From: Roseateles aquatilis
GTDB taxonomy: Bacteria; Pseudomonadota; Gammaproteobacteria; Burkholderiales; Burkholderiaceae_C
Reading direction: 5' to 3'
NCBI RefSeq assembly: GCF_002205645.1
Contig: NZ_NIOF01000002.1
Location: 62,001 to 126,000 of the forward strand
Length of the DNA stretch: 64,000 bases
Below are positions 1-64,000 of the stretch, piece by piece. A model generated the notes under the pieces. That model saw only the letters and a program-made list of their open reading frames with translations. It did no database searches and was not told the DNA's origin. Both the position numbers and the translations under genes were made by a program. How positions within the stretch are numbered: position 1 is the first letter of the stretch; the number at the start of each line of letters is the position of its first letter.

Positions 1-1018
<1,018 letters not shown>

Positions 1019-1235
1019 GAACGGTAAGCCTGTTGTTTTGGGCATGCGGCGGCGCAACGCAGCGTGCTGCGCCGTCGTGCGGGCGATCCGGGGAGGCTGG
1101 GAGGAGGGCGGGCGTGTCAGGGGCGACAGCCACGACAGCGCGGACAGCGGCCGAGGGATCCGCCCATGCGCGTCGCTCGTGAAGCCGATCGCATGGCGCT
1201 CATCGGAGGAACGGCGGGCAGGCGACGGGAGCGAG

Positions 1236-2510
1236 TCATGGCGCGCCCGCCGCGGTGGTGCCGGCGTTCTGCCGCCGCTCGCGCAGCGCGGCGCCGTACT
1301 CCGCCGGGTCCACGCCGTTGAGGTAGTAGTTGCCGACGTGGTGCAGGCGCCAGCGGATCGGGTCGTGTGTGGTGTGGACGCGCGCATCGCGCCAGAAGCG
1401 ATCGAGGTTCCACTTGGCCAGCGACGAGTTGGCGCCGAGCAGCGCGAACATGTCGCTGGAGATGCGCAGCGAGGCGTCGTCCGACGCCGCGCGCGCGGAG
1501 GCCACCGCCAGGATCAGCTCGTCCTGCAGCGGCTTGCTGTCCGGGTCGACGCGGTGCTCGTCGAAGCGCTGCGCGGCATGGCGCAGCAGCGCCTCGGCGG
1601 CGCGCACGGCGACGGCGTACTCGCCGATGGTCTTGATGATGTGCGGCTCCTGCGCCGCGTGTTCGACTTCGGCGTCCACCCATGGCCGGCTGTTGTGGCG
1701 CAGATGATGGATGGCGGCGTCCAGCGCGCCGCGCGCGATGCCGGTGTCGATGGCGGCATGCAGGATCTGCGGCCAGGTCAGGCCGGTGCGCGGCATGCCG
1801 CCGGGGCCTTGCGGCCGGCGCGGCACGAAACGCTCGTCGACGACGATGCCGTTGAAGCGCACCGTGCCGCTGACCGAGTGCCGCTGGCCGAAGGCGCGCC
1901 AGTCGTCCACCAGCTCCAGCCCGGGCGTGTCGCGGTGCAGCAGGATGTTGATCGGGCCCTCGGTGGAGCCGGCGCTCAGCGAGATCCACTCGGCCAGGTA
2001 GGAGCCCGTCGAATAGAACTTGCTGCCGTTCAGGATCAGTCGGCCGTCGGGCTGGCGCTCGGCGAAGGTCTTGTGATCGAACTTGTTCTTGCCGCCGACC
2101 TCGGCCAGCGCGTTGCCGAAGCGCTTGCCGTCGAGGATGTCGGCGACCAGGCGGTCACGCACCGTCGGCGCGAAACCGACGCCGACGCCGCGGATCATGA
2201 CGTTGTGGATCTGCAGCAGCTGCCCGACGCCGCCGTCGGCGGCGGAGATCAGCCGCACCGTCTCGACGATGGTCGCGACCGAGGCGCCCAGCCCGCCCAG
2301 CTCCTTGGGCAGCGCGATGGCGGTCACGCCGGACTGGGACAGGATCTCGGCCTGGCGCAGCGGCAGGCGGTCGTTCTGGGCCGGATCGGCGGAGATCTCG
2401 GCGATGGCGTCGGCGGCCTGCCGCGCGGCGGCCAGCGCCTCGGCCTCGGTGGCGAGGCGGCGCGCGCGCGGTGTGGCGGCGGGAGACGAGGTGGAGAGTG
2501 AGGCGGTCAT
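1236..2510 (-). CDS. Acyl-CoA-dehydrogenase-fold flavin monooxygenase, SfnB/DszC-like sulfur acquisition oxidoreductase
   Basis: The 424-residue protein has the acyl-CoA dehydrogenase fold of the flavin-dependent monooxygenases that oxidise organosulfur compounds (SfnB, DszC, DmoA relatives). Visible family features are the N-terminal helical domain with LPKELGGLGAS and VRLISAADGGVGQLLQIHN, the middle beta domain with LNGSKFYSTGSYLAEWISL, and a C-terminal helical domain ending in WRLHHVGNYYLNG. The family uses reduced flavin from a partner reductase; no reductase is visible here. It follows the importer genes on the same strand and lies close to a DszB-like gene, which supports an S-oxygenation role over fatty-acid oxidation. 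Exact substrate unknown. Confidence 0.8.
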   Translation of the reverse strand: MTASLSTSSPAATPRARRLATEAEALAAARQAADAIAEISADPAQNDRLPLRQAEILSQSGVTAIALPKELGGLGASVATIVETVRLISAADGGVGQLLQIHNVMIRGVGVGFAPTVRDRLVADILDGKRFGNALAEVGGKNKFDHKTFAERQPDGRLILNGSKFYSTGSYLAEWISLSAGSTEGPINILLHRDTPGLELVDDWRAFGQRHSVSGTVRFNGIVVDERFVPRRPQGPGGMPRTGLTWPQILHAAIDTGIARGALDAAIHHLRHNSRPWVDAEVEHAAQEPHIIKTIGEYAVAVRAAEALLRHAAQRFDEHRVDPDSKPLQDELILAVASARAASDDASLRISSDMFALLGANSSLAKWNLDRFWRDARVHTTHDPIRWRLHHVGNYYLNGVDPAEYGAALRERRQNAGTTAAGAP

Positions 2511-2539
2511 GGTGTCGAAGCTCGATGGGATCGGATGAT

Positions 2540-2715
2540 TCAGGGTGGCAGGCCCGCGGCCATGGCGCTCGTGGCGACGGCCGGGACGGCGACGACGGCC
2601 GGCATCGCCGCGTGTCGGTGCGAGCGGATGCCGCCGCGGCCCTGCGCCTGGCAGGGGCCGTCGCCGCGCGGAGGGGCGGGCGCGGCGTGAAGCGGGAGGG
2701 GACGCATCGCGTGGC

Positions 2716-2719
<4 letters not shown>
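2540..2719 (-). CDS. Possible small ORF (59 aa) coupled to the ATPase gene
   Basis: The ATG overlaps the stop of the upstream ATPase gene in an ATGA arrangement, and the frame stays open for 59 codons, ending 29 bp before the monooxygenase start. The product is rich in Ala, Pro and His with MPAVVAVPAVATSAMAAG near the C-terminus and matches no family I recognise. In such GC-rich DNA, open frames of this length are common by chance, so the coupling is the only positive argument. Confidence 0.25.
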
Positions 2720-4752
<2,033 letters not shown>

Positions 4753-4754
4753 GC

Positions 4755-5783
4755 TCAGCGCTCCTCGATCCGTGCGGCGGCGCGGCCGGCGCCTTCGGCC
4801 AGCAGGTTGGCGCCGAGCGCGAAGACGGCCACCAGCAGCACCGGCGCGGCCACGGCCAGCGGCTGTACCAGCAGGCCGGCGCGGTTCTCGTTGATCATGA
4901 GGCCCCAGTCCGCGGCCGGCGGCGCGACGCCGTAACCCAGGAAGGCCAGCCCGGACAGCATGCCCACCGCCCAGGTCAGCATCACGCCCAGGTGCACCAG
5001 CAGCGGCGTGGCGATGTTGGGCAGGACCTCGCGCAGGACGATGTGGCGGCGGGAGTAACCCAGCAGCTCGGCCGCCTCGACGAACTCCTGCCGCACCACG
5101 TTCAGCGCGACGCCGCGCGCGAGCCGGATCACGCCCGGCACGAAGGCCAGCGCCACCGTCAGCACGACGAGGCCGTGGCCGCGGCCCAGCATCGACACGA
5201 TCAGCAGCACCAGGATCAGGTCGGGGAAGGCCAGGAAGACGTCGGCCGTCCATACGATGGCCTGGTCGAGCCTGCCGCGCGCATAGGCGGCCAGCACGCC
5301 CAGCACCGTGCCCACGGCCAGCGCGAGCGCCGATGTCGCCAGCGACATCCACACCACCGACCGGCCGCCGGCCAGCAGCCGGGACCAGACGTCGTGGCCG
5401 AGGAAGTCATGGCCCAGCGGCGCGCCCGGCGCGGCGGGGCCGTAGGTCGGTCCGACGAGCGCGGTCGCCTCGTGCGGCGCCAGCCACGGCCCGAGCAACG
5501 CCAGGCCGACCACGAGCAGCGTCGCGATCAGGCCCACGCGCACCTGGCCCTGCGCCAGGGCGAGGCGCCAGAAGGCGCGGCGCGCCGGGACCGAAGCCAC
5601 CGGGGCGGACGGTGCGCCCCCGGCGCGCGGCGTGGCGATGGCGGGTGCGGCCACGATTGCCGGTGCCGGTGCCGGTGCCGGTGCCGGTGCCGGTGCCGGT
5701 GCCGGTGGCGTCGTGGCCCCGGGGACGGTGGCGGGCGCGGTGGCCGCGAGGGGCGGCTGAACCTCGGAAGGGATGGCGCTCAT
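4755..5783 (-). CDS. ABC importer permease, DppC/GsiD type
   Basis: This 342-residue inner-membrane permease of the peptide-type importer has hydrophobic segments VGLIATLLVVGLALLGPWLA (first helix) and at least four more. It carries the EAA-loop region ELLGYSRRHIVLREVLPN, which docks on the ATPase. The N-terminal 70 residues are cytoplasmic, Pro/Ala-rich and built partly by an exact hexanucleotide repeat. They are dispensable by comparison with normal DppC proteins. The start codon overlaps the stop of the preceding permease by 4 bp (ATGA). Together with the neighbouring permease it forms the membrane channel. Confidence 0.92.
   Translation of the reverse strand: MSAIPSEVQPPLAATAPATVPGATTPPAPAPAPAPAPAPAPAIVAAPAIATPRAGGAPSAPVASVPARRAFWRLALAQGQVRVGLIATLLVVGLALLGPWLAPHEATALVGPTYGPAAPGAPLGHDFLGHDVWSRLLAGGRSVVWMSLATSALALAVGTVLGVLAAYARGRLDQAIVWTADVFLAFPDLILVLLIVSMLGRGHGLVVLTVALAFVPGVIRLARGVALNVVRQEFVEAAELLGYSRRHIVLREVLPNIATPLLVHLGVMLTWAVGMLSGLAFLGYGVAPPAADWGLMINENRAGLLVQPLAVAAPVLLVAVFALGANLLAEGAGRAAARIEER
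5659..5706. repeat. Perfect 8 x GCCGGT hexanucleotide tandem repeat
   Basis: Eight uninterrupted GCCGGT units lie inside the 5' part of the DppC-type permease gene. On the coding strand they read as an (Ala-Pro)n run in the cytoplasmic N-terminal tail. Because the unit is 6 bp, copy-number changes alter tail length without breaking the frame. Confidence 0.95.
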
Positions 5784-7003
5784 CGGGCGTACCTCGGGCG
5801 GTGATGTCCGCGACCCAGCCGCAGCGCATGGCGCAGCCCGGGCGATCGGGCCTTGATGCGGCCGGCGGTGCGCAGGCGCGGCGTGAGCAGGACGGTGGCC
5901 AGGTCGGCCGCCAGGTTGATCGCGACGATGGCGACGGTGATTACCAGCACGATGGCCTGGATCATCGGCATGTCGCGCATCTCGATCGCGGCGTTGAGCG
6001 TGCTGCCGATGCCGGGGTAGCTGAAGACCACCTCCGCGATCAGCGCGCCGCCGAACAGCACCCGCAGCGTCATCGCCACGCCCTGGATGGCCGGGATCAG
6101 CGCGTTGGGCAGCGCATGGCGCCAGACGATGCGCCGCTCCGGGATGCCGCGCAGGCGGGCGGCGGCGACGTGGTCGGACTCCAGCACCTCGATCATCGAG
6201 GCCCGCACCAGGCGCAGCAGGTAGGGCGCGACGGACAGCGCCAGCGTCGCCGTCGGCAGCACCAGGTAACGCCATTGCGAGGGCAGGTCGCGGTCGGGGT
6301 CCAGCAGCGACGCGGCGGGCAGCACCTTGAAGACCGAGGTCGAGAACAGCAGCACCAGCACGATCGCGATCGCGAAGCCGGGCACCGCCTTGAGCAGCAC
6401 CAGCGCGGCGATGGCCAGGCGGTCGCCCGCGCGGTCGCGGCGCAGCGCCAGGGCGACGCCCAGCACCAGCGCGATCGGCAGCGCGGTCAAGGTCACGCAG
6501 GCCGTCAGCAGCAGCGAGTTGGCGAAGCGCGCGCGCATCAGCTCGCCGACCGGCACGTTGGAATCGATGGACCGGCCCAGGTCGCCGGACAGCATCTGGC
6601 CGGCCCAATGCAGGTACTGCAGCACGATGGGCCCGTTCAGGCCGAGCTGCTCGCGCAGCACCGCGATGGTGGCCTCGCTGGCCTCGGGGCCGAGGATGAT
6701 GCGGGCCGGGTCCGACGGCAGCGCCTGCGTGGAGACGAAGACCACGATCGAGATCGCGACCACCACGCCCAATCCCGTCAGCAGGCGGCCCAGGAACCAC
6801 GGGGCCCACGGCGGCAGGCGCAGCCACGGCGATGACGCCGAATGGCGGCGCGCGCCGCCGCCGTGGCCGTGGCGCCTGGGACGGCCCGGGGCGTGCCGCG
6901 CGTCCTTGCCGGCGTGCGAGCCTGGCGAGCCGTGAGGGCCCTGCGGTCCGTGGGTGAGCGGGTTCGCGTGCGGATGCGGATGATGTCCGGCGGCGTGGCT
7001 CAT
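5780..7003 (-). CDS. ABC importer permease, DppB/GsiC type
   Basis: This 407-residue permease starts with a His/Gly/Pro-rich cytoplasmic tail of about 65 residues, which is unusual for the family. The canonical first helix (FLGRLLTGLGVVVAISIVVF) and the family segment LPSDPARIILGPEA follow. The EAA loop is visible as ARLRGIPERRIVWRHALPN, and a typical C-terminal segment FSYPGIGSTLNAAIEMRDMP comes after it. The start codon overlaps the stop of the binding-protein gene by one base (TGATG) and its own stop overlaps the next permease by 4 bp, so all importer genes form one coupled operon. Confidence 0.92.
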   Translation of the reverse strand: MSHAAGHHPHPHANPLTHGPQGPHGSPGSHAGKDARHAPGRPRRHGHGGGARRHSASSPWLRLPPWAPWFLGRLLTGLGVVVAISIVVFVSTQALPSDPARIILGPEASEATIAVLREQLGLNGPIVLQYLHWAGQMLSGDLGRSIDSNVPVGELMRARFANSLLLTACVTLTALPIALVLGVALALRRDRAGDRLAIAALVLLKAVPGFAIAIVLVLLFSTSVFKVLPAASLLDPDRDLPSQWRYLVLPTATLALSVAPYLLRLVRASMIEVLESDHVAAARLRGIPERRIVWRHALPNALIPAIQGVAMTLRVLFGGALIAEVVFSYPGIGSTLNAAIEMRDMPMIQAIVLVITVAIVAINLAADLATVLLTPRLRTAGRIKARSPGLRHALRLGRGHHRPRYAR

Positions 7004-8655
7004 CACGCGTCCTCCAGGCGCCAGATGCGATCGGTACGCCAGGCCGCGAAGCCGGTGCGATCGGGCGTGACGCCGCCGATGCGTGTCGACACCGCGTCCA
7101 GCACGTCGGCGAAGCCCCAGATCAGCAGCCCGCCGCTGTCGTGCTGGATGCGCTGCGCCTCGTGGACCAGCGCCTTGCGCTGCTCCAGATCGGCCTGCGC
7201 GAGCGCCGCGGTGATCAGCTCGCCGAAGCGCGGATCGCGGAAGTGGGTCTTGTTGTTGGCGGCGCGTGGACCGTCGTGTTGCTGCACGGTCAGCAGGAAA
7301 GGCCGCGACACGCCGGCGCCGGTGCTGAAGGTCCACCCGGCGCGGTTGGGGCCGGTGAAGGTGGAGGCGTCGACCTGCTTGACGGTGACCGTGACGCCCG
7401 CTGCCTTGGCCTGCTGCGCGAAGACCAGCGCCGCCTTCGACCCCGGCGTCACCAGCTCGACGTCCAGGCCGTTCGGATAGCCGGCCTGCGCGAGCAGCCG
7501 GCGCGCCTCGGCCAGGTCGCGTCGCCGCTGCGGGATGTCGTGGTCGTAGACCGGGTCGCCGGGCGAGTAGAGGTCGTTGGCCACGCGGCCGCGGCCCTGC
7601 AGCACGCGGTCCACCAGCTCCTGGCGATCGGCGATCAGGCGGAAGGCGCGGCGCACCTCGGGCTTGTCGAAGGGGGCCTTGGACAGGTTCATGTCCAGCG
7701 ACTGCCAGGCGTCGGTCTGGGATGCGACGACGCGCAAGCGCGGGTCCCGCTCCAGGAACTGCAACTGCTCGGCGGCGATGCCCGGCGCGATGTCGATCTG
7801 GCCGGCCTGCAGCGCCTGCAGGCGCGCGGTCTGGTCGGCGAAGTCGTGGATGTGGACCTCGTCGAACCACGGCTGGCCGGGCTTGAAGTAGTTGTCGAAG
7901 CGGGTGAAGACCGAGCGCTGGCCCGGCGTGAAGCTCTTGAGCCGGTAGGGACCCGCGCCGACGACGTTGGTGACCGGGTGATAGTCGACCGGGACGATGC
8001 CGCCCCAGCTCATCCAGCACTCGGCCAGCGCCACCAGGCCTTGCCCCTTGGCGAAGGGGATGCGCACGGTGCGGTCGTCGAGCTTGCGGACCTCGTCGCG
8101 CCGCAGCGAGTAGAGGTAGGCCGCGTAGGGCGAGGCCAGCGCGGGATCGGTCAGGCGGCGCAGCGAGAAGATGACGTCGTCCGCGTCGATGGTCTTGCCG
8201 TGGTGGAACTCCAGGCCGGGCTTGAGCCGGATCGTCCACTCGGTGCCGTCGCGGTTGACCTGCGCTTCTTCCGCCAGCGCGAGCGTGGGCAGGCCGTCCA
8301 GCCCCCATTCCCACAGCTTGGCGTAGAGCGCCCAGCCGCGGAAAGCGCCGCTGCCCACCGGCTTGTGCGCGTCCAGGTTGCCGGCCTGGCCGGTCTCGAT
8401 CACGCCGAAGTGCACCGCACCGCTGCTGCGGCGGGGTTGGCCTTCCACGGCCGGCGTCGCCGAAGTGGCGGCGGTGCCGCCGGAGGAGGAGGCCGCACTG
8501 GCGTTGGCGTTGGCGTTGGCGTTGGCGCTGCGCTCGCCGCAGGCGCTCAGCAGGCCGCCGCCGGCGAGCAGGCCGGCGGCGCCGGCGGACCAGCCGTGGC
8601 GCAGCAGCGCGCGGCGGAGTGGATCGGGATCGGACATCGGAGAGGGACGGTTCAT
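7003..8655 (-). CDS. Lipoprotein solute-binding protein of the peptide-type importer (SBP_bac_5)
   Basis: The 550-residue extracytoplasmic family 5 binding protein has an N-terminus with RR residues, a hydrophobic stretch and a lipobox ending LLSAC, so it is probably membrane-anchored. Directly after the Cys comes an (Asn-Ala)n run encoded by four GCGTTG repeats (8501-8524), presumably a flexible tether. Family features include the segment GTEWTIRLKPGLEFHHGKTIDADDVIFSL. The ATG at 8655 abuts the desulfinase stop (TGAATG); an alternative ATG lies at 8637. It delivers the substrate to the downstream permeases; peptides are the family norm, but organosulfur or glutathione-like ligands fit the context better. 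Confidence 0.9.
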   Translation of the reverse strand: MNRPSPMSDPDPLRRALLRHGWSAGAAGLLAGGGLLSACGERSANANANANASAASSSGGTAATSATPAVEGQPRRSSGAVHFGVIETGQAGNLDAHKPVGSGAFRGWALYAKLWEWGLDGLPTLALAEEAQVNRDGTEWTIRLKPGLEFHHGKTIDADDVIFSLRRLTDPALASPYAAYLYSLRRDEVRKLDDRTVRIPFAKGQGLVALAECWMSWGGIVPVDYHPVTNVVGAGPYRLKSFTPGQRSVFTRFDNYFKPGQPWFDEVHIHDFADQTARLQALQAGQIDIAPGIAAEQLQFLERDPRLRVVASQTDAWQSLDMNLSKAPFDKPEVRRAFRLIADRQELVDRVLQGRGRVANDLYSPGDPVYDHDIPQRRRDLAEARRLLAQAGYPNGLDVELVTPGSKAALVFAQQAKAAGVTVTVKQVDASTFTGPNRAGWTFSTGAGVSRPFLLTVQQHDGPRAANNKTHFRDPRFGELITAALAQADLEQRKALVHEAQRIQHDSGGLLIWGFADVLDAVSTRIGGVTPDRTGFAAWRTDRIWRLEDA

Positions 8656-9759
8656 TCAGGCGGCGATCGGCAGCAGCTCGGCCAGGCGGCGGTGCGCGGC
8701 GGCCAGCGGGCGCGGATCGATCCAGGCGTCGAAGTCGAAGTCACGGTCCAGGAAGCCGTGCGTGAGCTGGAAGTTCTTCTGCTGCCGGAACAACGCCACG
8801 CGCTCCGCCGACAGGTCGGGCGCCAGCGTCAGGTGGAAGTTGTTGCGGTAGGCGCCGGCCACGCCCTCGCTGCCGGCGCGTGTCTCGCCTTGCAGGATCT
8901 CCAGCGTTTCCTTGAGGTGGGTCTTGGCCCATTCGGCGGCGCGCAGCGTCTGCGTCAGGAAGCGCACCAGCAGCTCGAAGTGGTCGTCGATCAGCGACTG
9001 GTGGACGGTGATCGGGCGCGGTGTGCCGTTGTTGACGCGGAAGCGTTTCTCCGGCAACTGGTCCAGGTCGATGCCGATCTTCGCGCCCAGTCGCGCGGCG
9101 GCTTCCAGCGCGGCGGCGCCCTTGACGTAGACCGCGTCCACCTCGCCGCGCAGCAGCGGATGGATGCCTTCCCACAGGCCGGTGCCCAGGTCCTGGGGGC
9201 GCGGCTGGCCGTCGCCCAGCGGCGCGCCCGCGAGGTGGCCGAGATCGCCCTCGCGCGGCGGCGCCGGCGGCAGCTCGACGAGGTGGGCGTCGTCCAGCGA
9301 CAGGCCGACCGCGTTGAGCGCGCCCTTGTAGCCCTGCAGGCTCATGCCGCGCGCGATGCTGCGGCCACGGCGGTTCTGTGCCAGGTCGGCGGGGCGGAAG
9401 GCCGGCAGCGCCAGGCGCTTGCCGCGCAGGTGCTCGGGGCGGCTGATGTCGGAGTCGGGCCGCACGAGGATGGCCTGGAACTCGTCGATCCAGGTCAGGC
9501 CGACCAGCCGCGTCGGCGCGCCCTGGGCACGGGCCGGGATGGCGAGCAGGTTGCCGCCTTCGCGGACCAGCGTGGTCAGCTCGTGGTCGTAGTGGTGGCG
9601 GGCCAGTTCGCCACCGGTCTCCTGCAGGGTCTTGAGCTGGATGCCGTCGCGGGCGAAGTCCTGCTCCAGCCAGCCCAGGCGATACGCCAGGCCGGTGGCG
9701 GTGGGGACCGGGCAGCGGGTGAACCAGACGGTGTCGACGGTGGAGGTCGGGGTGCTCAT
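8656..9759 (-). CDS. DszB-like desulfinase / SsuA-fold protein
   Basis: The 367-residue protein has the periplasmic-binding-protein fold but no signal peptide, which argues for an enzyme. It resembles 2'-hydroxybiphenyl-2-sulfinate desulfinase (DszB). The segment TRCPVPTA (Cys16) matches the catalytic-Cys segment of DszB. RHHYDHELTTLVREGGN places His56, Arg66 and Gly69 with the same relative spacing as DszB His60, Arg70 and Gly73, as I recall them. The next block, GAPTRLVGLTWIDEFQAILVR, also corresponds. Start ATG 9759 is chosen because residues upstream are not family-like. It is the first gene of the minus-strand sulfur operon and would release sulfite from a sulfinate. The alternative is a cytoplasmic sulfonate-binding relative. 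Confidence 0.75.
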   Translation of the reverse strand: MSTPTSTVDTVWFTRCPVPTATGLAYRLGWLEQDFARDGIQLKTLQETGGELARHHYDHELTTLVREGGNLLAIPARAQGAPTRLVGLTWIDEFQAILVRPDSDISRPEHLRGKRLALPAFRPADLAQNRRGRSIARGMSLQGYKGALNAVGLSLDDAHLVELPPAPPREGDLGHLAGAPLGDGQPRPQDLGTGLWEGIHPLLRGEVDAVYVKGAAALEAAARLGAKIGIDLDQLPEKRFRVNNGTPRPITVHQSLIDDHFELLVRFLTQTLRAAEWAKTHLKETLEILQGETRAGSEGVAGAYRNNFHLTLAPDLSAERVALFRQQKNFQLTHGFLDRDFDFDAWIDPRPLAAAHRRLAELLPIAA

Positions 9760-9913
9760 GGCGGTGTCCTTGTGATGGCGGTGACAAGACCCGTATTGCC
9801 AGAACCGTGCCAGGGTCCGCGGGCCCGGCAAGCCCGTGTTGATGGGGCATTCCGGGCATCCGCGCCCGGCGGGCGCGTTCCGGTCGCGTGGAAATCAGCA
9901 GCCGCTGCTGGCT

Positions 9914-11923
9914 TCAGGCCAGCGCGGGGCTGCTTTCGGCGCCGTGCGACGGATCGTCGAGTGCGGGCGTGGCTGCGAGCGTGGTGACGGCGATGGCAAC
10001 GGCCGTGCCGCCGTGGGTCACGGCATCCGTGGCGACGCCCGTGCCGCCGTCGGTGTCGGTGTCGACCGTGGTGGAGGCGGCGGCGATGGCGGCGTCGCCG
10101 AAGGATGCCTGCTCATAAGCACGGTACAGGCGCGCATAAGGCCCCTGCGCCGCGATCAGCGCGGCATGCGGGCCGAGCTCGACGATGCGGCCCTGCTCGA
10201 TGACGGCGATGCGGTCGGCGTCGCGGATCGTCGCCAGGCGGTGGGCGATGATGATCGCGGTGCGGCCCTCGCAGAGCCGCCGCAGCGCCGCCTGGATGCG
10301 GCGCTCCGTCTGCACGTCGACGGCCGAAGTGGCCTCGTCCATCACCAGCACCGCCGGGTCCGCCAGGTAGGCGCGCACCAGGCAGACGAGTTGGCGCTGG
10401 CCCTGGCTCAGTTGCCCGCCCATCGGCCCGACCTGCGTGGCGTAACCCAGCGGCAGGCGCTCCAGGACGGCGTCGGCGCCGAGGTCGCGCGCGGCGGCGA
10501 TCAACGCGGCGTCGTCGGCCGCGGGCGCCGCCAGGCGCAGGTTGTCCAGGATGGTTCCGGAGAACAGCATGTTCTCCTGCAACACGACCCCGACGTGGCG
10601 CCGCAGCTGTTGCTGCGGCAGCGCGCGGATGTCGATGCCGTCCAGCCGCACCGTGCCGCCGTCGACGTCGTAGAAGCGCGTCAGCAGCTGCACCAGCGTG
10701 CTCTTGCCGTGGCCGGTAGGCCCGACGATGGCCAGCACCTCGCCGGGCGCGATGCGCAGGTCCAGGCCGCGGATCACCGGGCGCGCGGGCTCGTAGGCGA
10801 AGTCGACGGCGTCGAAGTGGATGTCCCCGCGCACGGCGCCCAGCGCCCGGGGGCGCGGTGGATCGGCGACCTCGGCGTCGGTGTCCAGCAGCAGGAAGAT
10901 GCGCTGCGCCGACGCCGCGCCGCTGGTGTAGCGCTCCAGCAGGTCCGACAGCTCCTGCAGCGGCCCCAGGAAGAGCTGCACGTAGAACAGGCACTGCACG
11001 ATCTGGCCGAAGGTGAGCGCGCCGCCGCCCATCTCGCGCGCGCCGCCGGCCAGCAGCAGGACCATGCCGGCGCTGGTCAGCAGCGCGGTGTAGGGCAGGA
11101 ACCAGCCCGACTTGCGGTTGCCGCGGATCAGCGTGCGGTTGAAGTCCTGCAGCAGCGCGCGGTAGCGGTGGCGGTTGCTCTCTTCCTGCACCGTCTGCTG
11201 GAGGATGCGCACCCCGGCGACGGTCTCGACCAGGTGGGCGGTGAAACGCGCCCGCGCCTCGGCCACCAGGCCCCAGTTCTTCTGCGAGATCCGCTTGAAG
11301 CCCCAGATGCCCAGCACCAGCAGTGGCACCACCGCGGCCAGCGCCAGGAACAGCGTCGGCGAGATCGCCTGGATCAACACGCCGGCCACCACGCAGCGCA
11401 GCAGCGCCGACAGCAGTTCCGGCGGCCCCTGGATCAGCAGCGGCTCCAGCGCGTCCACGTCGCGGTCCACGCGCGAGATGATCCGGCCCGCCTTGGTCTT
11501 GTCGAAGAACCGCACGCTGAGCGTCTGCACATGCCGGTAGACCCGCATGCGCAGCGCATTGAGCACCCGCAGCGCCGACCTGCCCGCCAGGTACTGCGAC
11601 GCGCCCGAGATCGCGAAACGCGCGATCCAGGTCAGCGCCATGCCCGCGCCCAGCAGCGCCGCGAGCCGCGCGTCGACGCGCCAGCCGGAGCCGTCCGCCA
11701 CCAGCGCGTGGTCCAGCGCCTGGCCGACGAACCAGGGCCGCAGGAAGACGGCGCCCACCAGCAGCGCCTCCAGCGCCACCGCCGCCGCCAGCGCCCGGCG
11801 CACCGGTCGCAGCAGCGGCAGCAGCCGCCAGAACATGCCGCGGTCCAGCGCCTTGCGCGCCAGCGCCTGTTCGAGTTCGATGTCGGACAGCGGTCGTTGT
11901 CCTCGCATGTCGGCGCGTGCCAT
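9914..11923 (-). CDS. ABC exporter half-transporter (second partner)
   Basis: The 669-residue protein is a six-helix transmembrane domain followed by an ATPase domain, with Walker A VGPTGHGKST, Walker B AVLVMDEATSAVD (catalytic Glu present) and an atypical signature LSQGQRQ instead of LSGGQ. It starts one base inside the stop of the first half-transporter (TGATG), so the two are co-translated and almost certainly form a heterodimer of the MdlAB/BmrCD/TM287-288 kind. A 60-residue Thr/Ala/Asp-rich tail after the ATPase domain is not part of the family. The substrate is unknown; drugs or lipids are usual for this family. Confidence 0.88.
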   Translation of the reverse strand: MARADMRGQRPLSDIELEQALARKALDRGMFWRLLPLLRPVRRALAAAVALEALLVGAVFLRPWFVGQALDHALVADGSGWRVDARLAALLGAGMALTWIARFAISGASQYLAGRSALRVLNALRMRVYRHVQTLSVRFFDKTKAGRIISRVDRDVDALEPLLIQGPPELLSALLRCVVAGVLIQAISPTLFLALAAVVPLLVLGIWGFKRISQKNWGLVAEARARFTAHLVETVAGVRILQQTVQEESNRHRYRALLQDFNRTLIRGNRKSGWFLPYTALLTSAGMVLLLAGGAREMGGGALTFGQIVQCLFYVQLFLGPLQELSDLLERYTSGAASAQRIFLLLDTDAEVADPPRPRALGAVRGDIHFDAVDFAYEPARPVIRGLDLRIAPGEVLAIVGPTGHGKSTLVQLLTRFYDVDGGTVRLDGIDIRALPQQQLRRHVGVVLQENMLFSGTILDNLRLAAPAADDAALIAAARDLGADAVLERLPLGYATQVGPMGGQLSQGQRQLVCLVRAYLADPAVLVMDEATSAVDVQTERRIQAALRRLCEGRTAIIIAHRLATIRDADRIAVIEQGRIVELGPHAALIAAQGPYARLYRAYEQASFGDAAIAAASTTVDTDTDGGTGVATDAVTHGGTAVAIAVTTLAATPALDDPSHGAESSPALA

Positions 11924-13686
11924 CAGTCCAGCCCCAGCAGTTCGCGATAGGCCCGATGGGCGGTGAGGTCGTCATGGCGGCCCTCGGCCGCGATCCGTCC
12001 GTCGATCAGCAGCAGCACGCGGTCGGCCTGCAGCACGGTGGAGAGCTTGCTCGCCACCATCAGGACGGTGGTGCCGCCGCCGGGCTCGCGGCGCAGCGCG
12101 CGCAGGCGGCCCAGCACGCGCTGCTCGGTGAGCGCGTCCAGTGCGCTGGTGGCGTCGTCCAGCGCCAGCAGGCGCGGTCGGGCCAGCAGGGCGCGCGCCA
12201 GGGCCAGGCGTTGCCGCTGGCCGCCGGACAGCGTGATGCCGCGATCGCCGACGCGTGTCCGCAGGCCGTCGTGCAGGCGCTCGACGACCTCGTCGGCGCA
12301 GGCGATGTGCAGCGCGCGTTGGAGCTCGGCGTCGTCGGCGTGTGGCGCCGCCAGCTTCAGGTTGGCGGCCAACGTGTCCGAGAACAGGAAGGCTTCCTGC
12401 GGCACGACCTGCACCGCGCGGCGCAGCGCGTCCAGGCGCAGGTCGCGCAAATCGGTCCAGCCGGTGGTGTCGTCGCCCAGGCGCAAGTGGCCGGTGTCGG
12501 CGTCCAGCAACCGCGGCAGCAGGCTCACGAGCGTGCTCTTGCCGGCACCGGTGGCGCCGACCAGCGCGACGACCTCGCCCGGCGCGATGCACAGGGCGCA
12601 GCCGTCGAGGATCGCCGTCGAGCCGCCCGGCGCGCGCACGCCGACGCCGTCCAGCGCCAACCCCAGCGGCCGGTCCGGCAGCGTGGCGGTGCCGCCGTGG
12701 ATGGCGGGCTCGGCGTCCAGCAGCTCCCAGATGCGGGCCGCCGACGAGCGCGCGTCCGCGAAGATCTGCATCACCCGGCCCACGCCCTCGGCGCGGAAGA
12801 TCAGCACGTTGGCCATCAGCAGCGCCGCGACCAGCTCGCCGCGGTGCAGTCGGCCGGTCTCCACCAGATGCAGGCCGAAGACCAGGATCCACACCTGGCC
12901 CAGCGCGACCACCGCCTGCGGCACCGGCACGCGGGCGCAGGCATAGGCGAGGGCGGCGGTGGCCTGGCGCATGAAGACGGCGATCTGCGCCTCGAAGCGG
13001 TCGGCGCGTTGGCCCTCCAGCACGAAGGACTTGATGACGCGCACGCCGTTGACGCCTTCGGAGAGCTCCTGGTTGACCTCGTCGTAGGCGGCGCCGACGG
13101 CGCGGTCCAGCGTCACGAGGTGATCGGTCTGGCGCAGGAACAGCGTGACGGCGATGCCGATCAGCAGCAGCGGCACGATGGCCAGGCCGGGGTGGTACCA
13201 GGCCAGCACCGCGAGCGTGGCGGTGACGACCAGCGTCAGCTCGAAGACCTGGCGCCAGAAGTTGATCAGCGCGTCGCGCAGCTTGTCGGCGTCGCGGGTG
13301 GTGCGGGTGACGAGCTCACCGACGCCGTGACGCCAGTGATAGCCCAGGTCCAGCCGCTGGACCTGGACCAGGATGCGCTCGCGCAGCAGCGTCAGCAACT
13401 GCTGGCCGCTGATCAGCGACGACAGGCCGGCGCCGTACTGCAGCACGCCGCGCAGCAGTGCCGCGCCGAGCAGCCAGGCGGACCAGTGCAGCACGCCGTC
13501 CAGCGCGGCCCGGGCACCGTCCGCGGCGCCGACCTCCAGTGCGTGGACCGTCCGCCCGACCAGCCATTGCTGGGCGGCGAAGGCGATGTTGCCCAGCAGG
13601 AACAGCAGCGCGGTGAGGGTGAAGTGGCGGGGGATCTCTCGATAGAGCAGGAGGCTTCGCCAGAGCGGCGATGGGGAGGCGGGCAT
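11923..13686 (-). CDS. ABC exporter half-transporter (first partner)
   Basis: This 587-residue half-exporter comprises helices from about residue 15 to 290 and then an ATPase domain with Walker A VGATGAGKST, signature LSGGQRQR and Walker B LLALDDATSALD. The residue after the Walker B Asp is Asp, not the catalytic Glu, while its partner keeps Glu but has a changed signature. That complementary pattern is what heterodimeric exporters with one degenerate ATP site show. The ATG is the only plausible start nearby and lacks a clear Shine-Dalgarno; it sits inside a perfect inverted repeat. Substrate unknown. Confidence 0.88.
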   Translation of the reverse strand: MPASPSPLWRSLLLYREIPRHFTLTALLFLLGNIAFAAQQWLVGRTVHALEVGAADGARAALDGVLHWSAWLLGAALLRGVLQYGAGLSSLISGQQLLTLLRERILVQVQRLDLGYHWRHGVGELVTRTTRDADKLRDALINFWRQVFELTLVVTATLAVLAWYHPGLAIVPLLLIGIAVTLFLRQTDHLVTLDRAVGAAYDEVNQELSEGVNGVRVIKSFVLEGQRADRFEAQIAVFMRQATAALAYACARVPVPQAVVALGQVWILVFGLHLVETGRLHRGELVAALLMANVLIFRAEGVGRVMQIFADARSSAARIWELLDAEPAIHGGTATLPDRPLGLALDGVGVRAPGGSTAILDGCALCIAPGEVVALVGATGAGKSTLVSLLPRLLDADTGHLRLGDDTTGWTDLRDLRLDALRRAVQVVPQEAFLFSDTLAANLKLAAPHADDAELQRALHIACADEVVERLHDGLRTRVGDRGITLSGGQRQRLALARALLARPRLLALDDATSALDALTEQRVLGRLRALRREPGGGTTVLMVASKLSTVLQADRVLLLIDGRIAAEGRHDDLTAHRAYRELLGLD

Positions 13687-13709
13687 CGGGCAGTCTGTGC
13701 TGCCCGATG
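13684..13709 (-). promoter_or_regulatory. Perfect 10-bp inverted repeat that contains the exporter start codon
   Basis: On the minus strand CATCGGGCAG, a 6-nt loop and CTGCCCGATG form a perfect hairpin whose last three bases are the ATG of the half-exporter gene. No Shine-Dalgarno is visible just upstream. The hairpin could hold the start codon shut or, less interestingly, the true start could lie elsewhere. Confidence 0.55.
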
Positions 13710-13996
13710 AAGCCGGGCATCGAGCCCTTGTCGCAACTTCCAGGCCATGCCGGAAGTGACCGCGCCAGGCCCGGATGCGGGCCGCGGAGGGGCGCGGCCG
13801 GCGTCGTCGCCGCATGGGCACTGCGCGGAATCCAGCAGTGCTGCGTGGTTCCGAGCAGTCGGGCGGGCGATCTCCGGCGCGCTGACGGCGGTGCCGCGTC
13901 GGCGTGGACCGTCAGTGCGCGTCCATCAGTTCACGCCCGCCAGATCCGGTCCGTCGCATCTCGCCCGCCGGATAGGCCCTGCCAGTCATGTTTCGC
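13687..13996. other. Intergenic 310 bp between serine acetyltransferase and ABC exporter
   Basis: No convincing gene on either strand. It holds the inverted repeat at its left end and presumably the exporter promoter reading leftward, which I could not place. No U-tract terminator for the acetyltransferase gene is evident. Confidence 0.5.
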
Positions 13997-14926
13997 CTAG
14001 ATCTCGCCGGGTGCCTGGCTCTGCGAGCTGGCCTGGCTGATGTTGCTGCCCGGCGGGATGCTGCGCGTCAGCCAGACGTTGCCGCCGACGACCGAGCCGC
14101 GGCCCAGCGTGATGCGGCCCAGGATGGTGGCGCCGGCGTAGATGACGACATCGTCCTCGACGACCGGATGGCGGGGCGCGCCCTTGCGGATCTGCCCTTG
14201 CTCGTCCTTGGGGAAGCTGCGCGCGCCGAGCGTGACCGCCTGGTAGATGCGCACGCGCTCGCCGATCACGGCGGTCTCGCCGATGACGACGCCGGTGCCG
14301 TGGTCGATGAACAGGCCGGCGCCGATCCGCGCGCCGGGGTGGATGTCGATGCCGGTGCGGCCGTGGGCCAGCTCCGCGACGATGCGCGCCAGCAGCGGCA
14401 CGCCCAGCGCGTACAGCTGGTGCGCGAGCCGGTGGTGGATCATGGCCTCGATGCCGGGGTAGCAGAGCAGCACCTCGTCGACGCTGCGCGCGGCCGGGTC
14501 GCCCTCGAAGGACGCGAGCACGTCGGCGTCCAGCAGGCGGCGGATCTGGGGCAGCGAGCGGCCGAAGTCGGTGGTGATCGCGGTAGCGCGCTCCGCCACC
14601 TCCGGCGCGTCGGGCGCGCCGCCGGCCACCGAGCCCAGCTCCAGCAGCACCTGCTGACGCAGCGCCTGCAGGTGCGTGTCCAGGGAGTGGCCGATGTAGT
14701 AGTCCTCGGCCTCGGGCCGCAGCGACGGCGGTCCCAGCCGCAGCGGGAACAGCACGCCGCGCAGGCCCTGGACGATCTCGTCCAGCAGCTCGACGGACGG
14801 CAGCTCGCGGCCGCGGGGCTCATGCTGGCGATGGGCTTCGCGCCAATCCTGGCGCGCGGCGCGCAGGCCGGCGACGATCTCGTCGAGCGGCCAGTCGCCG
14901 CCGTTGCGGGGAGGAGCGACGGTCAT
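13997..14926 (-). CDS. Serine O-acetyltransferase (EpsC/CysE type)
   Basis: The 309-residue enzyme acetylates serine with acetyl-CoA to O-acetylserine, the carbon acceptor for sulfide in cysteine synthesis. An alpha-helical N-terminal domain (DYYIGHSLDTHLQALRQQV, YPGIEAMIHHRLAHQLY) is followed by a left-handed beta-helix of hexapeptide repeats. The helix carries IDIHPGARIGAGLFIDHGTG, VVIGETAVIGERVRIYQAVT and a C-terminal segment VVGGNVWLTRSIPPGSN. The His of DIHPGA and that of IDHGTG are the usual catalytic/binding residues. The start at 14926 begins MTVAPPRNGG; the frame is open further upstream but lacks family sequence. It is longer at the N-terminus than E. coli CysE, as in the EpsC subgroup. 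Confidence 0.9.
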   Translation of the reverse strand: MTVAPPRNGGDWPLDEIVAGLRAARQDWREAHRQHEPRGRELPSVELLDEIVQGLRGVLFPLRLGPPSLRPEAEDYYIGHSLDTHLQALRQQVLLELGSVAGGAPDAPEVAERATAITTDFGRSLPQIRRLLDADVLASFEGDPAARSVDEVLLCYPGIEAMIHHRLAHQLYALGVPLLARIVAELAHGRTGIDIHPGARIGAGLFIDHGTGVVIGETAVIGERVRIYQAVTLGARSFPKDEQGQIRKGAPRHPVVEDDVVIYAGATILGRITLGRGSVVGGNVWLTRSIPPGSNISQASSQSQAPGEI

Positions 14927-15129
14927 GGGTGGGGATGGAAGAGGGCGGGCATGCGGCGCATTGTTCCCGCTGCGCGGGGAGGGTGCCACGGGGAGAGCGC
15001 GAAGCCGGGTGGGAGGGAAGGTCAATTGGCGATGCCGGTGCTCGGATAGAGTGCAACGTCCTTCGCGGAAGCGCTCGCATGACCGAGCGAGATCGTTGGC
15101 ATGCGCACCTTCCTGATTTCATCCCTCCC

Positions 15130-15972
15130 ATGAAACAAGGTCTGGGAATTGGACTGGCGATCGTGCTCGGCGCTGGAAGCGTTCTCTACTTCATGGGCTT
15201 CGATATCCGCTCGCCGCGGGATGAGTCGCCGACCTCGCCGGCGTTTTCCCCTCCCTCTGCCCCGACGGTCCAGCCTGCGCTCAAATCGAATGGAGCCAGC
15301 ACTTCAGATCGGCGCATTCGACCAGCGTTGACAGTCCGAAAGACAAATGACTGGATAAAGGAAGCCTCAGACAGCGCCGACTGCAGGGATCTTCTGGCGG
15401 CGCACAAAGCCGTTCAATTGTGCAAAAGCCGGGAGGACATGCGGCGCCGAAATCCTGCGCTCGACATATCCGACACCGAAGTTCGACTCGGCGAAGGACG
15501 ATTCGTTGACTGCTCTGCGCTGACCGCCGAGCAGCGCCGCGACCACCTGCAATGGTTGGAACGGGCGGTTGAGCAGCAGGTGCCAGGCGCGGCGTTGGAG
15601 TGGCTGACGGCGGGACCCAACGGCCAGATCGACGACCTTGAAATGCGCAATGACGACCCTCTGGTCAGGGCTTGGAGCGAGAAGGCGATTCGACTGCTGG
15701 ATGCCGCTGCTCGACGGGGCGATGTCGAAGCGATCGGGGCGTTGTCGGGTGTCTATTCGAGTGACTATGTGACCGAACGGGACATGACCAAGAGCGTCAT
15801 GTATGACGTGGTGATCTTCAAGTTGCTGAGGCAGAAGGGCGGCAACGGTTTGGTGGGCTATCAGCGTCTGATGGACAGATATCGGCGCGAGATGTCCCCT
15901 GAAAAGTGGCAGGCGGTGGAGGAGAGCGCCGAGGCGTTCTTTCAGAGTTGCTGCGCGAAACCAAGGAACTAG
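15130..15972 (+). CDS. Hypothetical single-pass membrane or exported protein
   Basis: This is a 280-residue protein of unknown family. Residues 1-22 (MKQGLGIGLAIVLGAGSVLYF) form a membrane anchor or signal segment, followed by a Ser/Pro-rich linker. The rest is helical, with the segments LLDAAARRGDVEAIGALSGVY and ALEWLTAGPNG suggesting Sel1/TPR-like helical pairs. Four or more Cys residues could pair in the periplasm. The ATG at 15130 is the one directly before the hydrophobic segment. Its last 155 bp overlap antiparallel with the patatin gene. I do not assign a function. Confidence 0.7.
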   Translation: MKQGLGIGLAIVLGAGSVLYFMGFDIRSPRDESPTSPAFSPPSAPTVQPALKSNGASTSDRRIRPALTVRKTNDWIKEASDSADCRDLLAAHKAVQLCKSREDMRRRNPALDISDTEVRLGEGRFVDCSALTAEQRRDHLQWLERAVEQQVPGAALEWLTAGPNGQIDDLEMRNDDPLVRAWSEKAIRLLDAAARRGDVEAIGALSGVYSSDYVTERDMTKSVMYDVVIFKLLRQKGGNGLVGYQRLMDRYRREMSPEKWQAVEESAEAFFQSCCAKPRN

Positions 15973-16930
15973 CGGACTCCTCGCGCGCAGCGGGAGACGG
16001 CGCCTTCATCCGCGACTTGATGCCCGACAGCGCGGCCAGCGCGGCGCGATATCCCGTCCAGATCGCCTTCTCCTGTTCGTCCTGCGCGGACAGGCTAGAG
16101 ACGTGGATTTTTGGCGCGATCAGGACATCCGCCTCGGCCATTTCCGGCGCGGCGATGAGGCAGCTCTGGGTCCGCATCACTCGCAGCAGCACGGAGGCCG
16201 CCCCCATCCCGTCGCCGCCGGAATCGGCGCAATAGACGTCCACGGCGATCACGACATCGGCGCCCATGGCTCGCGCGAAACGCACCGGGACCAGGCTGGT
16301 GATGCCGCCATCGACGAAGTGGCCGCCCGGGTAGGCGACGGGCACGTTCACACCTGGCACCGCGGCCGATGCCTGCACCGCCACGCCGGGCGATCCGTTG
16401 TCGAGCAGAACCGCTTGTCCACTTCGAAGATCGGTGGCGACCGCGCCGAATCGACGTGGAAAGGCCTCGATGCGTTTGCCCGACGTGACCGTGTCTATCC
16501 ACCGCGCAATGTTGTCCCCGCGCATGAGGCCACTGGCGCTGACCGTCAGGTCGATGAGCGACGACAGCTTCACGTTGCGCGCGATGGTTTCGATTTCATT
16601 GGGAGACAGGCCGCTCGCATAGGCCGCGCCGACGACCGCTCCGGCAGAGGTGCCGACCACGATGTCGGGCTGAATGCCGGACTCCTCCAAGGCTCGAATC
16701 ACCCCCAGGTGCGCGAAACCTCGCAGCCCGCCGCCGCCGAGGACGAGCGCAATGGTCGGTGCATCCTGTCCGGGCTTGTGCGGTCGGGCCGAGCGCTCGA
16801 CATCGGGGAGGAAACGCGGGGTGATCTCGATGGGGCGGGGCGCGGCGCGCGTCGCGCAACCGGAGATCCATGTGACCGCGAACAGAATGAGCGCGGCGCT
16901 CGCCAGATGCAGAGGCTTCAAGGGCTTCAT
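15818..16930 (-). CDS. Patatin-like phospholipase lipoprotein (RssA-like)
   Basis: The 370-residue protein has a lipoprotein signal ending WISGC (Cys25), so it is likely anchored in an envelope membrane. The patatin domain follows, with oxyanion loop GGGGLRG (65-71), nucleophile elbow GTSAG (Ser95) and the catalytic Asp of DGG (207), making the Ser/Asp dyad complete. Patatins hydrolyse acyl chains of lipids. The C-terminal 50 residues (Ser/Pro/Arg-rich) are encoded opposite the 3' end of the convergent gene and look like read-through sequence rather than a domain. The ATG at 16930 starts the signal peptide; a second one five codons upstream is possible. Confidence 0.88.
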   Translation of the reverse strand: MKPLKPLHLASAALILFAVTWISGCATRAAPRPIEITPRFLPDVERSARPHKPGQDAPTIALVLGGGGLRGFAHLGVIRALEESGIQPDIVVGTSAGAVVGAAYASGLSPNEIETIARNVKLSSLIDLTVSASGLMRGDNIARWIDTVTSGKRIEAFPRRFGAVATDLRSGQAVLLDNGSPGVAVQASAAVPGVNVPVAYPGGHFVDGGITSLVPVRFARAMGADVVIAVDVYCADSGGDGMGAASVLLRVMRTQSCLIAAPEMAEADVLIAPKIHVSSLSAQDEQEKAIWTGYRAALAALSGIKSRMKAPSPAAREESASSLVSRSNSERTPRRSPPPPATFQGTSRADICPSDADSPPNRCRPSASAT

Positions 16931-17141
16931 GGCGGGCCCTCTCAAACGGAAGTGAACGGGACGTCAGGCCCGGCCACTCGCGTGGAGCAGCCTGTGAGGA
17001 ATGCGGTCGTCATGGTCGTGGTCTCGTCGAGTTGCGATGGCTTGAACGATAGTCATCGACGACTGGACGATCCATGGCCTGGAGTCCGACCTTCTTGTTC
17101 AGGAGTCCGGCACCGCGGGCCGCCGCGGCCTCCAGCCGTCC

Positions 17142-18038
17142 TCAGGCAGGCCGCGCGTAGCGACTCGGCGACTCGCCCACATGCCGGCTGAACGCGACGC
17201 TGAACGAGCTGGAGGATCCATAACCAACACGCTCAGCCACCTCGGTGACGGACAAGCCTGCCCGACGCAGCAGATCCTTCGCGAGTTCCATGCGCCAGGT
17301 CAGGAGGTATTCCATCGGCGCGACGCCGACCTTGCGCGTGAAGCGCTCGAAGAAGGCGGATCGGGAGAGCGCCGCCGCCTCGGCCAGTTCCTCGACGGTC
17401 CATGCGTGGTCGACACGGGCATGAATCTTCTTGAGCGCGGGCGCCAGTCGTTCATCCCCCAGTCCGCGCAGGAGACCGGACGGCGCGCTGCCGGTCGTCG
17501 TCGATCGCATCGCCTCGATCAGCAACATGCCGACCAGTCGAGACAGCATGTAGTCGCTGCCCGGTTGCTGTCCGGCGTACTCCTCTCCCACCATGTTCAC
17601 GAGTTGCGCCAGGCGCGCCGACCCTTGCACATGCACGACGCCAGGCAGCAAGGACACGAGCAGCCGCGGATCCGCGCAATCGAACAGGAATGCGCCGCCC
17701 AATGAGCGCATTTCGGGCGCCCCCTTCTGGTCTCCGTAACGCCGTTCGATGTTTCCGCCGGGCATGGCGTTGGGGTCGAAATGGACCGGTGGGGCGGGGA
17801 CGAAACTTGAGATCGTGAAGGCGGGCGTCGCCGGAAGCAGGACGAAGTCTCCCGCGCTGATGGTGATCGGCTCGTGGCCATCGACGGCCAGCAGGCAACT
17901 GCCCTCCAACATGATGCAGAAGCTGGGCTGGCCGTACTCGGAGTACCGCACGGCCCAGTGCCCGCGTCCCGTGATCGGATTGGCGAAGACGGCACTGGGC
18001 TGCAGCAGTCTGACAACCTCGGTGAGGGGATCGTTCAT
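17142..18038 (-). CDS. AraC-family transcriptional regulator with cupin sensor domain
   Basis: This 298-residue regulator has an N-terminal cupin-type ligand domain (FCIMLEGSCLLAVDGHEPIT, AGDFVLLPATPAF) and a C-terminal pair of helix-turn-helix motifs. The first HTH is WTVEELAEAAALSRSAFFERF and the second is LSVTEVAERVGYGSSSSFSVAF, ending HVGESPSRYAR as usual. It is divergent from the SDR gene with 103 bp between the starts, the classic arrangement of an AraC activator and its target, so it probably controls the dehydrogenase. Effector unknown. Confidence 0.9.
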   Translation of the reverse strand: MNDPLTEVVRLLQPSAVFANPITGRGHWAVRYSEYGQPSFCIMLEGSCLLAVDGHEPITISAGDFVLLPATPAFTISSFVPAPPVHFDPNAMPGGNIERRYGDQKGAPEMRSLGGAFLFDCADPRLLVSLLPGVVHVQGSARLAQLVNMVGEEYAGQQPGSDYMLSRLVGMLLIEAMRSTTTGSAPSGLLRGLGDERLAPALKKIHARVDHAWTVEELAEAAALSRSAFFERFTRKVGVAPMEYLLTWRMELAKDLLRRAGLSVTEVAERVGYGSSSSFSVAFSRHVGESPSRYARPA

Positions 18039-18141
18039 GAGTGATCTGGACTTTCGCTAAAGAACGCCGGACGAATCAATATAGATCATCCTGCTGCTGC
18101 CCTCTATCGTTGCATCCGAGTCAACCACCCACCTTGGATGT

Positions 18142-18924
18142 ATGCAGATGAAAACAGTCTTGATCACCGGATGTTCCTCGGGTTTCGGCCTGGAGGCCGC
18201 CAGGCATTTCCACGCACGCGGTTGGCGAGTGATCGCGACCATGCGTTCACCGCGTCCCGAATTGCTCCCGCTGTCCGACACGATGCACGTGGCGACGCTG
18301 GACGTGACGAAGCCGGAGAGCATTGCCCGATTGCTTGAAAGCTGCGGCCCGATCGACGTGCTCGTGAACAACGCGGGCATCGGCCTCTTCGGCGCGGCGG
18401 AAGCCACCCCGATGGCGACGGTGCGGGAGGTCTTCGAAACCAACACCTTCGGCGTGATCGCGATGTGCCAGGCCGTCATTCCGCGGTTTCGCGAGCGGCA
18501 AGGCGGCACGATCATCAATGTGACGTCCAGTGCCACGCTGGCGGCGATGCCGCTGGTGGCCGCCTACACCGCCAGCAAGACAGCGATCGAAGGCTACACG
18601 GCTTCACTCGAAGGCGAGCTCGGGGAATTCGGCGTGCGAGTGAAGCTGGTGCAGCCTGGGTATGGACCGACGACCAGTTTCACAACCAACGGCCAGGAGC
18701 GCATGCAAGGGTCGATTCCCGAAACGTATGCGGCGTTCGCGCATCGCGTCTTTGCCACGTTCGCGCAGAACAAGGCCGTGACGAAGGAAGTGGATGTCGC
18801 GGAGGCGATCTGGCGGGCCGCGAATGACGCGTCGGATCAGTTGCGGTTCCCGGCCGGAGAGGATGCGGTCGCTCTGGCGAAGCGCCATGAAGGCGAGCCG
18901 CGCGCGAAGCCGGTGATGTTGTGA
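18142..18924 (+). CDS. Short-chain dehydrogenase/reductase
   Basis: This is a 260-residue classical SDR oxidoreductase. It has the NAD(P) glycine motif TGCSSGFG (9-16), NNAG (77-80), catalytic Ser in NVTSS (129-130) and the YTASK active-site motif (Tyr142, Lys146). The start could be ATG 18142 or the ATG two codons later; MKTVLITG is the usual family beginning. Codon and base composition match the chromosome. Divergent from an AraC-type regulator. Substrate not predictable. Confidence 0.9.
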   Translation: MQMKTVLITGCSSGFGLEAARHFHARGWRVIATMRSPRPELLPLSDTMHVATLDVTKPESIARLLESCGPIDVLVNNAGIGLFGAAEATPMATVREVFETNTFGVIAMCQAVIPRFRERQGGTIINVTSSATLAAMPLVAAYTASKTAIEGYTASLEGELGEFGVRVKLVQPGYGPTTSFTTNGQERMQGSIPETYAAFAHRVFATFAQNKAVTKEVDVAEAIWRAANDASDQLRFPAGEDAVALAKRHEGEPRAKPVML

Positions 18925-18963
18925 GATGCGCGCGGGCGGGAGCCGGTCGATTTGCCGCCGCGC

Positions 18964-19641
18964 TCACGCCCGCCGCGCCACCCATCCCTTGAACGTGAAC
19001 GCGGCGTAGAAGAGCTCGACGCCGGAGAACCCCGCCGCTTCCAGCAGGGCCCTGTCCTGCTCGGGCGAGAGCACCGGCAGGCGCTCCTTGATCGCCGGGA
19101 CACTGCCGAGCGCCTGCTCGGCGGGAACGCCGGCGTGGATCGCGTACATCGCATTGCGACGGAGCCATTGCTCCTTGCTGGCATCGTCCACGGGCATGCT
19201 GTGATGCGCGACGACGAACGGCGCACCCGGCTTGAGGCGCCGAGCCAGCGCCTTCAAGGTGGCGAGTCGTTCCTCCGCCGCCAGGAAGTGCAGCGTCAAC
19301 AGGCAGGCGGCGCCGTCGAACGGGCCCTCGGGCGCGCTGTCGATGTAGCCCCGATGGAGCCGGACGCGCGACGCGAGATCGCCGAGCGTCGCTCGGGCCA
19401 GTTGGAGCATGTCTGCGGAGGGATCGACGCCGTCGAAGGTCCAGGCCTGATGCGCCTCGGCGAATGCCTTCAGCTCCAGTCCGCCGCCGGCGCCGAGCAC
19501 GAGGATCCGCGCATCTGCCGGGGCGCGCTCCGCGAGCAGGAGGCCCGCCATGGCGTGGAGGTCGAGAAGCCCGGGAACGATCTTCGCGGTGCGTTCGGCA
19601 TAGGAGGCGACGGCGAGCGGGTCGGAGAAGGCGTCGTTCAT
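18964..19641 (-). CDS. Class I SAM-dependent methyltransferase
   Basis: The 225-residue protein has a Rossmann methyltransferase core, with motif I ILVLGAGGGLELKAF, motif II FDGVDPSADMLQLAR and a post-I segment FDGAACLLTLHFL. It ends in a C-terminal strand pair (GVELFYAAFTFKGWVARR) of the UbiE/tellurite-resistance-like kind. It stands alone and converges on the SDR gene with 39 bp between stops. Substrate unknown. Confidence 0.85.
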   Translation of the reverse strand: MNDAFSDPLAVASYAERTAKIVPGLLDLHAMAGLLLAERAPADARILVLGAGGGLELKAFAEAHQAWTFDGVDPSADMLQLARATLGDLASRVRLHRGYIDSAPEGPFDGAACLLTLHFLAAEERLATLKALARRLKPGAPFVVAHHSMPVDDASKEQWLRRNAMYAIHAGVPAEQALGSVPAIKERLPVLSPEQDRALLEAAGFSGVELFYAAFTFKGWVARRA

Positions 19642-19776
19642 CGGCGGGACGCGTCGCGCGGTTCTGGAGGGCTCGAATGACGGGCTCGATCAATCATGGA
19701 ACTTATGTTGTTGCATGAGATATCGAAAGTCAAGCGATCGACCGGATCCGGCCCGAAGGGGCCGCCCGGCCCCGGC

Positions 19777-20235
19777 TCATCTCAACGCCTGCGCCCTCGC
19801 CGAATGCACCCTCGCTCGGCTTTCCAGCCAGGTATGGCGATGGCTGCCTTCCGGCGGCTCCAGGACCTCAAGCAGCCGTTGATACAAGGCGCTGAGCCGC
19901 TCGAAGTCGCTGTGCAGGTCGTCTCCCGGCAATAGCTGCTGGGCGCGGACCAGGACGTCGAGCGCCAGTGGCGCGCAACAGCTCTTGGCCGCCAACTGGC
20001 TGGACTTCACGAACTCGCTGGCCAGGCCGGCCAGCAACACGTCCGTGCGTCGCACGCCGATGCTCCGCAAGCGCCGGAGCGCCTTGGGATCGGCGCATTC
20101 GTCGGCGACATGCCTGAGCTGCGCGAGCAGCAAGGTCCAGAGCTCCCGCACCACCTCGCATGCCGCTTCCGACTGCGCCGGCGAATCCGGGGCCGCATGC
20201 CAACGCCCGGCCGCCTGGCTGAGCGGGGCGGTCAT
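19777..20235 (-). CDS. Hypothetical helical protein
   Basis: The 152-residue, all-helical protein contains EAACEVVRELWTLLLAQLR and ASEFVKSSQLAAKSCCAPLA; no signal peptide, no membrane segment and no family recognised. The ATG overlaps by 4 bp the stop of a small upstream ORF that has a good ribosome-binding site, which suggests a two-gene operon read leftward. The start is inferred from that overlap. Confidence 0.55.
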   Translation of the reverse strand: MTAPLSQAAGRWHAAPDSPAQSEAACEVVRELWTLLLAQLRHVADECADPKALRRLRSIGVRRTDVLLAGLASEFVKSSQLAAKSCCAPLALDVLVRAQQLLPGDDLHSDFERLSALYQRLLEVLEPPEGSHRHTWLESRARVHSARAQALR

Positions 20236-20354
20236 GCCCCGCGCGTGACGACGGCGTGGAGGCCGTGAGCCAGTGCCGCTTCTCGGGGCCAGGGGCTTTC
20301 GCTCAACGCGATGACCAGCCACGTCGTCGCGTGTCGTTCGATCCAATCGAGCAT
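20232..20354 (-). CDS. Small ORF (40 aa) upstream of and coupled to the helical protein
   Basis: ATG 20354 is preceded on the minus strand by GGAG at a good distance (AGGAGACAACC), and the stop TGA overlaps the next ATG as ATGA. The peptide begins MLDWIERHATTWLVIALS and has one weakly hydrophobic segment. No family recognised. The ribosome-binding site and coupling make it more credible than a chance frame. Confidence 0.5.
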   Translation of the reverse strand: MLDWIERHATTWLVIALSESPWPREAALAHGLHAVVTRGA

Positions 20355-20465
20355 GGTTGTCTCCTGCAGCTCTTATTTTTTGCAGGCGTGGCCCTTCGCG
20401 GAGCCACGCCCGGCAGCGTCGCTTCCCGGCCCGTGGGCCAGGAAGCTCCGTTGCCGACCTCGACC

Positions 20466-22718
<2,253 letters not shown>

Positions 22719-22850
22719 TTAAACCACGTGTCGAACGAGGTCCACGACCCCGACCGCGGTACCGGCGACAAAGATCGACACGCCGATGACCTGCCTCGCG
22801 AGGTGAACGTGGCCCTTGAGGACCTGCCCGGCCGTTTGAATTCGCGTCAT
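22719..22850 (-). CDS. Possible small membrane peptide upstream of katG
   Basis: A 43-codon frame with a plausible ribosome-binding site (AGAAAGGC) 66 bp upstream of katG on the same strand. The peptide has a hydrophobic segment (QVIGVSIFVAGTAVGVVDLV) flanked by basic residues, so a single-pass membrane peptide is plausible. No family recognised. Confidence 0.35.
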   Translation of the reverse strand: MTRIQTAGQVLKGHVHLARQVIGVSIFVAGTAVGVVDLVRHVV

Positions 22851-23132
22851 CGTGGTTGCCTTTCTGTCTTCCGTGGTTGGGGGTCAGTATTTGCTATCGA
22901 GGTTCGCGTATCCATTTGCAATTCCTAATGACGTGCATAGTGGAAAACTTGGCGATGTCGCTCCGACCGCCAAGGCGCCGTGCGGGCGTCAGTAGGGCAG
23001 GCAGGGGGGCCGCGCAACACCTGTCCCCCTGAAACGCAGCCTGACCCACGCCCGCGGCGGCCTGTCGATCCCCGCTTCGTGCCATCCCGGTGCCTGCCTA
23101 CGCTGCGCGGCATTCACAACCGGGAGGTGGCC

Positions 23133-23999
23133 TTGCTGCAGATTCAGGACGTCGTCAAAACCTTTGGACGCCAGACCGCGGTGGACGGCGTCTCGCTGGA
23201 CCTCGAACCCGGCGTGGTCGGATTGATCGGCCACAACGGCGCGGGCAAGAGCACCTTGCTGCAGATGCTCGCCACGCTGACGGTGCCCACGCGCGGGCGC
23301 ATCCTGCTGGACGGGCAGGACATCGTCGCGAAGCCCGAGGCGATGCGTCGGCGGCTCGGTTACCTGCCGCAGGACTTCGGCGTCTATCCGCACCTGACGG
23401 CGCGTGAGTTCCTGCAGTACTTCGCCGCCTTGAAGGGCGTCGGGGACAAGCGCCGCGTGCGCCAACTGCTGGAGCTGGTCAACCTGCACGAGCACGCGGA
23501 CCGCGCGGCCGCCGGCTTCTCGGGCGGCATGCGGCAGCGGCTGGGCATCGCGCAGGCGTTGTTGAACGACCCCGACGTGCTGATCGTCGACGAGCCCACC
23601 GCCGGGCTCGACCCGGAAGAGCGCCTGCGCTTTCGCCGCCTGCTGGGCGACCTCGGGGCGAAGCGGCTGGTGATCGTGTCGACGCACATCGTGTCGGACG
23701 TGGAGAACATGGCCTCGCGCCTGGCCATCCTGCGCCAGGGCCGGCTGGTGGCGTTCGAGACCCCCGAGGCCATGCTGGCGCGTGCCGCGGGTCAGGTGTG
23801 GACCTCGCTGCTGTCGCCCGAGGCGTACGAGGCGCTGCGCGGGCAGGTGCGGGTGCTCCAGGCCCAGCCGCAGGGCGGGCAGATGCAGGTGCGCATCGCG
23901 CATGCCTCGCGCCCTTGCGCGGACGCGCAACCCGCGCAGCCGACGCTGGAGGAAGCCCTGATGGCGCAGCGCTACGCCGATGCACAGGTGGCCGCATGA
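23133..23999 (+). CDS. ABC transporter ATPase
   Basis: The 288-residue ATPase of an ABC-2-type exporter has Walker A IGHNGAGKST, signature FSGGMRQRLG, Walker B VLIVDEPTAGLD and switch His in VIVSTHIVSDVE. The start is taken as TTG 23133 because GGGAGG lies 5 nt upstream and the product then begins LLQIQDVVKTFG, as in the family; no in-frame ATG lies near. The stop overlaps the permease ATG by 4 bp. Substrate unknown. Confidence 0.88.
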   Translation: MLQIQDVVKTFGRQTAVDGVSLDLEPGVVGLIGHNGAGKSTLLQMLATLTVPTRGRILLDGQDIVAKPEAMRRRLGYLPQDFGVYPHLTAREFLQYFAALKGVGDKRRVRQLLELVNLHEHADRAAAGFSGGMRQRLGIAQALLNDPDVLIVDEPTAGLDPEERLRFRRLLGDLGAKRLVIVSTHIVSDVENMASRLAILRQGRLVAFETPEAMLARAAGQVWTSLLSPEAYEALRGQVRVLQAQPQGGQMQVRIAHASRPCADAQPAQPTLEEALMAQRYADAQVAA

Positions 24000-25618
24000 A
24001 CGCAGCCTTGTGGAAGGCCGCCGTGCTGAACGAATGGCGGCTGCGCAGCCGCCGGGTCAGCACGCTCGTGATCCTGCTGACCGTCGTCGCGGTGAGCTGG
24101 CTGATGGTGCTGGATCCGAGGACGGGTCGCGCCACGATGGTCACCGGCGGGCAACGCATCGCCTACGACAGTCAGGCGCTGGCCTTCGCCACCGGCGTGA
24201 TGGCCTGCATGCTCTTCGGGCTGGCGGGTTTCTATCTCGCGCGAGGCCGCAGCCAGGAGGACCTCCGCTGCGGCACCGCGGCCGTGCTGGCCGCCACGCC
24301 GGTGACCAACGTCCAACTGCTGGGCGCGCGGTGGCTGGGCGCGTTCGGGTTCCTGATGTCGCTGGGGACCGCGCTGATGCTGACGCTGTGGGTGCTGCAA
24401 CTGGTGCGCGGCGAGGGGCCGTTGCGGCCCGTGCCTTACCTCCAGATGCTGCTGCTGGGCCTGGCGCCGGGCATGATGATGTGCGCGAGCCTTGCCGTGC
24501 TTGCCGACGCGTGGGCGCCGCTGATGCGCAAGCGCGGGGATGCGCTGTACTGGGTGTTCTGGATCGCGCAGCTCGGTTTCATGCCGGCGATGCTGAGCGG
24601 CGGCGCGTCGGGGTTGAGCGGCTGGCAGGTGCTGGACGTGCAGGGGCTGTCCGTGTGGGTGGTGGCCTTGAGCCGGCTGATGGACGTCGGCAGCGTCAGC
24701 ATCGGCGGCGCGCCGTTCCGGGCCGGGCTGCCGGTGCTGCACATGCCCGAGGGGCTCTGGAGCCGGGAACTCGTCGCGCTGCGCGTCGGCGCGATGGGCG
24801 TGGCGTTGCTGCCGCTGCTGCCCGCGGTGTTGCTCTTCCATCGCTACGCGCCCGATCGGGTCAAGGGGGCCGGCGCCGGCCGCGGCCGCGCGGTCGCCGT
24901 CTTGCAATGGCTGTCGCGGCCCGTCCTGGCGCCGATGCGGTGGCTGTTCGGGCAGTTGCTGGGACTGAGCGCCCGGGTGCCGGGTCTTGCCGGCCGGCTG
25001 CTGGCGGACGTGAGCCTGGTGCTGCTCAGCCAGCCGGTGCTGGCGCTGGTGATGACGGCCTGCGTGGCAGCGTCGGTCGCCGTGCCCACGAGCGCGTTGC
25101 CGCGGGTGATGGCGCTCGCGCTGGGCGCCTGGGGCATCGCCGTGGCGGACGTGAGCTCGCGCGACTGGCAGAGCGGCACGCTGGGCATGGCCAGCGCCAC
25201 GGCGGGCGGCGCGCCGGAGCGCGGCTGGCGACAGGCCGTCGCCGCGTTCGGGCTCGGCGTGATCGTCGGCGCGCCGGCGTTGCTGCGCTTGTCGGTGGAG
25301 GCCCCGCTGCGCGCGGCGGCCTGCCTGGCGGGGCTGCTGTTCTTCAGCGCCGGCGCCGCGTTGCTGGGCCGATTGACGCGGGGGGCACGGACGTTCCTGG
25401 CGCTGTACCTGTTCAGCCTCTATCTGGGGCTGCAGCGCACCGGGATCGCGGCGCTCGACATGCTGGGCGTGAGCGGCGCCGCGACCGCCGGCAGCGTGGC
25501 GGCCTACGCGGCGGCCGGCGGCCTGGGCGTGCTGGCGCTGGCGGCGATGCCGCGCATGGCGCGCGGCATCAGTGGCATCAGCGACGTCTCACGCCTGATA
25601 GGGACCACGCCCCGGTAG
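23996..25618 (+). CDS. ABC-2-type exporter permease
   Basis: This 540-residue integral membrane protein has roughly 12 hydrophobic segments. The first follows EWRLRSRRVSTLVILLTVVA and others include GVMACMLFGLAGFYLARGRS and LLGLAPGMMMCASLAVLADA. It is translationally coupled to the ATPase. Length and layout fit large ABC-2 permeases. Its last 30 bp overlap the 3' end of the convergent esterase gene. The gene pair resembles antibiotic or lipid exporters; the substrate cannot be read from the sequence. Confidence 0.85.
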   Translation: MNAALWKAAVLNEWRLRSRRVSTLVILLTVVAVSWLMVLDPRTGRATMVTGGQRIAYDSQALAFATGVMACMLFGLAGFYLARGRSQEDLRCGTAAVLAATPVTNVQLLGARWLGAFGFLMSLGTALMLTLWVLQLVRGEGPLRPVPYLQMLLLGLAPGMMMCASLAVLADAWAPLMRKRGDALYWVFWIAQLGFMPAMLSGGASGLSGWQVLDVQGLSVWVVALSRLMDVGSVSIGGAPFRAGLPVLHMPEGLWSRELVALRVGAMGVALLPLLPAVLLFHRYAPDRVKGAGAGRGRAVAVLQWLSRPVLAPMRWLFGQLLGLSARVPGLAGRLLADVSLVLLSQPVLALVMTACVAASVAVPTSALPRVMALALGAWGIAVADVSSRDWQSGTLGMASATAGGAPERGWRQAVAAFGLGVIVGAPALLRLSVEAPLRAAACLAGLLFFSAGAALLGRLTRGARTFLALYLFSLYLGLQRTGIAALDMLGVSGAATAGSVAAYAAAGGLGVLALAAMPRMARGISGISDVSRLIGTTPR

Positions 25619-26524
25619 CGCCCACAGCAGGCCCAGCGTCGCGCCGGCTGGCGCGACGGTCAGGTGGTCCTCGCCAGCGAGCACGTGGCTCTCGATGCGC
25701 AGCGACCGATAGCGGCGCTTGCGCAGCGTGGCCTCGAAGCGTCGCACATCGGCGACCATGTCGGTCTCGGTGTTGTAGCGAGGTCCCTTGGCGACGGCCT
25801 CGTAGGCACCGATGTACTGGAAGACGTTGGCGGCCAGGTCCGTGTGGCGCTGCGCGTACGCGGCCTCCCGATCGAACATCACGCGGCCGTCGAACCAGAG
25901 CGATGGACTGCCCAGGATGTAATGGCTGAAGAGGTCGGGACGGGTGAACAGCGCCTGAGTCCCGAGCAGCGCGCCGAAGGAATGCCCGAGCAGCACGCGA
26001 CGGGCCGGATCGATGCGATACCGCGCCGAGACCGCCGGGACCACGATGTCCGCCAGGTACTTCAGGTAGAGCGCGCCGTCCCCGTAGCGCGGCGCCCCAT
26101 AGCGGTTGGCTGGCCGATGGGGACGCGTCAGCGGGTTCGTCGGCGTGTAGTCGCGCGATCGCATGTCCGTCGCGGATTCATCCGCTGGACCGGCCAGTCC
26201 GACGAGGATGAAGTCCGCGAGGTTGCGGCCCTGCTGTCCCACGCGGTTGCGCAGCGCGCGCACCATCGGAAAGGCGTAGGGCGCGTCGGTGACGAAGACG
26301 GCGGGCCGCGGGCCATCGGCGGGGGAGGCGGTGGTCGCGCTGACGGGCAGGTCGACCCAGACCTCGTACTTTCGACCGCTCACCGGGTCGGGCAGCGGGT
26401 GGACGAAGGTGTTGGGGAGGGCGTAAGGCCCGGCCGCATCGGGCAGCGCGGGCGCCGCCATGGAGGACGTGGGGGTCAGCAGCGGCGCCAGTGCCGCCGC
26501 GAGAAACTGCCGGCGCTGGGGCAT
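25589..26524 (-). CDS. Secreted alpha/beta-hydrolase of the esterase D / IroE type
   Basis: The 311-residue protein has a signal peptide (MPQRRQFLAAALAPLL...SMAAPA). The alpha/beta-hydrolase domain carries nucleophile elbow LLGHSFG, an oxyanion region DFILVGLAGPAD and a C-terminal catalytic His in LAGEDHLTVAPAG. This is the putative-esterase family (PF00756 type), which includes periplasmic siderophore esterases; the specific substrate is uncertain. Confidence 0.82.
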   Translation of the reverse strand: MPQRRQFLAAALAPLLTPTSSMAAPALPDAAGPYALPNTFVHPLPDPVSGRKYEVWVDLPVSATTASPADGPRPAVFVTDAPYAFPMVRALRNRVGQQGRNLADFILVGLAGPADESATDMRSRDYTPTNPLTRPHRPANRYGAPRYGDGALYLKYLADIVVPAVSARYRIDPARRVLLGHSFGALLGTQALFTRPDLFSHYILGSPSLWFDGRVMFDREAAYAQRHTDLAANVFQYIGAYEAVAKGPRYNTETDMVADVRRFEATLRKRRYRSLRIESHVLAGEDHLTVAPAGATLGLLWALPGRGPYQA

Positions 26525-26605
26525 GGTCGCGGAGTGGAGTTCAAGGGATCCGGCGAGTGTCTGTCCGGGCCGCCGCGGCGCGGGGTGGCATGTGCGTTAC
26601 GGTGG

Positions 26606-27400
26606 TTACGGCGCCAGCCCTTGCAAGTACGTCACCGCCGCGTCCTCCGCGGCCCGGCGGCGGAGGACCGAGTCCTCGCGCAGCACGCGATACAGCTGCA
26701 CGCAGGCCATCGTGGCGGCATGGCAGCTGGCGAGCTCATGCATGGCGACGGTGGGCCGCATCGCGGCGGCGATGTCGGGAGATCGCTGTTCCAGCCGCCG
26801 CAAGCCGATCGCGTGACGGCCCTCGCGGGCCCTGGCCATCGGCGCGAGGACGGTGGTGCGAAGGAACGACAGGAAATCGAGGGCCTCGAACAGCTCACCG
26901 CGGGCGATCTTCGTCGCCCCGTAATGAACCCACACCCAGAACCGGTCCTCGATCCATTGCGGGTTCGGCGCGCTCACGCGGGCGCCGGCGACGGCCCGCA
27001 GGGCGGGCGCGAAACGGCCGTCGCGCGCCCACAGCGGCTCGGCGGCGCCGACCACCGCGCCGATGCCGTCGACGGCGACGAACTTCAGGTCCACGTGCAG
27101 CAAGGGCGCGTCGAACAGGCAGATCAGCAAGCGCGGCTCGCCCACATGCTCGCCGGTGAAGGCGCTCAGCATCGGGCCGAGCGTGGACGCGATCGCCATC
27201 CGCGCTTCGAGGATCTCTTCGAAGGCGGCCGGCTCCACCGCGATCAACAGGTCCAGGTCGCTGAACTCGTCGAGCGTGCCGTCCGCCCACGACCCCGTCG
27301 CGGCGATGCCCACGATGCGCGGATCGGCGGACAGGCGCGCGATGGCGGAGGCGGCGAACCGGCGCTGCGCGTCACCGGGGACAGGGCGTGTTTCGTTCAT
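26606..27400 (-). CDS. Nucleotidyltransferase-fold protein (aminoglycoside adenylyltransferase-like)
   Basis: This 264-residue protein has the polymerase-beta nucleotidyltransferase motif GSWADGTLDEFSDLDLL (Gly36-Ser37 and the two metal-binding Asp48 and Asp50), so it should transfer a nucleotide. The C-terminal half is helical, as in aminoglycoside nucleotidyltransferases. It stands alone. Resistance activity is possible but not demonstrated by sequence; many such proteins have unknown acceptors. Confidence 0.8.
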   Translation of the reverse strand: MNETRPVPGDAQRRFAASAIARLSADPRIVGIAATGSWADGTLDEFSDLDLLIAVEPAAFEEILEARMAIASTLGPMLSAFTGEHVGEPRLLICLFDAPLLHVDLKFVAVDGIGAVVGAAEPLWARDGRFAPALRAVAGARVSAPNPQWIEDRFWVWVHYGATKIARGELFEALDFLSFLRTTVLAPMARAREGRHAIGLRRLEQRSPDIAAAMRPTVAMHELASCHAATMACVQLYRVLREDSVLRRRAAEDAAVTYLQGLAP

Positions 27401-27489
27401 GGCGTCGATGGTAGCCAGCGCCTCGGCCCGGGGTCGAAGGTCACCGGGCGTCGCGGCGCCGCCAGATGCGGGCGGGCGCGAGGCGGCTG

Positions 27490-30400
27490 TCATGGCGCGG
27501 CATCGAGCGGCGGTGAGTGCGCGGCCATCGCGCGGGCGCTGCCCGTGGGCTGCAGGCGCCGACGATGGATCAGGTACCAGGCCGCGGGGATCACCAGCAT
27601 GCTCAGCAGCGGCGCGGTGACCATGCCGCCGACCATCGGCGCGGCGATGCGCGTCATGACCTCCGACCCGGTGCCGCGCCCCAGCAGGATGGGCAGCAGC
27701 CCCGCCATCACGACGGCCACGGTCATCGCCTTGGGCCTGACGCGCATCACCGCGCCTTCGCGGATCGCCGCCAGCAACGTGGCCTCGGTGTCCGGCTCGC
27801 CGGCCGCGAGGCGCTGCCGCCAGGCGTTCTGCAGGTACACCAGCATGACCACGCCGAACTCCGCCGCCACGCCGGCCAGCGCGATGAAACCCACCACCGT
27901 CGCGACGGAGATGGCGTGGCCCAGCCACCAGATCAGCCAGAAGCCGCCCACCAGCGAGAACGGCACCGCCGCCATCACGATCGCGGCGTCCCGCGTGTCC
28001 CGGAACAGCAGATAGAGCAGCACGAAGATGATCGCCAGCGTCACCGGCACGACCAGCTTCAGGCGCTGCGTGGCCCGCTCCAGGTACTCGTACTGGCCGG
28101 ACCAGGCCACGGCATACCCCGCGGGCAACGCGACCTCCCGGTCGACGGCCGCCTGCATGTCGAGCACCACGGAGCGCAGGTCCCTGTCGCGCACATCGAC
28201 ATAGATCCATCCGGACAGCCGGGCGTTTTCGCTGCGGATCATCGGCGGCCCGTCCTGCACGGTGATGCGCGCGACGTCCCCCAGCAGCACCGTCGCGCCC
28301 CTGGCCGTCACGAAGGGCAGGGCGCGCAGGCGCTCCAGCGAGTCGCGGACCTCGCGCGGGTAACGCACATTCAGCGGAAAGCGCTCCCGGCCCTGGATCA
28401 CCTCGCCGACGTTCTCTCCGCCCACGGCCGTCGAGACGACCGCCTGGACGTCGGCGACCGACAGGCCGAAGCGCGCCGCGGCGACGCGGTCCACGTCCAC
28501 GTCGAGGTAGCGGCCGCCCGTCAGGCGCTCGGCGAGCGCCGAGGCGACGCCCGGCACGCCGCGCACCGTGGACTCGATGCGGGCGGCGAGCCGGTCGATC
28601 GTCGCCAGGTCGCCGCCGGACACCTTGATGCCGACGGGACTCTTGATGCCGGTGGCCAGCATGTCGATGCGGTTGCGGATCGGCGGCACCCACACGTTGG
28701 ACAAGCCCGGCACCTTCACGACGCGGTCCAGCTCCTCGACGAGCCTGTCCGGCGTCATGCCGGCCCGCCACTGCTCGCGGGGCTTGAACTGGATGATGGT
28801 CTCGAACATCTCCAGCGGCGCCGGATCGGTGGCGGTGTCCGCGCGCCCGGCCTTGCCGAACACGCGCTCGACCTCGGGCACGGTCTTGATCAGGCGGTCC
28901 GTCTGCTGCAGCAGCTCGGCGGCCTTGGACGCGGAGAGGCCGGGCAGGGCGGAGGGCATGTAGAGCAGGTCGCCTTCGTCCAGCGGCGGCATGAACTCGC
29001 CGCCCAGACGATGCAGCGGGACGAGGCTCAAACCCAGGACCAGCAGCGCCAGCAGCAGGGTCGTCTTGGGAAAGCGCAGCACCGCGTCGAGCGCCGGCCG
29101 ATAGACCGCAATCAGCGCGCGGTTGATCGGGTTGGCCGTCTCCTTCGGAATCCGTCCCCGGATGAACAGCCCCATCAGCACGGGGACCAGCGTCACCGAC
29201 AGGCCCGCCGCCGCCGCCATCGAGTAGGTCTTCGTGAAGGCCAGCGGCGAGAACAGCCGGCCTTCCTGGGCCTCGAGCGCGAACACGGGCAGGAAGGACA
29301 AGGTGATCACCAGCAGGGAGAAGAACAGCGCGGGTCCGACCTCGGTCGCCGCCGCGGCGATCAGCGTCCATCGCTCGGCGAGCGTCGGCTCCCGGCCCTG
29401 CCGCGCCTCGAAATGCTCCAGGTGCTTGTGCGCCGCCTCGACCAGCACGACCGAGGCGTCGACCATGGCGCCCAGCGCGATCGCCACGCCGCCCAGGGAC
29501 AGGATGTTGGCGCTGACGCCTTGCCAGTGCATCACGATGAAGGCCGTCAGCACGCCCACCGGCAGCGTTACCACCGCCACCAGGGCCGAGCGCAGATGAA
29601 ACAGGAAGACGGCGCAGACAACCGCGACGACGATGAACTCCTCGATCAGCTTCTCGCGCAGGTGATCGACGGCGCGGTCGATCAGCCGCGAGCGGTCGTA
29701 GGTCTCGACCACCTCGACGCCCTGGGGCAGGCCCGGCTTGAGCAACGCGAGCCTGGCCTTGACGGCGTCGATCACCTGGCGCGCGTTCTTGCCCGAGCGC
29801 ATCACGACCACGCCGCCGACGACCTCGCCCTGTCCGTCCAGCTCCGCGATGCCGCGTCGCATCTCCGGGCCGATCTGGACCGTCGCCACGTCGCGCAAGA
29901 GCACCGGCGTCGTGCCGCTCAACGCCAACGGGGTGTTGCGGAAGTCGTCCAGCGATTGCAGGAAGCCACGCGAGCGCACCATGTATTCCGCCTCCGCCAT
30001 CTCCACCACCGAGCCGCCCGCGGACTGGTTGGCCTGCCGCAGCGCGTCGACGACCACGGCCTGCGGGATGCCGAGCGCGCGCAGGCGGTCGGCGTCCAGC
30101 ACCACCTGGTACTGGCGGACCATGCCGCCGATGCTGGCCACCTCGGCAACGTCGGGCACGGTCTTGAGCTCGAACTTCAGGAACCAGTCGTTGAGGGCGC
30201 GCAGCTGGCCGATGTCGGCGGTGCCGGTCCGGTCCACCAGCGCGTACTCGTAGACCCAGCCGACCCCGGTGGCGTCAGGCCCCAGCGCGGCCGTGGCGCC
30301 CGCGGGCAATCGCCCCTGCACCTGGTTCAGCGATTCGACCACCCGCGAGCGCGCCCAGTAGGGATCGGTCCTGTCGTCGAAGAGGACGTACACGAACGAG

Positions 30401-30669
30401 TCGCCGAAGAAGGAGTAGCCCCGGACCGTCTTCGCACCCGGCACGCTGAGCAGGGTGGTCGTCAACGGGTAGGTGACGAGGTCCTCGACGACCTGGGGCG
30501 GCTTGCCCGGCCAGGTCGTGCGCACGATCACCTGCACGTCGCTCAGATCGGGCAGGGCATCCACCGGCGTGCGGGCGGCCGACCACAGGCCGGCGGCCAC
30601 GAGGCAGGCCGTGGCGATCAGCACCAGGAAGCGGTGGGTGATGGACCAGCGAATGAGGGCGGCGATCAT
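27490..30669 (-). CDS. cusA: Copper/silver efflux RND permease
   Basis: The 1059-residue RND pump is of the heavy-metal (CzcA/CusA) family and exports cytoplasmic or periplasmic Cu(I)/Ag(I) across both membranes using proton influx. The three copper-binding methionines of CusA are conserved: Met570 ([12 protein letters not shown]), Met621 ([10 protein letters not shown]) and Met670 ([10 protein letters not shown]), against 573/623/672 in E. coli. That points to monovalent copper/silver rather than Co/Zn/Cd. Transmembrane blocks such as [20 protein letters not shown] are intact. The start overlaps the adaptor stop by 4 bp. No CusRS or CueR gene is in the window. Confidence 0.95.
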
Positions 30670-32327
30670 CGAGCGTCTCCCGTCTTGCGCGTGGAGACCA
30701 GCGCCCAGTCCGACTCGCCGCTTTGCCTGAACTCGAAGCGGATGCGGTCACCGACCTTCAAGCCGCGGCGCGCGGCCGCGTCGCCGGCGCCGAAGCTCAT
30801 CGTCATGGCAGGCCATCGGAGCGCGGGGACCGGGCCGTGGGAGATGGTCACGCTGTCCGCGTCGATCTGCTCGATCGTGCCCTCGGCATGAAAGAGGCCC
30901 TGGGTGGCCGACGTTGCCGATCCCGCCGATCCTGTCGAACTGATGGATCCAGCCGATCCGCCCGATCCCATCGATCCCGTCGATCCGGTGGACGTGGACA
31001 TCGGCGTCATGGCCGGAGAGGCTGGCACGGACGCCGCGGTCGGTCCGGCCGGAGTGGTCGGCGCGGTCGGCGTCATCGGCGCGGCGGAAGGCGTGGTGGC
31101 GCCGCCGCCCAGCGCGGACTTGAGCCGCGCCTCGGAGTCGATCAGAAACTGGCCGCTGACGACGACCTCGTCGCCCTCGCGCAAGCCGTCGAGCACCTCG
31201 ACCCGATCCCCGAGCTCAATGCCGAGCGTGATCTCGCGCTGCGCGAAACCGCCCTCGCCACCGCGGACGACGACCACGGTGCGCGCCCCCGTGCGGATGA
31301 CCGCTTCGGTGGGCAGGGTCAGGCGCACGCGCGGCGCACCGGCCACCTGCAGGCGCAGCAGCATCCCGGGGATGAGGCCACCGCCCTTGTTGTCGACCTC
31401 GAAGCGGGCTCGCACGCTGCGTGTGCCCGCGTCGACCTGGGGAAGGATCTCCGTCAGCTTGCCCGCGAACGACCGCGTGGCGTCGGCGCTCAGGACCGCC
31501 GTCACCTGCTGGCCGCGTTCGAGCCGCGGGGCCTGAGCCTCCGGCACGTCGACGGTCACCCACACCTTGTTCAGCCCGGCGAGGCGGAAGAGCGTCGCGC
31601 CGGGCGTGACCTGGACGCCTTCGCGCACGCCCAGCTCGGCCACGACGCCGTCGATCGGGGCGCGCAAGGTAAAGCGGGCCATCGCCGTGCCTGTTCGCTC
31701 ACTTTGACCAACGAGCTCATCGGGAATCGACAGCGCGCGCATGCGCTCGCGTGCCGCGGTGACGAGGTCCGCCGCCGCGCCCGCGCGCCGGAGCGCCAGC
31801 CACTCGTTCTGCGGTCCCAGCCACTCCGGGGCGAAGACGGTGGCCAGAGGCTGTCCCTGCCGCACCCGCTCCATGGCGGCCCGCACGGCGAGGTGTTCGA
31901 CATAACCGGCGACGCGCGTCTGGACATCCACGTTCAGGCGTTCGTTGAACTGCACCGTGCCCACGGCATCGAAGGTCGAGCCGACCTCTGCGCGTTGGAC
32001 TCTGGCGGCGCGGACGCCCAGGTTCTGCAGCACCGTCGGACTGATACGCACGCCGCCGTCGCCGCCACCGGCGGCATCGCCCGCGTAGACCGGGACGAGT
32101 TGCATGTCCATGAACGGTGACTTGCCGGGCTTGTCGAAGCGCGGTCCCGGCACCATCGGATCGTGCCAATAGAGGACCTGGCGGTCTCCGGCGGACGACG
32201 CGCGCGCCGACGGCGTCGGCGCGCGTTCCCCATCGCCGCGCGCGGACGAGCGACCGATGACGAAGCCGCCGACCGCGAGCAGCGCTCCGGCGGCGATCAG
32301 GACGGACACGGTGGTGGCGCGCTTCAT
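30666..32327 (-). CDS. cusB: Cus-type periplasmic adaptor with C-terminal CusF domain
   Basis: The 553-residue membrane-fusion protein links CusA to CusC. After the signal anchor comes a heavy-metal-binding segment ([20 protein letters not shown], then MDMQLVPVY). The alpha-hairpin/barrel domains of CusB follow. A Gly/Ser/Thr low-complexity linker comes next, encoded by imperfect GATCC-containing repeats at about 30915-31010. Last is a CusF-like metallochaperone domain with H...WPAMTMSF (His, Trp and two Met ligands). In E. coli CusF is separate, so this is a fusion. It overlaps its neighbours by 4 bp on both sides. Confidence 0.93.
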
Positions 32328-33568
32328 GGGGCGTCTCCTTGAGCCAGGGGCTTGAACGCCAGCTGAGCGCTGACGCGATCCAGCGCTCGATGCAGCGCGA
32401 TCAGTTTTCTCTCGGCTTCGAGCTCGGCATGCCGTGCCTCGAAGACGCCGGACAGCGCGGCCTGGTTGGCGCGGTAGGCGGCCAGGGCGACGCCGGTCCG
32501 TTGCCGGGCTGGCTGGACGACCGAGGCCGCGTATCGATCGATGCGTTGGCGCAGGAGATCGGCGTCGCTGGCGAGGGTGTCGAAGTCCGCCATCGCGGTG
32601 CGCGTGGCTTCCGCGAGCTCCGCCTCGGACTTGTCCACGAGCGCGGCCTTGGCCGCGACCTCCCGATCCTGCCGACGGCCCGGCGCGATCTGGAGCGGGA
32701 TGCTGACGCCGACCGAGACCATGTCGGCATACCCCGTCCGCTGGCCGTAGGAAACCTCCCAGGTCCAGTTGGACGTGCGCTCGCTGGTGGCGACCGTCAC
32801 GCCGCGGCGGGCGATGTCGACCTCCCGTCGCAGCAAGGCCAGCATCGGATGGCGCGCCAGGTACTCGCTTGCCGCCGGGGCGGGGAACGCGGGCGCGTCC
32901 AGCAGCGTGTCCGGCGGCACGCCGACCCATCGCCGCAGGGTCAACAGGGCGGCGGCCTGGTCCTGACGGGCCTGCGCGCTGTCGTCCTCGGCCTGGCCCC
33001 GCGCGGAAGCCAGCGCCAGTGCCTCCGCGCCGGCGGGGGCGCCGGACGCGCCGGCCGTCGCCAGGCGCGCGGTGGCGATGTCCTGCTCCTCGCGCAGGTG
33101 ATGCTCGGCTTGCGTCGCCAAGGCGAGCACGCGGCCGGCGTGCCAGGCATCGACGTAGGCCAGCGCGGCCTGCAGCCGGGCCTCCGCCATGGCGGAGGCG
33201 GCCTGCAGCGAGTCGCGGTCCGCGACCGCGAGGGCCGCGTGCGCGCGTGCCGCGCGTTTCTCGGCGGAGAGCCATTCCTGGCTGAAGCCGATGCGCTTCA
33301 TCGTCATCGAGTCGCGGGTCGTGGCGAATCGATCCGGGCCGGTGGCTGGCAGGTTGTCGACGCCCGCGCGCAGCGTCGGATCCGGCAGTTGGCCGGCGGC
33401 GCGGGCGGACTCATGGGCGCTCGCGGCGGCGGCGAGTGCGGCGCGAGCGGCTTCGGACCGCTGCGCGGCCAGGCGCAGGGCCTGGTCGAAGGACAGGGGG
33501 CTGGCCGGCGCGATGGCCGGCAGCAGCGCGGCGGCGATCGCAGCCGCGCGCAGAACGAGGGTGGACAT
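32324..33568 (-). CDS. cusC: TolC-family outer-membrane channel of the Cus system
   Basis: The 414-residue outer-membrane efflux protein has a signal peptide (LVLRAAAIAAALLPAIAPASP) and two repeats of the long helical-hairpin and beta-strand unit of TolC proteins (LSFDQALRLAAQRS, DPTLRAGVDNLPATGPDRF, YADMVSVGVSIPL). It is the first gene of the cusCBA operon and is coupled to cusB by a 4-bp overlap. No lipobox Cys is seen, unlike E. coli CusC. Confidence 0.9.
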   Translation of the reverse strand: MSTLVLRAAAIAAALLPAIAPASPLSFDQALRLAAQRSEAARAALAAAASAHESARAAGQLPDPTLRAGVDNLPATGPDRFATTRDSMTMKRIGFSQEWLSAEKRAARAHAALAVADRDSLQAASAMAEARLQAALAYVDAWHAGRVLALATQAEHHLREEQDIATARLATAGASGAPAGAEALALASARGQAEDDSAQARQDQAAALLTLRRWVGVPPDTLLDAPAFPAPAASEYLARHPMLALLRREVDIARRGVTVATSERTSNWTWEVSYGQRTGYADMVSVGVSIPLQIAPGRRQDREVAAKAALVDKSEAELAEATRTAMADFDTLASDADLLRQRIDRYAASVVQPARQRTGVALAAYRANQAALSGVFEARHAELEAERKLIALHRALDRVSAQLAFKPLAQGDAP

Positions 33569-33645
33569 GAAGACTCCGTGGACGAACGAGGGAACGGCTC
33601 GCGGGCGGCAAGGCCGCGCGAGCGCCGGTCAGTCGACGGAGCGGA

Positions 33646-34026
33646 TCAGACTCGGAGTCTGAGCGTGGAAAGGAAGAGAGGCGCAGGGGGCGGCTGCCCC
33701 TGGGCGGTGGCGGTGTCCGGCGTGACCGGGGCCACCTGGGCGTCGAGCGCCTGGGGCAGTTCGAGTTCGTGCACGACCATCGGGAGCGAGACGACCGGCA
33801 GCTTGGCCGCCTCGAAGGTCTTGCCGGGATCGGCGGCGTGCTGATGGCAAAGCGCCGGCTGGTCCTGGTCCATGCCGTCGCACGGCATGCCGGCGTCCAT
33901 CGCGGCCGTCATCGCCTCGCCGTCGTCCTGGGGACAGACGTAATTCGCCAGCGCCAACTGCGAGAACAGCAGCGACAGCACCACCAGCAAGGTGGTGCTC
34001 AGGCGATGGAGGAGGCGGTGGCGCAT
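33646..34026 (-). CDS. Small periplasmic Cys/Met/His-containing protein, probably copper-related
   Basis: The 126-residue protein has a clean signal peptide (LLHRLSTTLLVVLSLLFSQL, ALA). The mature part starts with a possible metal-binding block (NYVCPQDDGEAM, DAGMPCDGMDQDQPALCHQH) rich in Cys, Met, His and acidic residues. It is the gene immediately upstream of cusC on the same strand (77 bp gap), so it is probably the first gene of the efflux operon. Function is inferred from composition and position only. Confidence 0.7.
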   Translation of the reverse strand: MRHRLLHRLSTTLLVVLSLLFSQLALANYVCPQDDGEAMTAAMDAGMPCDGMDQDQPALCHQHAADPGKTFEAAKLPVVSLPMVVHELELPQALDAQVAPVTPDTATAQGQPPPAPLFLSTLRLRV

Positions 34027-34102
34027 GACCGGCGGAGTGTAGCCAAAAGGGCAGGACCGGTGGAGGCCCTCAAACCCCCGAACTCGCGCCTGCGCTCGAC
34101 GA

Positions 34103-35443
34103 TCACTGGCCGCCAGCGGGCAAGGTCATGACGGCATTCCCGTAAGCATCGCCGACGCGGCCGTCCCGGATGAAGTCGCGCATCATTTGGAAGTAGCCCT
34201 TGGGGAATCGCGTCGACACGCGCCTGCCGTCCGGGTTGACCTCAAATTCGGTCATGCCGTGATCGGCGCCTGGATAGACGGCCAGCGTGTAGCGTTTGCC
34301 CGCGGCAATCAGCGAGCGGATGCTCGCCGCGGATTCGGCGCTTGGCGCGACCCGATCGTCCGCCGCCAGGATCCACAACTGCGGCGTGGTGGAGGCGCGC
34401 AGGGTCGGCATCGGGTCGTATCGGAAAGACGTCTCGAACTTGTACTTCGTGTTCAGCCCCTCGACGATCTGCGCCTTGTCCAGGGGCAGCACCAGGTGCA
34501 GGAAATTGCCGCGCACGTCCTTGTACCAAGGCTCCGACTTGTACTTCTGCCTCAGCGCATCGAACGCCTCATACCCGTCCCTGCCGCGCGATTCGATCAC
34601 CCGTTCACCGGCGCGCGTGAGTGCCAACGCCTTCTCGGTGTCCTGCGCCGAATGCCCGTTGGTCCGCATCTCGAGTGCGACGCTCTGCTGGTCCTGGTCG
34701 ATCATGGACACCGTCAGGCCGAAGCCCACGATGACGAAGTCCACCGGCGAGCGCTGCGCCGCCAGCGGTGCGATCCAGCCTCCCTGGCTGCCGCCCTGAT
34801 ATCCGACGCGGCCCGCGCGTGCCCCCGCCAGGCGGCGGGCCTCCCGCATCGCCAGCACCGCGTCGTCGGCCAGCACGTCGAAGTCCTGCGTGTAGGCGCC
34901 GCCGGACGCGCCGGTGCCGCGCTTGTCGTAGACGAACACGCCGATGCCCTCGGCGGGCAGTGCGCGTTGAAGGGAGTTGGTGTCGCGCGCGGAATCGTCC
35001 TCCGAGCCGTGGAGGAGCACCACCACGGGGACCGGCCCCTTGCCCTTGGGCAGCACCAGGCGGCCGACCAGCTTGATGCCGTTCGACTCGAAGCGGGTCT
35101 CGCTCACGTCGAACGCGAGGCGGTGACCGCGCTTCCCGCCGAAGGTGATCTCGCTCTTTTCGCCGTCCTTGCAGTCGGCGGAGGACAAGGTGTCGGTGGC
35201 GGGTCTGTCGGTCCACCCCACCGTGCTGGTCCACGAGCCGTCCGCCTGCGGGCGCAGCCGTCCTGTCTCGCCCGTGAAGGCGGTCCAGTGCAGGGTATCG
35301 CCTCGCGACGGCGCGATGTCGAGCGTCTGGCCGTTCTCCAGTTGATAGGCGCCGATCAGGCAGCGCTTCGCGGTTTGGGCGGTCGCCGAAAGGGGCAGTG
35401 ACGCGAGGGCTCCGCAAAGCGAGAGCACGACAAGTGATTTCAA
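34103..35443 (-). CDS. Secreted alpha/beta-hydrolase (dienelactone-hydrolase / S9-like)
   Basis: The 446-residue protein begins at a TTG (35443), chosen because GAGGGAAG lies at Shine-Dalgarno distance and the product then starts with a signal peptide (KSLVVLSLCGALASLPLSAT, AQT). An N-terminal beta domain precedes the hydrolase domain with GGSQGG nucleophile elbow, Asp in ILAADDRVAPS and His in YPGADHGMTEF. The triad is complete. It acts in the periplasm or outside; substrate unknown. Confidence 0.82.
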   Translation of the reverse strand: MKSLVVLSLCGALASLPLSATAQTAKRCLIGAYQLENGQTLDIAPSRGDTLHWTAFTGETGRLRPQADGSWTSTVGWTDRPATDTLSSADCKDGEKSEITFGGKRGHRLAFDVSETRFESNGIKLVGRLVLPKGKGPVPVVVLLHGSEDDSARDTNSLQRALPAEGIGVFVYDKRGTGASGGAYTQDFDVLADDAVLAMREARRLAGARAGRVGYQGGSQGGWIAPLAAQRSPVDFVIVGFGLTVSMIDQDQQSVALEMRTNGHSAQDTEKALALTRAGERVIESRGRDGYEAFDALRQKYKSEPWYKDVRGNFLHLVLPLDKAQIVEGLNTKYKFETSFRYDPMPTLRASTTPQLWILAADDRVAPSAESAASIRSLIAAGKRYTLAVYPGADHGMTEFEVNPDGRRVSTRFPKGYFQMMRDFIRDGRVGDAYGNAVMTLPAGGQ

Positions 35444-35737
35444 TTTCTTCCCTCGAAGGTCTTCAGGTGGTTGGACTCGGACCTCCTCGCCGCGCGCGAA
35501 GAGGTGTCGGTGCCGGTTGTCGACGGCGGCGCGTCGATCGATCGGTTGTCGGCGGCCGCAGTGTCGACGTCGGTTCAGGACGCGGCGAGGGTCAGGTGAT
35601 GCGGTGCGCGAGCGCGGGGATGAACTGCGATCCCGGCTGACGAGGTGCGGGACGAGATGCCGACACCACGGTCCCATTGGTGGAAAGTCATGCGATCGGA
35701 GCGATGGCCCGAAGCTGGCCCCGCTCCGTCGATCGGC

Positions 35738-36334
35738 TCAAGTCCCCCGGAGCTCGGCCTTGCGCTCGATGATCCGCGACACCAGCCCGTACTCGACTGC
35801 TTCCTCGGCCGACAGCCACCGGTCCCGTTCGATGTCGATCAGCACCGCGTCCAGCGGCTTGCCGGTTTCCCGCGCGATGGTGCGCGCGATGCGTTCGCGG
35901 GCCTTGACGATTTCGCGAGCCTGGATGGCGATGTCGCTGGCCGGTCCGCCGGCGCCACCACTGGGCTGGTGGATCAGGAAGCGCGTGTTGGGTAGGCAGC
36001 AGCGTCGCTCGCGGGGTGCCGCCAGGAACAGGTGGGTGGCGGCGCTGCCGACCCAGCCGGTGCCGATCATGGTCACCGGCGCGGTGATGAAACGCACGAC
36101 GTCGTGGATGGCGTCGCCCGACTCCAGATGGCCGCCCGGCGAGCTCACCAGCACGTCGATGGGCGCGTCGCTGTCGGCGTCCAGCGCGATGAGGCGGCGC
36201 GCCACGTCGGCGGCCGTGACGTCGGTGACGGTGCCGAAGATCAGCAAGGTGCGCGCCTTGAAGGCTTTCTCCTCCAGGTAGGAGGTGCGCGGTTCCGTCG
36301 GGCTGGAGGGCGTGGCGGTGGTGGGGGCGTCCAT
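35738..36334 (-). CDS. ClpP-family serine protease, divergent paralogue
   Basis: The 198-residue ClpP-fold protease has Ser97 (GWVGSAATHLFLAA), His122 (TRFLIHQPSGG) and Asp171 (IERDRWLSAEEAVEYGLV), the same positions as the mature E. coli triad as recalled. The sequence around Ser97 departs from the canonical GQAASM. No ClpX gene follows, and the usual tig-clpP-clpX neighbourhood is absent, so this is an extra copy rather than the housekeeping one. It is divergent from an ECF sigma factor gene, 93 bp between starts, and may be part of its regulon. Confidence 0.87.
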   Translation of the reverse strand: MDAPTTATPSSPTEPRTSYLEEKAFKARTLLIFGTVTDVTAADVARRLIALDADSDAPIDVLVSSPGGHLESGDAIHDVVRFITAPVTMIGTGWVGSAATHLFLAAPRERRCCLPNTRFLIHQPSGGAGGPASDIAIQAREIVKARERIARTIARETGKPLDAVLIDIERDRWLSAEEAVEYGLVSRIIERKAELRGT

Positions 36335-36427
36335 GGTGGAGTCCTCGTGGTTGAACTGCTGCCTTGACGAACGAGGCGCGGTCCGCGTGACACCAGACCC
36401 GCGATCGGGCTGTGGCAAGCTGCGCCG

Positions 36428-37222
36428 ATGCACGACGAACACAGCCGGTTCCTGATCGACATCGACCACCGCCGCCTGGTGCGCGCCGCCACCCGTTTGC
36501 TGGGCCCGGCGGAGGCCGAGGACGCCGTGCAGGACGCCTACGTCCGGGCGCTGGAGGCCGACGCCAGGGAGCTTGATGTCGCGCAGGCATGGCTGCTCAC
36601 GGTGGTGCGCAATCTGGCGATCGATCGGTTGCGGCGGCGGCAGTGGATGCAGGAATGGCTGGCGGAGGCGAGTGCCGACGATGCGACGCGGGCATCCCCT
36701 TCGTCGGAAATGGAAGCCGCCTTGGCGGAAGAGGTCGCCCACGCGCTGCGACTGCTGGCTTCACGGTTGACGCCGATGGACGGCGCCGCGGTGTTGCTGC
36801 ACGAGGTGTTCGAGGTCGAGCATGCCGAGATCGCGCGAGTCAGCGGGAAGTCCGAAGCGGGTAGTCGGCAGCAGTTGCGGCGGGCGCTGGCGCGGCTGCG
36901 GCAGGCGGCGGGTGAATCAAGGCGTGGATCCGGGCCTGATCTGGATTCGAGTGAGGAGAAGGTCTATCGCCTGTACCTGGAGGCATTGCAATTGCGCGAT
37001 TCGCAGACGCTGTGGGCGATGCTCCGGCAGCCGCCGATCAGTGCGATGGGGGGATGGGCTTCCGTGGCGGTTGGAGTTGCGCCGGCGCAGTCCGCAACCG
37101 CCTGCGGCGTCATGCAGGTGGGTGGGCAACTGGGCCTGGTGCTGACGTTGGATGGGGTTAGCTTATGCGTGCTGCCGTTGGGTGTGGGTGCGGGGCGCGA
37201 GTCGGCGAGCGTACTGTCCTAA
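36428..37222 (+). CDS. ECF RNA polymerase sigma factor with C-terminal extension (SigJ-like)
   Basis: The 264-residue sigma-70-family factor has region 2 (FLIDIDHRRLVRAATRLLGP, AEDAVQDAYVRALEA, AWLLTVVRNLAIDRLRRR) and region 4 (LTPMDGAAVLLHEVFEVEHA, SEAGSRQQLRRALARLR). A C-terminal domain of about 90 residues (EEKVYRLYLEALQLRDSQTL) corresponds to the SnoaL-like extension of ECF41/SigJ-type factors, which regulates activity without an anti-sigma factor. Target genes are unknown; the divergent ClpP paralogue is the first candidate. Confidence 0.87.
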   Translation: MHDEHSRFLIDIDHRRLVRAATRLLGPAEAEDAVQDAYVRALEADARELDVAQAWLLTVVRNLAIDRLRRRQWMQEWLAEASADDATRASPSSEMEAALAEEVAHALRLLASRLTPMDGAAVLLHEVFEVEHAEIARVSGKSEAGSRQQLRRALARLRQAAGESRRGSGPDLDSSEEKVYRLYLEALQLRDSQTLWAMLRQPPISAMGGWASVAVGVAPAQSATACGVMQVGGQLGLVLTLDGVSLCVLPLGVGAGRESASVLS

Positions 37223-37563
37223 CTTAGGCGGGCCCCTGGGTCGAACTGCTGCTCCGAAGCGGTCGCCAACCGCTCATTGCTCAGGATGGCGTGGTATCTG
37301 CCTCGACAGAACAGGTCGTCGCGCGAGGTGAAATACGTTGCTAGGCAGACGGTCGACAATTCAATTGCCGTCGGCACAACGCATATCTGTGGCCCCTCAA
37401 TTTTGCTGGCCACGGCCGGAATAAAATCCATGGTTCGCCACATTACTGTCACGCAAGCGAACTTTCTGAAGATATAGAGGCAATTTTATCCCTCCAAAGA
37501 GGGGTTTCATCGATTGTGTGAGCCATGCGAGACTGAATCTCACAACTTGGCTCAATCGATAAA
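37223..37563. other. AT-rich leader region of the microcin island
   Basis: Base composition drops sharply just after the sigma-factor stop. No gene is certain. A minus-strand frame (37219-37452, product containing MDFIPAVASKIEGPQIC and RSRDDLFC-like Cys) reads reasonably but has no clear ribosome-binding site. A short hairpin CCCTC-CAAA-GAGGG sits at 37490-37503. The promoter for the adaptor gene must lie here or downstream of the hairpin; I could not place it. Confidence 0.45.
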
Positions 37564-38865
37564 TTGACTCAGAAAAATCTCTTTCGCCCAGAGGCGTTAA
37601 ATAGTGCAGGCACGCAATGGCTAGGCACAATACGCATTCATCGCCCTCTCAGTTTCTCAGTTCTGACCGGCGGGATCCTGGCGATCGGCCTGGGATTGAG
37701 TTGCTATGCATATTTTGGAAAAGTTACTAGGACGGCGAAACTGCCCGGTATATTAATCCCGGCTAGTGGCCTTGTCGTGATTGGCGCGCCGCAGGCGGCG
37801 ACCATTGACAAAGTTTATGTTTCCGAGGGCGAGCTCGTGTCAAAAGGACAGGCGCTCCTGCGGCTTCGCATTGAGCGAACGACCTCCGCTGGTGATGTTG
37901 CCGAACTAAACGCACGCGCGATCCAGCAGCGACGAATCGGACTCGAAACCGAACGCACCCTCGCCTTGCAGCAACGCCGTCAACGTGTGGATGCTCTGAA
38001 AGAACGGCTGAGGAGTCTCGCCGCCGAGGAGAGACAGGCTGAAGCCGAACTGGATACTCTTCGCTTACGGGCGATGCTTTCAGCCAAAAGTTACGAGCGC
38101 TCCGCGCAATTGGAGCGCGAGCGCTTTATCTCAGACGCACAATTACAGCAAAAGCAGGAGGACTTACTGGATGTCCAATTGCGACAGCGAGCTGCGGAGC
38201 GCAGTGTCGTTGCCCTGAAGCGGGATGCCGAGGCGGTAGAAGCGGACTTGCTGGCCAATGAGACAAACACCCGAACCACGCTGTCTCAATTGAATCGAGC
38301 TATTTTTGTCCTGGACCAGGAGCTGGCTGAGAATTCTGTTCGCTCTATTATTGTAATAGCTGCGCCAAAGGACGGGAAAGTCGGACCGTTGAATTTTGGA
38401 CAAGGTTCGACTGTCCAAGCTGGTCAGGCTATATTGCAAATGACTCTTGGGACTTCTCGGGATGAGAAAGTTCTCGAGGCTCAACTCTACGGACCCAGCC
38501 GGGCTGTGGGGTTCATATCAACTGGCCAGACGGTATGGATGAGGTACGGCGCTTATCCACATCAAAAGTTCGGATTGGCAAAAGGCACGGTTGCAAAAGT
38601 CAGTGAAACCCCAATTGCCGCTGCAGATCTCCCCGTTGGTCAAGCCTCGGCGCTTCTTTCTGCCGCACAGGTGAACGAGCCTCTCTACAGGGTCACGGTT
38701 AGTCTTGAGAAGCAGCATGTTGATGCGTACGGCCAGCGCAAGCCGTTGAAGCCCGGTATGACGCTGAATGCCGATGTGGCGCAGGATGAGCGAAGAATTT
38801 GGGAATGGATTCTCGAGCCACTCCTGGCGCATTCACCAATTTTCCAATCCATGAAAGGCAAGTGA
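37564..38865 (+). CDS. HlyD/CvaA-type membrane-fusion protein of a microcin exporter
   Basis: The 433-residue adaptor couples an inner-membrane ABC exporter to an outer-membrane channel. The N-terminus LFRPEAL...QWLGTIRIHRPLSFSVL is the hallmark of bacteriocin-type adaptors. One transmembrane helix (31-51), a lipoyl half (VVIGAPQAATIDKVYVSEGE), a long coiled coil (about 115-250) and a second lipoyl/barrel part follow. A TTG at 37564 is used as start because an in-frame stop lies 10 codons upstream and no ATG is near; the ribosome-binding site is weak. First gene of the island, lower GC than flanks. A TolC partner is not encoded here. Confidence 0.87.
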   Translation: MTQKNLFRPEALNSAGTQWLGTIRIHRPLSFSVLTGGILAIGLGLSCYAYFGKVTRTAKLPGILIPASGLVVIGAPQAATIDKVYVSEGELVSKGQALLRLRIERTTSAGDVAELNARAIQQRRIGLETERTLALQQRRQRVDALKERLRSLAAEERQAEAELDTLRLRAMLSAKSYERSAQLERERFISDAQLQQKQEDLLDVQLRQRAAERSVVALKRDAEAVEADLLANETNTRTTLSQLNRAIFVLDQELAENSVRSIIVIAAPKDGKVGPLNFGQGSTVQAGQAILQMTLGTSRDEKVLEAQLYGPSRAVGFISTGQTVWMRYGAYPHQKFGLAKGTVAKVSETPIAAADLPVGQASALLSAAQVNEPLYRVTVSLEKQHVDAYGQRKPLKPGMTLNADVAQDERRIWEWILEPLLAHSPIFQSMKGK

Positions 38866-38936
38866 GGTGCATTGATGAGATAGATTGAATGATTGTCCGA
38901 TCTGAAATCCAACATCCTAAATACTGGTGAAATGAT

Positions 38937-39329
38937 ATGAGAGATCTAACGTTTGATGAGATCGCCTGTGTGAGCGGCGGGGAAATGGAGAGTTCCTCGG
39001 GCGGCTCCGGCTCGAGTGGATACTCGTCTGTGTGGGATTCGTCTGCTGGATATTCAATCACGATTGGTTATAATAATCTCACGAATGGTAGTACGGACTT
39101 TAGTGTTCATGTCAATTACAATGGGAATACATTCGGGTACTCGTCGAACTCTGCGCAGCAACTTGGTAGCTTTATTGTGGGTGGTGCCGTTGGTGCAACC
39201 GTGATAGGTCTAGGTGGGCCTGTATGGGCGGCGACAGCGGTCGGGTTTGCTGCAAAGTACGGATATAGCAAGCTCTGGAGTAGTGGAAGGCAAAATATTC
39301 AACAAGATGCGGCTGAATATTTCCCTTAA
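38937..39329 (+). CDS. Microcin/bacteriocin precursor with double-glycine leader
   Basis: The 130-residue precursor begins MRDLTFDEIACVSGG, a 15-residue leader ending in GG that mirrors the colicin V leader (recalled as MRTLTLNELDSVSGG). Cleavage after Gly15 would release a 115-residue peptide. Its first part is rich in Gly, Ser, Tyr and Asn (SSSGGSGSSGYSSVWDSS), and it has a hydrophobic Gly/Ala segment (LGSFIVGGAVGATVIGLGGP) and a charged C-terminus. Such a membrane-inserting segment is typical of class II microcins. The mature part has no Cys. It lies between the adaptor and the exporter genes; the leader fits the C39 peptidase at 39703. Mature sequence not recognised from any known microcin. 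Confidence 0.82.
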   Translation: MRDLTFDEIACVSGGEMESSSGGSGSSGYSSVWDSSAGYSITIGYNNLTNGSTDFSVHVNYNGNTFGYSSNSAQQLGSFIVGGAVGATVIGLGGPVWAATAVGFAAKYGYSKLWSSGRQNIQQDAAEYFP

Positions 39330-39342
39330 ATAATTCTGAATT

Positions 39343-39360
39343 CCGGGCAGGAGTGCCCGG
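39343..39360 (+). terminator. Intercistronic hairpin after the microcin precursor
   Basis: CCGGGCA-GGAG-TGCCCGG gives a 7-bp perfect stem with a 4-nt loop, 14 bp after the precursor stop. There is no U-tract, so it would stabilise the upstream mRNA or attenuate transcription into the next gene rather than terminate fully. Confidence 0.6.
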
Positions 39361-39379
39361 CTTCGAGGAAAGATTGAAA

Positions 39380-39658
39380 ATGACCCAGAGCATGATGTTC
39401 ATTCTCTCCAGTGCTGTATTTGGAATCATCGGCATGTTGATCATGCTGAGCATTGTTCTTGTACTGCGGAGGCTGATGGGATCTGGCCCCGCGCCTCAAA
39501 CGACTTATGTCGCGGCGACTGTTGTTACAGTAGTTGGGCTTGGAATTTTCGGTTATGGAATTGTGAACGCCGGAAGTGAGGAAATCGGATTTGGAGCTGG
39601 CTTGGTCGCGTTGGGATTTATCTGCCTGGCTCGTGTCTTGTTTCGTTCGAAAGTCTGA
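39380..39658 (+). CDS. Three-helix membrane protein, candidate immunity protein
   Basis: The 92-residue protein starts at ATG 39380, with GAGGAAAG at Shine-Dalgarno distance; the frame is open further upstream but that sequence is the hairpin. Three hydrophobic segments (about 7-33, 47-68, 74-88: MMFILSSAVFGIIGMLIML, YVAATVVTVVGLGIFGYGIV, GFGAGLVALGFICLARVL) predict an inner-membrane protein. Small multi-helix proteins directly after the structural gene are the usual self-immunity proteins of class II microcins. The role is inferred from position; no homologue recognised. Confidence 0.65.
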   Translation: MTQSMMFILSSAVFGIIGMLIMLSIVLVLRRLMGSGPAPQTTYVAATVVTVVGLGIFGYGIVNAGSEEIGFGAGLVALGFICLARVLFRSKV

Positions 39659-39702
39659 TGATTCAATGGAAAGAAGACGCTTTCTGACATGTCTTAAAAA
39701 TC

Positions 39703-41835
39703 GTGAAAATTAAACTTCAAGGTCAGGCAAGCGAGTGCGGACTGGCATGTCTGGCCATGATTTCCAGTCATTTTGGGCAGGACCTGACACTGTCTGATTT
39801 GCGTCGACGTTTTCCGACCAGTGTCAAAGGTGCGACGCTACAACAGCTGATTCAGTACGCCACGTCCATGGGAATTTCGGCTCGTGCTGTACGATTGGAA
39901 GTGGAGGAAGTGAAAGACCTGAAGCTTCCTTGTATCTTGCATTGGGGAATGAAGCACTTTGTAGTGCTTGAACGGGTTTATAGAGGTGGCCGATCGGCGG
40001 TGGTACTGGATCCAGCGGTGGGAAGACGAAAGGTCAGTCTTTCCGACATGTCCAGAGATTTTACGGGAGTGGCCCTTGAATGTGTGGCGACTGCCGAATT
40101 CAAGCCCGCAGATGCCCCTCGCAGGGTTTCTATAAAATCGCTTACTGGAAAGGTTGTTGGTGTCAAGCGGTCGTTGGCTCAAATACTATGCGTGGCATTG
40201 GTGTTGGAGTTGTTTGCCATTGTCTCCCCGTTGATCAATCAAACCGTAGTTGACGATGTTCTGACCTCTGGAAATCGGGATCTGTTGACGGTGCTTTTGC
40301 TGGGGTTTGGGCTATTGCTTATCATCCAGACAGTAGTCGGAATTACCCGGTCGTGGATGGTGATGATTCTTGGGCAAACACTGTCGCTTCAATGGGCTGG
40401 TAATGTCTTCTCCCATTTGATTAGACTGCCGGTCGATTTTTTCGAGAAGCGGCACTTGGGGGATATTTCCTCGCGCTTTGCAGCGGTAGGAGCTATTCAG
40501 AAGGTGGTAACCGTCGCGGCCATCGAGGCTTTGATTGATGGCATCATGGTAATTGGCGCTTTTGCGATGATGGTTATATATGCGCCGTCTCTGGCCGTGA
40601 TAACGGTCTTGGCGGTATCTGCATATACTCTTGTGCGCGTTGCGACTTTCTCTGCCTTTCGAGAGGCCGCAGCGGAGCGACTAGTAATGTCAGCGAAAGA
40701 GAGTTCTCATTTTCTTGAAACGCTTCGGGCTGTCGCGCCATTGAGGCTATTTGGCCGTGAGTCTCAAAGGACTTCCATTTGGCAGAATCTGATAGTGGAT
40801 GTGCAAAATAGGGATGTCAGAACTGCCAAGCTGGGGATCTTGTATTCGACCGCGAATACGTTCATATTTGGTGTCGAAAATCTTCTGGTCCTTTGGTTTG
40901 GCGCTAGGCTAATTATGGGTGAGCCGAGTGCGCCTGCTAGCTTGACGGTAGGGATGCTGCTCGCCTATGTGAGCTACAAGGGGCAGTTCACCGGCAGAGT
41001 TACGGCGCTTGTCGGTTATATTTCCGAGGTCAAGATGCTGAGTCTGCATTCGGAACGGCTGACGGATATTGTGTTGGAGGCGCCGGAGTCGGTGTTGGAG
41101 AGTATTCGAGATCTCGGAGATCTAAAGCCGGAAATTGAGTTGCGAAATATTTGCTTTCGCTACTCGCCCAATGATCCGTGGTTGCTGCGTGATGCGTCTC
41201 TGCGAATTGAGGCAGGAGAGGTTGTCGCAATCGTCGGGAGATCTGGCGCGGGAAAGACAACCTTGCTGAAGATTATCTTGGGTATACTGAAGCCAACGGA
41301 AGGAGAGGTTCTATATGGTGGAATTCCTATTGAGCATTTGGGCTTGAATAACTATCGTGCTCAAATCGGTGCAGTCATGCAGGAGGATACGCTGCTGAGC
41401 GGGTCCGTCGGCGAGAACATCTCCTTCTTCGATGGTGAGTTCAATCAAGAAAGAATCGAAGATTGCGCCAAAGTTGTGCAAATTCACGAGGATATCGTGC
41501 ATATGCCCATGGGATATCAGACGCTCGTCGGGGATATGGGGGCCGGGCTTTCTGGGGGGCAAAAACAACGCATATTGTTTGCCCGCGCGCTGTACAAGTT
41601 GCCGCGAGTGCTCGTGCTTGATGAGGCCACGAGTCATCTTGACGCTCAGCGCGAGCATGAATTGTCCGCCGCCTTGAGTGCCTTGCCGCTTACGCGCCTA
41701 ATTGTGGCGCATCGGTTGGAAACCATTGCCGTTGCGCAGCGCGTTGTTGTGGTCGAGGGCGGAAGAATCAATTCGCGACCGGAGCAGCGCGACCTGACTC
41801 CTAGCCCGATGCCCGCCAAACTCAGTCCGGGATGA
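39703..41835 (+). CDS. CvaB-like peptidase-containing ABC exporter (PCAT)
   Basis: The 710-residue exporter cleaves double-glycine leaders and transports the peptide. The N-terminal C39 peptidase has Cys12 (QASECGLACLAM), His85 (WGMKHFVVLERV) and Asp103 (VVLDPAVGRRKVS), so it should be active. Six transmembrane helices follow (about 160-440). The ATPase domain has Walker A VGRSGAGKTT (about 510), signature LSGGQKQR and Walker B VLVLDEATSHLD. Start is GTG 39703 because KIKLQGQASECG is the normal family N-terminus. It completes the adaptor-precursor-immunity-exporter set. Codon use and GC are unlike the sulfur and isc regions, suggesting transfer. Confidence 0.93.
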   Translation: MKIKLQGQASECGLACLAMISSHFGQDLTLSDLRRRFPTSVKGATLQQLIQYATSMGISARAVRLEVEEVKDLKLPCILHWGMKHFVVLERVYRGGRSAVVLDPAVGRRKVSLSDMSRDFTGVALECVATAEFKPADAPRRVSIKSLTGKVVGVKRSLAQILCVALVLELFAIVSPLINQTVVDDVLTSGNRDLLTVLLLGFGLLLIIQTVVGITRSWMVMILGQTLSLQWAGNVFSHLIRLPVDFFEKRHLGDISSRFAAVGAIQKVVTVAAIEALIDGIMVIGAFAMMVIYAPSLAVITVLAVSAYTLVRVATFSAFREAAAERLVMSAKESSHFLETLRAVAPLRLFGRESQRTSIWQNLIVDVQNRDVRTAKLGILYSTANTFIFGVENLLVLWFGARLIMGEPSAPASLTVGMLLAYVSYKGQFTGRVTALVGYISEVKMLSLHSERLTDIVLEAPESVLESIRDLGDLKPEIELRNICFRYSPNDPWLLRDASLRIEAGEVVAIVGRSGAGKTTLLKIILGILKPTEGEVLYGGIPIEHLGLNNYRAQIGAVMQEDTLLSGSVGENISFFDGEFNQERIEDCAKVVQIHEDIVHMPMGYQTLVGDMGAGLSGGQKQRILFARALYKLPRVLVLDEATSHLDAQREHELSAALSALPLTRLIVAHRLETIAVAQRVVVVEGGRINSRPEQRDLTPSPMPAKLSPG

Positions 41836-41894
41836 ATCGACGCGAGATCCCTACACACCTTTGAGCCTCAAGCTAAGGTCCATTAGGAGGTGCT

Positions 41895-41995
41895 ATGACG
41901 GAGAAGAATCCGTAGCCGAAGAATTCAAGATCGCAACGGTCAAGCAGATCGCGGAACGAGGTCACCGGGTGGCCGATGTGGTAAAAGAGCTGTGA
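41895..41995 (+). mobile_element. Remnant of an IS3-type transposase OrfA
   Basis: After TTAGGAGGTGCTATG, a decayed frame encodes EEFKIATVKQIAERGHRV followed by ADVVKEL and a stop (41918-41995). This matches the start of IS3-family OrfA proteins, which read (E)EFK..AV..v.erG.sV.eVa..LG. The first codons are out of frame and the rest of the element is missing. It marks a past insertion at the edge of the microcin island. Confidence 0.65.
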
Positions 41996-42070
41996 ACTGC
42001 GACACTCCACAAAATGCGAGGTGTCGAACTTCAACTTTGAGCCGGTCTAACTTACGGGCGGTGGCCTGAA

Positions 42071-42259
42071 ATGCAACCTATGAGTAAAGATTTAGGTCCT
42101 AGGCTCGACGAGCAAGACGTCGAAGCCAGTTTGAAGGTGGATCGTGGGTTGGCTTCCGAGGTGGTATTTATCGATCTGCATTCTCCAAATTGCGATATGT
42201 ATGCCGTGGCGCCAACCTTCGAGGAGCTCATTGTGAAACTGCGGCCGTTTGGACATTAG
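42071..42259 (+). CDS. Small hypothetical protein or fragment
   Basis: A 62-codon frame (ATG 42071 or 42080) whose C-terminal part reads VVFIDLHSPNCDMYAVAPTF then EELIVKL. That resembles the end of SMI1/KNR4-type (SUKH) immunity proteins, where a final helix follows such a strand; too short to be a whole domain, so it may be a remnant. Weak ribosome-binding site. Adjacent to an IS remnant. Confidence 0.35.
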   Translation: MQPMSKDLGPRLDEQDVEASLKVDRGLASEVVFIDLHSPNCDMYAVAPTFEELIVKLRPFGH

Positions 42260-42312
42260 CCCGCACGTAGAAAGAGCGCGTAGACGCCTGCGGCACACGA
42301 CGGAAATACCCT

Positions 42313-42639
42313 ATGGATTCGACCTGGGCACTCCGATTGCATTCCCAAGGCAATGCCGTGAAAGACATCAGCAACTACGTGGTGGTCGGCCACTTCAAAA
42401 GTGACACCGATGCAGTGATGGCGTTGTATCTGGAGATGTTGGGCGAGGAGGTCCATCTGCTGCCTGGTCAGGAGGTGGAGTTGCTGGCCGCACCCGATCC
42501 CAACTTGTTGCCCATCACCGTCTTGCTGGTCCCCATCGGTATGCATGTGCACCCCTACAAGGTGTTCGATCCAGATTGGCACGTGCGGTTCAACGGGCGA
42601 GTCATTCGGGCGGGAAATCCGACCCGGTTGGACGAGTAG
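42313..42639 (+). CDS. Hypothetical protein, 108 aa
   Basis: The protein has an even amino-acid composition and segments such as YVVVGHFKSDTDAVMALYLE and ITVLLVPIGMHVHPYKVFD, which look like a small alpha/beta domain. No signal peptide, no membrane helix, no family recognised. The Shine-Dalgarno is weak. It sits between the microcin island and the kinase gene and could be cargo of the same accessory region. Confidence 0.45.
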   Translation: MDSTWALRLHSQGNAVKDISNYVVVGHFKSDTDAVMALYLEMLGEEVHLLPGQEVELLAAPDPNLLPITVLLVPIGMHVHPYKVFDPDWHVRFNGRVIRAGNPTRLDE

Positions 42640-42878
42640 CAACCGCGGTTCTTGGCTGTCGTTGCTCGCGCGTTTGAAGCAAGCGTGGGGGACGAATACG
42701 AGTGCCGGTCCGAAATGATCGAAGACGCCGTCAACCATGCGTCGATGCCTTGCGTTGGGAAACGCGACACCCCTCTTGAACATTCGACTGCCGACTGCGC
42801 CATCGCGGCCAATCCAGGGCAGCGAGATTCCCTTCATCTGTTGAACGCCCCGTTGACTGCACCTTTAGGAGGTTACGC

Positions 42879-43775
42879 ATGACAGGACTGCAACCCATTG
42901 AAGCTCTCGTATCGTCACATCTGAATGCCGAGTGGCGTGTTCACTCGCGGCGAGACGTCTCAGGCAGGCGGCGGGCGGAGATATTGAATGGGCTTGGAGT
43001 GGCGGTGTTCGTCAAGTTCACCAATCCACCACATGCGTTGCGCAAGGCTCAATGCGAGGCCATGGCACTTGAGCGCATGGCGGAGATTCCTGGCGTGCGG
43101 ACCCCCGCCGTCATTGGAGCGATCGAGATGCCGGATGGTCAGGCTGCGCTGGTGCTGGAGGCCGTCCGCGCGATATATCCGACGTCAGCCAGCTGGGAGG
43201 CGGCCGCAGAGATGGTGGTCGCGTTGCATCGCTCCACCGACACCAGTTTCGGCCTCGATCATGACAACTTCATTGGTGACTTCGATCAGGACAACAGCAG
43301 GAGCGATAGCTGGCCCCAGTTCTACGCTGGCTCTCGTCTGACGCCGATGCTGCGTCGCCTGGAGACGACCAACATCGCGGAAGCCCAGGAGATCGACCTG
43401 CTTTGGCGTGTGATCGAAGGGCTTGACGACATCGCCATCGAGGCCGCTCCTCCCAGTCTTCTTCATGGCGACCTCTGGCCAGGCAACGTGATCTTCGATG
43501 AGCGCGGCCCGCTTCTCATCGACCCGGCCGTCAGTTTTGGGGATCGCGAGATGGATCTCGCGTTCGGCCGAATGGCGCTCCACTTGGCGCCGCACCTGGC
43601 GTTCCCTGACGCCTTCTACGCCCGATATGAAAGCTTGGCACCGCTGCCATCCGGGCACGAGCATCGAGCCCATCTATGGCAGCTTTGGCCCCTGCTTGCC
43701 CACGCCATTCAGGATGGACGCGACTGGATGCCGCCACTCGTGGCAGCAGCTCAGCGGTGCCGAGACGAGGCCTGA
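42879..43775 (+). CDS. Fructosamine kinase / aminoglycoside-phosphotransferase-fold kinase
   Basis: The 298-residue protein has the small-molecule kinase fold. The catalytic loop is HGDLWPGN (196-203, Asp198 as base) and the metal-binding DPA follows at 215-217, then VSFGDREMDLAF. The HGDLW(S/P)GN plus DPA..(Y/F)GDREXDLA pattern is that of fructosamine-3-kinase-like proteins, which phosphorylate glycated amines for deglycation. An excellent Shine-Dalgarno (AGGAGGT) precedes ATG 42879. It stands alone. Confidence 0.85.
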   Translation: MTGLQPIEALVSSHLNAEWRVHSRRDVSGRRRAEILNGLGVAVFVKFTNPPHALRKAQCEAMALERMAEIPGVRTPAVIGAIEMPDGQAALVLEAVRAIYPTSASWEAAAEMVVALHRSTDTSFGLDHDNFIGDFDQDNSRSDSWPQFYAGSRLTPMLRRLETTNIAEAQEIDLLWRVIEGLDDIAIEAAPPSLLHGDLWPGNVIFDERGPLLIDPAVSFGDREMDLAFGRMALHLAPHLAFPDAFYARYESLAPLPSGHEHRAHLWQLWPLLAHAIQDGRDWMPPLVAAAQRCRDEA

Positions 43776-43973
43776 GACCGGCTGGCGGCATGTGATCTGG
43801 TCGATGGGCTCATTGGCGCTCTTCTTTCCCTGCATCGCCACAGCACAACCCACATCCGCAGCCCCTCAATCTCGCAGATCGCGCCGTCTGAAGCCCCATC
43901 TTCAGCATCCGATCCGAAGCCCCGTTCGTAGCATCGGCAGACCCGGAGATTCCCTCCCGAAAGGCCGCCTGCC

Positions 43974-44327
43974 ATGTCTGAACTGCTCGTTACCTTCAAG
44001 CTCGACCAACTCGGCGAACCGCGCGAATACCGGCCTCCGGCCGAGCGCGTGCTCGAAGGCGACATCATCTGCCGCAACTGGGACATCGACAGCGCCAAGG
44101 ACGGCAAGGTCCGTGCGGGTGTCTTCGAGTCGACGCCGGGCTTGAATATCTCCATCAAGGGCGAGACCTGGGAGTTCTGCCTGATCCTGTCCGGCATCGC
44201 CGAGATCACCGAGGACGGCCATGCCCCGATCACCTACAAGGCCGGTGACTGCTTCATCATGAAGCCGGGCTACAAGGGGACCTGGCGCACGCTGGAAACG
44301 GTGCGCAAGGTCTGGGTCATGGCCTGA
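43974..44327 (+). CDS. Cupin-domain protein
   Basis: The 117-residue single cupin contains ETWEFCLILSGIAEITEDGH and a second motif ITYKAGDCFIMKPGYKGTW, as in the (S)-ureidoglycine aminohydrolase-like cupin_3 group. Ligand residues are partly replaced, so metal binding is uncertain. Enzymatic role unknown. It converges on the rhodanese gene. Confidence 0.85.
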   Translation: MSELLVTFKLDQLGEPREYRPPAERVLEGDIICRNWDIDSAKDGKVRAGVFESTPGLNISIKGETWEFCLILSGIAEITEDGHAPITYKAGDCFIMKPGYKGTWRTLETVRKVWVMA

Positions 44328-44380
44328 GGACCGCCTCGGGCGTGGCCCGCGCCGCATCCGGGCCGCGCCCGCCTTGCCTC

Positions 44381-44425
44381 GACACGGCGCGCCGCGCCGT
44401 GTCCTGACGTGTCGCGCCGCGTCAG
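44381..44425. terminator. Tandem GC hairpins between convergent genes
   Basis: GACACGGCGCG-C-CGCGCCGTGTC (44381-44403) is a near-perfect dyad, followed by CTGACG...CGTCAG (44404-44425). There are no U-tracts; the position between two convergent stops fits bidirectional termination or mRNA 3'-end protection. Confidence 0.4.
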
Positions 44426-44435
44426 ACGCGGGCCG

Positions 44436-46163
44436 TCACGCGGCCGGATCCAGCACCCTGAAGAAATGCGTGCCGTCCCGATCCAGCTGGTTGACGAGCC
44501 CGAACTCCCAGTCCAGGTAGGCCTGCATCGCGGCATGCGGGTTGTCCGTGCCCTCATAGGGACGGCGGTAGCGGTCATCGCGCGGGAACGCGAAGCGCGG
44601 GTCGGCGGTCTCCAGCCGCAGCCCGGCGTCGAACCAGCCGGTGGTGCCGTCCTCCAGGATCAGCAGCTCGCGGCCTTGCGCGGCGAGGTCCGCCGCGACG
44701 TCCGACGCGGCGAAGCGCGGCAGCAGGCCGAGGTTGCCGGTCAGCACGACACGGCGCGCCTGGGGGATCACCGTGCGCAGCGCCTCGGACAGGCGGGCGC
44801 GCGGGCTCCACCAGGCGCCGGGGATGTGCCGGGCCACGTAGGTCCCGCTGGGCGCCACGTCGACCACGACGACGTCGTCGGGCTGCGCCTCGCGCCAGCG
44901 GGCGAGCTCGCGCGGCGACACCGTCTTCACGACCGGCGGCGACGGGTGCGGCGCGCGGTCGGGGCCGGTTTCCGTGAACGCCTCGTCGTCATGCGGCAGC
45001 ACCGCCACCTCCCAGCCCATCTGCGCCAGCCAGGCGGCGGCCATGGGGGCGCGCACGCCGTCGTCGTCGGTCACGACGATGCGGGCGCCGCGCACCGGCG
45101 CGTGATGGTCGGTCTCCTGCACCAACTGGCCGCCCGGCGCGTTGCGGAAGCCGGGGCGGTGGCCGCGCAGGTACTCCTCGGGGCCGCGCACGTCGAAGCG
45201 GTAGGTGGTGCGGTCCGTGTCGGCAAGCCAGTCGGCCAGTTGCCGTGCATCGAGTCGCGCGACCCGGGCGCGTCGCGCCAGGTCGGCCGCGGCGTCGCGC
45301 GCCGCGTCGAGGTCACCCACGGGCACGTCCTCGTGCGAGCGTCCCTGGCCGTGCGCCAGCGTCTGGCCGGCGAGCGTCCAGCCGATGGTGCCGTTGCGCA
45401 GCGCGACGACTGGATTCGGGATCCCGGCGTCGATCAGCGATTGCGCGCCGATGATGCTGCGCGTGCGGCCGGCGCAGTTGACGATGATCGTCGTGGCCGG
45501 ATCGGGCGCCAGGTCGCGCGCGCGGCGGACCAGCTCGCCACCGGGCACGCTGATGCCGCCGGGCAGGCTCATGGTGCGGTATTCGTCGAAGCGGCGGGCA
45601 TCCAGCACGACGACGTCGGCGCGACCGGCCAGCAGCGCCTGCACTTCGGTCGCCGGCAACGACGGCGTGTGGCGGCGCGCCTCGACCAGCTCGCCGAAGG
45701 CCTTGCTGGGCACGTTGACGTCGCGGAAGAGCTCCAGCCCCGCGGCGCGCCAGGCGGCGAGACCGCCGGCCAGCAGCGCGACGTCGGTGTAGCCGAGCCC
45801 TTGCAGCCGCCGCGCGGCGAGTTCCGCCAGGCCGCCGCCGTCGTCGTAGACGACCACCGGCACGTCGCGGCGAGGCAGGCGCCCCCAGGCGTCAAGCTCC
45901 AGCCGGGACAGCGGCAGGTTGGCCGCCCAGAGCGGATGGCCCTGGGCGTAGGGGTCTTCTTCGCGGACGTCGAGGAAGGCGATCTCGGTGCGGGCGAGCA
46001 GCGCGGCGCGCACCGCGTCGGGCGAACGTGTCGGCAGCGGCGTCGACGGGCTTGGCGGCGTCAACGGTATCGATGCCGATGCCGATGTCGACGTTGGCGT
46101 TGGCGTCGCGATCGACGTCAGCGTGGGCAGGAGCGGGCGTGCGGTCATCGTCGTGTCGCTCAT
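44436..46163 (-). CDS. Four-domain rhodanese (sulfurtransferase) with one active domain
   Basis: The 575-residue protein has four rhodanese-like domains, roughly 48-145, 165-265, 310-410 and 430-540. Only the second carries the catalytic Cys: NCAGRTRS with Cys230. Domain 1 has VVVYDDGGG, domain 3 VVTDDDGV and domain 4 VVLTGNLG at the equivalent loop, so they lack it. Residues 7-48 are a Thr/Ser/Pro low-complexity tail. The start overlaps the stop of the SsuA-type gene by 4 bp, indicating one operon for sulfur-compound use. It would transfer sulfane sulfur; donor and acceptor unknown. Confidence 0.88.
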   Translation of the reverse strand: MSDTTMTARPLLPTLTSIATPTPTSTSASASIPLTPPSPSTPLPTRSPDAVRAALLARTEIAFLDVREEDPYAQGHPLWAANLPLSRLELDAWGRLPRRDVPVVVYDDGGGLAELAARRLQGLGYTDVALLAGGLAAWRAAGLELFRDVNVPSKAFGELVEARRHTPSLPATEVQALLAGRADVVVLDARRFDEYRTMSLPGGISVPGGELVRRARDLAPDPATTIIVNCAGRTRSIIGAQSLIDAGIPNPVVALRNGTIGWTLAGQTLAHGQGRSHEDVPVGDLDAARDAAADLARRARVARLDARQLADWLADTDRTTYRFDVRGPEEYLRGHRPGFRNAPGGQLVQETDHHAPVRGARIVVTDDDGVRAPMAAAWLAQMGWEVAVLPHDDEAFTETGPDRAPHPSPPVVKTVSPRELARWREAQPDDVVVVDVAPSGTYVARHIPGAWWSPRARLSEALRTVIPQARRVVLTGNLGLLPRFAASDVAADLAAQGRELLILEDGTTGWFDAGLRLETADPRFAFPRDDRYRRPYEGTDNPHAAMQAYLDWEFGLVNQLDRDGTHFFRVLDPAA

Positions 46164-47149
46164 GCGGGGCGCCACACGGGCGAGTCCTGGACCGTCACGC
46201 GGCGCGGCAGGATCTGCGCGCCGGTGAAGGCGTCGGCGATGCGTTGCTGCTCGGACAGCGATTCGGCGTCCACCGGGCGGACCGCGTAGCTGCGGCGCTC
46301 GTTGGCGGCGGCGACGGTGGCGGCGTCGAGGCCCAGCACCGGCGCGTGCCAGTCGGCCGCGGCGGCGGGATTCTTCTTGACCCAGTCGCCGGCGCGCTGC
46401 AGCTCGTCGTAGACGCGTTGCAGCACGTCCGGGTGTTGCTGCGCGAAGGGCGTGGCCGCCAGGTAGAAGCGGCGGTAGGCGGCGATGCGCGTGCCGTCGA
46501 CGAGGATGCGGGCGCCCGATTGCCGCTGCACGGCGGCCAGGAACGGGTCCCACACGACCCAGGCGGCGACGGCGCCGTTCTCGAAGGCGGAGCGGCCGTC
46601 GGCGGGGTTCAGGTAGGCGGGCTCGATGTCGCGGATGGACAGGCCGGTCTGGGCCAGCGCCTCCAGCAACAGGTAATGCGCGCCGGCGCCCTTGGCGAAG
46701 GCGACCTTCTTGCCCTTGAGCTGCGCGACCGCGGTGATCGGCGAGTCCTTGCGCACGACGATGGCTTGCGCCGTGGGCGAGGGCGTCTCGATCGCGTAGT
46801 AGGTGACCTTGGCGCCCGCGGCCAGCGCGAACGGCGGCACCGCGTCGGCGACGTCGGCGCTCAGGTCGAGCGCGCCGACGTTCAGCGCTTCGAGCAGCGG
46901 CAGGCCGGAGGTGAACTCGTGCCACTGCACGGCGACCCGCTGCGGCGCCAGCGCCTTCTCCAGCACGCCGCGCGACTTCAGGAACAGCGTCAGCGTGCTG
47001 GACTTCTGGTAGCCGATGCGCAGCGTCTTGGGGTCGGCGGCTCGCGCCAAGGACAGGGCGGCCGGCAGCGCGGCGATGCCGGCGGTCGCGGCGGCCTGGG
47101 CCAGCCAGCGGCGGCGCGACGAATCAAGCGAGGAGGGCGGGAAGGACAT
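46160..47149 (-). CDS. SsuA-type aliphatic sulfonate / organosulfur binding protein
   Basis: The 329-residue periplasmic binding protein has an N-terminal SRRRWLA followed by a hydrophobic stretch to ARA-AD, which looks like a Tat signal. The mature part begins KTLRIGYQKSSTLTLFLKSR, as in SsuA/TauA-like proteins. It contains VVWDPFLAAVQ and the usual lobe II segments. No permease or ATPase gene adjoins it, so it must use a transporter encoded elsewhere. First gene of a two-gene operon with the rhodanese. Confidence 0.9.
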   Translation of the reverse strand: MSFPPSSLDSSRRRWLAQAAATAGIAALPAALSLARAADPKTLRIGYQKSSTLTLFLKSRGVLEKALAPQRVAVQWHEFTSGLPLLEALNVGALDLSADVADAVPPFALAAGAKVTYYAIETPSPTAQAIVVRKDSPITAVAQLKGKKVAFAKGAGAHYLLLEALAQTGLSIRDIEPAYLNPADGRSAFENGAVAAWVVWDPFLAAVQRQSGARILVDGTRIAAYRRFYLAATPFAQQHPDVLQRVYDELQRAGDWVKKNPAAAADWHAPVLGLDAATVAAANERRSYAVRPVDAESLSEQQRIADAFTGAQILPRRVTVQDSPVWRPA

Positions 47150-47338
47150 GGCGCGATCTCAGGGGGAGCCGGTGATCGGTGCAGCGTAGGGGGCGGTCAC
47201 CCGGTGCCGAACGAAGCAAATCGAGGATCGATAGATGCGGGGTGGTGTTGGGCTGGTCAGTTCAGATTTGATGGATATTTGTATATTTCTCGCAAATGCA
47301 CATCCGTCGAAGGCGTGGGGTAGTTATTCGATGCTAGG

Positions 47339-47358
47339 TACATGTCCGTGAACATGTA
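47339..47358. promoter_or_regulatory. 20-bp dyad TACATGT-N6-ACATGTA
   Basis: A perfect 7-bp inverted repeat with 6-nt spacer lies 78 bp upstream of the second double-glycine peptide gene, in an AT-rich intergenic stretch (47150-47435). The size is that of a dimeric-regulator operator; a LuxR-type box is also 20 bp and dyadic. Which regulator binds is not known. Confidence 0.5.
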
Positions 47359-47435
47359 TTCATTCGGTCTCCGTAGAGTTTGTTTCAGCGGTTGGGCCCG
47401 ACTCGCTTTTTGAAACCAATCTGGAGATATGAATC

Positions 47436-47630
47436 ATGCAGTCGAAAGATATTGAATTGATGGAAGTCGATATGAATCTGCTAGGCGAAGTTTGTGGAGG
47501 GTTGGACTGGGAAGGCTACCGTATGAGCGAGAACGTCGAGGATGTGCGCGGCTGCACACCGATGGAGAACTACATCAATCCGGGCAGCGGGCACGCTGCC
47601 TCCTGTGATAATCCGCGCTTTAGGAACTGA
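47436..47630 (+). CDS. Second double-glycine-leader peptide precursor
   Basis: The 64-residue peptide has the leader MQSKDIELMEVDMNLLGEVCGG (22 residues, two at a time: MQSKDIELME, VDMNLLGEVCGG). Hydrophobic positions at -4, -7 and -12 and the GG end match C39-peptidase leaders. The predicted 42-residue mature peptide starts LDWEGYR and has Cys40 and Cys57, enough for one disulfide. It ends NPRFRN. GGAG lies 9 nt before the ATG. Its local base composition is AT-rich like the microcin island 5.6 kb upstream. Could be a second bacteriocin or a signalling peptide; no homologue recognised. Confidence 0.65.
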   Translation: MQSKDIELMEVDMNLLGEVCGGLDWEGYRMSENVEDVRGCTPMENYINPGSGHAASCDNPRFRN

Positions 47631-47643
47631 CGGGAGTCGAACG

Positions 47644-48111
47644 ATGCGGGCTGAATGCAAGCATGGGCTGATCGCAGTGCTGTTCGTGTTTGGCCTGCTT
47701 TTGCCAATATTCTCAGATGCGATGGAAAGCTCCAGCGCAGTGCTGCCGAAAGCGCTCGTTGATGCGCGGTTCTACTCTTGGGGAATGGTGGGCACTCCGG
47801 GTGCGATTTCTGAAGAGGAGAATGCGGCTCGGAAAGTATTCCGAGACTGGTCGCGCAATGAAGTTTTTCGCGCGCTGCCGACCGCCAATCCCGAAGGCAA
47901 GCTCTACCTGCTCTGCGTCGTGAGGCGCCGATTCCCCGATCGGTATGCCGAGGCCAAGGCGTTGGCCGGGCTGGCGCAGGACCAGCAGGTGTCCGTGTTC
48001 TCGGGCTCCGTCCTGCGCAAGGTGCTGGCCTCGGACCTGATCGGCCAGTTCGAACGCAGCGCCTGCGAGCCGCTGTCCTGGCCCCAAGACCCCGCCCCGA
48101 AAGGGGGCTAA
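47644..48111 (+). CDS. Exported hypothetical protein downstream of the second precursor
   Basis: The 155-residue protein has a signal peptide (CKHGLIAVLFVFGLLLPIFS, DAM). The mature part includes LYLLCVVRRRFPDRYAEAKA and LRKVLASDLIGQFERSACEP, with two Cys. It starts 13 bp after the peptide stop, with GGAG before the ATG, so both are probably one operon. It could be an immunity or modification partner; this is inferred from position only. Family not recognised. Confidence 0.6.
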   Translation: MRAECKHGLIAVLFVFGLLLPIFSDAMESSSAVLPKALVDARFYSWGMVGTPGAISEEENAARKVFRDWSRNEVFRALPTANPEGKLYLLCVVRRRFPDRYAEAKALAGLAQDQQVSVFSGSVLRKVLASDLIGQFERSACEPLSWPQDPAPKGG

Positions 48112-48476
48112 CGTCGCCGCGATTCACGCGTGGTCGCATTGCGCCCTCATGATGCGCGAGCGCGCCCGGCTGCCATCGGTCGGGCGTCTCAGGCCTCTAT
48201 ATAGGGCCTGGAGGCCTCCATGAGGCCGCTTCCTGCTGCGTCGCAGCATCGGAAGCCATGCCCGCCGGCTCCGGCGGGCGCGATTCGCTGCCCGGCGCCG
48301 GCCCCGGCCGCGCCCTCCCGACGCTCGTCGGGGGTAACCCGAGCAAGCCTTCTCTTAATTGAGTAAAATGGTCGGACATTGCGGTGGGTTAACCCTCGCC
48401 GCTCCGTGAGCCGGCCGATGACCCGTCGTGCCGCCGCCTCAATGTCCTGCTGCCCGAAGGGCCAAGGAGAAGTTCG
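48112..48476. other. Intergenic region upstream of the isc operon
   Basis: No gene is supported on either strand. It carries a GC-rich dyad (AGGCCT repeats near 48187-48230) and, at its right end, the IscR-like box and presumed operon promoter. The iscR leader is about 95 bp. Confidence 0.6.
48356..48380 (+). promoter_or_regulatory. IscR-type operator/promoter
   Basis: The sequence TTGAGTAAAATGGTCGGACAT resembles the type 1 IscR site of betaproteobacteria (recalled as TTGACTAAA-N-ACTCGG) and lies about 100 bp before iscR. Holo-IscR binding here would repress the operon when Fe-S clusters are plentiful. Confidence 0.6.
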
Positions 48477-49010
48477 ATGCGTCTCACCACCAAAGGTCGT
48501 TTTGCCGTCACCGCGATGATTGATCTGGCCCTGCGCGAAAACAGCGGGCCCGTCGCGCTGGCGGCGATCAGCCAGCGCCAGCAGATCTCGCTGTCCTACC
48601 TGGAACAGCTGTTCGGCAAGCTGCGCCGCCATCAGCTGGTCGAAAGCACCCGCGGCCCCGGCGGCGGTTACTCGCTGGGCCGTCGCTCCGACGAGATCAC
48701 CGTGGCCGACATCATCGTCGCCGTGGACGAGCCCATCGACGCCACCGGCTGCGGTGGCAAGGAAAACTGCATGGGCGACGACACCGGCCGCTGCATCACG
48801 CACGACCTGTGGACGGCGCTCAATAACAAGATGATCGAGTACCTCGACTCGGTCACGCTGCGCAAGCTGGTCGACGACCAGCTCGCCAAGGGCGTCACCG
48901 TCGAGGAAGCGCCCATCAAGCGCGCGATCTCCAGCACCCCGGTCGTCAAGCCCATCCGCATCACCGCGCCGAACTCCGTCTTCGCGCTCGGCAGCGCCTT
49001 GAGCAAGTGA
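48477..49010 (+). CDS. iscR: Fe-S cluster-sensing transcriptional regulator IscR
   Basis: The 177-residue Rrf2-family repressor has winged helix-turn-helix residues 1-80 (MRLTTKGRFAVTAMIDLAL, ISLSYLEQLFGKLR, RGPGGGYSLGR). Cluster ligands Cys92, Cys98 and Cys106 with His109 lie in GCGGKENCMGDDTGRCITH. The last Cys-Cys spacing is two residues longer than in E. coli (92/98/104). First gene of the isc operon and very likely autoregulated through the box upstream. Confidence 0.97.
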   Translation: MRLTTKGRFAVTAMIDLALRENSGPVALAAISQRQQISLSYLEQLFGKLRRHQLVESTRGPGGGYSLGRRSDEITVADIIVAVDEPIDATGCGGKENCMGDDTGRCITHDLWTALNNKMIEYLDSVTLRKLVDDQLAKGVTVEEAPIKRAISSTPVVKPIRITAPNSVFALGSALSK

Positions 49011-49070
49011 CCCTCGGGACCGGTCCCGCATTCCGTTGAATCAGCAGTCGATCAGAAGAAGAAACTTCCC

Positions 49071-50291
<1,221 letters not shown>

Positions 50292-50361
50292 GCGCCCCCA
50301 TTGATCGCGACTGATTGACCGCCATCTGATCATTACGAACAAAGACGTTGGAGAACGAGCC

Positions 50362-50790
50362 ATGGCATACAGCGACAAGGTCATCGACCACTACGAAAAC
50401 CCGCGCAACGTGGGCGGCTTTGACAAGGGCGACGAGTCCGTGGGCACCGGCATGGTCGGCGCGCCGGCCTGCGGCGACGTGATGAAGCTGCAGATCAAGG
50501 TCAACCCGGCCACCGGGCTGATCGAGGACGCCAAGTTCAAGACCTACGGCTGCGGCTCCGCGATCGCATCGAGCTCGCTGGTGACCGAGTGGGTCAAGGG
50601 CAAGAGCCTGGACGAGGCGCTGACGATCAAGAACAACCAGATCGCCGAGGAACTGGCGCTGCCGCCGGTCAAGATCCACTGCTCGATCCTGGCCGAGGAC
50701 GCCATCAAGGCCGCCGTCGACGACTACCGCGCCAAGCACGGCGCGACCGCTGGCGCGGCCCAGGCCGAGACCGCCTCCGCGACGGCCTGA
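50362..50790 (+). CDS. iscU: Fe-S cluster scaffold protein
   Basis: This 142-residue scaffold assembles [2Fe-2S] clusters. Cys37 (GAPACGDVM), Cys63 (YGCGSAIA) and Cys106 ([10 protein letters not shown]) are present, as is LPPVK, the HscA recognition motif. A Thr/Ala-rich tail of about 15 residues extends the usual C-terminus. Confidence 0.98.
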
Positions 50791-50800
50791 GGTCCGGAGC

Positions 50801-51124
50801 ATGTCCGTCACCCTGACCGAAGCCGCGGCCCGCCACGTCACGCGCTACATCTCGAAGCGCGGGCGCGGCGTGGGCGTGCGCCTGGGCGTCAAGACCACCG
50901 GCTGCTCCGGCCTGGCCTACAAGCTGGAGTACGCGGACGAGGTCGCCCCGGAGGACGTCGTCTTCGAGGGGCATGGCGTCAAGATCCTGATCGATCCCAA
51001 GAGCCTGCCCTACCTGGACGGCACCGAGCTGGATTTCGTGCGCGAGGGCCTCAACGAGGGCTTCAAGTTCCGCAATCCGCGCGAGAAGGATCGCTGCGGC
51101 TGCGGCGAGTCCTTCCGCATCTGA
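50801..51124 (+). CDS. iscA: A-type Fe-S carrier
   Basis: The 107-residue A-type carrier has Cys35 ([12 protein letters not shown]) and the C-terminal CGCG pair (Cys99, Cys101). It hands clusters or iron to targets. It starts 10 bp after iscU. An intrinsic terminator follows 35 bp after its stop. Confidence 0.97.
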
Positions 51125-51158
51125 CCCGGCGCCCGCCGACGGCGCCACCCGCGAAGGG

Positions 51159-51184
51159 GCGCGGCCCGCGAGCCGCGCTTTTTT
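51159..51184 (+). terminator. Intrinsic terminator between iscA and hscB
   Basis: GCGCGGC-CCGCGA-GCCGCGC followed by six T. The stem is seven G-C pairs and can extend by G-T and A-T pairs. It ends 10 bp before the hscB start, inside the otherwise contiguous isc operon. Confidence 0.8.
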
Positions 51185-51194
51185 CATTGACACC

Positions 51195-51710
51195 GTGAAA
51201 CTCGACGACGACGACTTCAGCCTCTTCGGCCTGCCGGCGCGCTTCGCGCAGGATGGCGCCGAGATCGCCGCGCGCTGGAAGGCGCTGGCGGCCAAGGTGC
51301 ATCCGGACCGCTTCGCCGCCGACGGCGCGGCGTCGCAGCGGCTGGCGATGCAATGGGCGCTGCGCGTCAACGAGGCGCACCAGCGCCTGCGCGATCCGCT
51401 CAAGCGCGCCGCCTACCTGTGCGAGCTGCGCGGCGCGCCGATCCAGGCACACGAGAACACGCGCATGCCGACCGCCTTCCTGATGGAGCAGATGGAATGG
51501 CGCGAAGGGCTGGACGAGGCCCAGGGCGCCGCGGCGGTGATGAAGATCGACGACGAGGTCGCCGCCCGCGAGCGCGCGCTGCTGGCCCAGGCCGGCCGGC
51601 AGCTCGACGACGACCAGGATCCGGCCGCGGCGGCCGAGACGGTGCGGGCGCTGATGTTCATCCATCGCTTCCGCGAAGACCTCGACCGCCGGCTCGAAAC
51701 AGAAACGTGA
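51195..51710 (+). CDS. hscB: J-domain co-chaperone of Fe-S assembly
   Basis: The 171-residue protein has a J-domain with HPD (36-38, in AAKVHPDRF) and a C-terminal helical domain that binds IscU. It stimulates the HscA ATPase. GTG 51195 is used: the family N-terminus (LDDDDFSLFGLP) follows directly and no ATG is near. The intrinsic terminator lies just upstream. Confidence 0.95.
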   Translation: MKLDDDDFSLFGLPARFAQDGAEIAARWKALAAKVHPDRFAADGAASQRLAMQWALRVNEAHQRLRDPLKRAAYLCELRGAPIQAHENTRMPTAFLMEQMEWREGLDEAQGAAAVMKIDDEVAARERALLAQAGRQLDDDQDPAAAAETVRALMFIHRFREDLDRRLETET

Positions 51711-51799
51711 GCTGACGCGGCCCCGGCATCGCGCCGACCGCGTCACCGTCCGACAGAACAACCACAACGATCGTTGGTGCACCGACACCCCCCGACACC

Positions 51800-53668
51800 A
51801 TGGCCCTGCTGCAGATCTCCGAACCCGGCGCCTCGCCTGATCCCCATCAGCGCCGCATTGCCGTGGGCATCGACCTGGGCACCACGCATTCGCTGGTCGC
51901 CGCGGTCCGCCACGGCATCGCCGAATGCCTGCCGGACGAGCAGGGCCGCGTGATCCTGCCGTCGGCGGTGCGGGTGATGCCCGAGGGCCGCCGCCAGTTC
52001 GGCTACGACGCGCTGGCCGCGCAGGCCGAGGATCCGGAGAACACCATCGTTTCGGTGAAGCGCTTCATGGGTCGCCGCGTCGCCGACATCGCGGGCCGCG
52101 AGAAGCTGCCCTACCGCTTCGAGGACACGCCCGGCATGCTCAGCCTGGCCACGCGCGAGGGGCCGAAGTCGCCGGTGGAGATCTCCGCCGAGATCCTGGC
52201 GACGCTGCGCCAGCGCGCCGAGGACACCTTCAACGACGACCTGTTCGGCGCCGTCATCACGGTGCCGGCCTACTTCGACGACGCCCAGCGCCAGGCGACC
52301 AAGGATGCCGCGCAACTGGCCGGCCTGAACGTGCTGCGCCTGATCAACGAGCCGACCGCCGCCGCCATCGCCTACGGCCTGGACAACGGCAGCGAGGGGC
52401 TCTACGCCGTCTACGACCTGGGCGGCGGCACCTTCGACATCTCGCTGCTGCGCCTGACGAAGGGCGTCTTCGAGGTCGTGGCGACCGGCGGTGACGCGCA
52501 GCTCGGTGGTGACGACTTCGACGGCCTGCTGGCCGACTGGGCGTTGCAGCAGGCCGGCCTGAACATCGACAGCGCGGCGGACAAGCGCCGCGTGCTGGTC
52601 GCCGCGCGCCAGGCCAAGGAAGCCTTGACGGACAACGCCAGCGTCACGCTGAGCGCCGCGCTGGACGGCGGCACGTTGAGCGTCGTGGTCACACGCGAGC
52701 AATTCGACGCGCTGGCCCAGCCGCTGGTGGCCAAGACGCTGCTGGCGGTGCGACGCGTGCTGCGCGACGCCAAGGTCGGCGCCGACGAGGTGCAAGGCAC
52801 CGTGATGGTGGGCGGCTCGACCCGCATGCCGATCGTGCGTCGCGTCGTCGGCGAGCTGTTCGGTCGCGAGGTGCTGACCAACCTGAATCCCGACGAGGTG
52901 GTGGCGCTCGGCGCCGCCGTGCAGGCCAATCAACTGGCCGGCAACAGCTCGGACGGCGAGATCCTGCTGCTGGACGTGATCCCGCTGTCCCTGGGGCTGG
53001 AGACCATGGGGGGGCTGGTCGAGCGCATCATCGAGCGCAACGCCACCATCCCCGTGGCCAAGGCGCAGGACTTCACCACCTTCAAGGACGGCCAGACCGC
53101 GCTGGCGGTCCACGTGCTGCAGGGCGAGCGCGAGTTGGTGAGCGAGTGCCGCTCGCTGGCGCGCTTCGAGCTGCGCGGCATTCCGCCGATGGTCGCTGGC
53201 GCCGCGCGCATCCGCGTGGCCTTCCAGGTCGACGCGGACGGCCTGCTGAGCGTGTCGGCGCGCGAGCTGGGCTCGGGCGTCGAAGCGACGGTGCAGGTCA
53301 AGCCCAGCTACGGCCTGTCCGACGACCAGATCGCGACCATGCTGCGCGAGGGCTTCGCCAGCGCCGAGACCGACATGGTGACCCGCAAGCTGCGCGAGGC
53401 GCGCGTCGATGCCGAGCGCATGATCCTGGCGACCCAGTCCGCGCTGCGCGCCGACGGCGACCTGCTGAGCGACGCGGAACGCGCCGACATCGCCGCGTTG
53501 CAGACCGAGTTGCTGGCCCGGGCGCAGGCCGAGGATGGACTGGCCGACCCGGACGCGATCACCGCCGCCGTCGAGGCGCTGGCCAAGGGCACCGAAGCCT
53601 TCGCCGCCGCGCGCATGAACCGCGGCATCCAGCAGGCGTTGACCGGTCGCAGCATCGACCAGATCTGA
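51800..53668 (+). CDS. hscA: Hsp70-class chaperone of Fe-S assembly
   Basis: The 622-residue Hsp70 is specialised for IscU: ATPase domain with [31 protein letters not shown] and [13 protein letters not shown], substrate domain from about 390 ([16 protein letters not shown]), helical lid at the end. It drives release of clusters from IscU. Shorter than DnaK and without its acidic tail, as expected. Confidence 0.97.
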
Positions 53669-53770
53669 CCGCCCGCCGCCACGCACGCCCGACGACGCCC
53701 CAAGACTCCACAAGACGCCACCCGCGACGCTCCCCAGCCAGCCGCCGCCGCAAGCTCCAAGGACATCCCC

Positions 53771-54109
53771 ATGCCTGTCATCAAGATCCTTCCCCATCCC
53801 GAGTACGCGCCCGAGGGCAAGACGATCCAGGCGCCGTCCGGCACCACGATCTGCGAGGCGCTGCTGGACAACCACATCGACATCGAGCACGCCTGCGATC
53901 AGGTCTGCGCCTGCACGACCTGCCACGTGATCGTGCGCGAGGGCTTCGCCTCGCTGTCGGAGATGGAAGAGAACGAAGAGGACATGCTGGACCGCGCCTG
54001 GGGCCTGGAGCCCAACTCGCGCCTGTCCTGCCAGGCCATCCTGGCCAACACCGACGTGACGGTCGAGATCCCGAAGTACTCGATCAACCACGCCAAAGAG
54101 AACCATTGA
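53771..54109 (+). CDS. fdx: ISC-system [2Fe-2S] ferredoxin
   Basis: The 112-residue ferredoxin has ligands Cys42, Cys48, Cys51 and Cys87 (HACDQVCACTTCHVIV and LSCQAI), with an extra Cys46 near the cluster as in E. coli Fdx. It supplies electrons for cluster assembly. Last gene of the isc cluster; IscX is absent from its usual place. Confidence 0.96.
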   Translation: MPVIKILPHPEYAPEGKTIQAPSGTTICEALLDNHIDIEHACDQVCACTTCHVIVREGFASLSEMEENEEDMLDRAWGLEPNSRLSCQAILANTDVTVEIPKYSINHAKENH

Positions 54110-54225
54110 GGCGCGGCGCCCGGCGCGCCGCCCCGCATCGATTCGAGTCGGGCCGATTCGGATCGCATCGTCCAGTCATCGAGTCAACGGCCTGTTGATC
54201 GGCCCGCTCCGGAGTTCCTGAAGTC

Positions 54226-55284
54226 ATGCGCGTCCTCGGCATCGAATCCTCCTGCGACGAGACCGGCGTGGCGCTGGTCGACGCCTCCGGCGACGGCGTG
54301 CCGACGCTGCTGGCGCACGCGTTGCACAGCCAGATCGCCATGCATCAGGCCTACGGCGGCGTGGTGCCCGAACTGGCCTCGCGCGACCACATCCGCCGCG
54401 TGCTGCCGCTGACGCGCGAGGTGCTGGCCACGGCCGGGCTGGCGCTGTCGGACATCGACGTCGTGGCCTACACGCAGGGACCGGGCCTGGCGGGGGCGCT
54501 GCTCGTCGGCGCCGGCGTGGCCGCGTCGCTGGGCGCGGCGCTGGACCGGCCGGTGATGGGCGTGCATCACCTGGAAGGCCATCTGCTGTCGCCCTTCCTG
54601 TCGGCGGATCCGCCGGAGTTCCCGTTCGTGGCGCTGCTGGTGTCCGGCGGTCACACGCAGCTGATGCGCGTCGACGACGTCGGTGCGTACGAGCTGCTCG
54701 GCGAGACCATCGACGACGCCGCCGGCGAGGCCTTCGACAAGTCGGCCAAGCTGCTCGGCCTGCCGTATCCCGGCGGCCCGCACCTGTCCCGGCTGGCGGA
54801 GCAGGGCAACCCCGAGGCCTTCGCGCTGCCGCGCCCGCTGCTGCACAGCGGCAAGCCGGACTTCAGCTTCGCCGGCCTCAAGACGGCGGTGCTGACGCAG
54901 GTCCGCAAGCTGGAGCAGCAGCCCGGCGGCATCACCGAGCCGCAACGCGCCGACCTGGCCGCATCCACGCAGGCGGCCATCGTCGACGTGCTGATCAAGA
55001 AGTCGCTGATGGCGCTGAAGGACACCGGCCTCAAGCGGCTGGTCGTCGCGGGCGGCGTCGGCGCCAACACGCGGCTGCGCGAGCAGTTGAACGCGGCCTG
55101 CGAGAAGCGCCGGGTCCGCGTCCACTATCCCGAGCTGCACCTGTGCACCGACAACGGCGCGATGATCGCGCTCGCCGCGGCGCTGCGACTGCAGCGCGAC
55201 ATGGCGAAGCTGGAGCGCGGCGGCGGCTTCGAGGTCAAGCCGCGCTGGGATCTGGCGCAGTTGTCCGAACCGTCGCGGCTGTGA
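54226..55284 (+). CDS. tsaD: tRNA N6-threonylcarbamoyladenosine transferase subunit
   Basis: The 352-residue universal Kae1/TsaD protein has an ASKHA fold starting [17 protein letters not shown]. The metal-binding [10 protein letters not shown] is present (His-x3-His), as are [11 protein letters not shown] and DNGAMIALA. It forms t6A37 in ANN-decoding tRNAs with TsaB/C/E. Its stop overlaps the next start (GTGA). Confidence 0.97.
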
Positions 55285-56696
55285 AGGTCCGGTCGGGCGG
55301 GGCGGTGGCCGCGATGGCTGCCGCGATCGGCGTTGCCGCCGTCATGGGGGCGTCGATGGCCTGGGCGGCGCAGGCCGCTTCCTCATTCGCGGGAAGGGCA
55401 ACAGCAGCGGCAACTGCCGCCACGGACCCAGTCCAGGCCACGGCCAAGGCCGTGGCAACGCCGGTGTCGTTGGCGAAGCCCGCCCCGACGGCGGGCGCGC
55501 CGATCCGGCTCGCGCTGATCGAGGGACTCTCCGGTCCGCTGGGCAACGGTGGCGAGGCGGTGTTCCGCAACCTCGTCTGGGCCACCGAGCGCGTCAACGC
55601 GCGCGGTGGCGTGAAGCTGCCCGGCGGCGCGCGGCCGCTGGAGATCGTGCGCTTCGACAGCAAGGGCTCCGTCGAGGAATCCCTGTCGCTGCTGCGTGGC
55701 GCCACCGACCAGGGCATCCGCGTCGTCCTGCAAGGCAACAGCTCGGCGGTGGCCGGCGCGCTGATCGCGGCGCTCGACAAGCACAACGCGCGGGAGCCGG
55801 GGCGTCGCGCGCTGTTCCTCAACTACGCCGCCGTCGATCCGGTGCTGACCGGAGCGCAGTGCAGCTTCTGGCACTTCCGTTTCGACGCCCACACCGACAT
55901 GCGGCTGGCCGCGCTGGTCGAGGTGATCGCGCAGGACCGCCAGCTCAAGCGCCTTTACCTGATCGGCCAGGACTACAGCTTCGGCCAGCACCTGCGCGAG
56001 CAGGCGCGCGCGATGCTCGCGCGGCGGCGGCCGGACCTGCAGGTCGTCGGCGACGAGCTGCATCCGCTCGGCCGGGTGAAGGACTTCATGCCGTACGCGT
56101 CGAAGATCCGCGCCAGCGGCGCCCAGGCGGTGCTGACCGGCAACTGGGGCAACGACCTGACGCTGCTGATCAAGTCGGCCCGGGACCTGGGGCTGGACAC
56201 GCGCTTCTACACCTTCTACGGCAACGCGCTGGGTGTGCCGGGCGTGCTCGGCGAGGCCGGCGTCGACCGCGTGCTGGCGGTGGCGGAATGGCATCCCAAC
56301 GTCGGCACGGCCGATTCGGAGCGCTTCTACGCCGCCTTCCGCCAGCGCTTCCCCAGGCCGGAGCACGACTACCTGCATGCGCGCATGCAGTTGATGGTCG
56401 AGATGCTCGTCGCCGCGATGGAGAAGGCCGGCGGCGACGACCCGAAGGCGGTCGCCCTGGCGCTGGAGGGATTGAGGCTGGACGCTCGTCCGCTCGGCGT
56501 CGCGCACGAGGGCTGGATGCGCCCGGCCGATCATCAGCTGCAGCAGCCGCTGTATGTCAGCGTCATGCGCCGCGCCGGCGAGGCGGGCGTCGCGCATGAC
56601 AACGAGGGGTCGGGCTACGGCTTCCGCACCTTGCGCTACCTGGACCCGGCCCGGGCGGAGCAGCCGTCGACCTGCCGGATGGCGCGGCCGGGCTGA
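55281..56696 (+). CDS. Periplasmic binding protein of the branched-chain amino-acid (LivJ-like) type
   Basis: The 471-residue type 1 periplasmic binding protein has a signal segment after [12 protein letters not shown]. The mature domain starts [20 protein letters not shown] and has [12 protein letters not shown] and [23 protein letters not shown] 55281 is chosen because it gives a basic n-region and overlaps the tsaD stop by 4 bp; ATG 55314 is an alternative. Residues 35-70 are Ala/Thr-rich low complexity. No permease or ATPase genes adjoin it. Ligand unknown. Confidence 0.87.
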
Positions 56697-56751
56697 CCCG
56701 CCTCCCAAGGGCGCGACGCAGGCTCTGCCTGACGGCGGGGCAGGGCGTCCC

Positions 56752-56780
56752 TCGATCGTGGCGTTCGATTCCTGTATACT
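56752..56780 (+). promoter_or_regulatory. Probable -10 element for rpsO
   Basis: TATACT at 56775-56780 is a good -10 in GC-rich DNA; the -35 is poor. It lies about 170 bp before rpsO, leaving a leader in which S15 autoregulation would be expected, though no specific fold was verified. Confidence 0.4.
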
Positions 56781-56948
56781 CCACCAGTTCTTCCGCTCGC
56801 ACTTCCATGTGGGCGGGGAACTTCAAGCACGGCACGGGTCGGTTTCACCTGTGTCCGCAAGTCCACCTCGGAAACCGTCTGCGCAATCGCTGCCTTCATT
56901 GGCCATGCCGGCGGACCTTCCGAATCATTCCGGAACAAGGAACGCATC

Positions 56949-57218
56949 ATGTCCAACTTCGACCAAAACAAGGCGGAGATCGTCAAGGCCAACGCCCGCA
57001 GCGCCAACGACACGGGATCCCCCGAAGTCCAGGTCGCCCTGCTGACCGCGCGCATCAACGAACTGACCCCCCACTTCAAGCTGCACGCCAAGGACCACCA
57101 CGGCCGTCGCGGTCTGCTGAAGATGGTCAACGCGCGCAAGAGCCTGCTGGCCTACCTGAAGAAGAAGGATGCCGAGCGTTACACCGCCCTGATCCAGAAG
57201 CTGGGTCTGCGCAAGTAA
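56949..57218 (+). CDS. rpsO: 30S ribosomal protein S15
   Basis: The 89-residue primary 16S rRNA-binding protein contains [20 protein letters not shown] and [20 protein letters not shown], full-length and conserved. It is followed by an intrinsic terminator and then pnp, the usual bacterial order. Confidence 0.98.
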
Positions 57219-57233
57219 TCGGCGCATGAAAGC

Positions 57234-57275
57234 AAAGAGCCTGTCTGGTCTGATTCCAACAGGCTCTTTGTCGTT
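57234..57275 (+). terminator. Intrinsic terminator after rpsO
   Basis: AAAGAGCCTGT (57234-57244) and ACAGGCTCTTT (57259-57269) pair over 11 bp with a 14-nt loop, then GTCGTTTC. Partial read-through would give an rpsO-pnp transcript. Confidence 0.75.
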
Positions 57276-57372
57276 TCTGCACGGCCCGGTGTCATGCGAT
57301 GCCGGGTCGATGTCACCGGCGGAATCGCTGGTGGGACAAGTACAACGGAGTCGGGCTGACGTGGCGCTGCTG

Positions 57373-57419
57373 TGTCATTCCAGGGCGCTTGCCGGCGAGG
57401 CAGGCGCGCTGGAATGGCA
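57373..57419 (+). promoter_or_regulatory. Long hairpin in the pnp leader
   Basis: CATTCCAGGGCGCTTGCC pairs with GGCAGGCGCGCTGGAATG (arms 57376-57393 and 57399-57416, extended by three more pairs, two including G-T), giving about 21 bp with one mismatch and a 5-nt loop. It lies 71 bp before the pnp start, the position of the RNase III-cut autoregulatory stem in E. coli. Confidence 0.65.
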
Positions 57420-57489
57420 TCCCGCCAAACCCAGCTTCACTCCCGGTTCCGGGCCGCACCGCAAGCGGCCGAACAACTGAGGGGATGCC

Positions 57490-59631
57490 ATGAGCATGTT
57501 CAACAAGGTCGTCAAGAGCTTCCAATGGGGTCAGCATCAGGTCACGATGGAGACCGGCGAGATCGCCCGTCAAGCCAGCGGTGCCGTGCTGGTCAACATC
57601 GAGGACACCGTGGTGCTGGCCACCGTGGTCGCCAAGTCCGCGCCCAAGGCCGGCCAGGACTTCTTCCCGCTGACCGTCGACTACATCGAGAAGACCTACG
57701 CCGCCGGCAAGATCCCCGGCAGCTTCTTCAAGCGTGAAGGCCGTCCGAGCGAGCTCGAGACCCTGACCTCGCGCCTGATCGACCGCCCGATCCGCCCGCT
57801 GTTCCCGGAAGGCTTCTTCAACGAAGTCCAGGTCGTCATCCACACGCTGTCGCTGAACCCTGAAGTCCAGGCCGACATCGCCGCGATGATCGCCACCAGC
57901 GCCGCGCTGGCCATCTCGGGCATCCCGTTCAGCGGCCCGATCGGCGCCGCCCGCGTCGGTTACGTCAACGGCGAGTACGTGCTCAACCCGGGCAAGACGC
58001 AACTGCTCGACTCCAAGCTGGACCTGATCGTCGCCGGCACCGAAGCCGCCGTGCTGATGGTCGAGTCCGAAGCCGACCAACTCAGCGAAGACATCATGCT
58101 GGGCGGCGTGGTCTACGGCCACGACCAGGGCAAGATCGCCATCGCCGCGATCAACGAGCTGGTCCGCGAAGCCGGCAAGCCGGCCTGGGACTGGGTCGCC
58201 CCGGCCAAGGACGAGCCCTTCATCGCCAAGGTCACCGGCCTGGCCGAGGAAGCGCTGCGCGCCGCCTACCAGATCCGTTCCAAGCAAGCCCGCACGCAAG
58301 CCTGCCGTGACGCCTACGGCCAGGTGAAGGCCGCGCTGACGGCGGACGGCGTCGAGTTCGACGGCGTCGAAGTCGACGGTCTGCTGTTCGAGATCGAAGC
58401 CCGCATCGTCCGCAGCCAGATCCTGGCCGGCGAGCCGCGCATCGACGGTCGCGACACCCGCACCGTGCGCCCGATCGAGATCCGCAACAGCGTGCTGCCG
58501 CGCGCCCACGGCTCGTCGCTGTTCACGCGTGGCGAGACGCAGGCGCTGGTCGCCGCGACGCTGGGCACCGACCGTGACGCGCAGACCATCGACGCGCTGG
58601 CCGGCGAGTACTCCGAGCGCTTCATGCTGCACTACAACATGCCCCCGTTCGCCACCGGCGAAACCGGCCGCGTGGGTAGCCCCAAGCGCCGCGAGATCGG
58701 CCACGGCCGCCTGGCCAAGCGCGCGCTGGTCGCCGTGATGCCGAGCAAGGAAGACTTCCCGTACTCGGTGCGCGTGGTCTCCGAGATCACCGAATCCAAC
58801 GGCTCGTCCTCGATGGCCTCGGTCTGCGGCGGCTGCCTGTCGCTGCTGGACGCCGGCGTGCCGCTGAAGGCGCACGTCGCCGGCATCGCCATGGGCCTGA
58901 TCAAGGACGCCAACCGCTTCGCCGTGCTGACCGACATCCTGGGCGACGAGGACCACCTCGGCGACATGGACTTCAAGGTCGCGGGCACGACCACCGGCAT
59001 CACCGCCCTGCAGATGGACATCAAGATCCAGGGCATCACCAAGGAAATCATGCAGGTCGCCCTGGCGCAAGCCAAGGAAGCCCGCCTGCACATCCTGGAA
59101 GTGATGGTCGGCGCGCAGGGCACGGCCAACGCCGAGATCTCGCAGTTCGCGCCGCGTCTGTACACGATGAAGATCAATCCGGAAAAGATCCGCGACGTGA
59201 TCGGCAAGGGCGGCGCGACCATCCGCGCGCTGACCGAAGAGACCGGCACGCAGATCGACATCGGTGAAGACGGCACGATCACCATCGCGTCCACCGACGG
59301 CGCGAAGGCCGAGATCGCCAAGAAGCGCATCGCGGAAATCACCGCCGAGGCGGAAATCGGCAAGGTCTACGAAGGCCCGGTCACCAAGATCCTGGACTTC
59401 GGTGCCCTGGTCAACATCCTGCCCGGCAAGGACGGCCTGCTGCACATCAGCCAGATCGCGCACCAGCGCGTCGAGAAGGTCACCGACTTCCTGAGCGAAG
59501 GCCAGATCGTCAAGGTCAAGGTGCTCGAGACCGATGAGAAGGGCCGCATCAAGCTGTCGATGAAGGCGCTGCTGGATCGTGACGCGCCGGCTCCGGCCCC
59601 GCGTGGCGAGAGCGAAGGCTCGGCCGAGTAA
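57490..59631 (+). CDS. pnp: Polynucleotide phosphorylase
   Basis: The 713-residue 3'-to-5' exoribonuclease uses phosphate and is part of the degradosome in many bacteria. Two RNase PH domains flank a helical domain ([40 protein letters not shown]). They are followed by KH ([20 protein letters not shown], about 555) and S1 ([20 protein letters not shown], about 625) domains. Full-length, normal start [14 protein letters not shown]. Confidence 0.98.
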
Positions 59632-59665
59632 TCGGCGGTCCACGGGTCTCTGGAAGGCAGTCGCC

Positions 59666-60652
59666 ATGAAGGCCATCGCCATCACGCAGCCTGGCGGACC
59701 GGAGGTCCTGCGGCTGATCGAGCGTCCCGACCCCGTCGCCGGGGTCGGTGAGTGCCTGATCCGCGTGCGGGCCTACGGCATCAATCGTCCGGATGTGCTG
59801 CAGCGCAAGGGCGCCTATCCGCCGCCGGCCGGGGCCAGCGATCTTCCAGGTCTGGAAGTCGCGGGCGAGGTCGTGGGCGGCGACGCGCAGGCCCTCGCGG
59901 CCGTCGGCCTGAAGGTCGGCGACGCGGTCTGCGCGCTGGTGCCCGGCGGCGGTTATGCCGAGCTTTGCGTCGCGCCGGTGGCCCAGTGCCTGCCGGTGCC
60001 GCGCGGCTGGCGCATGGCCGAGGCGGCGAGCCTGCCCGAGACCTTCTTCACCGTCTGGAGCAACGTCTTCGAGCGCGCCCGCCTGCAGCCCGGCGAAAGC
60101 CTGCTGGTGCACGGCGGCAGCAGCGGCATCGGCGTGACGGCGATCCAGCTGGCGAAGGCGCTGGGCTCGACGGTGCTGGTCACCGTTGGCAACGCGGACA
60201 AGGCGAAGGCTTGCGTGGCGCTGGGCGCCAGCGTCGCGATCAACTATCGCGAGCAGGACTTCGTCGCCGAGGTCAAGGCCGCGACGAATGGTCGCGGCGT
60301 CGACGTCATCCTCGACATGGTGGCCGGCGACTATGTCGCCCGCAATATTCAATGCCTGGCCGACGACGGTCGCGCCGTGATCATCGCGGTGCAGGGCGGC
60401 GTGAAGGCGGAGTTCGACGCGGGGCAGTTGCTGCGCCGTCGTCTGACGATCTCCGGCTCCACGCTGCGGCCGCGGTCGGTCGAGTTCAAGGCCGGCATTG
60501 CCCGCGCGCTGCGCGAGCGGGTCTGGCCGCTGCTCGAGTCGCGCGCAATCGAGCCGGTGATCTACAAGCAGTTGCCGGCGGCCGATGCCGCGGCGGCGCA
60601 TGCGCTGATGGAATCGGGCGAGCACGTCGGCAAGATCGTGCTGAGCTGGTGA
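59666..60652 (+). CDS. NAD(P)H quinone oxidoreductase (zeta-crystallin/PIG3 family)
   Basis: This 328-residue zinc-independent MDR reductase has the N-terminal GroES-like domain (YGINRPDVLQRKGAYPPPAG) and the nucleotide site VHGGSSGIGVTAIQLAKALG. It ends EHVGKIVLSW as in the PIG3-type family. ATG 59666 gives MKAIAITQPGGPE, the family start; the open frame before it belongs to the end of pnp in another frame. The place between pnp and tpiA is conserved in Burkholderiales. Confidence 0.94.
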   Translation: MKAIAITQPGGPEVLRLIERPDPVAGVGECLIRVRAYGINRPDVLQRKGAYPPPAGASDLPGLEVAGEVVGGDAQALAAVGLKVGDAVCALVPGGGYAELCVAPVAQCLPVPRGWRMAEAASLPETFFTVWSNVFERARLQPGESLLVHGGSSGIGVTAIQLAKALGSTVLVTVGNADKAKACVALGASVAINYREQDFVAEVKAATNGRGVDVILDMVAGDYVARNIQCLADDGRAVIIAVQGGVKAEFDAGQLLRRRLTISGSTLRPRSVEFKAGIARALRERVWPLLESRAIEPVIYKQLPAADAAAAHALMESGEHVGKIVLSW

Positions 60653-60700
60653 TCCGCCAGCGCGGACACGAGAGTTTTCGGAATCAAGGGAGTTGATCTG

Positions 60701-61441
60701 ATGCGCAAGAACCTGGTGGTCGGCAATTGGAAGATGCATGGCACCCGTGCATCCAATGCCGTGCTGCTGGCCGGTCTGAAAGACGCGGGCCCCTGGAACG
60801 CCCAGGTGGCCGTGTGCGTGCCGTTCCCGTACATCGCGGAAACGGCGCTCGCGCTGACCGGACAGCTGGTGGCCTATGGCGCGCAGGATTGCTCGTCGCA
60901 CGAGCAGGGCGCATACACCGGCGAGGTGTCGTCGGCGATGCTGTCGGACCTGGGCTGCCGCTACGTGATCGTCGGCCACTCGGAGCGCCGCGCCTATCAC
61001 GCCGAAAGCGACCAGTTGGTCGCCGACAAGGCCAAGGCCGCGCTGGCGCACGGCGTCACGCCGATCGTGTGTGTCGGCGAGACGCTCGCCGAGCGCGAGG
61101 CGGGTCGCACCGAGGAAGTCGTCAAGCGCCAACTGGCCGCGGTCGTGCACACGCTGACGCACTGCATCGGCGAGATCGTGCTGGCCTACGAGCCGGTCTG
61201 GGCGATCGGCACTGGCCTGACGGCGACGCCGGAGCAGGCGCAGCACGTGCATGCGCTGCTGCGCCAGCAACTGCGCGCCGCCACGCAGAAGGCGGACCAG
61301 ATGCAGATCCTCTACGGTGGCAGCGTCAAGCCTGACAATGCCGCCCAACTGTTTGCGCAGCCTGACATCGACGGCGGCCTCATTGGAGGCGCCGCGCTGA
61401 AGGCGGCCGATTTCGCGGCGATCTGCCGCGCCGCCGGTTGA
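60701..61441 (+). CDS. tpiA: Triosephosphate isomerase
   Basis: The 246-residue glycolytic TIM barrel has Lys in [10 protein letters not shown], His in VIVGHSERR, catalytic Glu in [11 protein letters not shown] and phosphate loop GGLIGGAAL. It interconverts DHAP and glyceraldehyde-3-phosphate. Followed 34 bp later by secG. Confidence 0.98.
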
Positions 61442-61475
61442 TGTCCGGCGATCAAGGTTCCTGGAGAAAATAGCA

Positions 61476-61859
61476 ATGCAAGTGATGATGAATCTGGTGT
61501 TGGTGCTGCAACTGGTCGCGGCGCTGACGATGATCGGGCTGGTGCTGGTGCAGCACGGCAAGGGTGCCGACATGGGCGCGTCCTTCGGCAGCGGCGCGTC
61601 GGGTAGCCTGTTCGGCGCGACCGGCAGCGCCAACTTCCTGTCGCGCAGCACCGCGGTCGCGGCGACGATCTTCTTCATCGCCACGCTGGCGCTGGCCTAC
61701 ATGGGCAGCCATCGCGAGGGCGGCATCGGATCGGGTCCGTCGGCGGGCGAGCAACTGCTCGAACGCGCGGCCTCGCCGGGTGCTTCGGCGGCCTCCGCGG
61801 CGGCACTGCCGGGCGCGTCGATCGCTCCCGCCGCGCCTGCCTCGGCCGCGTCGAACTAA
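61476..61859 (+). CDS. secG: Protein-export translocase subunit SecG
   Basis: The 127-residue inner-membrane subunit of SecYEG has two helices (LVLVLQLVAALTMIGLVLVQ and TAVAATIFFIATLALAYMGS) joined by the cytoplasmic loop HGKGADMGASFGSGASGSLF. A Ser/Ala-rich C-terminal tail follows, longer than E. coli SecG. Confidence 0.96.
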   Translation: MQVMMNLVLVLQLVAALTMIGLVLVQHGKGADMGASFGSGASGSLFGATGSANFLSRSTAVAATIFFIATLALAYMGSHREGGIGSGPSAGEQLLERAASPGASAASAAALPGASIAPAAPASAASN

Positions 61860-61992
61860 CATAGCTGGGCGGCTTGCGTAAGCTCCTCGACAAAAACGCA
61901 TCAGTTCTCTATTGAGCTTCTGAAAGCTGTATAGAATTCGAGGCTGTCTTAAACGCGAGCCGTCAAGACAAGGTCACTGAGCAGGTGACAAA

Positions 61993-62077
61993 GCCGACGT
62001 GGTGAAATTGGTAGACACGCTATCTTGAGGGGGTAGTGGCGAAAGCTGTGCGAGTTCGAGTCTCGCCGTCGGCACCA
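61993..62077 (+). tRNA. tRNA-Leu (GAG), CCA encoded
   Basis: Acceptor GCCGACG/CGTCGGC, anticodon stem CTATC/GGTAG with loop TTGAGGG (anticodon GAG), long variable arm of a class II tRNA, T arm GCGAG-TTCGAGT-CTCGC, then A-CCA. The position between secG and nuoA is conserved in the order. Confidence 0.97.
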
Positions 62078-62365
62078 AAATAAATCGGCCTGCCATGGTC
62101 TTCGCGATCTAGCCGGAAAGCCGGATCGATGATGATCGAGCAGGACGAAGGCCTCGGGAAAAATAGTCCACGTCATAGGCGTGTGCGAATATCCGGGGGC
62201 CAAGGCGGGCGCGGTCCGTGAGCGATTGGATAATCGCTGGCGGCGCGCCCGTTGCTTTTGCCGAATCGTTGGTCGGCCGCGGCCAATCATCGGCGACACG
62301 TTGGGAATTGGATTTGTCGGGCGAAAACGGCAATCTCCAAGCCCGGCATCAAACGAGAGCAAGTC

Positions 62366-62725
62366 GTGAGCCTGGAACAGTACCTCCCCGTCATCCTTTT
62401 CATCCTGGTCGGTTGCGGTGTGGGTATCGCCCCGCAAGTGCTCGGCTTCCTGGCCGGCCCGCGTCGCCCTGACGCGGCAAAGAACTCCCCCTACGAATGC
62501 GGCTTCGAGGCCTTCGAGGACGCGCGCATGAAGTTCGACGTGCGCTACTACCTCGTCGCGATCCTCTTCATCCTGTTCGACCTGGAAATCGCCTTCCTGT
62601 TCCCGTGGGCCGTCTCGCTGCGCGAGATCGGGCCGGCCGGCTTCTGGGCGATGATGATTTTCCTGGGCATCCTGGTCGTGGGCTTCGCCTACGAGTGGAA
62701 GAAGGGCGCCCTGGACTGGGAATGA
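62366..62725 (+). CDS. nuoA: NADH-quinone oxidoreductase subunit A
   Basis: The 119-residue membrane subunit of complex I has three helices and the conserved loop [23 protein letters not shown] 62366 is the start because [17 protein letters not shown] then follows as in relatives; no ATG is near. First gene of the nuo operon; the 288 bp between the tRNA and this gene hold no other gene and probably the promoter. Confidence 0.97.
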
Positions 62726-62753
62726 CAGGCCCCGGCGGTCTGTGAACGCATCA

Positions 62754-62783
62754 GGACACGGCGCCCGTTTCGGGCGCGTGTCC
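62754..62783 (+). other. Intercistronic hairpin between nuoA and nuoB
   Basis: GGACACGGCGCCCG-TTT-CGGGCGCGTGTCC pairs over 13 bp with one bulged G. There is no U-tract, so it is unlikely to be a terminator and may set relative expression or mRNA stability. Confidence 0.55.
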
Positions 62784-62850
62784 GTTAGGGAAGGGCGCTG
62801 GCGCAGGCGCGTGGCCCTTGCCCGCTGATCTCGAAAGATGGGAATTCGAT

Positions 62851-63327
62851 ATGGGTAACGAAGGCGTATTGAAGGAAGGCTTCATGACCACCCAGCTGGA
62901 CAAGCTGGTGAACTGGTCCAAGACCGGTTCGTTGTGGCCGATGACCTTCGGTCTCGCCTGCTGTGCGGTCGAGATGATGCATGCGGGCGCGGCCCGCTAC
63001 GACATCGACCGCTTCGGCATGCTGTTCCGCCCCAGCCCGCGTCAGTCCGACCTCATGATCGTGGCCGGCACGCTGTGCAACAAGATGGCGCCGGCGCTGC
63101 GCAAGGTCTACGACCAGATGGCCGAGCCGCGCTGGGTGCTCTCGATGGGCTCCTGCGCGAACGGTGGCGGCTACTACCACTACAGCTATTCGGTCGTGCG
63201 GGGCTGCGACCGCATCGTCCCGGTCGACGTCTATGTCCCGGGCTGTCCGCCGACCGCCGAGGCGCTGCTCTACGGCATCCTGCAACTGCAGGCCAAGATC
63301 CGCCGCGAAAACACCATCGCGCGCTAA
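62851..63327 (+). CDS. nuoB: NADH-quinone oxidoreductase subunit B
   Basis: The 158-residue subunit carries the [4Fe-4S] cluster N2. Ligands lie in [21 protein letters not shown] and [11 protein letters not shown]. Length normal. Confidence 0.98.
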
Positions 63328-63349
63328 GCAGAGTCCAGGCAAGCACCCC

Positions 63350-63946
63350 ATGAGCATCAAACTCGACACCCTGCAGGCGGCGCTGGAGTCCGTCCTGGGC
63401 GGCCAGATCGTCGCGCTCAAGCGCGAGCTGGGCGAAATCACGATCACCGTCGCGGCGAAGGACTACTTCAACGTCGCCAAGATCCTGCGCGATCACTCGG
63501 AGCTGCGCTTCGAGCAACTGATCGATCTGTGCGGTCTCGACTACTCGGCCTACAAGGACGGCGCCCATGACGGCGCGCGTTTCGCCGTCGTGTCGCACCT
63601 GCTGTCGATCAACAAGAACTGGCGCCTGCGCCTGAAGGTGTTCGCGACCGACGACGACTTCCCGTCGGTGGCCGCCGTGACGCCGCTGTGGAACGCGGCC
63701 AACTGGTTCGAGCGCGAGGCGTTCGACCTGTACGGCATCATCTTCGAGGGCCATGAGGACCTGCGCCGCATCCTGACCGATTACGGCTTCATCGGCCATC
63801 CGATGCGCAAGGACTTCCCGGTGTCGGGCCATGTCGAGATGCGCTACGACCCCGAGCAGAAGCGCGTCATCTACCAGCCGGTGACGATCGAACCGCGCGA
63901 GATCACCCCGCGTGTGATCCGCGAAGACAACTACGGCGGGCTGTAA
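63350..63946 (+). CDS. nuoC: NADH-quinone oxidoreductase subunit C
   Basis: The 198-residue 30-kDa-type subunit has the signature [20 protein letters not shown] followed by [19 protein letters not shown]. Separate from NuoD here, as in most proteobacteria outside the enterics. Starts 23 bp after nuoB. Confidence 0.97.
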
Positions 63947-63949
63947 ACC

Positions 63950-64000
63950 ATGGCCGAAATCAAGAACTACACCCTGAACTTCGGGCCGCAGCATCCGGCC
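63950..64000 (+). CDS. nuoD: NADH-quinone oxidoreductase subunit D, first 17 codons
   Basis: The sequence MAEIKNYTLNFGPQHPA is the NuoD N-terminus (GPQHPA motif); the gene runs off the right edge. ATG 63950 starts four bases after the last base of the nuoC stop codon. Confidence 0.95.
   Translation, partial: MAEIKNYTLNFGPQHPA

Follow-up and report, generated by a model that had tools for sequence, protein, structure and literature searches.

Two adjacent genes of Roseateles aquatilis, encoding a 64-aa double-glycine (GG) precursor and a 155-aa exported protein (P0002), probably form a toxin-immunity pair of the microcin I47 type, with an I47-type killing head, another uptake tail and a periplasmic immunity protein; we put the probability of this at about 0.7. 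The pair lies at 47436-48111 of the window, by which we mean the whole stretch of DNA analysed (64,000 nucleotides; contig NZ_NIOF01000002.1, positions 62,001 to 126,000) from a host genome of 6.4 Mb. The sequence-only reading had suggested a second bacteriocin, and our comparisons support this and make it specific: an apparent I47-type microcin head stands beside an MchS3-type immunity homologue (Table 1).

We infer the roles in killing, immunity and export, as well as those of head and tail. The precursor would be cut behind the double glycine and leave the cell through a C39 ABC exporter, possibly that at 39703. Its 42-aa product would then enter related bacteria via the C-terminal tail, and the N-terminal 17-residue head, common to microcin I47, would act in the periplasm or at the inner membrane. 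The neighbouring protein would reach the periplasm by its signal peptide and neutralise the peptide in the producer, as is reported of MchS3 for I47. PMC7472721 and PMC6723558 report mchS3 as the I47 immunity gene, in an operon with mchS2, and PMC9542533 reports that I47-making cells without the immunity gene mciI die; mciI and mchS3 are presumably the same gene. For class II microcins, PMC10233263 and PMC13101503 place the activity in the N-terminal part of the mature peptide and the uptake in its C-terminal part.

Table 1. Features of the window discussed in the text (window coordinates)
Feature	Position	Strand	Basis or remark
HlyD-type membrane-fusion protein beside the 39703 exporter	37564..38865	+	Pfam HlyD_D23, HlyD_3; TTG start as listed
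Separate 130-aa double-glycine precursor, leader MRDLTFDEIACVSGG	38937-39329		between HlyD-type gene and C39 exporter
C39-peptidase ABC exporter, candidate exporter of the peptide	39703..41835	+	Pfam Peptidase_C39 (E 1.1e-33), ABC_membrane, ABC_tran
Likely ribosome-binding site of the peptide gene, TGGAGA	47422..47427	+	read from sequence; GGAG at 47423-47426
Peptide ORF, 64-aa double-glycine precursor	47436-47630	+	MQSKDIELMEVDMNLLGEVCGG / LDWEGYRMSENVEDVRGCTPMENYINPGSGHAASCDNPRFRN
22-aa double-glycine leader MQSKDIELMEVDMNLLGEVCGG	47436..47501	+	V/L/V at -4/-7/-12
Core residues 1-17, head common to microcin I47, LDWEGYRMSENVEDVRG	47502..47552	+	profile comparison and fixed-distance head test
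Core residues 18-42, two-Cys tail CTPMENYINPGSGHAASCDNPRFRN	47553..47627	+	19/25 residues identical in G012
Likely ribosome-binding site of the partner gene, GGGAG	47632..47636	+	read from sequence
P0002, 155-aa MchS3-like exported protein, proposed immunity protein	47644..48111	+	NCBIfam, alignment, predicted fold

The layout of the locus agreed with what had been claimed earlier. The ORF reads as a 64-aa GG precursor with a 22-residue leader and two Cys in a 42-residue core, the third Cys of the precursor sitting in the leader. Starting at the later ATG of codon 9 would shorten the leader to 14 aa, but no ribosome-binding site stands before that ATG. The proposed AT-rich patch was recovered as well (GC 0.51 in 47250-47749, against 0.65-0.75 reached in flanking windows); on one side of it lies a minus-strand substrate-binding-protein gene (Pfam NMT1) and on the other a gene that we take to be iscR. 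A single promoter-like site was discounted, as it overlaps the start codon and 0.4 such sites are expected by chance. The partner begins with the ATG at 47644, 13 bp past the peptide stop and behind GGGAG, and its N-terminus is signal-peptide-like. The exporter ORF ends at 41835, which confirms the distance of 5.6 kb, and no exporter adjoins the pair in the host genome or in G012, a second Roseateles genome, which is a point against the I47-type reading.

With the peptide as query, 2 of 60 genomes matched (all 16 genomes of the genus being among the 60), namely the host genome itself and G012. The G012 homologue (60% over 55 aa, E 1.1e-17) starts with GTG behind AGGAGG and stands directly before a homologue of the partner gene, so that an intact pair is present in a second genome. 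Its leader is also 22 aa long, and the conservation of the GG leader that had been proposed as a check was thus found in the sole full-length homologue. The two cores share 28 of 42 residues, and the tail is more strongly conserved than the head between the two species (19/25 residues, against 9/17 in the head). Over the last 25 core codons, 17 differences fell at the third codon position, against 4 at the first and 3 at the second. Because the G012 homologue precedes a partner homologue and the codon differences are biased to the third position, the peptide gene is more than a chance reading frame; by the same codon comparison, the core appears to be under purifying selection. A peptide-profile scan of genome contigs and tblastn of the window peptide against plasmids revealed no relative. 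Profile searching of 399 family genomes returned the host genome and five weak matches (L013-L017; E 0.001-0.009), which were not counted as relatives; they cover 17-26 of the 64 profile positions, four of them inside 302-366-aa frames and the fifth in a short frame that contains a stop.

With the partner as query, four of the 16 genus genomes matched: the host, G012, G014 and G002. G014 holds a 20-aa peptide remnant, in which a leader-like start runs into DNPRFRN, and in G002 only the 3' end of the peptide gene is left, behind an unrelated 161-aa ORF. The gene upstream of both these partner loci is presumably an electron-transfer-flavoprotein dehydrogenase, and the site is not that of iscR. 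iscR is present in 15 of the 16 genus genomes, and tblastn detected neither peptide nor partner within 1.5 kb on either side of it in the 14 other genomes. The stretch before iscR (47150-48280) is variable in the genus, with DNA similarity stopping at about 48278-48459 (window coordinates) in 14 other genomes; in G009, the space between iscR and the substrate-binding gene holds an ORF that resembles a low-molecular-weight phosphatase, and G003 also has such an ORF in the stretch before iscR.

P0002 matched the NCBIfam model MchS3 (NF041432) with an E-value of 1.6e-8, the whole model being covered, at a score far under the curated cut-off (34.9 vs 100 bits), which counts against the I47-type reading; on this comparison, P0002 appears to be a distant MchS3 homologue and, by the cut-off rule, not a family member. 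BLASTP of P0002 against E. coli MchS3 gave no match, which also counts against that reading, so the two are connected through the profile and through intermediate proteins, for example one from Limnohabitans (64.5 bits to NF041432, 30% identical to P0002). All nine family proteins scanned matched NF041432 and no other family, and two of them passed its cut-off (E. coli, 139.3 bits; Serratia, 125.8 bits). Alignment of seven MchS3-like proteins, including P0002 and E. coli MchS3, revealed ten invariant columns, among them Cys91 and Cys141 (P0002 numbering).

The partner family is rare: counting the host genome each time, it was found in 5 of 299 family genomes and in 1 of 369 class genomes (the host), and a broader profile matched 4 of 298 family genomes. 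Matches in named genomes were Roseateles depolymerans DSM 11813 (L052; the same protein as in G002), a Burkholderiaceae MAG (L053) and a Limnohabitans MAG (L054). While tblastn of P0002 against plasmids returned nothing, a Limnohabitans-type relative as query found Serratia and Raoultella plasmids; phages gave no match to E. coli MchS3 by tblastn, and viral contigs none to the MchS3-type profile. At two loci, L054 and L062, the MchS3-like gene was found without a GG peptide beside it, which again counts against the I47-type reading. The latter (L062:3926-5330, Erwinia sp. E602 plasmid) is a lone gene behind an annotated N-acetylmuramoyl-L-alanine amidase gene.

The strongest hydrophobic stretch was N-terminal in seven of eight homologues, the eighth (L053) giving two close values, 1.50 and 1.55; past residue 30, no 19-residue window exceeded 1.55 in any of the eight (Kyte-Doolittle). 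P0002 is better read as a soluble protein of the periplasm. AlphaFold predicted, fairly confidently, a compact domain at about residues 31-140, and a Foldseek search with this fold gave nothing at E <=0.001 (best 0.11). Prp38 splicing factors topped the remaining matches (nine rows; VIA Z 9.0-11.3, rmsd 2.6-3.0, 111-114 residues), yet these values are within the range common for helical models, and nothing was concluded from them. The best reading of the exported partner is that of an immunity protein.

We compared the peptide with those found beside mchS3-type genes. In E. coli NCCP 13963, the annotated mchS3 is followed by an unannotated ORF of 77 aa, the length that PMC7472721 gives for the mchS2 product. 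In two E. coli RefSeq stretches (L055:2289-2522 and L056), the I47 precursor ORF is unannotated though mchS3 is annotated, and the three CFT073 stretches examined had no annotated mchS3. A Serratia marcescens plasmid carries an MchS3-like gene and then an 84-aa GG peptide, 61% identical to I47 over 57 aa, and a Raoultella plasmid carries both an MchS3-like gene and an I47-like peptide. On an Erwinia pyrifoliae plasmid (L061:3411-3647), a decayed I47-like peptide with recognisable GG and head was observed, matched in eight Erwinia plasmid records. The sequences behind GG are MNLNGLPSSTNVIDLRG in I47, FVTDGHRESTNVVDQRG in Serratia, MKWQVGREPTNVVDFRG in the Erwinia pyrifoliae plasmid remnant, LDWEGYRMSENVEDVRG in the window and LKIEGSRLSENLVDMRS in G012. 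The first 17 core residues of the window peptide match those of I47 and of a plasmid relative at the same distance from GG, with the pattern GxxxSxNVxDxRG.

Aligning the window and G012 peptides with those of I47 and Serratia by hhalign gave a probability of 90.7 and an E-value of 1.3e-6 over leader and head, and BLASTP of the window against the Serratia peptide gave E 9e-7 as a single comparison. Since leaders converge, the head was tested alone at a fixed distance from GG, among the 13,330 distinct 17-mers that follow GG or GA in the six-frame translation of the DNA examined. The two references and an I47 variant scored 117-125, the window 65, the Erwinia remnant 61 and G012 61, with the rest at 36 or less. 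These scores were reached in 0 (window) and 1 (G012) of 100,000 core shuffles, the anchoring at GG having been chosen after the alignment had been seen. When cores were compared with their leaders, 0 of 5000 shuffles reached the score in each of four pairs; without leader and anchoring, 57, 20, 217 and 76 of 5000 did so, a modest significance. The tail of the window peptide showed no likeness to I47-type tails beyond chance, as 153-1624 of 2000 shuffles reached the score, depending on pair and gap cost; a likeness seen by eye (C, TP, Y, GSG) failed shuffling. The modest significance of the unanchored cores and the mismatch of the tails both count against the I47-type reading. The results indicate that the head of the window peptide is homologous to that of microcin I47, with homology detected in the head and not in the tail. 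Since I47 has counterparts of the head and the partner but another tail, and the tail is the better conserved part here, we read the peptide as a putative I47-type killing head on a different uptake tail.

As in E. coli I47 (mchS2/mciA) with MchS3 (mciI), a GG precursor adjoins an exported MchS3-type protein in the window, and the heads match over 17 residues, with N11, D14 and R16 identical. However, the I47 core has 62 aa and a serine-rich tail that carries a siderophore, whereas the window core has 42 aa and a tail with two Cys and no serine-rich end. The I47 cluster also includes its own exporter and modification genes, whereas no exporter adjoins the window pair; an MchC relative was not found in the host genome, in a search run without a positive control. 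The immunity gene comes first in E. coli and Serratia and the peptide first in the window, which counts against the I47-type reading. In the unannotated plasmid pairs of Serratia marcescens LY1 and Raoultella ornithinolytica LL1, an MchS3-like gene adjoins a GG peptide with the same head and, as in the window, a Cys-containing rather than serine-rich end, but these precursors have 84 aa with the longer I47 middle part, and their immunity gene stands first. The hybrid class IIa candidates of Erwinia and Pantoea described in PMC13174018 likewise join a siderophore-microcin-type head to a Cys tail, with no siderophore genes; their heads resemble microcin H47, unlike the I47-type head of the window peptide.

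Measured against the class II features given in PMC11494933 (a leader ending in GG or GA, hydrophobic residues at -4, -7 and -12, typically 15-18 aa), the window peptide has V, L and V before GG, and its leader, like that of G012, is longer at 22 aa; a later start would give 14 or 15. Glycine makes up 9.5% of the core, outside the usual 12-26%, although candidates at 8-10% are discussed in the same source. Leader length and glycine content both count against the I47-type reading. An immunity gene beside the precursor gene is present by homology only, as the MchS3-like gene 13 bp downstream. Class II precursors also have a PCAT (C39) exporter in their vicinity; the distance to such an exporter is 5.6 kb in the window and about 71 kb in G012. 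PMC11634061 describes class IIb microcins as having a serine-rich C-terminus that ends in serine and fewer than two Cys; the window tail ends in SCDNPRFRN, and its core has two Cys.

As for export, the host genome has six C39 matches, and C39 matches were found in all 16 genus genomes searched; occurrence mainly in genomes devoid of C39 exporters, which would have spoken against the sequence-only reading, was thus not seen, and for the same reason co-occurrence with C39 is uninformative. That reading had also named co-occurrence with the 39703 exporter as a check, and the pair did not track this exporter: relatives of it with at least 52% identity are found in G014 and in nine more of the 15 other genus genomes, the best match is 49% identical in G012 and 40% in G002, and the nearest full C39 gene to the pair in G012 is about 71 kb away. 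Sharing of the 39703 exporter with the peptide at 47436-47630 is possible. The separate 130-aa precursor beside that exporter had no Pfam or NCBIfam match. Other GG peptides were observed near other C39 exporters, with the core motif PKGTW twice (L063:5332-5574 in the host; L067:5003-5182 in G012), and a set with PQIINDG-like cores was seen in G012 (L068:4032-6043) and G002 (L072:5901-6053); some of these ORFs repeat leader-like and core-like units, and the G012 set stands before a C39 exporter.

The missing neighbour exporter in both genomes would also suit a relic, that is, a pair that arrived by transfer, lost its own exporter and persists unsecreted as an immunity gene with the peptide on its way out. 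The same is suggested by the peptide remnants in G014 and G002, two of the four partner-bearing genomes of the genus, and by the AT-rich patch before iscR, a site without the pair in 14 of 14 other genomes. However, both the host and G012 have an undamaged reading frame, ribosome-binding sites and GG leader, 17 of the 24 differences over the last 25 codons fall at third positions, and every genus genome has C39 matches, so we consider a relic unlikely, though the most plausible of the alternatives.

P0002 might instead be a maturation or export helper of a microcin whose immunity lies elsewhere or is unneeded. It is predicted to be soluble and exported, whereas immunity proteins are, according to PMC7472721, usually of the multi-pass kind, but MchS3 is itself reported as the I47 immunity protein (PMC7472721, PMC6723558), and partner genes persist without the peptide, as expected of immunity and not of a helper; this explanation seems improbable. 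Slightly less probable still is a secreted signal (pheromone) with the 155-aa protein as its periplasmic binding or processing partner; the sequence-only reading had named a peptide pheromone as its other option, and our comparisons lent it no support: a GG leader, a small Cys-containing peptide and an exported partner would fit, but partner and head belong elsewhere to a microcin immunity and toxin pair, and no sensor-kinase gene was seen by eye in the 36000-54000 ORF list, of which some ORFs were scanned against Pfam.

Relative to the I47-type systems described so far, the toxin-immunity pair appears to be new in its bacterial order, its shorter core and its homology in the head only. A 2022 review (PMC10233263) gives the I47 target as unknown, takes all its microcins from Enterobacteriaceae and puts class II cores at 60-90 aa; PMC11634061 reports twelve new class IIb microcins of Enterobacteriaceae, one being an I47 relative with an immunity relative in Raoultella. 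Judged by titles and the beginnings of abstracts, no such peptide appeared in the open-licence literature on class II microcins or double-glycine colicin V-type peptides of Burkholderiales and on Roseateles bacteriocins.

Since this 42-aa relative from another order shares only its head and its immunity partner with I47, the immunity protein seems to belong with the head, which would then be the part that kills; a few head residues thereby become candidates for I47 killing activity. The comparison also suggests a soluble periplasmic nature for the MchS3-type immunity family, unlike the membrane proteins usually described. More tentatively, and at slightly less than even odds, the 17-residue head GxxxSxNVxDxRG may by itself be a minimal module for killing. 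Beta- and gamma-proteobacteria would then carry it on differing uptake tails, with a soluble MchS3-type protein of the periplasm as its guard. If so, no class II microcin smaller than the window peptide (42 aa) would be known, and the I47 target would be conserved from Escherichia to Roseateles.
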